Positions 1 to 64,000 of a DNA stretch of 64,000 bases are shown here, one piece after another (within the stretch, counting starts at the first letter, position 1; each line of letters begins with the position of its first letter). The stretch comes from Macrocybe gigantea. Taxonomy: Eukaryota > Basidiomycota > Agaricomycetes > Agaricales > Callistosporiaceae. Position numbers and translations under genes: made by a program. Below the pieces are notes generated by a model, which did no database searches, was not told where the DNA came from, and saw only the letters and a program-made list of their open reading frames with translations. The stretch spans positions 1 to 64,000 of the forward strand of contig SJRY01000217.1 of NCBI GenBank assembly GCA_011319805.1, read 5' to 3'.

Positions 1-1378
1 ACTGTATCTGACCCATTCCGACACCTGAATCAGCATCGTCGCCCAGATTCTATCCAACACGTTTGCAACCATAATGAGGACGCTGCGGCTGAAGTATGTT
101 AAGCTGATGCTTTTGAGCTTACCTCTGAAATTGGTCTAGGCAATGTTCGCAAGGCTGTGTCCACTATCGAAGGGTAATTTCTTGCTCCCACCCGTCAAGC
201 AAAGCTCATACTCATTCCGATTTAGAGTAAAAGCAGACTCCCTATTTTCTTCACCAGCCTCCTATCAATTTGGTAGCGCTCTGCGTCATGCTGCCTGCGA
301 GCTACCTTCTATCTCCCCGCTGGTTCCATAAAGTAACAAACTCTGCTTCGTGGATCGAACCATCGCGCTGACTTCTGTCTTAGGTTAATGTATTCATGAT
401 AAGGTCATTGGTTCTTAAGCAGTGTTTCGTTTGGCTTGATCAATGCTCCAAACAGGCTGACGAGCTTCCCGTTCTCTTGCTCATCGCCCTCTATGAACGT
501 CAATCGAAAATCCATGGCACCCGACATGTTTATGATACGCTAAGTGCGCTCGCGAGAAGTGTTTTGATGCTCTTCCCCGACCTAAAGCGAATGAGTAATT
601 CATGCCTTGCTGCTTAAACGTGCATGAGACTGAGATCAGCGTATCAGATCTATTCGAGGGTTTCCGAACCGGTTTCAGATGCCGAGATCAACGAGGTATA
701 TACCACTGTTTCTAGCTGGTATATCGGATTAAGACTTCATGCCTCTTGCGATAGATCTTCGAAATCGAAGAGGAATTCGGAAGCGCGTTGGATACCAACG
801 AAGACGGTCTCTATGTCCAGACTCCGATAGAACGGCGAAACGTCCAATTCACGTCGGGCCGCCGACCGTCTCGCCTCCTCAAAGTCCGCGGAAGAGGGTC
901 AACTCGATGCCCAGTCGCGGAAACGAAGCCATGATGTTCACCAGTCCCCTCGCCCAAATTTACCAGCCTTTGATGGTCGACGAAGGCATACCAGAGGAAC
1001 CTGGGAAAGACGGCGATACATTGTCGCAGCCCTCTGCACCTGCCCCGTCCCGCCGTCAGCTATGGTCCTGTGACAAGGAGAAGACTGCTTTCCATGCAAC
1101 CCAGCAACAGCCGACCGATAACCTCGCACCATGCGGCGGGCAGAAAGCTCACAAGCGTTCCGAAGCTATCGACCTCTCCCAACCACAATTCCTGTCCACC
1201 AGTCCGGAGGCCATGGCAAAGGAATCCCCAGCAACTGATACCGCGAGTCTACGGACAGACACATACGATACAGGGACCGCGTCCGAATTTGGGAGACGGT
1301 TGGAAGACATTGAGAGGAGGCAAAAGAATTGAAGAGATGCTGTCGCAGATTGCGGCAGACATTCGGGACAAGAAATGA
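1..1378 (+). CDS. YVC1: YVC1-like vacuolar TRP cation channel, C-terminal part (5' end outside window)
   Basis: In yeast the family releases Ca2+ from the vacuole through a six-helix TRP channel. Only the C-terminal portion is present. Family-typical blocks read in order on the plus strand: a pore-proximal helix ending in SNTFATI (near 50), then VSTIEG joined to VKADSLFS across an intron ending at 225, then QPPINLVALC and SPRWFHK (255-332), VNVF (from 384), LPVLLLIALYERQ (about 460-500), IFEIEEEFGSALD (755-793) and SPLAQIYQPL. It ends in a coiled-coil-like tail (RLEDIERRQ, then IEEMLSQIAADIR). Clear introns are 333-383, 595-639 and 696-754; one at about 411-455 is likely. Reading frame is lost near 80, 252, 870 and 1330. 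Each place lies at a short G, T, C or A run, so base-calling errors are more likely than true decay, although a pseudogene is not excluded. The gene is convergent with ppo, 115 bp apart. Confidence 0.6.
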
Positions 1379-1493
1379 TTCGAGTATGTGGATTGGACGT
1401 TTACACTACATTCACAGATATGTTCCATAGTCACAATCACCTGCATATATAGTCAAAGCCAAGTTATATTGCGAGCCACGAAGTTCCGGCGAA

Positions 1494-4400
1494 TTAGGTC
1501 TTAATGCCGTACTGTTGGCGACAATAAATATCATGAGTCAATCAAATGAACGGCTTCCCTACCTGGATGGAGAGAGATGTTGGCCAAGCACTGAGATGTT
1601 GCGTCTTGTCGAGATAGTTAAAACGGTAGTCCAAGCGAAGCCCCTCCTTGAACCTACAAAATCGACATTTAGTTGTCTGAGGGTTGGCCATGCTCGCAAT
1701 CAGATGCATACCGTATTAGAGCGCCCGATTGTCCAGGCGCCTCCTGACGTTGTCAAGTTCATAGACAGCGCGGAGGACCTCTGACATTATCTGATCATGG
1801 CGTGGAAGATAAAAAAAAAAAAGACATGCTACAGGTGTCGCCATACCTTCACCGTCAAAGGTTCGCCAAGGCGTTTGATCAAGCCATCCTGGTAAACGTA
1901 GGATTTGGCGTCTCGCGTGGCACTAACAGTGTTAGGCTCAGGGAAGATCGTTGCCTGTATTATGCTTCGTGAACAATGTGTAAAAAGAGTTGAAGTTTAT
2001 GAGTGGCTTACATCAAGGTTAGCAGCAGCCACGTCAAGGAAGACGCGGTCATCTTTTTGCACGGAAGTGTCACCGATCTTCAGGTCCTTCGTGGCAATGC
2101 CTGAGTCATATTTAACATCGCAAGCAATTCCTTGAGTTAATTTTCTGTACTTACGGTAGACACCTTGGAAAGGCGGGTCAAGTCCTAGGTAACGCTTCAA
2201 TACCCAAGTTCTGGACGTCAAGAATTCACATACTCAAGACTTCGCGCACATATCCGGCCAATTGCGCCTGGTCTGCACCCTTGACGGCTGCTCGAACGGT
2301 TTCATCTTTTGTCCGAATCCAGATACAAATTGAACATGTTGGTCAGGGCTATAGGGAGGTTATAGTGAGGCTGCAATGCCCGAACGAGACCGTAAAAAAT
2401 GCGCACCTAACGACAGTTCGACGGCGGTCCCAGCCAATAAGCCCAGTAGAGTGCTCGAACGTTCGTCTGCGCTGTGTTCAACTGCGGACAACCGCCTCAC
2501 AAGCTCTGAATGATCACTCTTCCTCGACTTCGCGAAAATGCCAGCTAGGCGGCGATGGAACCCTGTGTGGAAGGAGTTGACAATAAAAGTCGAGGAACAG
2601 GAAGGAGAACTTACTCTTTGACCAGCGTGACCAGATGTGTGTTGTTTTCTGGCTTAACAATTTTGAAACGTACGTCCGCACTTTGCCTCCGTTCACCATT
2701 AGCTTCGCAGGCTCAACATCAAGGAAGACGAAGCTAAACAAAGATTTAATATGTATGGAGAGATGAAGGATGAGACTGACGCATAGATCTCGCCCAGAAT
2801 ATCATAAAGTTCGTCAGGGGTGTAAAGACCTTGAGGATGCTCCTTCGTCTTGAGCGGAAGACCAGCCTGAGGAAGAAAGCCGCTCTGAGCATCGCATATT
2901 CGCAAGAGTCTTGAGTCAATCTTCGAGACTTACAACATCGGTTGCTGCCCAAAGGACAGGAACGACTTTCAACACGTCCCTGACGAGGTCGACTGCCCGC
3001 GTCTTTCCTCCGACGAGCGAATACGAACTGGAGACGATGAGCGTCCGAGTCGTGTCATAGAAGTACTGGCCGATCTTGTCTATTGTCTCCTGCGAGTCAG
3101 CTAAGGCGTTGACAATTTTGTCCTGCTTATCGGCGTCTTCAACCACGTAGAAACTGGTGGACAATGAAATAAGAATCCGGTGGATATAGGTTGCCCGACT
3201 TACCCTTTGGTCGACATGACACGTGCTGCTTTTCCAGCGTAAGGAGGTGCAAATCCTTCATTGTCCTCAAGCACTTGTTTGACATCACTATACTTTTGGA
3301 TGACCTTGACCTGGGACCTAGGCTTGGGCCTCTCTAAACCGTATTGGTCGATGACTTTCATCTTTGTGAGATGTTCCTTCATTGAATCAGGCGTCATCAA
3401 TGGGAAGAAAGTGTAGACGCTGTCCTCTGTGAAATGATCCGGCAATGTGCGAAGGAACAGTCGACCGAGAGTGCTGCCGAAACCGAATGCATTGGGATCT
3501 CGTTGACAGTCAGCGAAACCCCAAGCAGTAAGGTTGAACGGAGTGTAGTCATGGGTGAAAAATCTGTCGCCGCGGGTAAGGGCGATCGCATCACTCAAGA
3601 TCGCACGACTAATAGTGTAGCCTACCAGAGCCATCAAGCCATGGACCGAGGCGAGAAAAAAGAAAATGTCGTACCAGGGCACAGACCAGCACCGTCCATA
3701 ACTGGCTTCGCCTCCTCGGCTTGTAGGCCGACGTAAAGTTCAAGGTAGTCGATATGACCATAAAGCTTCTCAGCTGCATCTGCGATTTCTGGGTCTGGGT
3801 TCCACTCTTTGAAACTCTTATAAGCTGTCATTTAGCTTAGAATGATAGTTCTGATAAATTAAACACAACCGCAGCTCACGTTTCAAGCCCAGATACTGAC
3901 AAAAATGAAAATCAGGACTCGGCACACTATCCTGGTAAAAGAGGATGACCAACCTTCCTGAAATCGTTCAAGGAGCACACACCCCACCGTCGATTTTGTT
4001 CGATGCCCATGATTTCGTGTAGCCTCATGATAGCTAATTACACCACACATTTAACTCAGCCTTTGCTTTCGCAGTTTCGCTGCGACTTACCAGGCGTACC
4101 ACGGGCGCGGAAGGCTCCTGCGGGTTGTTCCGTCCTATTGTAGAGCGATTAGCGATCATCGCCGTGATGAATGAATAGATGTACCGTACGCATTTTGTAT
4201 GATATTAGCCAGATCCTCGTCCTTGAAGGTACCATCTTCTTGACGTTGAAGTCTAGAGTTTAACCAATGAGCGTACAGGCAATCACGGTATCGTCAGCTC
4301 GCCTACCGCCCAAATGTCCAATGATATATGTCTGGCTGCATAGCTTGAATCTTGCCCGCCGCTGCTTTGAAATCCGCCGGTGAAACCTGTTCAGCTGGCT

Positions 4401-6299
4401 TCCCTTCGAAGATATTGTTGAAGGCCTCGATGACCCACTTCTCATCTTCCTCGCTGGTAGTGGCATGCCAACGGTATAGACAATTGAACTAGACAGTTAT
4501 CGATGAAACTCTCACATAATGTAAAATTGAATGCTGGACAGACCTCAACACTGCAAACATTTCCTCTGCCACGTTCAAACACGGAGTGATCCTCATTTCG
4601 AATTTCCTTGATGAAAGATGAGCTAAGGCCAGTCAAGGGTGCTATTCAGAACGTACGTCGAAAGGGTTTAAACTCCAGCTATTCCCTTGCGCACCAGTCC
4701 CAAAATGCAGGAGAAATAGTCAGAGAAAACAACTGAGCAGCATTTATCAACTTCAGACTCCTGTACGGTCACAAACTTGACGCACCAGATGCGAACCAGC
4801 CACAGTTGATCAATCGTGCAATCTGGAACAGTTCCTCTTCTTGAGCTATAAGCTGAGCCTTCTGAGCCGGCTCATCAGTGGACAGCGTCGAAGGGTCGAC
4901 GTATGTGCCGCGTTCGTTGATCTCCAGAAGCCTTTTCGCAATGTACTAAAGGAAACATCAGCAACAGGGTAGTGGTGATTTGAGAGTTCCACGTACATTG
5001 TGGTTCCGGTTAAAAAGAGCCAGCAAAGCGCACACAGCGGGGGCAGTAGTAGCAATCTGTCTTCAGCGAAGACGTCGGGGTGCAATAGACCACGGCCGTC
5101 TCTTTTCCGCACGAGATTCTGGGATTCCTGATCATTTCCGTACAGCGGAGCAAGGTCGACGTAAGAAGACGTTTCGTTGACGTTGACATCCTTGTGTGAC
5201 GTCCGGAAGATACTAGGTAGAACGGGAACGGTTTGGCCTCGATGAGAAGAGGCTAGAAGAGAAGGACTCACCTGTGAATGACTAAAGCTGCGAAAGAAAA
5301 CATCAAGGAGGACAGTCCAGCTGGATGCTTGACAAACTAGCTCCATTCCTGAGCCATGATGTGCCAAGTCATGCTAACATAGTACTTACGCCATCTCGTT
5401 TCAATAGGCTAACGTCATTATTAGTATAATTCAACCTTAGCGAAGCACTATATGACAAGACATACGTATCAAAGACTAGACCTGGGTCAGGTAGTCGATT
5501 TTGCGGCAACGGGTGCGACTGTTGCACAGAACGTGCATACGGTGTGCCAGCCTATTACATGGTCCAAAAATGTGAGCGGTAAGTAGCTCAAATGTTGGCT
5601 AGAAAGATGCATGTACCTTGCCCATGTCAGGACTCTGAATTTATTGTACGAGCCGTCAGCCGTGCGCCAAGCATATTTGTTTCCTATGCAAGTAGCAGGA
5701 GGATGAGCGAGGTCACTATAAACTACATGGTGTGTAGGGATGGCAATTAGCTCTCGTCTCGGGAATACGATCAAAAACATACGAAGCTCGACGATCTTGT
5801 TTTGCAACGTCTGCTGGAGTGGTCCTTCCTCGAGTCTTGAAACAAAAATCAAGGCGTGTTCCAGCTGTCGACGTGAGTTGCATGCGAACTGACGTTCACC
5901 TTGACAAGAACGGCTCACCAAAAACTTTCTGTCGTCGATTGATTCCGTGTGCCTGATGGCATCTACGACTGAGGCCTGTGCAGGCGTCGATCATTGAGCT
6001 TGTGTCGCAAGTAACTGACGGTCCAGTACTCACAATGCTATCCAAACTGAAAGCCGAGCCCTTTTTGATCTGTGCCGATAGTTAGCATTTCTCAACTCCA
6101 CTTAACGTACGCCAGTACGATCAGCCACGAACCTGATCCCTAAAGTCGCGAATGATCTGGGGCCCGGTGGTGCCCTTCTCTTTGGTTGTGCCAGTCGCGC
6201 CATCGAGAGACTGCACAAGACGCATAAAAATGCAGGCGGAGGGAGCACGCAGAGAATGCTTACCGCGGTCTTGCGGAAGGGTTTAGGAATAACGGACAT
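1494..6299 (-). CDS. ppo: Ppo-type fatty-acid heme dioxygenase/P450 fusion (linoleate diol synthase family)
   Basis: Family members oxygenate linoleate at an N-terminal animal-peroxidase-like heme domain, then rearrange the hydroperoxide in a C-terminal P450-like domain; the oxylipins act as psi factors. Start MSVIPKPFRKTA at 6299 with many short introns; stop at 1494-1496 after SIQYGIKT. Visible motifs: HPPATCIGNKYAWRTADGS, NETSSYVDLAPLYGN, GRGLLHPDVFAEDRLLLLPP, FNRNHN, YRWH at 4465-4476 (catalytic Tyr and proximal His), GDRFFTHDYTPFNLTAWGF, RPKP, then P450 blocks AGLPLKTKEHPQGLYTPDEL and DRVFLDVAAANLD. The heme-thiolate position reads DGLIKRLGE, with Arg (codon 1871-1873) where relatives have Cys. 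Frame slips near 5640 (A run) and near 1748 (G run) look like missing bases. A T12 tract sits in an intron at about 1811-1822. Confidence 0.85.
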
Positions 6300-6980
6300 T
6301 TCAGCGAGGGAATCCAGACAGGGAATCCCAAGCGTGCTTATTATACAGGCGCTTAGACTTACCTAAAGCCGAATACAGAAAATGTCCGATCCCATGACAA
6401 GCAATCACTTCTGGGGAAGCGAACAAGGCCGCTCTGGTTCTTGATTTCTTTGCTGGTAAAAACGGACAAAGTCACGAAAGATCTCCCATGAGTCGGCGAG
6501 AGAAGCGCACGGCAAAGCAACTGACAACCGCCATCGGGTGAAGAACAATGAGATACATAGGCAGATGGGGATGCATTTTTTGGTGCTATTACGTCGGCGA
6601 TCATGCGTCCCAGGGTCGATGTCCTTCAAACGCGGTCAACGATATGCGGATACACAGGGACTGACTAATGGCCCGATGAAACTCAAGTGTACAGTCCTTT
6701 ACATGCGGCCAGAACCTGCACCACAACGTCACTCCTATCAATGGGAACAGGCAGATGTCGATTTCATCGGAAGCTTCGCTGGTACCTTTTCCGCACTACT
6801 CGAACGCCAACAATAATTGATCATTCCCTCCGTCAATGGCGGTATGACACAAAGGTCTCGGACATGGTAGAGAAGGCGGCAATGATTTGACATTGACAAA
6901 CGGCTGCAGGTCTCAAGATTTAAACAAAGTGTGAAGCGCAACTTCGGGACGCCAGTGCCTCTATCCTGTAACATGACTTG
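6300..6980. other. intergenic: ppo upstream region / SEC28 downstream
   Basis: No convincing gene. Short open frames on both strands lack recognisable domains and splice context. The stretch lies between the 5' end of ppo and the 3' end of SEC28, both minus-strand, so it should contain the ppo promoter. I see no clear TATA box or repeat. Confidence 0.5.
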
Positions 6981-8069
6981 TCATGCCGCCAGTGGTGGAA
7001 CTGCATATCTTGCCGTAGCCTCGTCGAAAAGATCCGATTTCTGAGCGAAATCAACCGCCAGGGGGTGTTCCGGATGCTCTGCTGCCAATTGACTTGAAGG
7101 AGTGGGTGGAGGTCCAGAACAATCGTTTTGAATAGGAAACCACGCACCTCCAGAGCTCGTCTAGTTCAGATTTCTTAAAGCCGCCTCCTAGCCCAGCCGT
7201 GACTACAAGAGCAGCGAGCGTCTCTGCATCACCCTTTTGCAATTGTAAGGACTCTTCCAGATCGGATCTAGCGGCGTCGATGTCGTTCCGGAGAATCCTC
7301 GTGACACCGCGAGAGGTGAGTATATGTGGTGACGTGAGAGAAGGGTTCGCGAGTTGCTCGGTGTAAAATGAATGTGCATTAGAATAGCCGTCTTTTCCAG
7401 TCACAAGTCCAATGGTAGACTCGACGAGCTGCAGCAAGAGATCGTCTTCCGCCCAGCGTTTCGACCTCTCGAACTGCTTCCGCGCAAGGTCAGGCCGGTG
7501 TATAGTAAGGTATATATGGACGATGACGGCGACACTGCAGAAAAAGTATGAGATAAAAGCCGACAGTTGGCCATGAAACGCACGCTTCGAGGTCCTCCGT
7601 ATCAACTCCAAGCGTTTCAAGTGCCTCCTCTATCTCCCCAGCCCTAGCGAACGCCGTACCGGCTAACACCCTTACCAGAGCCTTTTCACCCTCTGTTCCT
7701 TCCGAATCGTCGCTTTCGATCTCTACAGCGAGGTCTCTAAGCTCCTCGAGAGCGGCCTCCTTCTCCTCTGCCTTTGCTGCGGCAACGTATCTGGCCAGTG
7801 ATGTGGCTGCTTTGACTGCTACGTTTCCAGAATCTTCAGGCAGCAGTTTTAAAGCAGCCGCCGGTTCATTAAGAGCGATATGCGCCCTGGCCTGGTACAG
7901 TAGTGTCGGCGTATAATCTGGCGAGGACGGGTCGGGCAGAGAGAGATCAATGAGGGTCTTATAGGCACCTGGAGGACCGTGATAAACTACAGACGTGCAT
8001 AACAGAATTAAGAAACGCTGTACCGAGAATGAACTGCTGCTTGATGTGATAAAGCTCGGACGACACCAT
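6981..8069 (-). CDS. SEC28: Coatomer subunit epsilon (COPI vesicle coat)
   Basis: Epsilon-COP stabilises alpha-COP in the COPI coat that drives Golgi-to-ER retrieval; it is a small TPR-like alpha-solenoid. The start at 8069 gives MVSSELYHIKQQFIL, the standard family N-terminus. A short intron (GTACAG...TAG) follows, then YHGPPGAYKTLIDL. A second intron (GTGCGT...GCAG, about 7535-7590) joins DLEA to VAVIVHIYLTIHRPDLA. TPR-like helices include RGVTRILRNDIDAARSDLEE. A third intron near 7080-7150 precedes the end EHPEHPLAVDFAQKSDLF and VPPLAA, which matches the family C-terminus. The junction at the third intron is out by one base, consistent with a lost base in a GG run. The gene is divergent from the F-box gene; start codons are 145 bp apart, so the promoter is shared. 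Confidence 0.85.
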
Positions 8070-8214
8070 GGTTGACGAGAGGCGTCACAAAACAAGAAAC
8101 GCGATGGCTGTGCAGCGTCCACAAGGTTCTGCCAACTGAGACTCCGCCGCGTTGCTACCCACAGCCGATCCCTATCCCCTCATCATATATAACTGAACCT
8201 GCACCATTAACACA

Positions 8215-10127
8215 ATGTCTGGGGCTCTAGCTGGTCTAAGTCCTACTGCGGCTCTTCCTTTTCTCGATTCAATGACCGGTGCGCACGTCGTCTTTCATAT
8301 TTCAGCTGTGTCTGTTTTGAGACACTGTATACAGTTCCAGTCTCTCTTAAATCCCCTCGGATCTTTCCTCCCAGCTCTCCGACCGATGAAAATGCAGTGG
8401 CTATCTGTCGACGATGCATTGACCAGGAAATTCAGCGCCTTGAGGAGTCTATGCGGATGCTCAAGTCGCGGCGCAATACCCTTTCACCCATAGCACGTCT
8501 GCCCATCGAAGTTCTGTCCAAGATCTTTGCTTTCTGCATACCCGAGTCCAACCGTGACTCCAACCCCCTTGCATGGATCAAGGTCAGCCATGTCTGTCGC
8601 TACTGGAGAGCTGTAGCACTCGATTCGCCCAGTCTGTGGGGAAATTTGGTGTTTTCCCGGCCAAGGTGGGCAGAGGAGATGCTCCTGCGCTCAAAGATGG
8701 CCAGTCTTGCTGTCCAGGCTGATCTTACCTGCATGACGAAGAGAATGCTCGATGTCGTGCAAGCATCTCTGGCCCAATTCTCTCGTATCCGGGAGTTCCA
8801 GCTGATCGCCTCAATTTCTACGTTGGAGAAGCTATTCGCCGATATTCCTATCGACGCCCCCTTTCTTCATTCATTGTCAATTTCCGCGGCATCATCTTAT
8901 ATATACCGTCATGGAACTGGTGAATCTTTTGCTCTGCCGAGGCATTTCCTTTCCGGGGATACCAGCCGATTGAAACGTCTGGAGTTATGCCAGTGCAGTA
9001 TCAGTTGGGACGCGCCTTTTCTCAGCAACCTTACTTCGCTGAAACTTTCCGACATCGATGTTTCGGCAAGACCGACCATCGATCAGCTCCTCAATGCATT
9101 GAAAAAGATGCCTGCACTTGACACATTGGAGATTCGGAATGCCCTGCCCGCTGTATCAGCCTTCTCACCTGAAACCTCACAAATCATTGACCTTCCTCGC
9201 CTCACTCATCTCGCCATATCTGGCACCGTTCCCGAATGCGAAAACCTAGTCAAGTGGATCAGCGCCATGCCGAAGACCCTTGCCTTAAGCTGTCAAGGGA
9301 CGGAGACGACAGGCTCGGACTTCACCAATATCCTCAGAATTGTGTCAGCCAGTGTGAGAAATGACAACTCATCGCAGCAACTGCGCGAACTACGCCTCCA
9401 ATCTGCGATTCCTTATGGTCTCATGGTGAAAGGCTGGTACGGAACCCCTTTTAAATCGAATCGCCATGTTCCATCCCTCGATCTCTCTTTCACGTGGGAC
9501 CGAACTGCAGGACTATATGCGACGGAACGCGTCGTGACGTCTGTGTGTAGCATTTTACCAATGCAACACCTCAAATGTCTCCGCGTATCTTATATGGATG
9601 TCATGGGTGCGCCGACCGTGCTCGACTTATTTGGGAATCTGCCAAAATTGCGCAACGTTCACCTAGTCGGTGATGCGGCAAGCTCTTTCATTGATGCATT
9701 TGGGGCTATTGAAGATAGTTCGGCCGACTCTCTTGCAGAAGAATCGTCTAGCACAGTCCTAACCAAGAGGAAATCAGCTCCTCGCCTTCCATTCCCCGCC
9801 CTCCAGAAGATTGTACTGGAGGACGTGTATTTCCGCGACGAGGGTTACGACGATATCGATGCCTATGCAGACAGCCTGATAAACAATTTGAAGGATTGTC
9901 TCATCGAACGATACGAATGTAAAGCAGAGGTGAAAGAGATTGATATCTTCGAATGCAACAAAGTCCTGGCCGAGGATATCGAGGATTTGCGCGATATAGT
10001 GGTTGATGTTCACTGGGACGGCCTTGAACAGGGCTTTACTGAAGACGAAGAAGACATGAGCGATGTCGCCTCGTTCCCTTATTATTTCGATGTTGACGAC
10101 GATTATTTGCCTTTGGGTTGGTTTTAG
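8215..10127 (+). CDS. F-box-like protein with leucine-rich-repeat-type C-terminus (about 618 aa)
   Basis: Agaricomycete F-box proteins of this layout are putative substrate receptors of SCF ubiquitin ligases. Exon 1 (8215-8278) encodes MSGALAGLSPTAALPFLDSM; a 56-nt intron (8279-8334) joins it in frame to SPTDENAVAICRRC. A short coiled-coil (QEIQRLEESMRMLKSRRN) leads into the F-box core SPIARLPIEVLSKIFAFC, then ISHVCRYW-like and SPSLWGNL segments. The rest has the irregular L-x-x-L spacing of degenerate LRRs and an acidic tail. The second exon is one uninterrupted frame of about 1.8 kb, so long stretches of this window are free of indels. Such genes form large lineage-specific families in mushrooms; the substrate cannot be inferred. 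Confidence 0.8.
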
Positions 10128-10689
10128 CGTAACGTGCGTGCCAAGCCTTCATTGTTCCGCGATTATGGCATTCATTCGTCAATAGATAGCGGATTCGTTA
10201 ATTTATTTCGATTGTCTCTCGCGGAAAGGCAAGCATAAAATAACATATTGTACAAATCACTATAACTGGAAAGCCGCGTTGTTCCCGATTCTACATGTGA
10301 GCAGCGTATTTTCCGATAAGCTGCACAACCTCGAAGCTTTGGTTACCCGACATCCCTCTAATTGCTTTCCACCATTACCCGCAACGGTCCGCAGAACGAT
10401 TCGCCGCGGAATTGGCGAGGTTTTCACGATGCGACGCGTCAAATGTGCTACCCGATCATGAACCCCGGTGCATTCTTATACACCATGTTAATCTTCGGAT
10501 GTTCTTGAGCAGCGGGAGTGGTGTTACTTCCGAGTCTTGGCAGGAAAAGTGCTTCTATATCCTGCCAGGCTATACACATGACATTCGCTCGCGGACCGTT
10601 CCGTCTTTAGGACAGTTTCGTTCACGAACCGTTGAAGTAAACCATGAATATAAATATTGGCGCCGTTCTCTTAATTTCAACAGAATACG
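10128..10689 (+). promoter_or_regulatory. Upstream region of the first GH43 gene, with TATA box and CGGACCGT site
   Basis: No gene seen. A TATA-like TATAAATA lies at 10649-10656, 34-41 bp before the ATG. CGGACCGT occurs at 10592-10599 and a near copy CGAACCGT at 10625-10632. CGG-N-CCG is an inverted pair of the triplets bound by Zn(II)2Cys6 factors. The same motif and TATA spacing recur before the second paralogue. Function is inferred from position and recurrence only. Confidence 0.45.
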
Positions 10690-12361
10690 ATGACTTGTCT
10701 CGGATCCTTCGCGTTCCTTTTGGTCTTGGCTGGTCAGCTTTTACTGGCTTTAGGCTTCCAGAATCCGATCAAGTCGACGGACGGTTCAGATCCATTTATA
10801 GTGAGTAGTTGGACGGTGTACTTTACAAAGCCATAGTAATCATGTCTTCCGTTTCGTAGGTATACAGTCAAGGCTTTTATTGTGAGCGCGAAACTGGCTC
10901 GCTGGTCCACGCTGTTACTCACCTAGGCCACCTCTTCAGACCTGACGACTACTACTTGGAGCAACATACAAATTACTCGGGCGACCACAATTGGAGGGTT
11001 GAAAACCGCAGCCCCCAAAGTAGTCTGGAGAGACAGCATCCCCGACCGGTGCTGCAACTTGTGTATGCATATATACTGTTGTAGCACGGCGTGCACAGAC
11101 TGAATTGGACGCGATTCAGGGGCTCCCGAGATTTTGGTATGCTCCTTTGCCACACCGCATCGCGCCTAGTTTCTGAGGATCATAATCTAGGCAACCGAAT
11201 GAGAACGCTTGGTTCATGTGAGCGTACTTGGCAATCAACATCCTCGACGTTCCTCATCAAATATGATGATCATAGATACTATACCGCCGGCACCAGCGGC
11301 ACATTCGACAATCAGAGGCTCCACGCCATCAGAGGATCGTCGAGCAGCATTTGGGATTCCACTTGGAGTTATGCAGGTGCGCCCTTGGTCTCTAAAACAA
11401 GAGCTAGCCCCTCATTTTTTACACGTTCATCATGATAGGGCGCCTCGCTGTACCAAATCGTGACGTAGGGGTCTTGGATGGGACAGTGCTTGTCCTCAAC
11501 TCCATCAGATACTTCGTCTACTCAAGCTGGGATGGAAACAGTTCGCTGGCGATCTATCCAGGCTTTCATCTGCCTTTGCTGATATTTCTCTTGTGCTGCA
11601 CATCCAGATCAGGGCCTGTTTATCTCGTACGTGCATCTCTTTTGGAGAAAAAAAAAGAATCTATTCAACGTGCCATGCAGGAGGATGAATTCGGCCACAT
11701 CGATAGGAAATACGGTCAAGATATCCACACCAACATACTCTTGGGAGAAAGTTGGTGCCGCCGTAAATGAAGGCCCACGAGGCTCTTCAACATGGCGGAC
11801 GTACTTGGATTGTCTTCTCCGCGTCGCTATGCTCAGGAACCGGTTATGTATTGGGTCGACTTGAGCTTGTCGGTTCCGACCCTCTCAACGCAGCGTCGTG
11901 GAGTAAGTACCCCAATCCTATCTTCACATCCGCGAACGGGTAAGCACGTCGGTCATGGTGGTTATATTGTCTCATTCCTACTTGTGCCTGCAGGAGCTAT
12001 CAGGTAAGGAACCTCGTCTGATGAAATTTTGGATGTTGTTGAAAAATTGCGACTTTCAAGCCTGGTCATAATGGTTTCTTTTTGAGCCCTTCTGGAAGTC
12101 AGATTTGGAATGAGCGATTGTTGACATTTCACAACTGAGCTCCTCAGCCCGAAGCGCGTTGAAGGTCTATCACGCAAACAGCGTTACTCCTGGGAATTGC
12201 GATGGCAGTCGCCGTACGATGGTTCAGCAGTACGTCCAATTTGGTGCTACACCGAGGACGTGACTGAGCAAAATCTCCGCAGGGTCAATTGGAATTCAGA
12301 TGGAACGCCGAACCTGGGGAGCCCTAGGCCGCTTTCTGACAACATAGCGGAACCCGTTTAA
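10690..12361 (+). CDS. Secreted GH43-family glycosidase (arabinofuranosidase-like), paralogue A
   Basis: GH43 enzymes are inverting five-bladed beta-propeller glycosidases that trim arabinan or arabinoxylan side chains outside the cell. The start MTCLGSFAFLLVLAGQLLLA is a signal peptide. Spliced blocks in order: KSTDGSDPFI (catalytic-base Asp), TTTTWSNIQITRATT, CCNLWAPEI across the intron starting at 11063, YYTAGTSGTFDNQRLHA, VLDGTVLV (pKa-modulating Asp), SSWDG, VNEGP (acid Glu), HGGRTWIVFSAS, LGRLELVGSDPLNAASW, GHNGFFLSPSG, VYHANSVTPGNCDGSRR and SDNIAEPV. About ten small introns. Compared with paralogue B, NRDVWAID is NRDVGVLD, frame slips occur near 11125 and 11770, and the donor after QIWN reads GAGCGA instead of GTGAGG. 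It may be decaying, or hit by small sequence errors. Confidence 0.75.
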
Positions 12362-13028
12362 GTTAACTCTCAATTGTCTCATAACTAGGGAATTTATGAA
12401 TATCTTGTGTCTGTGAATGTTTTCAGGCCGCAACAGTCGTTACTCCGTATTCACCTTAAAAGCATTCTGAGTTGTGGCTGTGCAAAGAATCTGGAACAAT
12501 TCGGGTCGGAAGCGAGTTACGAAGTTCAGCTTCTCCCTTTCATTTGCCCAAGCTGAACGTATACTAATGCACTAACATGGCACGCTATATGTGTGTTCTG
12601 CGAATTGACACGGTCCAACGTCGAATTTATTACTTTCTTTCTATTTCGCCTTCGTACTGAAAATCTATGTATAAAGCAAGGTCTTTAACCAACGCAGTCC
12701 GCAGGTAATGCATTCTATCCTACAGAAATCCCAAAAAGATCTTAACTTTGAATGGAGAGTTATGACACACCAGCGTCCATGCGTCAGAGACCACTGTATT
12801 TTCCCGAAGTCAAGCTAGTCAAGGACGACCTCAATCTCACCCAATTCCGATTGATGTTTACGTCCTCGGGGACCGTGGCCATTAAGCCGGTCGTCCTCAG
12901 TGGCAAGCGCGAAACAGGTTGTTGCCTGCATGCCAACGATTGCTATGCAATCATATCGGGGATGCCTAGCTATGCATCCACGATTGTAGGAGAATATCTT
13001 CCGCGACTTAACCACTGCTTATTTAAGA
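12362..13028. other. intergenic between the GH43 paralogues
   Basis: No recognisable gene. Open frames here are short, unspliced and without domain signals. The paralogues' similarity stops at the stop codon of copy A, so this is probably 3' flank followed by distal promoter of copy B. Confidence 0.5.
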
Positions 13029-13303
13029 CGGACCGCGGACCGCGCCGTCATGCAATCTAGAGACCATTTGACGACGGACCACGGGCGTTCTAACGCCCTG
13101 CTAAACTTCGGATATTCTGCAGCTTTAATGGCTTGGCACAAAGAATGACATCTTTTACCTGGCCGATAAACCACAGTCGTTCAAATGACGTGCTTTTGCG
13201 GACCGTTCGATTTTAAGGATGATGCTGTCCACGGACCGTCAAGTCAAAGCACGAATATAAATAAATGCGGCTCCTCCCATGTCCTTGCTGCTAGCAGAAC
13301 GAG
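13029..13303 (+). promoter_or_regulatory. Promoter of the second GH43 gene: CGGACCG cluster and TATA box
   Basis: CGGACCG occurs at 13029-13035 and 13036-13042 (back to back), as CGGACCA at 13075-13081, and as CGGACCGT at 13199-13206 and 13232-13239. TATAAATA lies at 13256-13263, 41-48 bp before the ATG. The motif is a CGG inverted repeat with one-base spacing, the kind of half-site pair used by Zn(II)2Cys6 regulators. The regulator itself is not in the window. Confidence 0.5.
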
Positions 13304-15041
13304 ATGACTAGTCTTGGGGCCTTTGCGGGTCTACTGATCCTTGCGGCCCAACTCCTGTTGGCTTTGGGATTTCAGAACCCGGTCAAAACGACGGATGGTT
13401 CAGACCCGTTCATGGTGGGCGAGCATTTGCTTGATGAATGCGCCAACGCGGATTAATCATTACACCTCCCTTCAAAGGTATACCACGAGGGTTATTATTG
13501 TGAGTGCTTGAGAGTCTTGCTGTCCTGCAAGGCGTCTCGTAGGAGCGAGCACGGCTTAATCTTCAGATTTGACGACCACTACGTGGACCAACATACAAAT
13601 CACTCGGGCGACTACCATTGCAGGACTGAAAGCTGCAACTCCTAAAGTGGTGTGGACGGACAGCACGGCGTCCAGATGCTGCAACTTGTGTAGGTATGAA
13701 ATCGTTCCGACATGAAGCCCCATGTTTGATCAGTGCACTGGCAGGGGCTCCCGAGATCCATTGGTGCGATTCCTGCGCTTTTCACTCTTCCCCACTCCTC
13801 TGAGTGTCCTGGTCCAGGCAACCGAACGAGGGCTCATGGTACATGTAGGTGGAAATATGCGATGTTCTAGATCTTCGCCGCCACTTACCGACCGAGGTCT
13901 TGACAGTTACTACTCTGCCGGTTCCAGCGGCACGCTCGACAATCAACGACTCCACGCCCTTAGAGGATCTTCCACGAACATCTGGAACTCTTCTTGGAGT
14001 TACGCAGGTGCGCGGCTAGTGAGCGGTGACTTGAGTGAATCGGCGTCAACCATTCTCAGGACGTCTCGCTATTCCCAATCGCGATGTTTGGGCCATTGAT
14101 GGAACGGTACTTGTCTTTGGATCGACCAGATATTTTGTGTACTCGAGTTGGGACGGGGCGAGTATGTTTACCGTTCGTACTCGCACTGGCATACTTCTCA
14201 TCCGCTTCTTCGATACACGAAAGACCAGTGTCTTTTCATTTCGTATGTGCCTTCCTCCGCTATATAACATTGTACTCAAACGTGCAACACAGGAAGATGA
14301 ACTCAGCCACATCGCTTAGTAACACCGTCAAGATCTCCACACCGACATATACATGGGAAAAGGTCAGCGCTAACGTGAATGAAGGACCAGGTAAGATAGC
14401 TAGTCGTTAAGCGGCACGGATCCAACTACACAATGCCTTTCGATTACGCTCAGCTGCTATCTATCATGGTGGACGCACCTGGATCGTCTTCTCTGCGTCG
14501 GGATGTGCTGGAACGGGTTACACATTGGGCCGACTGGAGCTCGTAGGCTCCGACCCTCTCAACCCGGCATCCTGGACCAAATATGCGAACCCTATATTCA
14601 CGTCCGCGAACGGGTAAGTGCAGCGATCATTATCTGCCTGGTATTTGTTTCCTGACTCTACAACCGCTATTACAGGAGCTATCAGGTGAGAAGGGACGGT
14701 TATGCCTTCGTTGAAGATTGACTGAGTCTAACCTTTCAAGCCTGGCCACAACGGCTTCTTCCTGAGCCCTTCTACAAACCAAATTTGGAATGTGAGGGCT
14801 CGTTCAACGTTGAGCGGCTAAACTTTACAGTCTGACAGATTTGTTTAAGGTCTATCATGCTAATAGCGTAACACCTGGTAATTGTGATGGCAGCCGCCGC
14901 ACAATGATTCAACAGTGCGTAGTATGACTTGCCATGCGCTACTACTTTGAACATTTGTATAGGGTTAATTGGCATTCCGACGGTACACCGGACTTAGGAA
15001 GTCCAAGGGCGCTGTCAGACAACATACCAGAACCCGTATAG
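13304..15041 (+). CDS. Secreted GH43-family glycosidase (arabinofuranosidase-like), paralogue B
   Basis: Tandem paralogue of the gene at 10690. The start MTSLGAFAGLLILAAQLLLA is a signal peptide. Order: KTTDGSDPFM (base Asp), VYHEGYYYLTTTTWTNIQIT, CCNLWAPEIHW, PNEGSWYI, YYSAGSSGTLDNQRLHALRG, NRDVWAIDGTVLV (modulating Asp), VYSSWDGA, NEGP (acid Glu), YHGGRTWIVFSASGCAGTGY, LELVGSDPLNPASW, GHNGFFLSPS, VYHANSVTPGNCDGSRR and SDNIPEPV. All three catalytic carboxylates are present and introns have good borders, so this copy looks functional. One intron after NEGP is absent from paralogue A. Substrate is inferred from family resemblance (exo-arabinofuranosidase type), not proven. Confidence 0.8.
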
Positions 15042-16135
15042 TGACGTGAAGATGATACACCGATACAAGAATCGTACATAAGTGTCGCGAACACTGCGCT
15101 TGTCTATAGCTACATTGATGGTAAAGAGTTTCCATGAGTCGATGTCAAGAGTTAGAATAAAATGAGATATTCAGCGCAGCAGAGCAGATCTATTGCCAAA
15201 TCCTGCTCTAAGTGAACGACTTCGTTAAAAGACAGAGAAGCGACAAACAAGCAGTCAGTTGTGGGTTCCACGCTTGGCAAATGCAAGATTTGCGTCTTTG
15301 TCTTGCCTTGCCATGTCGGATCCATGCAAGAACACGGACCGGAGATCGTGAGATCGTCTCTTCCTATGAAGTGTGCGGAACTGAGGAGCATATGCTACCT
15401 GTGGCAGCTTGGTCTCAGCAACGTCGGTGCAAATTGTTGTGACATTCGGGCTGTCAGGGTCATCATTGCAGACAAGGTCATGATGTGTCGTGGATGTCGT
15501 GAACATGAGGTGCAAAAGACGGGAAAAGGGGCTGAAAACCGCGGCCGCTGGGGCTGGTGGGGGAACACATTATTGGAGCTTATATAGTTCAGGTAGGGAT
15601 CGACGTCACAGAGTTGTGCAGAGTCCCTAAACATCCGCAGTAATTATCTTCCGACTCGTGTGGGAATATTCACGTGAAGTTAAGCATGTGGCTGATTCTC
15701 ACGTGACTGGTAAGGACTTTGCCATGATGGACTGAAAAAGTACAAGTCTGCCTCTTCTCTTGTTGCCATCGTTCACCTTCGGGCCCGCTCGTGATAATCT
15801 CCCCTTTAGCTCGTCGTTCTCCTCGACTCGTGGTCATCGTGTGGGCGTTTTAGCCGTGCGGCAGCACAATATCGTCCAAGTTACCCCTGGCGTTTGTTAT
15901 TTGACAGCCGCTTTTAATAAGCGCAACACCAGGATCGCGATCTCGTTGCCAGAGAGACGTTCACTAGTACAGTCATTCGTTTCCTTCAGCGACCCTTCTG
16001 AAGGCCATCCAACCTGTAAGCAAATCTCATGCTGCAATTGAATTGTGCGGAAAATTGATCTTACAGCTCTTTCTCGATCCCGTTCCAACATTCGATCATC
16101 CCCGCGACCACTTTTTTTTTCCCGGCTAATAGGAC
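15042..16135. other. intergenic: GH43 3' flank and PAK kinase promoter
   Basis: About 1.1 kb with no convincing coding signal on either strand; the open frames are short and domainless. The last part is pyrimidine-rich (a T9 run just before CCCGGC near 16110), as is common in fungal leaders, and ends at the PAK start codon. Confidence 0.5.
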
Positions 16136-18720
<2,585 letters not shown>

Positions 18721-19210
18721 ACAAAACCAGAGTCCGTCCTCCCATGCTATATCTTTCTGTGTTTCGGAAAGTACAATCTAAACAACTACCCTTCATCCTT
18801 CTTCATGCGGCCCTGTATTCCACTCGACTTCATTCACATCTTTCAGCGTCACCTGGTCATCGCGGATTTTTCGCGTCCCTTCATCCGCAATCGGCTGAAA
18901 CATTGGAAGTCATTGTATACCATTGTCAATTGTAATACCTCTGCACCCTATCTCCAGTACCCGTTATAGTTTTCCGTCTTTCCTCTTCCGAACTTCTCTC
19001 CATTCCCGTTGTGTGCAGATTTATGTTGGACTTATAGATGAGAAAATTAAACTCCAGAGACAGCTATGCTCGTGTCGCTCGATATACCTTTATAATTTTT
19101 TGAGTCTCAGGAAATCTGTGGACTGCCATTGTTTATTGATACAGTGCTGAGGTATCCTAGAATGATGGGTTATCGACCAAAGTATGCTAAAGATTTATGC
19201 AAATGACATG
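18721..19210. other. intergenic: convergent 3' ends of PAK and TEL1
   Basis: About 490 bp, AT- and pyrimidine-rich, without a supported gene. It holds the 3' UTRs of the two convergent genes. Confidence 0.5.
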
Positions 19211-22200
19211 TCAACAAAGCGGGCTCCAACCTACAAGTGCAGTTAGAATGGGTGGGAGGTGGCTGGCACTCCACGCTCACCATGATAGATAAGCGCTAGA
19301 TTCCGATCATCTGTCGCGTCAGCTACTAGCTGGTTTACGACGTATTGTACACTCAAAGACTTGTCGAGCTTGCGAGCGACGGCGCTTAGAGCACGGTCTG
19401 CGGCTTCTTCAGCTGTGCCGCTGGTCATATCGATACCAATGACGCCTGCCAGACGGCTTGTTCCCAAAAGAGTCGGTTCGGTAGGGGCACCTTGCACACG
19501 CCTGATCTTGACTTCGCTCGCCGTCCTGTTTGACCCAACGGTCAGGGGATTCGAAGGGGTGCAAAATGGGACACAGACCAAGTATGCAGAGGGTCATGCT
19601 TGAAGACTTCAAGCACAGTCATGATTACTTCCGAACCCTCGCGCAGAACGCGGAGGGTTTCTTCCGCACAGCGTTGGAAAACACCTCTAGTCCCCGAAAT
19701 ACCCATGCCATCGACGATGTCTCTCGTCATACGAAATGGGACAAGTTCTGGCACTGTGAGATATTTGCCCTACAAAAAGGAGGTGAGTACGGTGTTTTCA
19801 TCGGATGAGGGAAGCATGATGCCCGGACCTGATCAAACGCAATGCCGAGATCTATATGCACAACCGCTCCGCTGCTGTTATCCAATAGTATATTAGTGGT
19901 GTGCCTGTCACCAAGACCCAGGATATGTCCAACAATGGAACTTGTTGCAACGCTACGTGTGTAATTGAGACGCATAGAAAACCATGTCATTGGCGATTTA
20001 TGTCTTTCCGCGAAGTAGTGACGCATGACTGGCCTGAATTGACGTTTGAGGGAGTCAAAGTCTTGAAGCAGGATATTCAGGGCGTCGTCAGATTGCCTCG
20101 CATTATACCGATCTTGGGCAGCCTGAAATTCTGCGCTAGCTTTCTTATGTGGGAAATCGGTTGGATGATAACTACGTACATTAGTCAAGATGGTGAGGCG
20201 CAGAAGAAGTCTTACCGTTCATGGGCTCTGAGGAGCCATTGCTGCAAAGTCGCGGTATTACTGACATATTCCATAACACCGGCCCTGTCCCCTAACGGAA
20301 TGACTTTGTAATCTCTGATGCTGAGATTCCGTCGTCGCGTCTCCCTGTCGCGTTCAAGGATAGTATTCACCAGTCCAAATACTTGCACCATTACTGCATC
20401 TTGACGCAGATCATCATTCCCCTCCCTTTGAACTAGGATAACTGAGCGTCAGCCACTGATTTCCTCATCTGGCGGGAAACTTACCAACTGTTTATGTTTT
20501 TGGCCCGCGGTATCTATACAAGCAATGATCTTCGGCAAATTTATACCACCGGCCGTCTCGAAGGTGTTTTCGTATCTAGCAATCCACGGACAATCATCGT
20601 ATCGCATGGTAGGATCAGGAGGCAGGTGGCAGGTCATGACCGGGACTCGTAAATTTGAGATTGTAAGAATGAGACAGTCCCTTGGCACTGCAAACGATCG
20701 GTTCCGACTGCGCTTGATTTCCGCATTATTACGGATGGGATATTGCGCCCATTGGAGGCATGCTTTACAGAGCAGTTCTACATTGCGCACGTGTATGTTG
20801 GTAGACGGATCGTTTCTCAAACGATCAAATATATCGATTGCGGCGATGCCTCGCGAGGTCTGGGTAGACAAAGAAAGTCGTCCGGATTGTCGTGCCGTTG
20901 GGTCACGCTTAGGCTTTAAAGCATATACTTGATATAAAGAATGGAACGGATGTTCACGGCACATCCGAAGAACTAAGTTATGCAGACTTTCTTGACCTTT
21001 TGAGGCGCTCCCCGTTTCGTTCTTTGAAATACGAGCCGACAGTTGATGCTAGAAACAAGGAAAGCTCAATATGTTATGCGGGACAGAAAACTCGCAGCAT
21101 TACTGAAAGGAACACAAGTTTCCGGGAAGGTATTCTGTAAAGGGCAAGTCGAACGTTGGATTGCAATCCCGTCTCGTCATCATCGAAGTTCGAAAACCAA
21201 AGGGAGCAAAGCCTGATTGCGGAGTCATCGAATTCATCTGATGATTGCAGGCACCGAGAATACATGTCAATTGCCTGCTTGAGGAAAATATCCCTGGCGA
21301 GATTGTGGGAACGAAAGTGCTCGCTGTCTTCTTTGAGAAGCTGATGTGCCTTTGTTTGGTGCAGGGCCAGTGTCTTCGCTCTCTGCTCATCTTGAGTCCT
21401 CAAAATCTCCTGATGGCGTGATTGTATCTCTTGCTTCTTCCTATCGACGTAAACTCTCCATCTAATGGCATCGGGGGATTTGCTGATCGCGTGATATTGT
21501 CGCTCCGCGAAGATGGCGCATTGATGATACACGGTACTGTGCATGGTTCCAGGCGGAGTTGAAGAACCGATGGTATTGAGAATTTCAACAGCCTTATTGA
21601 AGTAATCATCACGAATATCTGTTGGCTTTTTGAGGCAGGCATCAAATGACCATGAGCCCTGCAGGAAGGATGAGCAATATGTCCCGAAAACTGAATCCGA
21701 ACGTACTAGGCGGGATAGAATGATTGCTCGGTCTAGCGGAGAAATGACACCCTCATTACTCGAGTCCACAGCCCGCAATCTGTCAAGGTATTGGACGGCC
21801 ATGCTTTCTTCCTTATGAGACCATAGAACGCTAGCAAATTCTTCTTCTACTTTGAATGATGGCGTCTCTTCGAGCCGCTGTGCACGAATGATAGAGTTGA
21901 GGGCGATCTGAATATGGTTAGCGTCCCGGGCCGCTTTAGACAGATGTATCAGACAATCCTTTTCGACGTTGATGAGACTCTGCGTGTAGGGCGATACAAG
22001 GCGTCCAATCTGCTGACGTTCCTCTTTCCGGATGGCAGAACGTACAAGCGAAACACGAGTAGCCATTATACCCTCCAGATTCCGGAACCTGTCGAAAAGG
22101 TGAATAAGAGGAGCTGGAAGCTTTCCTGATACGCACTCAAATCGATTGCCGAGCTTTGTCAGATCATTCCACTGAGCAGGAGCGACTGGTTTTGCAATCA

Positions 22201-25200
22201 GTAGACTTCTGATAGGATCTTGTCTCCACTTCTTGACCTCACGGAGACACATTATATCTGATAATGTTTCACGGATTTCTGCAAAATTTTCCGGCCCGAG
22301 GTCGCGAAGTCGAGACATTTCTATCCGGAGGGAATGCTGAATCACATTGTCGATGATATTCTCGTCGCGTTCACGGTGAATGGCTCGCAATGCAAAATAA
22401 AGAGAAGCGCCTGGAGAGTCATGGCCATGATCTGGCAAGTCCCATGTTTCAGTCCTCCACCCCAGGCGATAACTAGTGGACGAAGAGGCGCTGTCATATG
22501 GATTGGCCAAAGAGCTTTGGATAGTCTCTATGGCGAGATGGTCGAATCCAAATGAATGAAATGACTTGACAAGGCCTTCCGTATCCGTACTTTTTCGTCC
22601 GCCAGCTTCGAGATTGCACCGTGAAATTGAAATGCCTTCTCCCACTGGTTCTCGTGATGAAAACGTTTGATGAGAAATCGGTGAATGTCATTGTCGTCGA
22701 TGCCGTAGAAGCCGTCCGGTTCGTCAATGTGCCGGTAAATCTCATACAATATTTGTTCCGTGGATATTGTTCCAATGTTAGAGGAGGTTTGGCTATCGAT
22801 GGCAAGCTCTAGAAAGAGAAGAGCGGTCGTGTACGCGCCGAACGCAAGGGATTTCTCTGCCAACAGCGTAAAGTCGATTTCAAGCCATTTGTTATATGAC
22901 AGTGCATCAGCAGTGTTGGAATGGAAAGATCGGAGATGCAAGACAACGGTGACGATCGAGCGCAAGCAAGGTGTGCACGTTGAATCGGCGGTCAGAAGGG
23001 TTGTAAAGTATGTCGATAAACACGTTCGAATTGTGTCCGTCGAGGCGTTTCCGTAAACGAGCGCTCTGTAGACCAGGAGAGGCAGAATTTGCTCCGCGAA
23101 AGAATGGTCACGCTTTAATATAGAAATGAGCTGAGCATAGAACATCTCCTGCTCAGAAAGGAGATTGCAGAGAAGTTCGGTAAACATTCCTATCCACTTG
23201 GAAAAATCCTTTGCGGAATGGATGAGAAGGTCGGTCGTCAGGTCGTCAAGCGTCATCGAGGTCTTTGCTCTTGGGCGAAGTGGGAATGTCTCCAGGTATC
23301 GCAATTCCATCAGATAATCGGAGAGCCATGGACCTAAGGATAGCACATTCTTGACTGTCATGGACGCAATTAAGCGAAGTGTGTCGTAAGCGATATGCAC
23401 CTTAGAAGGTGAATCGCAGTGTAGCATTTCGAGTAATGTCATAATAATGGTTTCTTGCGTTTTATCCCCCCGTCAGAGGACGACGTCTGCTGTTTAGTCA
23501 TATGTCGTATATGCCGACTGAGGATGGAGGTCATGTTCACGTCTTGATTGAAGCTTTCTACCTGTCCAGCATTCGAGAAAATAAGCGAAGCGAAAGCATC
23601 GATATCATTTTCTTGAAGCTGATTGACAGGAGGCATGCATTCTTTCAATCGCCAGAAGTGACTCCTAGAGAATTCGTGCGTCGTGTCGTAATTGCGGACA
23701 GCAGAAATTTCGTGAAGTCTGTGGACCATTCTGAATTTATTTGACGATATCCGATGATCCACGAGGATCGCCGAAAGACTTTCAGAAGAGACATTCTCGC
23801 ATAACTTGCCAAGTTGTTGGGACGGCGGATATGGCCATGCAGGGACGACTCTGATCACCTGGCTACGAATTTCTGCAACTTTAGACAACTTCACGGCTTG
23901 CGCATCGATCCAGTCCATCAGACTCAAGCCGATACTTTTGTGATGCTCATCACATGCAAAGGTTGCGTGGTCATGCCCGATGCAAGAAATGCGAATGAGG
24001 ACATCCGGAAATCGCGAGTCTTTCGTCTTTCCGTGTTGATACATGTTGAATGCCCATTCGAGGATAGATTGCGATGCTCGTGCGAGGTCTAGTTGTCTGA
24101 GCAATGTCGTAGCCCCATGTATGAGGGTTTGAAGGAGGCTGATGTCTTCGAAATCAAGATGACGATAAGAAATCCAGAGACAAAGTGCGTTTAGCACACG
24201 AATCTGTTCATTGACTAGAGGTGATTGCTCTATGTCCGCCAGCAGCCGATGCATAACATGGTACGTTATAGATCGCTTGTCCACGTCGGGCAGCCGGCAG
24301 CCCAACCAATTTAGGGCTGTTAGCAATGTTTCTGCTGGGAATGCAGGTAGGTTGGGCTCATGCGTTTCAGATTCGTCCATATGTCGATAAATCGTCAAAG
24401 CCCGAAAAACTTGGTGGCTTGTACCAGTGCTGTCAAACGAATCGAGAGAGTGACCGATCGGCCCATCCAGCGAAACATCTTGGTCGCCTAACGTTCGGAG
24501 GATAGATGCGACAATGCCGTCCATATTCGCGGCCAGACATTGATCGAATTTGCTACCCTTGAAGGTCATTTCCTGCAATGAAGCGTCCATGCCGGTGACA
24601 TCACCAATCTCATCAATCCAGGTAACAATTTTATACCCAATGACGTCGCCGAAGCAATCTTCCAATCCCTCATCGGTTGTAATCTGTAGTATATGGCAGT
24701 GGGCTTCAAATAGCTTGCGACCGCCGAGCCAGATATTCGTTGGTGTGAAGAGGCGAAATGTGCGTTCGGCGCATTCACGACGATTCTGATAACCAAGGAG
24801 ATATGGCGGAAAACGTAAGATGTCTGATTGGGCATTCCGGATTGAATACGCAAGTTGTGAAGCGTATGACTCAAAGAGTGTGGATAGCTCTTGCAAGCCC
24901 ATCCTCTGTGTGACTCCCTGCAGAATGACTTGGATATGTTTGGAATAGAGTGGACTGTGAATGCATGTCTCAAGCAGATGCCAATACGGGCCGCGCCGAA
25001 CTGCGGAACAGGTGATCATGATGTTTCCCAATGATAACATACGAGTTAGCATATGCTCGTAGCTGACAACGAATATGGCGTCAGGAAAGGCATAACATCT
25101 ATGCCAAGAATACGTACTTATCGAGGTCAACAGTATACCATCGCTTGATTGAATTATACAATTCAAGTGCGGAACGCTGGACGATGCGTGCCCGTGCGAA

Positions 25201-28200
25201 TAGTCGTGCGTTACAGGTTGAAACACGGAATCTAACCCGGATATCTTCGTCAGCATTAAGAAAAGGAAGCAAGAATTCCGGTGAGCTCTGAAATTCCGGG
25301 TCTTCTTCATCCGTAGACCCACACCATGCTTGCTGACGAGGGTCGAAAGTCATATATTTATCCATAAACTGCGCGAAGCGATCGCGGACTTTCCAGGATC
25401 GCATTTTCGCACCTTTGAGGACAGTGGATAACCATGTGCAAAGGGATCTAATCTTCTCGGAACGTCTCCGACTGCAACCTGGGGAGACGCCCACAGAGGC
25501 ATCGTGGAGTCTATAAGTGGATAGCGAGGCGCTGAACTTGATGACTTCTGGAATATGAATACAGCTGCAGGATCCTGGACATTTCTTCGAGGATACCATC
25601 CAGGTTGGCGATGCTGAGGCCGATGTATTTCTTCCGCGTGGATTCCAATAGTATTGGGCAAATTTGGATGAAAATGTCGGGGCAAGAATCAGCGCAGCCA
25701 ACACAAGGTCCACGAGTTCCTTATCACGAGTGGGTTCGCCAGTGCTGGATTGAAAAGTAGTTCCGACCGTGAGGAAGGACACACAAGTTTCCAGCACAAA
25801 ATTGTCTGTATAGGCATCTTCGGCCTGCCTACTTTGAAGCTGGCCATGCTGGAGAGCGGAAGTCCGGATGGGGCCAAATTCGTCCTTGTCGTAGGCTGCA
25901 ATGGACTTGCTGTCATGCGATGTTGTGGTTTGCCCGGCCATCGAATAAAGTACACTCCTCAAAGTGACGGCTATGCTTGCGAATGAATCCTGTACCTGGA
26001 AGCGAGTCACTATGGTATGCGCGCTTCGCCAACGCTGATTACTTACATCGTTATTCTGCCACAAAAGCCGAAGAAAATCGATCCTTGATACCTTAAGATG
26101 ATCGACATCGTCGGCCTTGGTTATTGTTAAGGAAGCAAGAATCTGATTTTTTATGCCAGTCCCAATGTCTGGCGGGAGCATGGCATGCCAAAAGCCATCT
26201 CCAAAAATGTCTTCATCAGTGCGGAAGAGTGGGTCGAGCCCAGTGCGATCAAGGCTCTTTCTGGACTGGTCCACTGCGACTGTGTTAGAAGGTTTGTGAC
26301 CAGTATTGCCAACTTGCAAGCGGACTGCAGAAGACGTCGATCCGGCTGTATCTCATTGGCTGCAAGCACGGTTTCGAATGCTAATGCTATGATGGCCATG
26401 TCTAAACAGCGGCGAGCGACTTCGGCTTTGGAATACCCGTTAGCTGCGTCCCATCCATTCAACAGGCCTTCAATCGTTTTCAAGATGAAGGCAGAAATCT
26501 TTCTTTCTCTAGGTCGAGGCGGAATGTACTGAAGTCCTTTCTTTGAGCCTTGAAGAATTAGGTTCCCTGCCTCAAACAGAGACTTTCCGTTAGAACGTGA
26601 TTCAAGCGACGGTTTCCGGAATGATGGAAGCCGTGCTTCCAACAAAAAATCCCTGATTATTGCTGTTTTCCACTGCTCCACAAGCGTTTCGGTGATCTGG
26701 CATTGCGGCAGAGGCAGCCTAGATAGCAGGTCCGTTCGCTTCTGAAGCCCACATATACTTTCCAATAAGAGCAACATGTCCTGGACGGTATGCAGAGCTG
26801 CACGCTTCGCCTCGAAGCCAGCAACTTTCCAACAATCGACTAGCCAGCTGACTACCTTCTCTTCGATCTGCATCCTATGTAGTCGCATGTCTTGATTGGC
26901 TACCTTCAAGCACTGTGAGAGAAATGCACACACAGAATCGTAGGGGTAGGCGGGGCCTTGCACGTCAAGATCTTTTGCGAGAGTCTCAATTTCCAGCAGG
27001 ACTCGCTGAGGAGTCAACGATAGACAACCCGAAGTGACCGTGTTTGAGAGAAACAGCAGTGTGTAGGCAGTATGACATGCCGACCGACAGATCAATGGCA
27101 CATTTGCCCGACGAATTGCGTTTGTCCATATCGAGTCCCATGTAAATGCTTCGCGTGCTGCCGCACTCAAAGGCCTGAAAGTTACGAAAGACGGTGACTG
27201 CTCCAAAGACCCTTTGGTAAGGGTACGCGGGAAAGACGAAGGTAGCGATCCTTCCGCATAAGCGATGGCCGCAAAACACAGAAATACCCATGATTGAATG
27301 ACCGTATCATCAGAGGAAATATGCTGGTGGAGAACTTGGATAACGTCTAGCCGTAAAGATTCGTGTAATATGGCCCAATGGCGATCGACGAAGAAAAGTA
27401 ATATCTGCAGATGATATGCACGGACATTTGTCGTAGAAGGATATTCAATGGATCCTAAGAGTGAGACAATGGGACTTTCTAGTCGTATTCTCTTGCCTTC
27501 ACTGACTGGGCCAGGTGTCAGGGAGGAGTGCATAGATTCTGAAAACTCAAATAACTGGGAATATAAGCAAGGAGTACCGCAGAGAAAGAAAGAAATCTTA
27601 CCTTTCCAGCGACATCTGCTTGTAATTCCAAAATGGCCCATGATAAGGCCTGGGCCGCGTCAAAATTCCATCCGTATCTGAAAGTATTCGCCACAAAAGC
27701 AGGATTATGATCACCTTCGCTTCGCTCCAGAGAAGTGAGCTCTAGCCTTAGCGCATCTAGAGTAAGACCATCTATTCCCCATCGATTCTCCGCCTCGCCA
27801 CCCAACACATGCCAAAGTCTGCTCAAACTTTCACCACAATTGAATGATGATATATCCGCGGAGTCGTCGCGGGCACTGGAGGTTAGAAAGGGGAGAAGGA
27901 TTCGCAGAATGCATACAAGTGCTTCTTTAATTCTCCTGTTCTTCGTTCCCCAGAGGCCGACCAAGGAGTCCCAGGCAGTATGTGCAAAATGTTCGACATC
28001 ATGCTTCCTGTTCAACGCAAGTACTGATAGAGTAGAATGCACAGAACTGAGGTAATCCTGCAGCAAAGACGAATCACCAGGATAACATTCCAGAAACTGT
28101 TGTAACCGGCGCAAGATGGCGGAGGGGAGATAGGCATAGTCAGGGGAAAGAATGGGAGAGGAAGGAGAACGAAGGAGGATGGAAAGGAGCGACATGAACT

Positions 28201-28980
28201 CCACTTGTTCAAGCGAGACGGACGTCTGCGTCACGGTGCGCTGGGATTTTTGTTTGGACTGAGATTTGGATCTTGGAACGTTGGGTACAGACATTGCATC
28301 TTTGCCACTACGGGCCTTTTCCTATTCTTCTTGGGGGAGAAATCACCGTCATCGGCCGGTTCGGAGTAGTCGTCCATGGATAGATCTGAATCGCTGAGTT
28401 CATGCGAGTCAGAAGGGCTTCCCACCAACGCTTCATCATCGAATCTCGCTTTAACCGAGTTGCCGAGAATGACGTTAAATCCCATCTCAACCATTCGTAC
28501 CCAAGTATCGTCTTCCAGATGTTCAAGGTGAGGAGTGTAACTCACGAGGCATTTTAAGGCTTTGATGTAATCCAGAGCCACGGGGGCGAAGAGCTCGCGA
28601 TAGTGCACCATCGTCTGCAAGAAGTGTTCAAACATTGCCTTGACAACGCGTTTGTTCATAAATTGAACTGTTCTCTCCGTCAACCATCGTACGGTGCTCG
28701 CGGCTTCTCCAAGTCTCTTCTGCGCAGTAGCCACGGAAGAACTGGAAGATTTGGTTGTGGTTTTCTTCGTTGCGATTAGCCGCTCACTGAGAACGGTCTG
28801 AAAAAGAGCTTGAAAGACGGAAAGCCATGCTCGAGGATCGGAGCTGCCATCTGATTTGAGGTGGAATGTCGTAACGACTCGGTCCTGTGAAAAGACTGTT
28901 CGTACGGAGGCAACGCCTTCTTGTCTTTCCTTGATTTTATCGCTCTTCAAATTCTGGAGAACAGCCTTTAGGTTGCTCAT
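19211..28980 (-). CDS. TEL1: Tel1/ATM checkpoint kinase (PI3K-like kinase), about 3,100 aa
   Basis: Tel1 is the large nuclear kinase that is recruited by MRX/MRN to double-strand breaks and maintains telomeres. The start at 28980 carries the TAN motif ([12 protein letters not shown]), then a long HEAT-solenoid and FAT region. The kinase part has [28 protein letters not shown] (catalytic Asp) and [10 protein letters not shown] (DFG-equivalent DLG). The FATC tail has [19 protein letters not shown] and, across a last intron (19231-19283 or so), YHGWSPLC with stop at 19211-19213. Clear introns include 27555-27601 and one near 25070-25125. The frame breaks six times, at runs near 28317 (T4), 26258 (T3), 23466 (C6), 22591 (T5), 20424 (C3) and 19545 (G4). 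Each is restored by adding one base to the run, so the gene is probably intact in the organism. Confidence 0.9.
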
Positions 28981-29584
28981 GGAGGACTGAGGCTACGCAG
29001 TCGATATTGTAAGTGAGATTAAACAAAGAGATCAGGTCTATCGCACCTCATCGAACAGTCAATGCGTCCAAAGAACCGGGCTTCAAATATGCCTAGCTGA
29101 GGCGGAACGTATTACGACGCGAAATGAAAGCGCGCAAAACAGCAATGCACATCACGTGATATTGACGCCAATCACGATTTGGTCCTATTTGGATGGCCGG
29201 GCCTCATAAAAGCGAGCACGAAATTTTTCTATCACTTGCCGATTTACTTCTCAATGATACCATGAACACACATTTTTTCGTTCTGCAATGCCTCATTCAA
29301 TCTTTTCGATACATTCAACGCTTCCTTCAACATTTGCGGCCCTTTTCTGCCCGAGCAGTGCTACTTACGCCATGCTGTCTCGGTTCTGGTGATGGGCCTA
29401 CAAAATCGTAACCAACCGCCTAATCAACAGTTGGTGGGCATCATAGGACTAATGGATTTCTGTATGGGTGGAGTTCATTTCCTGTATATCTCCCTACATG
29501 TCTTCCCAATGACTACTTTTCATTAAATGTATGCATTGACGATGTATCTACTATCTATTCCAATTGGAAACATTTGATGCTCAC
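28981..29584. other. intergenic: TEL1 promoter / CYS4 3' flank
   Basis: About 600 bp without a supported gene. Both neighbours are on the minus strand, so the TEL1 promoter and the CYS4 3' UTR are here. Confidence 0.5.
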
Positions 29585-31149
29585 TTAAGATTTGGAATCG
29601 CCAATGCTTGAATTCGGTTTGTCTTTCTGGATAGCTTCGGCGATCATTTCCGCAAGTGGGGAATGAGTTCCCTTCATCGCCATATTCAGGAACCAAGGTT
29701 TGCTCATGTAGTTGCGGATGCTGGAACGGATGTTGGATTGATGAACACCCGAACATAGAACAGACTTACCCATCAGGAAGGATAATGACAACATTCGAGC
29801 CCTCAGTGTCAGCCATTCTTTCACCAGGCTCACTCTTGAGCCATTTGACGGCACCGCTAAGGGCACTGCCACTGCTTCCGCCGACCAGTAGACCTTCGTG
29901 CCTCATCAATTCTTGGACGGCGCTGAAGGCTTCCTCATCAGATGTTTTAATCCAGAAGTCGACGACGCCGACATCGCGAGAAAGAACGTCCGGTACGAAA
30001 TCATAACCTATTCCCTCCACGACATATTGCTTCCCAGCGTCGTTGGCGTTTAGCTCCTTCGGAAGAGCGAGAATACTTCCCCTCTGAAGGTTGTTTTATG
30101 AACAGAAAGAATTGATAGGGCTATTTGCCACTTACTGGGTCGACACCGACAACGATGCAATCTTTGTTATGCGTCTTTTTGATTGCGCGAGAAATGCCAG
30201 TAATAGTCCCGCCTGTGCCAGCCCCAGCGACAATGACGTCCACTTTTCCTGACGATGGTTTCAAAGGCGTCGCAGGCGTCGACACAATGGCCTCTATAAT
30301 CTCAGGCCCTGTTGTATGTTCATGGGCCAATGGATTATAGGCCTAGAAAGCCAACTCGGAGGATCAGCCCGACTAAAAACAATATATCAACGATAGCGAC
30401 TTACGTTTCGATATTGATCAAGGATGATGGCATTAGGTATTTCCCTCTGCAATTTGCGCGCAACGCCTTGAGTCGTTAAGGAATTCAGCCACGAGAGTAG
30501 CGGGAAGGAGAGGTGGGCTCTACCTATGTGGCTGTCGGGGAATCCCATGCAGCTTCGCTGGGTGTCCGGACAACTTCGGCACCGAGTGCTCTCAGAGCAG
30601 CTTCTTTCTCCTGCATTGCAGCCAAATTCAGACGCCAAAGATCAAACGCAATATTGGCGTGTGCCATTCAACGTACCATGGACATCTTATTAGGCATGGT
30701 TATAATCACTGAATACCCCTTATCTACAGTATTCAGCAAGAGTTCTACAAGCAAGGAGGGTCACATACCTTGATCGCACACGCCATGGCTAGACCAATGC
30801 CTGGATGAATCAAAAGGTCTCAGAAACGCACGGCGACATGAGGCCGAACACCGAACCTGTGTTCCCAGATGTAGGCTCGATGACGACGCTCTTGCCCGGA
30901 ATCAGTCTCCCCTCCTTCTCCGCTGCCTCCACCATAGCTTTCGCTATTCTGTCCTTCACTGAGCCACCGACCGACATGAATTCTACCTTCCAACTGTGGC
31001 AAAATGTCACCAAAATGGACTCGTCTTAATCTGACTAAGGACTTACGAAGATTGCATTTCAGCCCGTGCAGTTTAGCCACTTGGTCCAGCCGGATGAGGG
31101 GCGTGTGTCCGACTGCGTCGAGTGCATTATGGAGCACGAAGGAAGGCAT
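29585..31149 (-). CDS. CYS4: Cystathionine beta-synthase (PLP enzyme), catalytic core only
   Basis: Condenses serine and homocysteine to cystathionine in cytosolic transsulfuration. The start [20 protein letters not shown] at 31149 is chosen because it fits the yeast-type N-terminus without a heme domain. Motifs: [14 protein letters not shown] (Schiff-base Lys), [22 protein letters not shown] (phosphate loop), [10 protein letters not shown] and [11 protein letters not shown]. Several introns; the frame after the first one (near 31040) is out by one base at a short T run. The protein ends with [13 protein letters not shown] and about 30 further residues. The tandem CBS (Bateman) domains that give S-adenosylmethionine control in yeast and animals are not encoded before the stop at 29585-29587. 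An O-acetylserine/cysteine-synthase paralogue is the alternative, but spacing and motifs fit CBS. Confidence 0.85.
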
Positions 31150-31394
31150 GATTCCGACAGGTTGGTATTTGTGTGCTGGTGGTGATCTGAGCAACCAAGC
31201 AACACGTCTGCCAATTATAATATACACCGTCTCGGGGACTACCGACGGACGGATCTTCATCGCCTCATCCACTTATCTACGGAGATGGCATTAGCCGACG
31301 AACATTCACCATCTGCCAATGGACTCTGGCTACACACATGGGCTTCCAGCGAGATTGAAATCAATCATGATATTAAATTTCAGAGAAATGTGCG

Positions 31395-31475
31395 GTCCCT
31401 GTCGATTAGGGGTTAAATCATCTCGTTGTGGTTGCTTGCTCCGAGAAGCCGGAAGTTCAAATCCTCCCAGGGACA
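31395..31475 (+). tRNA. tRNA-like gene, probable tRNA-His (GTG), with 9-nt intron
   Basis: A cloverleaf can be drawn by hand: acceptor GTCCCTG/CAGGGAC (7 bp), T8, D-stem GATT/AATC with GG in the loop, anticodon stem TCTCG/CGAGA, T-stem GGAAG/CCTCC (one A-C mismatch), T-loop TTCAAAT, discriminator A. The 16-nt anticodon loop equals a normal loop TTGTGGC interrupted after position 37 by 9 nt, the canonical intron site, giving anticodon GTG. Box B (AGTTCAAATCC) is good; box A is weak and the A11-T24 pair is unusual. T5 at 31500-31504 could stop Pol III. A tRNA-derived SINE or a decayed tRNA is the alternative. Confidence 0.55.
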
Positions 31476-31499
31476 GTGGGATCCTGATGATTTGATTCA

Positions 31500-31504
31500 T
31501 TTTT
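31500..31504 (+). terminator. Oligo-T Pol III terminator candidate
   Basis: T5 run 25 nt after the tRNA-like discriminator base, suitable for Pol III termination. Confidence 0.45.
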
Positions 31505-32523
31505 CTCCCCATGCAAAAGCAACACCCTCTAATTTGAATCTCATCTGCGATTGCCACCAGAGTACATAGTGTCAGTGTGGTTTCAACATATCTGTATACA
31601 ATGGCCAAGGTTTTCCCATCCATGTTGCCCACTCTATATGATTCTGAATGAGTCATCGGTATTTGGACAATCAAGATGCTGGCAGAGGTATGTTAATAAG
31701 CCTGTGGCGATGGGAAATAGTCAAAAGCCAAACACTCATGAGCATGGTCCTCTATGGACTGTAAGCCAGGAGAACAAGGTGCCCATCTGGTACAGGGTAA
31801 ATGTATTTATCTCAAACATGGCAGTGGGATGGAGTCCTATAATGATGTCAGAGGCATGATTGCCATGGTTGTGGGTTTGAAACTGGCCAATGGGTTTCTC
31901 CCAAAACTTGTATATGCAAAGCTGTGAATATAAATGCAGTCAGCATCTGACAATGCAGCTGCAGAGGCAGACCTCTAGAAATTCTCTTCGAATCTACTCA
32001 TGTAGTTCCCATGCATATTTCTTTTCGGATTTGATGTTCAGCATATAATATACTAGATGAAAAATTGTCAAAATAGAAATGTCAGCCTTTATACCATGAA
32101 AGTCAAACCTATTATTTGACAGATCGATAGGTTTTGGAAATTTATTGTAAACTAAGGACAGAGGTTTAGGCAGATTGTAAAGTGACTTTCCATCTGAATT
32201 GATAGTTATAGGTAGAGGTTCAGCATTTTCATAGCCCTCGAGAGGAGATGGCCACTGTGGCATTTCAAGGCATAGAATCTAGCTAGGTAATGTGCCTTCA
32301 TATATTGACAGTCAGTTATCTGGATAGGTCATTTATCCACCGTTAGGAGATGAAGCTTATTTATATAAACTTGAAATGGTAAATGGTATTTTGTAATAGA
32401 AGCTTGCAAGTTTTAACTTGATTAATAAAACAAGTACACTTAATAGAAGCTCGTAACAGGCCTTTACATGACAGTTGGAAGTGCCTGTTACATCTAATTG
32501 TAAAAAGTTGTCATCATTAGAAG
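31505..32523. repeat. AT-rich decayed sequence flanking the transposon block
   Basis: AT-rich, enriched in TG and CA, with short interrupted frames and no recognisable domain. It resembles the equally AT-rich sequence on the other side of the first chromovirus (38635-39556), so both are probably parts of one older degraded element. Identity not established. Confidence 0.4.
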
Positions 32524-32528
32524 ATGAC

Positions 32529-32721
32529 TGTAAGCCTGGCTTACAGCACTTGCACGACGAGGCCGACTGACCACTGGAGACTGATGTACTCACATGATCG
32601 CGTTGCTTACTCATACGACATGTACTATATATACTGCTAGCTATGATCGAGGAATCCAATCCCCCCTTTGTGACTGTTCTCCCCCGTTTCCTGTTAGTGT
32701 TGCATGCGATGTGTGCTTCCA
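32529..32721 (+). repeat. 5' LTR of element 1 (193 bp)
   Basis: Starts TGTAAGCCTGGCTTACA (an internal inverted repeat) and ends TGTGCTTCCA. Contains a TATA-like ACTATATATACTGC. Nearly identical to 38437-38629. Confidence 0.9.
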
Positions 32722-33041
32722 CTTTTTTTTGAACAGCTTCAACTCATGCTCCAGCGTGGACCTTGGTGGATTCCTCTCTTCCTTGTTCTCTTTTCTTTCC
32801 CAAGCTCTCCGAACGTCGTCCCTGTGCCTTTTTCACATACCCACGCCCACGCGCTTGTCCCTGAACATCCTCCAAACTGCCGCCAAAGGTAGAGCCCATC
32901 GCTAAAGTGAACGTCGACGCACGAGAACGTTCCACCGCACAAACACAGGCAGATAAGTCGTCACTACCTCCGTCTCGTTCTCATTCCTGTCCAGTTACTA
33001 GATCAACCACCGCCAAATCCCCCACGACCCGCTGAAGCCAA

Positions 33042-36000
33042 TTGGTGGATCTTGATACCTCTAGGTCTCAAAACAGTGCAGAGGGACGCCGCCACGGAAA
33101 CCCCACAGAGAAACGCGCATATAGCCCAAGAGCAGGCGCATATAGCCAGTCACAGATCGTAGAAACACCTCAGAAGGGAATGCAAAGAGCTTCCTCCCCC
33201 CTGACACCTGTCTATGAGCTCAACCCCAAAGCACGTCGATCAGGTATGAGTCCTTCAATTTCTCTTACCCTGCGTCCCCAGTTCCCAGTGACCAAGTCAC
33301 TGACATTCCCCGTCGCCCCAGTTGCCAGTTCCCCCAGTAAACACCCCTTGATCGAAGAACTCCCCACGAAGAACTCCCCTGTACCTTCGTCGAGTCGTCC
33401 GTCTGATGTTAAGTCGACGAATGAGACCCAAACCGACCTCTCTCATCCCACTCCTCAGTCTCATACTACTCGGTCTGACTCAGACTCGGACTCCGACATC
33501 GAATCAGCCACCTCATTGATTGCTCATTACACCCGTATCGCCATGTCATCCAACCCCGGTTTCGCTGCAGTTGTTTTCCCTCTCGAGAAGCAGCCCCCGA
33601 AGTTGACCGAGGGTGAAATCTCAGCCAAAGTCATGTGGGAATTCGAAGATGCATGTGTTACGTTCTTCAAAACAAGGACGTGGACGAGGCAGACAAAGTT
33701 AAGAAGGTCCTTAACGCGTTCGGGGATACCCGTATCAAGGACTGGATCCACAACAATCGCACCCGCCTTACCGCACTCTCGTGGGACTCGTTTGTGGCAG
33801 AGTTCAGAAAAAAGTTTTTAATTAAGCACTGGGACCACCAACTTCGTCGGGAGGTCATGACCACGCAACCGAGCACAGACCAGACTTTCCACGACTATGC
33901 CAACAACGCCATCTCACTGAACTCGCTGCTCGGCACGAAGTCCTTGAGCGAGGACACGATGCGTATAGTGTTAGATGCGCACCTCCCACCAGATCTCGCC
34001 AGGAAATGCGATCACAACAAGGCGTTCGACGTCAAGGAGTTTGATGATTGGACCGATACCATGGAGACCCTGGATGATGACTACCGTGCCGAGCTCAAGA
34101 GGGCTCGAGATTTTGCCAGCAACGCCATGTGCATGTCGAAGAAGGCCAAAGTTGGTGAAGCATCCCGTTCTATGTCAGCCCCCTCCAGTTCTACCTCGAC
34201 CCCCGTTCCGCCCACCTCTGGCACTAGTGGGTTGGATGAGAAGATCCCACCATTGACGGAGGAGGAACGCCTCCTGCTAAGTCTCAACCGGGGTTGCTAC
34301 AAGTGTCGGAAGTTCTACGCTGGTCATTTCCACAAGGAGTGCACTTCACGAGTCGAGAGGCCATACGTTCCGCTGACTGTGATGATGGCACTCGAGGCCA
34401 AGGCCAAGTGGGAAGCTGCGAACGGTAAGGCTCCCAGAAAGTCCACCGCGGTCGCAGCAGTCAAAGAGGAACCCGAGGAGGTGGATGCGTCCATCGCCAG
34501 CCATGTCGGGGCAGTACTGCCATCTGCAGTCCTCGAAGCGGACTACAGTTTTGCAACAACAGAGTCGGAGGAGGTGAGCGCTCTGCTATCCGTTCCACAC
34601 CTTCTGTGGACCGCGAAGGTCCACGGAAGGGAGGAGTTTCCCAGTTGCATTTCCACTATGATTGACACCGACGCCCATGTAGTCCTGATTCGCCCGGAGG
34701 CCATCGAACGATTGGGCCTTGCCCATCAAAAGTTACGAAAAACACTGCCTATTTCTGTCACAATCGATGTCAAGTCTGATAAGAAAGTTGTTTCCCGTTT
34801 GTCTGAGTTCGTTTCACTTTCCATTATAACTGAGGATCTCGGTTGGGTAGCCAAGCCTGTAAAGGCAATCATCGCCCCTGGTTTATGTGTTGATGTACTT
34901 TTAGGTCTTCCTTTTATTTTGCACAACGGAATCGTTCTCAATGTAAAGAATCGCACTGCTATTGTAGAAGCCACGGGCCATGACTTGTTGAACCCGTCAT
35001 TGTATAATAAACACCATCTGTTCCGTTCCCTGTCCCCACACCAGATTCGTGTAGAAAAGAAAAAGAATTTCTTGTATCAGCGAAAACACGTAATGCCCCA
35101 GCTTTGCACGGTGGTAGAACGGCGCCGGCAACACTTGATATTGACAGGCACGATCGACGATGAATTACCACCTGACCCGGTCACAGCGGTGTGTGATCGC
35201 ATTGCGGCATTGGCAATATTGGCCGAGCATGAAGAGCGTGAAAAACGTCTGCAGAGTGAGTTCAAGGACATCTTTGAGGCACTACCACACGTACGGGAAC
35301 TCCCCACAGACACCGTCGTGCATATCACACTGAAGGATGCTTCGAAAATGATCGCAACGCGCTCCTATGCTTGTCCCCGGAAATACTGTGAGGCTTGGAA
35401 AATGTTGATATCGCAGCATCTGGAAGCCGGCTGCATTAGACCCTCAGATTCGCCCCACGCATCCCCTTCGTTCCTCATCCCCAAGGCTGACCCGACTGTT
35501 CTGCCACGTTGGGTCAACGACTATCGCCAACTGAACGAAAACTCAGTAGTGGACAGCCACTCGTTGCCTAGAATCGATGATATCTTGAACGATTGTGCCA
35601 AAGGAAAGATCTGGTCTACATTGGATATGACTAACTCATTCTTCCAGATGCGCATGCATCCAGACGATATTCTGTTGACAGCAGTTACGACCCCGTTTGG
35701 TTTGTACGAATGGGTGGTCATGCCTATGGGCTTCAAAAATGCTCCATCGATACACCAGAGACGCGTCACAGTGGCGCTGCGGGAATTCATCGGCAAGATT
35801 TGCCATGTATACCTAGACGACATTATCATCTGGTCAAACTCCCCGGAAGAGCACGAACGACATGTCCGATTGGTATTGGAGGCTCTTCGGCGAGCCTGCC
35901 TATATTGCAATCCTAAGAAGTCAAACTTCTTCCGGGAGCGTGTCAAGTTCCTGGGCCATTTCATCTCTCAGAATGGCATCGAGGCAGACCCGGGTAAGGT

Positions 36001-38368
36001 GGAATGAGTGCTGAACTGGCCTGTTCCTCGTTGCGCTCACGAAGTCCATGGTTTCTTGGGCCTCGTACGATACCTTGCAGTCTTTTTGCTGAAACTGTCG
36101 CCGCACCTCACTCAGCTTCATCGTCTCACAACCAAGGAAGCCCAGAAGTCTTTCCCTGAGTGGACGGCGAAGGACCAGATGGCGTTCGATAGCATCAAAC
36201 ACATGGTGACCGGCCGCGAGTGCTTGACAACAATCGATTATGATTCATTGGATACGAATAACATCTACGTTACTACAGACGTGAGCAACTTTGCCTCAGG
36301 TGGCATTCTTTCATTTGGACCATTGTGGGAGACAGCGCGGCCCGTGGCCTTCGACTCAACGACATTCAAGGGCGCGGAACTGAATTACCCTGTTCACGAG
36401 AAGGAGCTACTCGCTATCATCTGTGTGTTGAAGAAGTGGCGACCAGAACTGTTGGGGGTGCCGTTCCTGGTGTACACTGACCACAAGACCCTGTTGAATT
36501 TCCAGAACCAAAGAGAACTCTCACGACGACAGGCAAGATGGATGGAGTTCTTGTCGCAATATGATCTCCGGTTTGTATATATCAAGGGTAAGGACAACAC
36601 AGTGGCTGACGCACTATCCCGTATCCCCACCGTGGTGGCGTCCGACTCGGTGTCAGCTGACGTACTCGCTCATATGCCTTGGGCAATGGAGAGTAACATC
36701 GAAGGCATTGGGTGGCGCCAGTCGCCTGCATATTCGATGGTCCGGAGGTGTCGACTCGACTCTCTTCGAAGGCGCTAGCCAGGCTGGCTAACTCAGATCC
36801 CACCCCGTCCTCAGGCACGTTCACAGGTGACACCGTCGGTGCGCTACACGAACTGAAGATAGAAGACGACCTCCTCAAGAACATACGTACCGGTTACTCA
36901 TCGGACCCTGGTGTGCCAAGTTGCCAAGGGCGCAGAAAAGTCTCGACTCAGTCACTTCGCGAGATGGTCTCTGGTTCATCGGTGACCAGTTAGTCATACC
37001 TAGGGTCCCCAAACTGCGGGAACGTATCTTTCAGCTGGGCCACGACTTATTGGGACACTTTGGTTTCGACAAGATGTATGGGTCGTTGCGCAAGTCGTTC
37101 TACTGGCCTAACATGAGAAAGGATCTGGAAAGCGGTTACATCCCCAGCTGTGAGGAATGCCAGCGTAACAAGGACAGAATGAAGGCCGTTAACTCACCGT
37201 TGCACCCGTTATCCGTTCCTGGCGATCGTAGGTCATCCGTGACCATTGATTTCATAGGTCCCTTGCCTGAAGAAGACGGTTTCAACGGCATCCTGACAAT
37301 GACAGATCGGCTGGGAGCGGATATAAGGCTTGTCCCTTGCCGGATGGATATGAACGTGCCCAAGTTCACAATGCTGTTTTTCGATCACTGGTACTGTAAC
37401 AACAGGCTGCCTAGTAGCATTATTTCCGACCGAGATAAGCTATTCACATCTGGCTTCTGGTGTTCAGTGACGCAACTTGCAGGTGTATCCTTGAAGATGA
37501 GCTCAGCAAATCATCTGCAGACCGATGGTGCAAGCAAGCACACGAACAAAACAGTCAACCAGTTGCTGCGATACTATGTGGATCATTCCCAGAAGGGGTG
37601 GGTGGCCGCGCTGCCTCGCATCCGCTTCCAAATCATGAACACGATCAATCGGTCTACCGGTTTGTCGCCATTTCAACTGTACATTAGACGCTCACCATGC
37701 GTTATTCCCCATTGCACACCCAAGGCGAAGCTACAGTCGAGGAATACACCACGGATGGAAAGGATGCTGAAGCATTTCTTCAGTGAATGCAGATACTCAC
37801 AATGGATGCACAAGATCAATTACTTGCCGCCAAAATCAACCAGGCATCGACCCGAGTGCTGAAGGGCACAGAACAAATCTACGAAGTAGGATCCCGTGTA
37901 ATGCTGACTACAAAACACTGCCATAGGGAATACCGCAAGAAAGGCGAAGGACACGTCGCCAAGTTTATGCCCAGATTCGATGGACCTTACAAGATCGTAG
38001 AGGCATGGCCAGAACGATCGATTTACACACTGGATCTACCAAATTTGACTAATATCTTCCCTACCTTCCATGCTTCGGAGCTACGACCTTACCACGAGAA
38101 CGATGACGATGCTTTCCCTTCATGATGACATGAACGACCGGGGCCTATCATGATGGGAGATGGACAGGAGGAATGGCAGGTCAAAGAAATCCTTGACGAA
38201 CGAAAACGTGGCCACGGAGTGCAATACCTCATTCGATAGAAGGGATATGGACCGGAGGATGACAGTTGGCTGCCAGGGTGGGAGATGGAGGAGTGCGAGG
38301 CATTGAACGATTGGATCGCGAAGAAGAATTGGACTACGACACCGACCGCCCAACCTCCCCGCCGGTAG
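33042..38368 (+). pseudogene. gag-pol of chromovirus element 1 (disrupted)
   Basis: Start uncertain; the open frame begins near 33042. Gag (about 33200-34400) ends in the knuckle CYKC...GHFHKEC. The protease reads MIDTDAHVVLI, with Asp in place of the Gly of the D-T/S-G motif (34664-34684). RT has DYRQLNENSVVDSHSLPRID and YLDDIIIW (about 35810). RNase H has TTDVSNF and DHKTLLNF. Integrase has an HHCC finger (HDLLGHF, CEECQRNK) and Asp residues in TIDFIGPLP and SDRDKLF, but the third acidic residue is replaced: DGASKHTNK instead of DGASECTNK in element 2. The chromodomain (WQVKEILDERKRG onward) is interrupted by TAG at a conserved Trp (YLIR-stop-KGYG, 38236-38240). TGA at 36005-36007 also interrupts pol. 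A one-base slip at the A4 run 33669-33672 is probably a sequencing error. Confidence 0.85.
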
Positions 38369-38420
38369 CTTTTTCCCAACACATCGTTGGGGTTTTTGAT
38401 GCACCCGTGCGTTTCATCTT

Positions 38421-38436
38421 TTAGAGGAGGGAAGGG
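38421..38436 (+). other. Polypurine tract of element 1
   Basis: TTAGAGGAGGGAAGGG directly abuts the 3' LTR, the position of the plus-strand primer in LTR elements. Confidence 0.7.
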
Positions 38437-38629
38437 TGTAAGCCTGGCTTACAGCACTTGCACGATGAGGCCGACTGACCACTGGAGACTGATGTACTCA
38501 CGTGATCGCATTGCTTACTCATACGACATGCACTATATATACTGCTAGCTATGATTGAGGAATCCAATCCCCCCTTTGTGACTGTTCTCCCCCGTTCCCT
38601 GTTAGTGTTGCACATGACGTGTGCTTCCA
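38437..38629 (+). repeat. 3' LTR of element 1 (193 bp)
   Basis: Same length as the 5' LTR. About ten differences, all C/T or G/A, most where one copy or the inferred ancestor has CpG. Followed by target duplicate ATGAC. Confidence 0.9.
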
Positions 38630-39004
38630 ATGACATAATTGTAATGACAGTTGGAGAGTATGGTATATGTAGCAAACAGATGATTGCTTGGAGTCATATG
38701 ATGGATTAGATGGTGTCCCTTGAGTAAAAAAGAGCCTGGAATGTGTCGCAATTGATCAATGCATCTGTTGAGGTCTATTTGATGAAGTCCATGAACATTC
38801 ACCTGATAAGAGCCACAATGTGCTCAAGAATCACCAGGTTTTATGGTATATATATCGATTCTATGCAGATATTTTAGACAGCTTCATCATTCACACAATG
38901 TTCAGACTCCTTTTTCATTCCCATCTTGTCCAAATACTACCTGAAAATGTCAGAATTCCTCAGGTTCATCATCTTCTGCAGAAACAAACAGCATACAGTC
39001 CCTC

Positions 39005-39556
39005 ATGTTAACACAGATAAAGGGCATTCAGTATGCCACCTTTGCTCAGAGTGCACCAAACAAGTTACCTTCTCTTTCAGCCAGTGTGGTGGATCCTTTC
39101 ATTATGCATGAATTCTGTCACAGTTTAGATCACTATTTCAATAAGAAAGAAATTGACAATGATAGTGAAAAGATCAGTAAGGCCTTTATATGTTGCTGGA
39201 ACAGTTGCCAGATAGATTGGTTTAAAGGAAATCAGAAACAGCTCCTCTTGATGTCCTTTGAGGATTTCTTCAAGAAGTTCAAAACCACCTTCCTGGAGCC
39301 TGACTGGAAGGATAAAGTTTATGTGAAGCTTCAGGATAAAAAGATGCCACATAATGAGCATTTCCTCATATGGGCAACAGAATGCCAGAAACTGAATGGC
39401 TTGCTCAAAGGGACAGATTCTCATCTATTTGGTAAAGTGCTTATGAAGTTTTTAGATGCAAAGATGGTGCCAGACCTGAGAGCAGCCACTAAGAAGATTG
39501 CATGCAACAAAGGTTTTTTTGATTGGTTACATGCAGTCTATGATAAGGATGAGAAG
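39005..39556 (+). pseudogene. Old gypsy-type gag fragment, left half (split by element 2)
   Basis: An AT-rich frame with Ty3-gag-like sequence (MSFEDFFKKFKTTFLEPDW, MPHNEHFLIWATECQKLNG, DAKMVPDLRAATKK). It resembles the capsid region of elements 1 and 2, for example SWDSFVAEFRKKFLIKHW in element 1. It is cut by element 2 at the CTTGC target and resumes at 45411. Confidence 0.65.
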
Positions 39557-39561
39557 CTTGC

Positions 39562-39797
39562 TGTAAGCCCGTTGCGGAGCTTACATCAGCATCATGGTCA
39601 CATTGGCTGCATCCAGGTGGTGATGTCATCAGTTGATGGATATATATAGTGACCGAGGGGATTCCTGCCACTTCCCACTTCTTTCCGTTTTCCCTTCATC
39701 TTGTCTCTTCGCTACTTGCTCTCTCAAATACCATGCATTTGTCCTGTTCTCTCCATCCGTCTGAGTGTTGGAGTGCCATCAGGTGTACTCCCTTCCA
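39562..39797 (+). repeat. 5' LTR of element 2 (236 bp)
   Basis: Begins TGTAAGCCCG and ends CCCTTCCA. Contains the TATA-like GGATATATATAG. Followed by C-T8-GAAC, as in element 1. Confidence 0.9.
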
Positions 39798-39899
39798 CTT
39801 TTTTTTGAACTTCGACTTACGCGTATTCTACCCACACCCCGTCGAGCTGACCTCCTGCCCCCCTCAGTTCTGCCACGCTGAGTACTAGAGCTCGCTGTC

Positions 39900-42800
39900 A
39901 TGCCTTGGAGTCGTCAGTACTCTCCCAGCTCCCCTTCAGCGAGTTGGATGACACCGGCTTTCAGACGGCTCTCACGGAGGATTATCTGCCCATTCTATCC
40001 CAGCCCACTTCCACTTCATCTTCCGCCACTCTTACCCCTCCTACCATGCTAGATACAGCACATATACCTACTCCTACCAAACAGGAGACAGATTCTGGTT
40101 CCTCTGGTCAAGAAGGCATGCATATAGTTGATCATCAGACTCTGAATTCTCCTTCGAAAAAGTCCAACTCATCTAGCTCCTCTAATTCCGACTACAGTCC
40201 CCCCCCAAACTGAAACCCTGCCCACCTCTGTCCGACCCTCTCCAGCCTGATATAGGAATGTCTCCCGCCATCGCTGAATGTATCTGTGGAGGACCTAAGA
40301 AGCCTCCCAAGATCACTGGCAGTGAGCTCACTCCTCACATGGTATGCGAATTCGAGCTCGCCTGCACCAATTATTTCACACAGAAGTCCATCGCTGCAGC
40401 TGATCAGGTCCCCACTATTCTCGGTTGCTTCGAAGACATGCAAATCGAATCTTGAATTGCTGCTCACCATTCCTCGTCACCCTTTCCTTCGCCGCATTCA
40501 TGAATGAGCTCTGCTTGGTTTATCTGCCCACAGGTTGGAATACCGACATCCATCGCTCTATGAGAACGTCGCTCTTGACGCCCAAGATGAACTTTTGGGC
40601 TTGGGCGAATGACAGAATCAATGAAAACATCGTTTTGTCCGGTACTAGCTTCCATGAAAATACAGATGCCTTGTGCACCACTCTCGATTCGCTTCTGGAT
40701 AATGAACTCTGTCAACATTGCATTGCCACTGGTGTCAATGCCAAAGTCACCGCGGCACTGGATCCCATTACCAACCAGGCTTCGGTGGATGCACGTTTAC
40801 GCATCTGGCTCGAGGAAGTCCACAAGGTCGCAGATGCGAGAGCTTTCGAGTTCAAACATGCCCGCAACACCACAGAGGAAGTGAGCTGGGCCACTAAACG
40901 TCCTGCCTTGTCTGGTCCTTCTCACAACAGCAACACGTCGCACAACAACCAATCGAACAAACAGGCCTCCGGCAGTTCGTCAAACAAAGGCAACTTCATA
41001 CCGCTTCCAGGACTGACCGATGCAGAACGCGACCTCCTGAAAAAGCATGACAGGTGCATGAAATGTCGAAGAGGCTACGCAGGTCATTTCTCGAAGAACT
41101 GCAGTAATGGTTTCCCAGATGGCAGGTCGTACAAACCTTTGACCAAGAAACAGATGCTTTGCGATAGAGAACATCAGACCAACCACCCTTCCAAGTCATC
41201 GAACTATAACAACCAGCCTGTCGCCGCAACTACTGCCAGCATTGCTGAGATGTCTGATGACAATGATGCCCCTGTCGCCGTTCTCGGTGAAGGGTCCAAG
41301 TCGGAAGATGAGAACGATTCTGACATGAGCATACCCCTCACAGCTTCCCATATGAAATGGGAATGCTCCATTTCTGGACCACTAACTGATGAACCATTGA
41401 CAGTGACCAGTATCCTGGACACTGGTGCACACGTTGTGCTAATCGATGATGAACTTGTTTCCTGCCTCAGATTACATCGCCGCTGCTTATACAAACCCTT
41501 TTGTTGTTCCGTTGCAATGCCCAATAGCCTGTCAAAGTCCACCACTAGAAGTCTCTCTGAATATGTTATTCTGTCTGTTTCGTCGTGTAATCAAGCCTGG
41601 CATTCCCTCACCGTGAGAGCACTTGTCATTCCCAAACTGTGTACACCCATACTATTTGGTCTCCCATTCCTGAATTGTAACAAGATCGTCTTAGATACTG
41701 ATTGTTGTACAGCTATTGCAAAAGATACTGGTTTTGATTTATTGCACCCTGAGCCGATTAAACCCAAAACTCCCCAATTGTCTCCACCGAGACAACGACA
41801 GGTCAACATACTGTTGGCTCGAAAAGTGGCACAACTGAAAGCAGCGACACTTGCAAAACTGAAAGAAAAAACAGCTGGATCATGTACTCCAGGCAGCGAG
41901 TGTTCGGATCACATCATTGCCGCACTGGTAAAGGAGCATATCGATATTCTGGCTTATGAGCAACAGCTGCAAAACCTGAACAACAGTGTCCGCAAAAGTT
42001 TCAAGGACATTTTTGATGCGATCCCACATGCCAACGAACTGCCCACTGAGGTGTACACCTGCATAAACATGAAAGACGCTTCGAAACGAATTGCTACCCA
42101 TACCTATTCATGTCCATGCAAATACCGAGAGGCCTGGAAGATGTTGATTCAACAACACTTAGATGCCGGTCGTATCCACCCTTCATCCTCGTCTTCTGCC
42201 TCTCCGGCATTCATCATACCGAAAGCAGATACTACCATCCTGCCATGGTGGGTGAACGACTACCGTCAATTGAACAGCAACACCGTTACCGACAGCCACT
42301 CATTGCCATGGATTGACGACATTTTGGCCAACTGCGGAAAAGGAAAGATCTGGTCGAAGATTGACATGACGAACAGTTTTTTCAAACCAAGATGCGACCG
42401 AGTGACATTCCACTGACGGCGGTATTGACTCCATTCAGTTTGTATGAATGGGTGGTCATGCCGATGGGACTGAAGAATGCACCGGCGATACACCAGTGCC
42501 AGGTGACAGCTGCACTACATACGTTGATAGGTCGATGTTGCCATATTTATCTGGACGACATCATTATATGGTCAGATTTGGTCGAACAACACCAGGCTGA
42601 CGTCGAAGCAGTGCTGAAGGCACTTAGAACGAACCGCCTTTACTGCAACGCCAAGAAGTTGAGATTCTTTCAGACGTCCATCGATTTTTTGGGACATCAC
42701 ATCTCGCAGGCCGGGATCGAAGCCAATGGACACAAGGCACAATGTATATTAGACTGGCAGGTGCCCAACTGTGCGAAGGATGTCCGAGGTTTTCTAAGCT

Positions 42801-45037
42801 TAGTGCATTATCCGTCCGCCTTCCTGCCAGGCATTGCAAAACACACTGGGGTACTGGACACGCTGACATCGAAAGATGCTGAATTCTGTTGGTCCGGTTG
42901 GCAAACTCATCACCAGGTGGCGTTCGATGCATTAAAAGATGCTGTCATTTCACGAGAATGCTTGACAACGATTGATTACAGCCTCATGCCAGAAAATAAA
43001 GTTTTCATGACGACGGATGCTAGTGATTTTCAGATGGGTGCCATACTGTCATTCAGAAAAACTTGGAAAACAGCTCGGCCTGTCGCTTTCGATTCACAGA
43101 CTCTGAAAGGTGCACAACTCAACTACCCAGTACATGAAAAAGAGTTGCTTGTGATCATTCAGGCCCTGACTAAATGGAGGACCAACCTTTTGGGTATTCT
43201 GTTCTTGGTGTACACGGACTACCGGACGCTCAAAAATTTTCATAAACAGAAAGATCTGAGCCAACGACAAGCACGATGGATGGAGTTCCTGTCCCAATAT
43301 GATTGCAACATTGTATATGTACAGGGTAAGGACAATGCAGGAGCCGATGCCCTCTCTCGGTCTCCCTTGCCTGTACAAGAATCCAGTACAGATGCTGAGA
43401 AGCTAGCACAACCTCTTTTTCACTGGATAGCTGATGACGATGAAGTCATTGCCTGCATAGCCGTGGATGTGGGTCTGATTCACGCTGTCGGTGTGCTTGT
43501 GAATGAAGCGATATCGGAAACAGGACTGAGACCAGAGCAGATGACCATTTCAGCTGACCCCGAATTTCTCCAGGCAATTAAGGATGGTTACGCTGCGGAT
43601 AAGTGGTGCCAGAAGATTATTGACTCAGCACCTTTGCCGGATGGATTGTCGCTTGAGAACGGTCTGCTGTATGCACATGGGTGACTTGTCATCCCATGGG
43701 TCATGAACATCCGGGAAGAACTGTTCAGATTGGCACATGATGTGCTCGGTCATTTCAGTTTCGAGAAATCTTATGGTTCGCTGCGTGACTTGTTTTACTG
43801 GCCGAACATGAGGCATGATTTGGAACGAGCATACGTGCCTGCTTGTGCAGATTGCCAACAGAACAAATCGACTACAACTAAGCCTTGCGGTCCTCTTCAT
43901 CCGTTACTGATTCCGGATAGACGCGGAGATTCCGTAGCTTTGGATTTCATTGGGCCGTTACCAGAAGATGATGGATACAACTGCATTTTGTCCATAACCG
44001 ACCAACTCAGAAGTGATGTTTGTCTGGTGCTGACAAGGACAGACATCTCGGCTGAACAGTTGGCAGGCCTATTTTTCGATCATTGGTACTGTGAAAATGG
44101 ATTGCCTATTGACTTGATTTGCGATCAGGACAAGTTGTTCGTCAGCAATTTTTGGAAGGCGCTACATAGGATCACAGGCATGAAGATCAACATGTCAACG
44201 GCCTTCCACCTGCAGTCAGATGGTGCCAGCGAATGCACAAACAAGACCATTAATCAATCGTTACATTTTCATGTCGAGCGAAATCAGAAAGGCTGGAAGG
44301 CAGCACTCCCTAGAGTGCGTTTCGCCATTATGAATACTGTTAATGCCTCTACAGGATTCTCGCCATTCCAATTGCGGATGGGTCATTCGCCAAGGATCAT
44401 TCCACCACTCGTCATTTCAAACTCTGGATCATTAGACGATATTCGAGCAAATGAAGTGATTCGATGCCTAGAAACAGACGTTCAAGAGGCACAGGATAAT
44501 TTACTACATGCTAAGACTGACCAAAGTATCCAAGCTAATAAAAACCATTCTGATGACTTTCCTTTCACTATAGGGTCGCAGGTTCTGCTCTCGACGCTCA
44601 ACTGCCGATGACAGTTTCTTAATGCAGACAAAAAACGTGTCACCAAGTTTTTACCTCGTTTCGATGGCCCATACAAAGTGACAGCGATTTCGGAAAGGCA
44701 CTCAACAGTGACCCTCGATTTGCCTAACTCACTGAATGTTTTCCCTGTTTTTCACATGTCTCAAGTGCGACCTTTCATCGAAAATGACAAGACACTTTTC
44801 CCAGGATGGCAGCTTGAAGAACCTGAACCGGTCATCATGCCTGATGGCTCGGAAGAGTATCTTGTCGAATGGATTTTGGACGAACGACGCGTGGGACGTG
44901 GTTGGCGATACTTGGTTCATTGGAAAGGTTATGGGCCTGAAGAAGATCGTTGGATGGCGGGCTCAGAGATCGATGATGTCGAGGTGTTGGACCATTGGTT
45001 GGAGGAACACCTGCACCCCCCTGCTCAGCCAGGATGA
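39900..45037 (+). pseudogene. gag-pol of chromovirus element 2 (few disruptions)
   Basis: The probable start ATG at 39900 needs one extra C to enter the gag frame (ESSVLSQLPFSELDDTG). The zinc knuckle is near 41055-41105, the protease DTGAHVVLI at about 41420, and RT has DYRQLNSNTVTDSHSLPWID and YLDDIIIW (about 42550). RNase H has TTDASDFQMGAIL. The integrase finger has HDVLGHFSFEKSYGSL and CADCQQNKS; core ALDFIGPLPEDDGYN, CDQDKLF, DGASECTNKT. The chromodomain YLVEWILDERRVGRGWRYLV and HWKGYGPEEDRW ends at 45037. Two in-frame TGA stops (43682-43684, HG-stop-LVIP; 44609-44611, NCR-stop-QFL) both sit where Arg is expected. Frame breaks near 40213, 40455 and the T6 run 42377-42382 look like missing run bases. 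The coding potential is the best of the three elements. Confidence 0.88.
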
Positions 45038-45169
45038 CATCGAAGAAAGCCCAAGTCATCAGGCTGGTAGCTTTTTCCCTCCGGGGTTTTTTTACGCACC
45101 TGTGCTCAACTTCATGTCACTCGTTTTTCTCGCTCTGGCAACCTGTCTTTTTTTTATGGCGGAGGAGAG

Positions 45170-45405
45170 TGTAAGCCCATCGCAGGGCTTACATCAGCAT
45201 CGCGGTCATGTTGGCTGCATCCAGGTGGTGATGTCATCAGTTGACGGATATATATAGTGACCAAGGGGATTCCTGCCACTTCCCACTTCTTTCCGTTTTC
45301 CCTTCATCTTGTCTCTTCGCTACTTGCTCTCTCAAATACCATGCATTTGTCCTGTTCTCTCCATCTGTCTGAGTGTTGGAGTGCCATCAGGTGTACTCCC
45401 TTCCA
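45170..45405 (+). repeat. 3' LTR of element 2 (236 bp)
   Basis: Same length as the 5' copy; about eleven differences, all transitions, nearly all at CpG-derived sites. Preceded by polypurine GGCGGAGGAGAG (45158-45169) and followed by CTTGC. Confidence 0.9.
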
Positions 45406-45410
45406 CTTGC

Positions 45411-46035
45411 AAGAAAGAAGATTTGTTTTTCAGAATTTTTGATGTGTAGCAGATCAAACTCATCTTCAAAACAGACTGAGAATGCTCATCTCTAGAAGTG
45501 CACTGCATCTGGCAGTCTGACAGTGGGGCCTGTGAAGAAGAGCACAAATGCAGGATCTCTGCACAGCCATAGCTATGATGCAATCACTTAGTCTGGATCC
45601 AACTATGAAACTCTGCCTCTGCCCTTGAAGCAGTTCGAACATCAAGTGATTTTTGACAACAATGGCTGCTTGCTTTGTTATGATCCATTTGCAGATCACT
45701 ATTCAAATAAATGCCTCCATGGTCCTCCAGATAGCATGTCTTATATTTCTCTCATGACTGAGAAAGTCGACACCTTATAGAAGAACAAGACTAGTAATAC
45801 GAGCTCCCCTTGCTCAGCTTCAGCTGTGGCTTCCTCTATGCAAAAGACCTGTTCAGTGCCCAAGAACATCTATTCTATGAATGCCATCCTTAACAATGCT
45901 GGTGATGCTCACATCAAGACTATCAATAAGGACAATGACTCCACCAAGGTCACTGGTGTTATTATAGCCAAGATTGTGAATGATTATGATTCAGACTCAG
46001 TGAGTGCCTCCATCAAGGTGCTACAGATCCATTAG
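45411..46035 (+). pseudogene. Old gypsy-type gag fragment, right half with zinc knuckle
   Basis: Continues the frame broken at 39556. It contains NNGCLLCYDPFADHYSNKC, which aligns with the knuckle of element 2 (CMKC...GHFSKNC), and several in-frame stops. Shows that element 2 landed in an already old retroelement. Confidence 0.6.
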
Positions 46036-46415
46036 ATATGTCATTTGACACTCCACAGGGATGCGGCTACCTTCTAAGATAATAGGCATCAAGGGTGAGG
46101 ATAGGCAATCCTCTACAGGAGTTTGGACACATGAAGATTATTAAGCAGAGCCAGAGTTTTGGAGATCAAGGTTCAATCTTTTTGATCTTTGGCTCAGCTG
46201 ACTACCATGCTCACATATAGATCCTGTTGATACCAAATGAGGCATAGTATGTAAATAGATAAGAGGAGTTCATCTTTTAAGTGATCCCCTTGTTTCTTTG
46301 GTTTATCTATGTTGAGGCCTTTCGAGCCTGAATAATATTGTTGATGATAAAAAAAAAGGCTGAAAAGAGTGGGCTGAACAAGGCATTCAAGTTTAAAAAG
46401 TGAAAACCCCCTCTT
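46036..46415. repeat. AT-rich transposon remnant
   Basis: No gene; degraded AT-rich sequence between the old gag remnant and the 3' LTR of element 3. Confidence 0.4.
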
Positions 46416-46735
46416 TGTTAGGCTAGATGAATCTCAGAAGGACTCAGGCAGACTAAGTGCGAGAGTGGTCTTGAGATGATGGCAAAAGGAATATTAAGCC
46501 TAGTGCTACTAGTACATCTGGGAGTCTTTATATATATTACAGTACTTGAGCACGGACCATGGGCTGCACAATGCTGTGGACTGCGGATGAGTAAGACTGG
46601 AAGGAGATGACTCAGGATGACTAGGGAAGTGGGATGACTTGATGGCTGCATGCTGCGCAGCATGATGGGGGAGATAAGGGATGTGGGAAAGATAAGATAA
46701 GAAAGTGAATGGTCCTTTGGGCAATGTCTGTAACA
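46416..46735 (-). repeat. 3' LTR of element 3 (320 bp)
   Basis: Reads TGTTACAGACATTG...TAGCCTAACA on the minus strand. Closely similar to 60127-60446 and to the solo LTR 47683-48002. Confidence 0.9.
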
Positions 46736-46772
46736 TCACCCTCTCTGTAGATTCGCGTCCTCGTGAAAAACC

Positions 46773-49533
46773 TTAGTCCAGCTGTCCCCACCTAGTATTG
46801 GTCTCCCAGGTGGTTGCAGCATGTGGGGCCCATGTATGAATGAGCTCTTCATTATAGGTGTGGATGTGATGGAGTGTGGAGGTGAGGAGTTTAAGTCGCT
46901 GGTTTTCTGTGCAAAGCATTTCCATCACCTCGCGAAGCACGATACATTCAGCTGCAGTGGGGCCGGTCCCATCAGGGGTTCGCCCAGTCCAGAGGTGCGT
47001 GCGGACGGTCATAACATAGCGCATATACATGCCAAGTGTGATGGCGAGGGGGTCTATGTAGTCGCTGCTATTGAGAATCCTTGCTAGATTCTCATGGTCA
47101 TTTGAGCGGTTGGGGTAGGTGCACGGCTGTCGTCACTGCTGTCAATGCTGATGGGGGCATTGGTGGTCATGAAGTGCGATTTTTGGTCTTCTTCCCTCTT
47201 GTCATGATCCTTTTATCCTGGTTCGCAGTCTTCTTTAGGAAGTGGTCTAGAGCTTGCTGCACATTCCCCAGTTCCTTCTCTTTGATCCATATGTTCTCTT
47301 CGTGTCCGTATCCTTTCCATTTGACCAGGAATAGCATCCCCCTCCCTTGTTTCTTCCTTTTTAGGATCTCTTCTATCTCGTACTCTTCTTCATCATTTAT
47401 GATTTCAGGGGGTGGTGGTGATGGTCGCTCTTGTATCTTGAAACGGGGTCCTTTGTAAGGCATGAGCAGTGTTTCATTGAACATGGGGTGTATCAGCTGT
47501 CATGATGCTGGGAGTTCCAGGTGATATGCCAAGGCTCCTTTCTTTTCAACCACCTTGAACGGTCCGTATCGGAGTGCCAATAACTTCTTTGATGGTCGAT
47601 TGACTGTGATATTGGTGGCTTCTAGCCATACTCTATCCCCTTTCTTGTATTCACAGGCTGGTCTTCACCTCGCATCGTAATTTGTTACAGACATCGTCCA
47701 AAGGACCATTCATTTTCCTATCTTATCTTTCCCACATCCCTTATCTCCCCCGTTATGCTGCGCAGCATGCAGCCATCAAGTCATCCCACTTCCCTAGTCA
47801 TTCTGAGTCATCTCCTTCCAGTCTTACTCATCCACAGTCCACAGCATTGCGCAGCCCATGGTCCGTGCTCGAGTACTGTAATGTATATAAGAACTCTCAG
47901 ATGTACCAGTAGCGCTAGGCTTAATATTCCTTTTGCCATCATCTCAAGACCACTCTCGCACTTAGTCTGCCCAAGTCCTTCTGAGATTCGTCTAGCCTAA
48001 CATAATTGTCTTTGGCTTGTGTTTGTGCATACTGCAGTGCAGCATTTGCTTCCTTTCATATTTGGTTCATTCTTTTGACGAAGTCCTTTGCTGTGGGATT
48101 ATTCCCTTCTGTTGTCTGTGGCTCTCCCTTCCAGGGGTGCATTCCATAGTTGAGGTAGAATAGTGTCTCCTTCATTCCCTGGTGTGCTTTGTCATTGTAC
48201 TGGTACTCTGCGATTGCTATCCATTCTGCCCAATCATCCTGTAAGTTGTTTGTGAAGCTTCTGAGGAACGCTTCCATTTCTTGGTGGGATCATTCCACCT
48301 GTCCATCTGTCTGTGGGTGATAGGCCATTGATAGATTTTGCTTTGTTCCGAGTAATTTTAGAAGTGCTGTCATGAATCGTGCTGTGAACTGGGGTCCTCG
48401 ATCACTGATGATCTTTCATGGGATTCCATGAAGCCGCCACACATTGTCTCAGTATAGTCATGCGAGACCTTCTGCTGTGAGTTCGGTCTTTGTGGGAACT
48501 AGGTGGATCATCTTGGTCAGGCAGTCTGTGACTGCGGCAATGGTATTAAAGCCATTTGAGCTGGATAGCAGTCCTATGAGATCTACTCCGATATCTTTCC
48601 ATAGTTGCTGTGGGACTTCGTGCAGGTACAGGGATGCGTGTTTCTTTTGTCAGATGATTTTGTTTCACTGACATGTTTCGCATCCATTGACATACTTCTT
48701 GATGTCCGTTAGCATTGATGGCCACCAATAGGTGCGGCTTATGAGCTCATGCATGCGGTATTGCCCTGGGTGTCCTCCGATGGGTGTGTCGTGGTGTTCA
48801 AACATGATGTTTTCCTTCAGTTTGTTGTCTGGAGGAACATAGATTTTTCCTCCTACGTATACGATGTGGTCATCTTCTGTGAACCAGTGTGGTTTTTCCT
48901 TCAGTCCTGTTGTTATGATCATCTCCCTTTGTGTGCATTGTCAAATTTGTTCTATCCTTGAGGATTCGATCATCGTGATTCCTCTTGTTTGTATTATTTC
49001 ATTATTTTCTGCTTCTTCTTTCCGTGGGTGTTCGTCCTCGAACATCATAAATTCGAAGTCTCATTCATTATTCTCTTCCAGATGTTGAATGAATGCTGCT
49101 TCTTTAATCATTTGTATGTCGTCCTTCTCTATTAGGTTTTCTTCATTTCCTGCCATCTGTGACAGGACATCCGCTTTTCCATTCGCCTTTCCTGGTATGT
49201 GTCATAGTTCGTAGTCGTATTCTTGTAATTTCAGGTACCAGCCAATCTGTCTCGAATTGAGTCACTGTGGCTTCCGGAAGTATGATAGGTTTTTGTGATC
49301 CGTCAATATTTCGAACTTCTCTCGAGCTTCGAGGAGGTATTGTCTCCATGTCTTTAGTGCGACCATTATCGCAAGAAGTTCCTTGTCGTAGATTTCGTAG
49401 TTTTGTTCTGCTGGGGTCATGCATCTCGAAATGAATGTGATCAGATGCCATAGTCCTTTCTGCTGTTGTGATAGTACTGCTCCAATGGCATATCCTGAGG
49501 CGTCCATTTCGACTCGGAATTTTCCTTCTGTCT
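46773..49533 (-). pseudogene. Element 3 pol, 3' part: RNase H, integrase, chromodomain
   Basis: RNase H: MDASGYAIGAVLSQQ, YDKELLAIMVALKTWRQYL, DHKNLSYF. Integrase: HHCC finger (HHDTPIGGHPGQYRMHEL, CETCQ) and NVWRLHGIP. Integrase tail: WAEWIAIAEYQYNDKAHQ. Chromodomain: YEIEEILKRKKQGRGMLFLV then KWKGYGHEENIW (about 47290-47390), followed by an extension that, after one A-run slip near 47187, runs to 46773 and has no familiar domain. In-frame TGA codons at plus-strand positions 47665, 48056, 48290, 48416, 48449, 48458, 48650, 48665, 48941, 49061, 49202 and 49262 (first base of TCA) all sit at expected Arg. The solo LTR interrupts it at 47683-48002. Confidence 0.85.
47683..48002 (+). repeat. Solo LTR of the element-3 family, inserted in element 3
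   Basis: A 320-bp LTR in plus orientation, TGTTACAG...CTAACA, flanked by TAATT at 47678-47682 and 48003-48007. Removing it with one TAATT rejoins the host integrase frame (QAKDNY to DAR). It arose by insertion of a family member and LTR-LTR recombination. Confidence 0.92.
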
Positions 49534-49541
49534 GTGGTAGT
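49534..49541. repeat. hAT target-site duplication, left copy
   Basis: GTGGTAGT, identical to 56719-56726; 8 bp is the hAT superfamily length. Confidence 0.95.
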
Positions 49542-49558
49542 TAGTGTTGCCGCGGCTC

Positions 49559-49720
49559 GGCTAACCGCAAGTCGGCTCTGGTGAGCCGCGACTTCGGGTC
49601 TGACTCGGCTCAGCGGGTAAAGCCGAGCCGATTTATTCAGCTAAGCCTGTTTGGGCCGACTAAACTGGTCACCAAGCCGGCTCTCGGACCTGTTCAGCGA
49701 CAGCAAAATGCTGTTGAGGC
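49559..49720. repeat. hAT left subterminal repeats
   Basis: Repeated CGGCTC/GAGCCG and close variants on both strands, mirrored at 56560-56701. Probably transposase-binding sites by analogy with Ac/Ds and other hAT elements. Confidence 0.6.
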
Positions 49721-49818
49721 ACATGCGTCGTCATCGTTCGGCTTATGTGGGGAGTCGAAATGTGCTGGTGTAGTGTAGAAAAAGTAACCTGTATTTCGTT
49801 CGTGTTAAATAGACAATA

Positions 49819-52800
49819 TTAGTTTGTTTCGTTCATCTCCTCGTCATAATACTGCCCCGTCATTCGTAAAATGTCATCCATGATCGATGAATCAGCATCA
49901 CCAGCCAGTCTGGCAAGCAAATCGCCGTCACTAGGCATCAAGTCCGAAATCGGAGTAAGGAGGCCTTGCGTGAAATTGATGCGATCCTTCTTGTATGCGA
50001 ATTTGAGTAACTGAAGGGCTTCCATAAGCGCTGGATGAATGCGATTGCGTTTTTTTGTGTCCGTTTCGCTGGCCGATGAGAATATTCGCTCTGACGGAAC
50101 AGCTGAGGCGGGTACAGAGAGATAGTCGAGTGCCATAGCGTAAAGGGTAGGAAAGACCGTTTCGTTCGCCTGGATAAATTCATGAGAGGTCATTCGAATA
50201 TTCAATATTTATCAACTTACCTGCCAAAATCGAAGTGGAACAATTTCACCTATATTATGCAATGGGCCCATGACGTACCGTTGAAATTCTTCCTCGACGC
50301 TCTGGGTTCCGGTCGAGATGCCACGTCCTTCTGTCACCTTCAACGTCAGTTTCTGCCAGGCGAGTTGTCGTGGAGCGACGCGACGTGGCTCAGCAGGGGC
50401 ATTGCTCGCGATCCGCGTGACTGGTTGATTACGCCGATATTCCATCATCTACTTGAATATCAGCAGTCGATCAAATAGAAACACAACCGAACGTACTGTT
50501 TCCTTGATCGCTTTCTCAGCCTCGTCAGCGTATTCCCGTTCCCAGTGGACTCGAAACCACGACATCCGCACAGTCGGATTTAGAACTAGACAATGCTGTC
50601 AGTAAATGTCCACGTCACAATGGGCTACTCACATAATGCGATTGCATAGGCTCGGGTATCGTCGATTTTTCGGTAGTACTTGATAGCGTAGTCCAAACCG
50701 ACATCAATGAAAGGACCAAGATGCGGTTTCTTCTCGCGGAGCTCTTCCCAGAGAGTCATGAATGTCTCTATGGCAGGGATTGTATCACATAGTGTAGGTA
50801 CCCGCTCAAACGATAAGACATTGTACACGTTATGTGGCACCTAAGGAGGAATAAATGAAAAAAGTCTGTTAATAGAATGCTCCAGCTACAATACCTCGAG
50901 GATGCTCTTAATATCGACCAAAACCTGCCATTCACATGACGTTAAACGTAGTTTGTGAAGAGCTTTCTGTTCCGGCAACGACAAAAAGACTTCGATCGGC
51001 TATTTGGGATTCATTGTAAGACTGTGAATCCGTGACCAAGTTGGATTGGTAATACATACCTGACGGAGATAAAGGAATCGCTCAACCATTAGGAACGTTG
51101 AATCCCATCGTGTCCTGACATCGAGGAGAAGCTCGTAGACGGTTAATAATAGGCCTTCGTCGTCCTTGAATCTTCCGCGTGCGATGCCATCTTGAATGAC
51201 TTGAAAGAACGCTTCTTTTCGTTGACCAGATGAACGCACAGCACAGCAAACATTCCGGACCAAGGCGAGCGGATTACGAGCCACGGCTTCCTCATACGTT
51301 TGACGAGCTTCGTTATCCCAGCTAGGAGGGGGTGGAATGGAGTGCAGAATACTCTCATCGAAATCTTGGTCGTTACTTGGATCTGAGGTATCCAAGAAAA
51401 CGTTCGGGATCGCGGATGCGTCAAGGGGAATGGTAAAAGCATCGGATGTTGACGGTTCAATACAAATGTTGGCGCGTTCTTCTGGTTTGCTCGAGAACAT
51501 CTTAATGACATGTGTCACACAAATGTGCACAACATGAGGAAAGCATCGTATACGATTCTCTCGGTGGTGAAATGGGATATCGCGTTGTCGGAGGAGGGAC
51601 TCGAGATGTTGAAGAGTAGTCACGTTGTTGGACGCGTTGTCAAGAGTGAAAAGTCCAACCTACTTAAATGTTAGAGCTAGCACTTCTTGTATGTAAAATG
51701 GCATTACCTTGACGGTTACTCCGACGCGGTCCAAAAGAGGGAGGACGACTCTAGCAAGACGTTCTCCGGAGTGTGTGCCACGCAGGTGATGAAAAGCAAT
51801 CAGGGAACACTCGAGACTGAGAGCACGACTGTCACTGTCGCGGCTTATCCAATGCGCTGTGATAGCCAAGAACGGGCGTAAAGATGACGAGGACCAAATA
51901 TCCATCGTGAAGTTCACTTTTCCGGGAGCGTTCTGAAAAATCTGATGAATAACAAGACGGAAATATGTAAATCAAAAACAAACCGCAAAGTTCTGCCTTA
52001 ATTCAGGTAGAAGACGTGTACTCGCTGCATAATCGATTCCCTTATCTTTGTCCGATGAGGAATGTCCGCATCGCGCAGTGCTTCCCGCAGAAGGAGGAGC
52101 AGCGTCCGGAACTCTGGGCATTCAACGACGCTGATGGACTAAACGGGAATAACAGTCAGTGTCAGGCTGTCATGTACAAACTATGGGCCTACCTGATCAT
52201 CGACGACGATGAATCTGACGAGATACTCATGAAACCTCTCGAGCGTGAAAGGTAGTCTGTTGGCGTCTAGTGCTGATAAGGCTGGAGCGTTCCTTGTATC
52301 GGCACTCTGAACTTTCCATCCCTTACTTGCGCAAACATTGAGGTACTCGTCCCGGTGCTTGCTGAACAAGTGGTCGCGAAGGGGAGAGTTCGAAGTCGTG
52401 GAACTAAAGACCTTGTTGATTCCGTTCTTCCTACAATATGGCAAGCATTAGGGAGATGAATTCAGGGCTATTGAGATCGACTTACTTGCACAAAAGGCAC
52501 ACGGTGCCTACGGTCTTGTCCGATTTATCGAAGAAGTGTTGTATATCGTAGGCGATATTTCGTCCTTTGGACTTCGCAGGGCCCGTGAAATTGACGACTG
52601 GAAGGGGTGAAGAGCCGGCTTCGGTTGCCAGACTCTCTGACGGTGGTGGCGCATTAGTAGAACCTTCATCGTCGCTGTACCGCTGGCCATCAACGCCTCC
52701 ATAGTCGAACTCCTCACCAGAGGAAAGGTCGGGGGGAGATGCAGCTTGGCGTCTAGTGGGACGAGGCAGCAGAAGGGTCTGAGGCGGAAAGATCTCAGGC

Positions 52801-53054
52801 GGAATAGGACGCGGAGTGGGATCCGCTGAGGAAATCGTAGAAGGCTGGAGAGAATGTGGAGCAGACTGCTGGGCTGCCAGACGAGTGGTGGGGTGAGTTG
52901 GCCGTGAAGGGATAGCCCGCTGTCTCCTTGTCTTTATTCCAGCGCCACCTTCAGTTTCCGGAGTGTAAGGTTCGGGTGTAGAATCGATGGGAACTGTTGG
53001 TGGAGCATCCGTCGATGGCTCTGTAGTCGCTTGGCGTCGTGGTTTGCGAGGCAT
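49819..53054 (-). CDS. hAT-family transposase
   Basis: Cuts and pastes the element through an RNase-H-fold DDE active site. The start MPRKPRRQATTEPSTD at 53054 is chosen after a non-conserved open leader. A long disordered basic/proline N-terminus leads to a BED zinc finger (VCLLCK joined across the intron 52431-52485 to a KNGINKVF...HLFSKH segment). Next come FIVVDDQ/VECPEFRTLLLLLREAL, the catalytic-region blocks NFTMDIWSSSS and LFTLDNASNNVTTLQ, CFPHVVHICVTHVI, TRWDSTFLMVERFLYLRQ, and the C-terminal dimerisation domain YLSVPASAVPSERIFSSASE (about 50090). At least seven introns. One slip near 52035 is consistent with a lost C. Otherwise it appears intact and possibly active. Confidence 0.88.
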
Positions 53055-53461
53055 TACTGACTGGGTGGAGATGGCACAAGTCCGAAACGCTCGCCTGGTC
53101 ATATAAGGTGGAACATGCCACCTGATGACGCGGACGGGAGGGATTGAATGCGGTATGCATGCTACATCCTGCATGGCAAAGATAAGAGGCTCGATTACGT
53201 TTAGAGAGTATGCTGGCAAGGGACGTACTTGAATGTTCCCCTCCTCGAGGTCCTCCCTAAGCTGCATGTATGGTGGTGCTTTATCATCATGCGTTCGGGT
53301 TATCTGACCTACTTGGGCGTCATTGACCCATTTATCCTCCTCATTGTCCGTTAACTTCTCAGACAGTCACTTCATTTCATGACATTCAAGTTACTCAGGT
53401 ACTATCTAATGTAAATCGACGCCTAACTACAATGGGATGGCAACTTGGTACACTATGAGGA

Positions 53462-53672
53462 GGGATGGTGGTGGTAGCGGACGAGGAGTGGAAGCGTGCG
53501 AAAGCGGAGTTGGGCGCATCATAGGGTAGTGGGAAGTTGAAACGTCGGGTATTGCCCGGGACCGAGTCCCGACTCGGGCAATACCCGACGTTTCAACTTC
53601 CCACTACCCTATGATGCCGCCCAACTCCGCTTTCGCACGCTTCCACTCCTCGTCCGCTACTACTACCATCCC
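53462..53672. repeat. Long inverted repeat (hairpin) between the two divergent hAT genes
   Basis: Arms 53462-53558 and 53575-53672 (97 and 98 bp) are complementary except for two mismatches and one single-base gap; the spacer is 16 nt and itself contains CCGAGT/ACTCGG. It lies between the 5' ends of the transposase and the SPT5-like gene. No target duplication flanks it, so it is more likely an inverted duplication within the transposon than an inserted MITE. Confidence 0.9.
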
Positions 53673-53866
53673 CCTTCGTGGTGTGGTCGTCCACTCCCGG
53701 TAAGTCAACGTTCGTTCTAGTAGTCAGTAAATAGTTATTGCAATGAAAATGAGTGAGAAAAAAAATGAAAGGCAAAGAAGAACGCGTGAAATCAGTCATT
53801 GCACGACGTACGCGTCGTTCGCAATGATCATTGCCGTCGTTTTACCCATCGGTTTCGTGCGGCAGG

Positions 53867-56420
53867 ATGCTGATAATGATTCTTAGCCTCTACGCCGCAC
53901 TCAAAGTTGCCGCAATGCCCCGATACGTTTCAGACGCAGCTTTACGATTCTTCGACGTTGAGGCGGAGGTGGACGACCAAAATGACAGTGATGATGAGGA
54001 GGAGGACGATCTTGGTGAGCTGGACTGACTCTGTGAAATGACACAAGATAACTATTCTATCTCCAGACGACTTCATAGACGATATGATCCCTGATGTGCA
54101 AACTGGTCCCTCCGCACGCCGGTTACCGGAGGACAATGAAAACGAGGACGGCTTTGAAAGCCTGCTGTCGCGCATCGCACAGTACGCGCATCAACCTCGA
54201 AATACGTCTCTGTGTCCGCTGGACGAAGAAATCAGTGTGGGCGTTCCGTTGGAGGGCATATTGAAAGACGATGACTATCCATTATGGCGTATTCCTTGCC
54301 GCGTAAGTGGACCTTAAGCATTTCGATGGCTACTAACGTTCTCTGTGTAGATTGGCGTGGAGGATCAGGCGTTGATGTCGTTATTCCTGGCAGCCAAACC
54401 TGAGCATCAACTCCGTGCTGCTTTCCATAGGGGTCTACCTCGCGGCTCCATCTATGTAGAAGCAACGATGAATCAAGCCCTCCGCCAGCTCCTCAAAATA
54501 ATCCCAGGTGTTTCTCATCGTACCCTGGAAATCAACGCAAAGCAGATCGACGTAAAGGATTGGCAGCGGACCTTGACGGTATTGGAGCCTGTGGATACTC
54601 CTACAGTCGGGTCATGGGTGAGGGTTCTCCGGGGCCGGTACAAGGGCGACGTAGGCTTAATCCGCAACTGTGCCGGCCCCTTCGTAGGTGTCTTGCTGAT
54701 ACCTCGCCTGACTTTCAACGATCCGCCCCACCCGAAGAAGAGGAAACGATCAACTATTCCTCCCGTCCCCAAGCTATTCGATCCCTCCGCTCTCCCCGAA
54801 CGCTTACACCTTCGGCTCAGGCACATGGAGGAGGATCAAGTATTCCAGCTTTGTGGTGTGAATTTGGAACACGGACTCCTGTTGAAGGACTTCGACTCTC
54901 ATTCCGTGACTCGTGCTGACGTTCACTTGTCCAGTGAGGCGTTTCTGACATACCATGTCAGCGGTCATCCGGCGGTCCAGACTGCCAAGTTCATATGTCC
55001 CGCAGAGTGGAAATTTGCAGAGCAGGAAATTGTCGACGTCACATCCTCAGGCAAGCGAGGAACTATTCGCTCTCTTTCTGAGAATGGCGTTGAAGTAGAT
55101 TTGGAAAATGGGGAGGGCTTGGTCAACGTTCCCTGGCGTGATCTTCGCAAAGCGATTGTGGCAGGAAATTTCGTTGAAATGACGGGCGGACCACGTATAG
55201 GCCAAAAGGCGTGGGTCGTGGGCGTGGTTGATACAACTGTGCACCTTCTTGAGCAGCCGGATGGCCTGGCACAATCCATGGGGAGCAACTTAGTTGTAAG
55301 GACGCCTGCGATATTTCTATCACTATTTCTGATATCTTTCCCAGTCGTATTCCATGCACATCAATTGCCTAAGGATTATTGAGCCAGAAAATCTGCTAAA
55401 CCCGCCACCGCCGCGCGAAACGACGCAGGACCGAGAGTACATTCCATGGAGGGGACGTGAGGTGTTGATAACGAAGCAGCACCACTCCATGAAGGGCGCT
55501 CGCGCTATGGTCCAGGACGTCATATGCGATGAATCTACTGCAAGCGGCATCAAATTAGTTGTCCAACTTCTGCGCTTCAATCCCGCCGCCCCATTTCAAA
55601 ACTACATGTTCGATTATGACGACGTGGTTGATCCACCGTAAGTTCTGGTTGCATTGGCATAAGTCCTTGCTGATTCGAATCTAACAGGTCCGGTCAAAAA
55701 CTTTTCACCTGCCTTCCACATGGCAATCCTCGATTTAAGCCTCGCAATCACCCCGAGGCATCAAGCTCTTCTCATTCACTGGCCCCACCCACACTTGGGA
55801 TGACAGGTGGTCAAACACCGATGCCAAACTTTGGCTTGTCGAGCCCAGCCTGGAATCCCAGCGCGTGGATGCCCTATTCACCTCTCCCTGCACTGACTCC
55901 GCGACAACCTGCTCCCAGCCTGCATCCCAGTTCCACAAGCCAACAATCCGAGGCGCAGCATTTTTTGCTCGATCCACGTCTTGTCGGTCGTATGGTACGG
56001 GTCAAGGTGAACGGCGGCGGATACAACAAGAAGCTGGCAATCTCGATTGTATCCGATGAAAACGGCAATGTCTCTCTGCGACACCAGCACTACAAAACGT
56101 CGGAAAATATCCCAACGCAATGGGTTACGGTTGAACCGGCTCATCCAACTCGCGACAACGGTCTTTTAGTGGTCGTGAGAGGCGAGCACCGAGGTAAATA
56201 CGTGCGTCGCATCCATCACCGGTATGATGATGACACGGCAATCATCCGGTGCGCCGTCATGAACCGAGACGAGAGCGGCGAGGACAGCCTGTCAGGAGAG
56301 ATAGTCGAGTTGACTTCTGCGGACTTATGCCAGGGTTACGAGACGCCAGAGCAAAAAAAGATTAACGATGGACTTATGCAGGCAATGCGCACCGAAGCTC
56401 GAAAGTTACGTGCCAAATAA
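53867..56420 (+). CDS. SPT5-like transcription elongation factor (NGN and KOW domains), transposon cargo
   Basis: Spt5 clamps RNA polymerase II through an NGN domain (bound by Spt4) and KOW domains. Start is 53867 or, more likely, 53915 (MPRYVSDAALRFFD). An acidic N-terminus (DDEEEDD) is followed by an intron from about 54014, then PLWRIPCR-IGVEDQALMSLF and RGSIYVEATMNQALRQLL (NGN). KOW1: VGSWVRVLRGRYKGDVGLI then IPRLTFND. Further KOW-like segments: REVLITKQHHSMKGARAMV, VGRMVRVKVNGGGYNKK, GLLVVVRGEHRGKYVRR. A vestigial CTR-like stretch is GLSSPAWNPSAWMPYSPLP. Stop at 56418-56420; five or so introns; no obvious frame breaks. Sequence is diverged from canonical Spt5, so it is a paralogue, not the housekeeping copy. 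Role within the transposon is unknown. Confidence 0.85.
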
Positions 56421-56559
56421 TAGCTGTCAATACTACATCTAATTTCTAGGACTACGATACCACGACATTTAGTATTACCATAATTCTTGGAAGTATACAC
56501 GTAATCTAATGTGCATTTTTACTTTTTCTTCTCTGGAATGCCCAGCTCCATCAGTTCAG

Positions 56560-56701
56560 CGGCTGTAGTCGACTCCAACCGACTTGGCAAACGAGCCGCG
56601 GCTGTTCGGTTCCCCTGAGCCGACGTTAGCGGTTATTGCCGATCCGGCTCGGCTTCGGCTTGGCCCCAACTCGGCTCCGGTTCTTAGTCGGTTCCGAGTT
56701 G
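56560..56701. repeat. hAT right subterminal repeats
   Basis: Dense GAGCCG/CGGCTC and CCGACTT variants immediately inside the right TIR, mirroring the left end. Confidence 0.6.
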
Positions 56702-56718
56702 GAGCCGCGGCAACACTA

Positions 56719-56726
56719 GTGGTAGT
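56719..56726. repeat. hAT target-site duplication, right copy
   Basis: GTGGTAGT, identical to the left copy. Confidence 0.95.
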
Positions 56727-58306
56727 GCTAGAATGGGTGCTGAGGTTATATGTCGGATCAGTTCTTTGAAAGCGCCTTGTTGCTTGTCTGTCCACTGGAA
56801 TGTTTTGTTTCCAGTCAACTCCGTCAGGGGTTTAGCGACCTTTGCATATCCCTTGATGAATCGTCGGTAAAAGTTCGTGAATCCCAAGAACTTTTGTAGT
56901 TCTTTCTTCGTCTTTGGGGTTGGCCAGGATTGTACAGCTGTGATCTTTTCTGGTTCCATTTCTACCTTCCCTTCTCCTACGATGTATCCTAGTACTGGGA
57001 CTTTCGATGATTCCCAGACGCATTTCGGTCCTTTGATGAATAGGTTGTTCTTGTTCAGTATTTCCATGACTTCTATGGTGTTCTTTTGGAGTTCCTCTCG
57101 TGTTCGTCCGATGATTATGATGTCGTCCATATAGATTATGCACACTCTTCTTCGTATTTGGTCTTGGAAGAGGCTCGCCATCATTCGGCTAAAAGTGCCT
57201 GGTGCATTGCACTGCCCAAAATACATGACTGTCAGTTCGAAGAGTCCTCTTGCTGTTAGGAAGGCTGCCTTCCATTCGTCCCCTTTTCAGATGTGCACGT
57301 TATTGTATCCCCAGATGATATCGATCTTGCTAAAGTACTTTGCTCCTTGTAATATGTCAAGGAGCTCGCTGATGCATGGTAGTGGGAACTTGTCCTTGAC
57401 CATATATTTGTTTATCTCCCAGTAGTCTTGGATAAGTCGTTTGCTTCCATTCTTCTTGTTGCGAAAGAAGCAGGGTGCTGCGTAAGGCGATTTCAATGGG
57501 TGTATTTTTCCTGTTCGTAATCCTTCCTCGACGAAGGCATCTAGTTCCTCTAGTTCTTTCTGTGTCATCGGATAAACCTTGCTCGGTATCATTTTGGGTG
57601 CATCCTTCGTTAAGTTTATTTCATGGTCCCATTCTTTGTGGTCTGGTAAGCGATCAAAGTTCTTCTCCTTGAAGAGGTGTTTGAATCTGATCAGATATAG
57701 GGGTATCTGGGTTCCTGTCTTGTCACTGGCTGTGGTTTTCGCTGATTCAGCCACCTTCTGTATCTTAATCGTCTGGTGGTTTATTTTGCACGTTTTAGGG
57801 CATCTGTCGAAGACAACTTCTCCTGTCCTCCATTTGATTGTTGGGTTGTGGTAGACAAGCCAGTCATGTCCTAGTAGCATGTCGGTTTTTCCGATGTCAA
57901 GTACAATGGCTTCCATGTGCTCCTTGTGTCCTTTAATGTTGATGTGGACCTCCGCTACTCGGTCTGCTGTTTTCTGGCAGTTGGGTGATCCGTCTGCATT
58001 TATGATGGGAATCTTTTTGATCTGTCGTGTCTTCAGTCCTGTTTTTGCTACTATCACGGTGTTGATGCAGGTCCTATCCGCTCCGCTATCGACTTCCGGT
58101 GTTATCGTTGTGATTCCTTTTCGTATTCATATCCTTGCTGGTACTGCGAGCTCTTTCCTCTTTGGTGGTTTGTCCCCTTGGATGGTTTTCCTTGGTGCTT
58201 CAGATCGCTTGGCGGAAATGGTGTATTTCAGAGTATGGGATGATCTACATCCGGTATCGAAGCGAGTCTGTTTCAGTTGTATGGGTCGCGATTTAGCACC
58301 TCCTAG
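56727..58306 (-). pseudogene. Element 3 pol, 5' part: protease and reverse transcriptase
   Basis: Protease EVDSGADRTCI (active-site D-S-G, about 58080-58110) and LLGHDWLVYHNP. RT: KVYPMTQKELEELDAFVEEG, SPYAAPCFF, YFGQCNAPGTFSRMM, YMDDIIIIGRTREEL, PVLGYIVGEG, LGFTNFYRRFIKGYA. The RNase H begins and is cut by the hAT after ILALPL. In-frame TGA codons at 58273, 58127 and 57287 (TCA on the plus strand) occur where Arg is expected. Apart from these stops the frame is open. Confidence 0.87.
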
Positions 58307-59445
58307 TCAGACCCTTCGGCAAAACCCTCTTTGTCAGAGCTTTCTTCATCCTTGTCTTCTTCGTCCTCTCCTTCTTCTTCTTTCACTTCTCTGACCTGGG
58401 ATTTTCCTTTCTTCTTCTTCTTGCAGTTTCGTGCATAGTGTCCCTTTAAGCCACAATTGAAACATGTGACATTTGCTGCTCCCTTTCGTGGTTCCGGGCA
58501 GTTTCATGAGAGGTGTCCTGGTTTATTGCAGTTGAAGCAGTTGTTGCTTCATACTTTGTCAACTTCCATGGCCTGTCCTGCTCCTCGGCTTGGATTTCCG
58601 GCCTTGCGCTGATTGCTTGTGAATTCTCCTCTCATCACATTTCTGTGTTCATTGATGTTTCGTCCAATCGCTCGAACTGTCTTGATATATTCATCTCCAT
58701 CTGTTGGAAGTGTGGAGATCGAGTGTATGGCTTCTGCTGTCCTTCGGTTTAAGCTCTTCTCGAGTAGGAAATGAGGGGCTGTTCCTGTCATTCCTGCTTT
58801 TCCTGCGAGGTCTACGAATTCATCCAGAAATTCGTCGATGGGTCAGTTTCCCTGTCTGATGTTGAATAGTTTGCTTCCTGCTTGTGATGGCAACATGATG
58901 TTGCTGAATCGTGTCTCTATCTCGGTTATGAAGTCAGCCCATGTGCTTTGGTTGGTAGTGGTGTCAATCTTCTTTGATGCCCAGTGGGCTCCGGGTCCGT
59001 CGGTCATTCTAGACAGGACCGCTCCAATCTTCTGTGTATCTGTGAGGTCCCCATGTGTGGTTATGTAGAGTTTCATCTTTCTCCACCAAATATCGAAGGA
59101 TGTTTGATCTCCTGTAAAGGATTTCGGGTTGGCGATGATTCCCTTGTATTCTGTCATCATCCTTTGGGGGTTTTCTTTGTCGTTCTCTTGGTCTTGGCTT
59201 TCCTGTTCCTGGATCTGTTGTTCTTGGGTCTGCTGTCCTTGTACTTGGGCTTGCTGTTCTTGGAGCTGTTTCTGTCTTCGCTCCTCTCTCTGTTCTTTCC
59301 AGTAGTCTAGGTCGACTCCTGCGATTCTACAAGCTTGTTCAAAATCAGCCCACTCTGCGGCGGTCGGTCCGTTTGTCTTTGGTAATCCTTTTCGCTCCCT
59401 CCACCGATAGTATTCGTCCCAGTCGTTGTTGCTTACTTTCGCCAT
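58307..59445 (-). pseudogene. Element 3 gag with two zinc knuckles
   Basis: Starts MAKVSNNDWDEYYRWRERKG, has a Gln-rich coiled-coil stretch and a capsid region (GDQTSFDIWWRKMKLYITTH), and ends with two knuckles, CFNCNKPGHLS-NC and CFNCGLKGHYARNC, then an acidic Glu-rich tail. TGA stops at 58843, 58549, 58504 and 58307 (TCA on plus) sit at expected Arg, for example inside the first knuckle. Confidence 0.8.
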
Positions 59446-59463
59446 GGTGGTGCGATTCTTTTC

Positions 59464-59889
59464 TTATGCAGTGCTTCGGTGGATCGGTCCTCTGAAGGGG
59501 TTCGGCGGTTTCATTCCTGTGTGTCCTTGACTCTGGTGTCGTTCTCGTTGGTTCTGTCGTACGCTCTGTGCGTCGTGCCCTCTCTGTATCAGTATGTCTT
59601 CCTCCTGTGTTCGGCGATTATAGTTCTCAATCTGTTGTCACCTAAAGTCTCGGGCTTGTGTTCGTTCTTCTCTCGTTTTCTTGCGGATGGGTTCGTCCTC
59701 TTCTTCGGCAAGAAGATTCTGGTCTGACCACAGCTCTTCTGGGCTTATCCCGTATTCTCCTTCTAGAAAAAGTTCTGCAATGAGTTGTGCTGCTCCTTCA
59801 CTGAGGATCTCAGTGGGCTCGTCTGTGGTGGTGAAGGCAAACTCTCTCAGAAATGCCTGTTCTTCGTCGTCGCTACTTGGTGTAGGCAT
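59464..59889 (-). pseudogene. Small acidic open frame upstream of element 3 gag
   Basis: MPTPSSDDEEQAFLREFAFT onward, acidic then Arg-rich, about 140 residues if the TGA at 59638-59640 is read as Arg. It ends at TAA (59464-59466) 18 bp before the gag ATG in the same frame. No domain recognised; it may be an independent pre-gag protein. Confidence 0.45.
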
Positions 59890-60126
59890 GCGCTCTCTCT
59901 TTCATTTGTTTGGATTGCTAGTGTCTCTGCGGGTGGCGTGGACTGTCTCTGCGAATGGCGTGGACTGCAATGCCTGGTCTACTTCTCTGAGCCAAGTGCT
60001 CTCGTCGCTCGTGCTAGTGCTCGCTGGGTCGGCGACCGCTTGTCATTGAATGTTGATCAAGTCTTTGATAAAGTGTGACGTGGTGTGTGTGTGAGTCTGA
60101 GCGAGTCTCGACGAGGCTTAATATCT

Positions 60127-60446
60127 TGTTAGGCTAGACGAATCTCAGAAGGACTCGGGCAGACTAAGTGTGAGAGTGGTCTTGAGATGATGGCAAAAGG
60201 AATATTAAGCCTAGCATTACTGGTACATCTGGGAGTCCTTATATACACTACAGTACTCGAGCACGGACCATGGGCTGCGCAATGCTGTGGACTGCGGATG
60301 AGTGAGACTGGAAGGAGATGACTCAGAATGACTAGGGAAGTGGGATGACTCGATGGCTGCGTGCTGCGCAGCATGACGGGGGAGATAAGGGATGTGGGAA
60401 AGATAAGATAGGAAAATGAATGGTCCTTTAAGCGATGTCTGTAACA
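60127..60446 (-). repeat. 5' LTR of element 3 (320 bp)
   Basis: Same length and near-identical sequence to 46416-46735. On the minus strand it is followed by AGATATTAAGCC; no standard tRNA primer site is recognisable. Confidence 0.9.
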
Positions 60447-61114
60447 TGAAGAAGGTCAAGGACTTTTACCGAAAGCAGGCCGAGGCCCGTGCCGAGATCA
60501 TCCTCAATGTCTCATCATCCCAATTAGTCCATTGCAGTCCCGCGGACCCTTACGTCATCTGGACCAATCTGACAACCATTCATACAGCCCAAGGCCATTC
60601 CACCATGCTCGCTCTTCGCTGTCGTCTTCACCATATCCATTTCGAGAAAAACGAGACCATGTCTGCTTATGTATCCCGCATTCGTCACATCAGTTTCTTG
60701 CTTGACCAGGCCGGAGTTCCTGTTTCAGAAGAAGATATGATTCTCGTGATCACCGCCGGACTTCCCCATTTGTACGACAATCTTATCGTGTCGCTTGATG
60801 TCCTCGCTGATGAAGATTACAAATTGTCGACTATTATCACACATCTCAATAATGAGTATGAACGTCAACACATGTATTCGTTCTCATCTCGCATCGTCGA
60901 ATCCAAAAATGATAAAGCCCTGTCTGCCGTTCACATGCTGTCATCGAAACCAGCCCCGAAGCTCACCCACATCACGTGCTTCTCCTGTGGGGAGAAGGGC
61001 CATTATCAGGCCAATTGCCCAAATCGTGCGCCCGGATCATCATCTGCCAAACATGTCGAACATGCCGTCGCCGCTGCCAAAGTATCCAATTCTGATTCCG
61101 ATGAAGGCCTCTAG
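60447..61114 (+). pseudogene. Ty1/copia gag fragment (N-terminus missing)
   Basis: UBN2-type copia gag: LRCRLHHIHFEKNETMSAYV, LITAGLPHLYDNL-like segment and knuckle CFSCGEKGHYQANC, stop at 61112-61114. It starts abruptly at the LTR edge of element 3, so the first part of gag is lost. No protease, integrase or RT follows; the sequence goes almost straight to a copia-type LTR start. Confidence 0.8.
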
Positions 61115-61168
61115 GCTTGCGGGGGAGTACCGCAACCCATGAGGATTGGCGTTGCGCTTGCAGGGGAG

Positions 61169-61388
61169 TGTCGGAATATGACCGTGATGCCAATGTCACT
61201 TGTCATGCCGATGCTGCGCCCGCCGCCATCCGCTGGCTAAAATAAAAGGAAGAAATTTTTTATTTACTAATTTAGAGTACAAACTGTGTATTTAAGCACC
61301 CGAAAATCATAGAGTACGGGCGTGTGTTTGCCCACCCGCCAATCGTCTCTCTTCGTTGCCGCGTCGTCATCCTCGGCTAATTTTATCA
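61169..61388 (+). repeat. Copia 3' LTR, truncated
   Basis: TGTCGGAATATGACC follows a purine tract (CAGGGGAG), the typical start of a copia 3' LTR. It is cut at about 61388 by a gypsy LTR fragment. Confidence 0.55.
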
Positions 61389-61539
61389 CAGCCCATGGTC
61401 CGTGCTCGAGTACTGTAATGTATATAAGGACTCCCAGATGTACCAGTAGTGCTAGGCTTAATATTCCTTTTGCCATCATCTCAAGACCACTCTCGCACTT
61501 AGTCTGCCCAAGTCCTTCTGAGATTCATCTAGCCTAACA
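61389..61539 (+). repeat. Partial LTR of the element-3 family
   Basis: The last 150 bp or so of the 320-bp LTR (CAGCCCATGGTCCG...CTAACA) in plus orientation, near-identical to the end of the solo LTR at 47683-48002. Confidence 0.88.
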
Positions 61540-61774
61540 ATGGTTCAACAATGCCCTGGGAGCGATAGATGGAACTCACTGAACACCATTTGTTCTGACA
61601 GGTCTTGACAGTTTTTGTGGGGCTGCACTCGAGCAAAGGAGATATATGCTCAAGAGCATGTTGAAACATGGCCTTCTTGAAGTTGCCACCATCACCTGCT
61701 TCAGCCTTGTTGTTGATGAGAAAGTCAATCAATGCTGTTTCTTCTGCAACTGTCCAGATAGTAGAAGCTGCCAT
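61540..61774 (-). pseudogene. SANT/Myb-like DNA-binding domain gene, truncated by an LTR
   Basis: MAASTIWTVAEETALIDFLI at 61774, then HISPLLECSPTKTVKTCQNK. The trihelix/SANT-like fold with W-T...C-x-N-K-W is typical of small fungal genes related to Harbinger-associated Myb proteins. A GTGAGT donor may follow NKWCS. The coding sequence runs into the LTR at 61539 and the rest is missing. Confidence 0.55.
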
Positions 61775-62246
61775 GGTGAGGGATGAAGGCGAAGAGGCTT
61801 GATCACCCACGACGCACCTCAAAAACGGGGCCCGACACACTGATTCCGCACTGCTGAGGGTGTGGGGGAAGTGAGACTGATAATCGAGTCACGCCCGTTA
61901 GCGATCTACCCATTCCGGCAGGTGTGGGAATAATACAGCTCCCATCAATAATCATAATATGCTCGTATTCTGGCTACCGAACAGACCCTAATATTACGGA
62001 CATTTTGCTGATGACTTGTGAGTGACTGAGGCAGAAAGATAGAGAGACACTCACAAGCCTATCAGGCATAAAACTGAATTCTCATCATGCATAGTCATAG
62101 GCCACATTCACACTCTGCTGTGGCCTCATCATTCAAATCCTCACCATTCATTATAATGCTGGTATCACAAACAATATATTCTACATGAAAACACAAGGAT
62201 CATAGCCGTCGTCTAGAAAGCCCACCATATATCGATATTCTGATGA
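61775..62246. other. non-coding stretch
   Basis: About 470 bp with no supported gene: upstream of the SANT-like remnant and the 3' flank of the kinase gene. Confidence 0.5.
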
Positions 62247-63780
62247 TCATGCTGCATCTTGCCACCAAGGATCCAGAAGTAACTCCTGTGCCGTTGCTCG
62301 CTCGTTCGGATTCAACCGCAAACATCTCTGCATGAACTTGGCCGTTGCAAAGACATCTGCCTCCTCCAGCACATTGTATCTCTTGAGTAATGCCCAAAAT
62401 GGGCTATTGTAGATTCTCGGACGACCCTTGAGATTGCCTGATTTGCTGCGTAAGTAATCGACACAAGGTTTATAACCAAGCAGAGAACACAAACAGAACG
62501 GGTTGTCGGGGTTGTCAGGGAGGTCGAAGTACTGCGTCCCAAGCTTACTCGCCTCAACTTGCTCACGTGTGATGCGGTCTTGCGTCCAGCAGAGCATCTG
62601 CCACAGGTGACATGTAGTTTCGTCAAGTCCCTCTTCCAGGTAAGGTTTCATTTCAAACAGCGCGCTGCCAGTGATAAATTCAAATATCTGAAGATTATCC
62701 AGTCAGTTTGGAATGGTGGAAACTGGCCAAGTTCAAACGCACCAGGCATCCAAATGCCCAAATGTCAACCTTCTCGTCCCATGGGCCTTGAAGAATGACT
62801 TCCGGTGCACGCAGTCCACAAGTGGTGATCTCATCGAAAGTGTGCAATGTCGTAGGTTGCGCTACGGGATGCCACATGTCAATGCTGCAACATACTGAGG
62901 AAATTCGTGATTGCTCACCGCAGCCAAAATCTGAGACCACATAGGTGCAGGTCATAGCCTCGGAGAACGATGGAAGAGGCAATGGTTGAGAGACGGCCGC
63001 CTGGACAGTGCATTCCCAGCTCTCTTCAGGAGGGTGGCAACGCGGCGGGTCCGCCTCGATGAGCACTGCAATATCGGCTGAGCCTGCGTCAAACATGATA
63101 TTGTCGTGCTTGAGATCCGTGTGCACAATGTTGCAGTGGTGCATATGTGCGAGGCCCCGCAAAGTGTGCAGGAGAATACGCTTAGCCAGAGGTAAAGGTA
63201 AACCTTTCTTCTTAGCGACCTCGATCTGGAGGCTTTTCACATCTCCGCCCAGAACGTCTGTGACGAGGCACAGATGCTCTCCGTCCCGGTCACGTCCAGG
63301 TTGGATGAAGTGATCGAGAAGTTGGGGCCAGTGGGTAGATTCGACGCCGGGAGGTGGAGGTATCGAAGCTACGCGCTGTAGGGCGGGAAGCTCCCACGTC
63401 ACATTCCGTTTGAACAGATCGGTCGAGTATCCTTTCAGAGCTTTGATCGCCACATATCTCTTCTCTCTGCAGAAGCTATGAGTACCATATGTACGACTCT
63501 CACTGAAGACGTACTTCTCGTCGAACGCCATCCAGACGCTGGCGTTCATGCCCCACCCCAGCTTTCGCACAACTTTGTAGCGCTTATCTGGACCTAGTGC
63601 ATCGCCGAATTCGACCCGAAGGTAGCCGTGGCCTTGCTCTGCGGTGACTCCTAGTGGCTCTTCAATGAACTCTAGATCAATGAGGGTGTTGCCCTCTGGG
63701 TCGACAGAGACGTGTTTGTTAGAGGATCGAGGTGGTGCATGAGGGTCTGCTTCCTTGAATACAACTGCCGGACGTGCCAT
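62247..63780 (-). CDS. SRPK-like serine/threonine protein kinase
   Basis: SR-protein kinases phosphorylate RS/SR-rich RNA-binding proteins. MARPAVVFKEADPHAPPRSS at 63780 is the chosen start (upstream codons are open but not conserved). Kinase motifs: VVRKLGWGMNASVWMAFDEK (Gly loop), YVAIKALKGY (Lys), HCNIVHTDLKHDNIMF (catalytic Asp), a spacer insert, VSDFGC (DFG, split by an intron), GLRAPEVILQGPWDEKVDIW and a C-terminal RCLRLNPNERATAQELLLDP. Introns: about 39 nt near 63490, then after DFGC and after AFGCL. The short spacer and the YLR...GLRAPE activation region fit the many SRPK-like paralogues of Agaricomycetes rather than the single housekeeping Sky1. No frame breaks noted. Confidence 0.8.
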
Positions 63781-64000
63781 AGCTACAGATCGGACGGTGA
63801 AGGGCGGGAGCGGGTGACGTTGTACCAGGGAGAAAAGACTTCGACGACTTCGAAAGCGGTAAGTACGCGTAGTAGCATTGACGAGGTGTAAAGTATGGTA
63901 ACTTGGGTGCCTTTCAAGACCGAGCAAAACTGAACTACAAATAGTGACGAATAAACCGGAACAATGGAGTATTGTATCACTCTAAGTATTGTATCACCAG
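63781..64000 (-). promoter_or_regulatory. Upstream region of the SRPK-like kinase
   Basis: Presumed promoter and leader. No distinct TATA box is seen. Near the window end the 10-mer AGTATTGTAT appears twice (about 63968 and 63985). Confidence 0.35.

What the first reader, a model, noticed from the sequence alone, without database searches (positions are those of the whole stretch)
49542..56718. A hAT transposon that carries its own SPT5-like elongation-factor gene
Between perfect 17-bp TIRs and a perfect 8-bp target duplication lie two divergent genes: a hAT transposase, and a complete intron-bearing gene with an Spt5 NGN domain and several KOW domains. Both look intact, bar one slip in the transposase, while the surrounding retroelement is riddled with stops. 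DNA transposons rarely carry a full host-type regulator of Pol II elongation. It might help the element be transcribed in repressed, methylated chromatin, counter silencing, or act in transposition by binding polymerase or Spt4. The function is inference; the co-residence inside one TIR pair is visible.
Basis: partly seen in the sequence, partly recalled or inferred. Interest (0 to 1): 0.93.

Follow-up and report, generated by a model that had tools for sequence, protein, structure and literature searches.

The report
Transposons carrying their own SPT5 gene
In a mushroom-type fungal genome, a jumping gene family carries its own diverged copy of SPT5, the protein that helps RNA polymerase keep moving; the same gene sits beside a second, unrelated transposase, which suggests these parasites use it to stay switched on.

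Summary
Confirmed and extended. Window 49542-56718 is a TIR-bounded hAT transposon (17-bp TIRs, 8-bp TSD) with two head-to-head genes: a hAT transposase and a 768-aa SPT5-like protein. It is not a one-off capture. Of 12 near-identical SPT5-like copies in this 41-Mb genome, 10 keep the whole reading frame, and no cargo-free copy of this hAT was found. Ten of 17 copies examined have perfect TSDs, at 9 sites. A decayed hAT relative (60% aa) still carries the gene and the right end. A second SPT5-like family (56% aa identity, silent sites saturated, so purifying selection) lies head-to-head with a Plavaka transposase, an unrelated superfamily. In both families a 208-235-bp palindrome separates the genes; its core occurs 58 times in the genome, always at an SPT5-like copy. 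The proteins form one clade, 100/99, apart from housekeeping SPT5. All 60 substitution sites among young copies are C>T, 57 in CpG, as expected of methylated DNA. Best reading: a portable anti-silencing module, an Spt5 paralogue that keeps Pol II productive on its own silenced element. That mechanism is inference; no expression or binding data exist here.

The parts
49534..49541 (.). 8-bp target-site duplication, left copy (GTGGTAGT)
   Evidence: empty-site match in 14 of 14 loci
49542..49558 (+). left 17-bp TIR (TAGTGTTGCCGCGGCTC)
49819..53366 (-). hAT transposase gene region, several exons (open pieces 52482-53366, 52181-52447, 51660-51971, 51000-51659, 50625-50840, 50212-50448, 49819-50208); exon joints not modelled
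   Evidence: ORFs; PF05699 E 8.8e-13 in 49819-50208; piece 51000-51659 at 17 genomic loci
53450..53684 (.). palindrome between the divergent genes: outer arms 67 nt 91% complementary, inner arms 43 nt 100%, 16-nt loop (53559-53574) that in this copy is inverted, and one base shorter, relative to the 11 others compared
53531..53551 (+). palindrome core GGGAAGTTGAAACNTCGGGTA (mirrored at 53582-53602, minus strand); 58 genomic matches at up to 2 mismatches, all at SPT5-like copies, control 0
53700..53886 (+). putative 5'UTR intron of the SPT5-like gene (GGTAAGT donor and TTCTYAG acceptor shared with family 2)
   Evidence: sequence and alignment; prediction only
53915..56420 (+). SPT5-like gene, coding exons 53915-54014, 54067-54302, 54351-55295, 55345-55637, 55688-56420; 768 aa
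56702..56718 (-). right 17-bp TIR
56719..56726 (.). 8-bp target-site duplication, right copy

Best explanation
A hAT DNA transposon encodes, besides its transposase, a dedicated Spt5 paralogue. Shown: the cassette (palindrome + intron-bearing SPT5-like gene) jumps with the hAT, has been kept under purifying selection, is also found head-to-head with a Plavaka transposase, and belongs to a clade separate from housekeeping SPT5. Inferred: the protein is made from the divergent control region, replaces or joins host Spt5 on Pol II (through NGN and KOW contacts, perhaps with host Spt4), and keeps Pol II elongating over its own methylated, silenced element, so that transposase mRNA is still produced. 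More speculative: the palindrome, which places the same sequence at the start of both genes, is the DNA address through which the factor or its activator acts, as ops does for RfaH or noncoding target repeats do for VANC. Expression, Pol II binding, anti-silencing and targeting are all inferred.
For: Multi-copy with cargo: 12 copies at 99-100% aa over exon 3 with no stop, 10 of 12 with the complete ORF; 10 of 17 copies with both ends and a perfect 8-bp TSD, 9 distinct sites; empty sites for the window (14 of 14 loci) and for 6 of 8 other sites. No cargo-free hAT copy among those found. The older hAT relative C40 aligns from the middle of the palindrome to the last base of the element at 72% DNA, 60% aa. 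Purifying selection F1-F2: 754 codons, 56% aa identity, differences 239/178/454 at codon positions 1/2/3, 148 of 209 fourfold sites differ, dN 0.34, dS saturated. Second superfamily: Plavaka transposase PF18759, E 2.6e-15, head-to-head. F1-F2 homology runs from palindrome to stop codon; the 3' flank aligns no better than shuffled. Core motif only at cassettes, 58 hits, control 0. Separate clade 100/99. C>T at 60 of 60 substitution sites outside the loop, 57 in CpG. Chromatin relevance of Spt5: its CTD restricts heterochromatin in S. pombe (PMC10659198, abstract read).
Against: No RNA or protein data. Base-level constraint on the whole palindrome is not shown: its F1-F2 transversion rate (0.191) equals that of the introns (0.194), and F1-C40 (0.112) is above the introns (0.080). 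The half-palindrome leader RNA folds no better than shuffles (z +0.96 and +1.01). The methylation-like decay shows that copies do not escape methylation over time. Plavaka copy C268 and more distant Plavakas (C245, C227, C275) have no SPT5-like match. Only 2 of 14 family-2 loci tested have a complete frame in this assembly. The protein lacks a C-terminal repeat array. The AlphaFold model is of moderate quality.
Confidence: 0.5

Rival explanations
1. Decoy or dominant-negative: the protein displaces host Spt5 from Pol II (or titrates Spt4 or silencing partners) and so breaks transcription-coupled silencing, rather than boosting elongation of its own element. It would act like an anti-KTF1.
For: Only one degenerate unit remains where SPT5 has its repeat array (F2 TPAWNPSSW, F1 SPAWNPSAW, read; compare S. 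pombe TPAWNSGSK, PMC12716044 passage); changes of the Spt5 CTD alter heterochromatin in S. pombe (PMC10659198 abstract). Similarity to the RDM3/KTF1 chain 8hyj. Argonaute pieces present.
Against: Truncating the CTD in S. pombe enhanced heterochromatin (PMC10659198 abstract), which would hurt the element. The cassette-only palindrome core suggests action in cis, not a global decoy.
Confidence: 0.2
2. Transposition accessory: the protein binds the palindrome or the ends and helps transposase or excision repair directly (as second gene products do in some CACTA and Mutator elements; recalled).
For: Co-resident with transposase in the hAT copies found; head-to-head control region with a palindrome; shared by two DNA transposon superfamilies.
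Against: The palindrome is internal, not at the ends; the recognisable domains are transcription-elongation domains; hAT and Plavaka transposases differ, so one shared cofactor is less likely.
Confidence: 0.15
3. Passenger: a captured SPT5 gene carried without function.
For: Transposons do pick up host genes (general knowledge); 2 of 12 young F1 copies and 12 of 14 family-2 loci tested have broken or incomplete frames.
Against: Purifying selection over a saturated silent divergence; presence in two hAT families and beside one Plavaka family; no cargo-free hAT derivatives found.
Confidence: 0.08
4. Two separate captures from one unknown, constrained host SPT5-like paralogue of Agaricales, each recent, explain the F1-F2 similarity; the constraint was on the host gene.
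For: Related proteins exist in other Agaricales with unknown genomic context.
Against: Every match other than canonical SPT5 belongs to F1, F2, the C40 hAT relative or a C211 fragment (unplaced), so no host member of the clade was seen here; the palindrome is shared too and C40 shows long hAT residence.
Confidence: 0.07

Closest known systems
TET/JBP-carrying fungal DNA transposons (Kojima 2025, PMC12730594; outline, term passages and section 4.2 read)
   Same: A regulator gene is shared among unrelated DNA transposon superfamilies (including hAT and Plavaka), frames mostly not disrupted, proposed to counter methylation silencing.
   Different: Cargo is an RNA polymerase elongation factor, not a DNA dioxygenase; Spt5, KOW, NGN and elongation do not occur in that main text. 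In the TET pairs compared there, no palindromic sequence marks the ends of the shared part; here a palindrome is part of the shared unit. This genome has no Tet_JBP match over the cut-off.
VANDAL transposons and VANC anti-silencing proteins (PMC10398659, abstract read)
   Same: Transposon-encoded protein that counters silencing through noncoding regions of its own elements.
   Different: VANC is not an Spt5 homologue (recall); its targets form tandem repeats, here a palindrome; anti-silencing is shown there, inferred here.
RfaH / ops (PMC9765446, abstract read)
   Same: Specialised NusG/Spt5-family paralogue beside the housekeeping one, serving silenced, acquired genes; a candidate short DNA address lies at the start of its genes.
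   Different: Bacterial; binding to ops and counter-silencing are measured. Here no binding is shown and the candidate address is a long palindrome.
KTF1/RDM3 of plant Pol V (PMC10229537, abstract read) and meiotic SPT5 of Paramecium (PMC12716044, passages)
   Same: Diverged Spt5 paralogues used for transcription of silenced or noncoding DNA.
   Different: Host genes that serve DNA methylation or lncRNA; not borne by transposons.
Housekeeping SPT5
   Same: Acidic N-terminus with a FxDxEAEVDD-like motif, NGN, KOW1 and further KOW-like modules.
   Different: Separate clade, 28% identity to this genome's own SPT5 exon, no repeat array, own C-terminal domain with the signature LLVVxRGEHxGKxxRxI.

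Membership tests
hAT superfamily (the window element) | 8-bp target-site duplication | tested here: met
   Perfect in 10 of 17 copies examined, 9 distinct sites; C324b has both TIRs without TSD, C218a and C218b none, the other four show one end only
hAT superfamily (the window element) | Short TIRs of the hAT type (YARNG start, recalled) | tested here: met
   17-bp perfect TIR TAGTGTTGCCGCGGCTC
hAT superfamily (the window element) | hAT C-terminal dimerisation domain | tested here: met
   PF05699 E 8.8e-13
hAT superfamily (the window element) | BED zinc finger and RNase H-like catalytic core | tested here: inconclusive
   No such Pfam match in the separate exon pieces scanned; full transposase not assembled
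Plavaka (family-2 element) | Plavaka transposase domain | tested here: met
   PF18759 E 2.6e-15
Plavaka (family-2 element) | TIR pair and TSD enclosing transposase and SPT5-like gene | tested here: inconclusive
   Right boundary sharp: C38 and C276 part after a last run of 227 identical bases; inverted arrays near both ends of the C276 stretch; the left end was not reached
SPT5 (orthologue of the housekeeping factor) | NGN + KOW architecture | tested here: met
   AlphaFold model of exon 3 pLDDT 79, pTM 0.57, moderate
SPT5 (orthologue of the housekeeping factor) | Falls among fungal SPT5 in a tree | tested here: not met
   8 transposon-type rows of 31 on one side of a branch, 100/99; own SPT5 sits with Mycena and Coprinopsis SPT5
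SPT5 (orthologue of the housekeeping factor) | C-terminal repeat array | tested here: not met
   single degenerate unit, by reading of the sequence
SPT5 (orthologue of the housekeeping factor) | Binding to Spt4 and Pol II | not testable with these tools
   needs biochemistry
RfaH-like specialised NusG/Spt5 with cis element | Coexists with a housekeeping paralogue | tested here: met
   own SPT5 at C50:437708, NGN E 5.8e-18
RfaH-like specialised NusG/Spt5 with cis element | Shared DNA element at the start of target genes, exclusive to them | tested here: inconclusive
   Core motif only at cassettes; transcription start sites unknown; no extra base-level constraint over introns
RfaH-like specialised NusG/Spt5 with cis element | Sequence-specific recruitment and counter-silencing | not testable with these tools
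   needs ChIP and expression assays
TET+ DNA transposons (Kojima 2025) | Encodes a TET/JBP dioxygenase | tested here: not met
   No Tet_JBP match over the cut-off in the whole genome; two stop-bearing remnants elsewhere

The most novel reading that the evidence does not exclude
A eukaryotic counterpart of RfaH/ops evolved inside selfish DNA: an Spt5 paralogue and its palindromic DNA address form a portable cassette that unrelated transposon superfamilies have acquired to transcribe themselves through methylated chromatin.
Probability: 0.3. Interest if true: 0.95.

Novelty: new variant of a known kind. Interest (0 to 1): 0.85.

Why it matters
Transposons are known to carry DNA-demethylation-type or anti-silencing genes; an elongation factor would mean that the elongation step itself is contested between host silencing and transposons in fungi. 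It would also give a natural, separable Spt5 paralogue with a candidate DNA address, making Spt5 targeting in eukaryotes directly testable, and it offers an origin for some otherwise unexplained 'KOW domain' proteins of Agaricales genomes.

Tried and rejected
Rejected: one-off passenger capture. Rejected: an RNA hairpin in the half-palindrome leader as the conserved feature (z about +1, i.e. less stable than shuffles on average). Not upheld: strong base-level constraint on the whole palindrome beyond introns. Tried: TET/JBP in the same genome (two matches below the cut-off, each with stops). Tried: whole-protein homologue search, swamped by canonical SPT5 (only 7993 candidates scored); a C-terminal region and a trimmed profile (7992 candidates scored) found the close relatives. 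Tried: fold comparison, not available. The genomic context of relatives in other fungi was not fetched: the genome collections on hand are described as prokaryote, phage, plasmid and viral, plus this one genome.
Full report
What was given. The finding claims a hAT transposon at 49542-56718 with an SPT5-like gene as cargo.

The element. TIRs are 17 of 17 complementary and flanked by GTGGTAGT on both sides. The host DNA looks like a Gypsy-type retroelement (recalled from reading the protein); its other copies keep the uninterrupted site: 14 of 14 fetched loci match the joined flanks across the point at 95.0-97.9%, one of them over 622 of 800 bases. The joined host frame is open for 225 of the 266 codons read, with stops at two later codons. 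The genome searched has 41.2 Mb in 333 contigs.

The cargo gene. Five coding exons, all GT-AG, give 768 aa. The PDB sequence search aligns residues 7-404 with Spt5 chain 8qsz_Y (E 8e-17; S. pombe by recall) and residues 8-264 with RNA-directed DNA methylation 3, 8hyj_W (E 1e-10; Arabidopsis by recall). Pfam: KOW E 2.3e-7 (over its cut-off), NGN E 0.023 on exon 3 alone, GPKOW_C E 5.9e-5 on exon 5 (both under). Family-2 NGN is over the cut-off at 7 loci, E 9.6e-4 each. AlphaFold of exon 3 gave pLDDT 79, pTM 0.57: moderate. The housekeeping SPT5 is elsewhere (C50:437708, NGN E 5.8e-18).

Copies. Left ends: 16 found (a capped list). SPT5-like matches: 45 rows, of which 12 at 99-100% over exon 3 with no stop. 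Of 17 copies examined for ends, 10 have both TIRs and a perfect TSD (C50's left TIR has one mismatch); C322 and C323 share one site, so 9 sites. C324b has both TIRs but no TSD; C218a and C218b have changed TIRs and no TSD; C134's right end was not found; C220, C242 and C324c show one end only. C242 repeats C243's right flank and C324c repeats C322's left flank, so some 'copies' may be two haplotypes or duplications. Empty sites were found for 6 of 8 further sites tested together; C48 and C146 gave none among 40 scored candidates of 1073. Complete ORF: 10 of 12 young copies (one of them 767 aa); C98 and C215 each have a one-base loss in the coding part; C134, C218a and C218b are broken.

No cargo-free form found. 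The transposase piece 51000-51659 is found at 17 loci; 16 carry the SPT5-like gene and the other (C324, from 106422) is cut by its contig end. The first transposase exon and the right end (14 of 14) agree. No short internally deleted derivative was seen. These searches score best candidates only, so very diverged or very short derivatives are not excluded.

Age and decay. Young copies were compared in two parts, 12 rows each, 13 copies in all, over 5.6 kb; the middle 1.57 kb was not compared this way. Outside the inverted loop, 60 sites differ by substitution, and 60 of 60 are C>T on one strand or the other: 57 in CpG, 2 in CpC, 1 in CpA; counted per copy this is 74 cells, 66 in CpG. A few deletions of one or three bases also occur. 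One copy, C98, holds 27 of the 74 cells. This fits very recent spread plus deamination of methylated cytosine. DNA-methylase and Argonaute pieces are present.

A third, older hAT family. C40 (locus L054) aligns with the window element from the middle of the palindrome to its last base at 72% DNA, 60% aa; it carries stops, and its end reads like a decayed right TIR. Its transposase was not found, and its upstream part beyond the fetched bases was not seen; its TSD was not tested. So the cargo and the hAT right end have stayed together over a long divergence.

A second superfamily. Family 2 (up to 58% aa over exon 3) is seen at 15 loci by my count of the rows. In C276 the opposite-strand neighbour is a Plavaka transposase (PF18759, E 2.6e-15). 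Plavaka transposase rows close to this one (83% or more in their best row) lie at 13 loci, besides a 34-aa scrap at the start of C120; 12 of the 13 also have SPT5-like rows, C268 has none; SPT5-like loci C205, C66 and C234 show no such transposase row. C276 and C38 agree at about 99.8% in the pieces compared and part sharply after a last run of 227 identical bases, which marks a right boundary; inverted arrays are seen near both ends of the C276 stretch. The left boundary was not reached, so the TIR pair of this element is not shown. Complete frames: 2 of the 14 family-2 loci tested; the C276 copy itself has a one-base loss.

Selection. F1 against F2: 754 codons, 56% aa identity, differences 239/178/454 at codon positions 1/2/3; 148 of 209 fourfold sites differ; NG86 dN 0.34, dS not computable (saturated), YN00 failed. 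Homology extends from the palindrome to the stop codon; the 3' flank is at shuffled level and the transposase side only slightly above it. Thus the shared unit is palindrome + gene.

The palindrome. F1 53450-53684; F2 97-nt perfect arms with a 14-nt spacer. The core GGGAAGTTGAAACNTCGGGTA gives 58 matches at up to two mismatches and none for the reversed pattern. Comparing by eye, all 58 lie at 30 SPT5-like loci, 29 of them about 750-825 bases upstream of exon 3, one (C146, old) further off because of inserted DNA. C40 has a mutated version, found by alignment and not by the pattern. In the window copy the loop is inverted, and one base shorter, relative to the 11 others. Against over-reading: the F1-F2 palindrome aligns far better than shuffled, but so, more weakly, do the introns, and transversion rates do not show it as more constrained than introns; the half-leader RNA has no unusual fold.

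Relatives. After two searches that avoided the acidic N-terminus, relatives are Panaeolus cyanescens CVT24_002508 (30% over 760 positions), Laccaria amethystina K443DRAFT_15198 (39%), Stygiomarasmius scandens VKT23_017859, Dendrothele bispora (P0076, and P0039 and P0057), and four unnamed metagenome proteins. In the tree, F1, F2 and six of these named proteins form one side of a branch at 100/99, 8 rows of 31; the others are canonical SPT5 and two Pisolithus proteins on a long branch outside the group. Ten rows have unusual composition and some branches are long. Their genome context could not be read.

Mechanism. Spt5 binds Pol II and supports elongation (established). In S. pombe its CTD restricts heterochromatin (PMC10659198, abstract). 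RfaH, a bacterial paralogue, counter-silences operons after recruitment at ops (PMC9765446, abstract). VANC proteins of VANDAL transposons reduce silencing by binding noncoding regions of their elements (PMC10398659, abstract). I infer that the transposon SPT5 makes Pol II productive on its own silenced element, the palindrome being the control region of both genes. Rivals are a decoy that breaks transcription-coupled silencing, and a transposition cofactor. None is tested.

Print status. Searches for papers joining Spt5 or KOW with transposon cargo or fungal transposons listed none whose title or shown abstract describes it; I read listings, not those papers. Kojima 2025 (PMC12730594: outline, passages, section 4.2 read) describes the same traffic for TET/JBP, including hAT and Plavaka, and its main text does not contain Spt5, KOW, NGN or elongation. 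The library holds open-licence papers only. Hence 'new variant of a known kind'.

Noticed in passing
C38, C164, C235, C274, C276, C3, C66, C241, C234, C242 (own genome): 10 of 15 family-2 (Plavaka) SPT5-like loci lie within about 9 kb of a contig end, so they may sit in subtelomeres or break the assembly there.
   Followed up: partly
window 53559-53574: The palindrome loop is inverted, and one base shorter, in this copy relative to the 11 others compared, as if the stem had flipped.
   Followed up: yes
G000:C217:64232-64402, just right of the window: A piece 63% identical to the family-2 Plavaka transposase.
   Followed up: no
L069:439-2259 (C276), minus strand: 606-aa frame with a GATA zinc finger (PF00320, E 2.2e-7) in a stretch with many repeats, mostly inside the region shared by C276 and C38; possibly a further cargo gene of the Plavaka element.
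   Followed up: no
C37:18386-18856 and C244:28007-28477: Two identical-scoring, stop-bearing Tet_JBP remnants under the cut-off.
   Followed up: no
window 33617-37862 and 40404-44611: Gypsy-like retroelement frames (RT, RNase H, integrase by eye), not tested.
   Followed up: no
window 21074-28992, minus strand: Several long frames that look like one large Tel1/ATM-like gene (by recall only).
   Followed up: no
P0075 Panaeolus cyanescens, residues 745-1292: The SPT5-like protein is annotated with a long extra C-terminal part of unknown kind (no Pfam match at E 0.1), perhaps a fused neighbouring gene.
   Followed up: no
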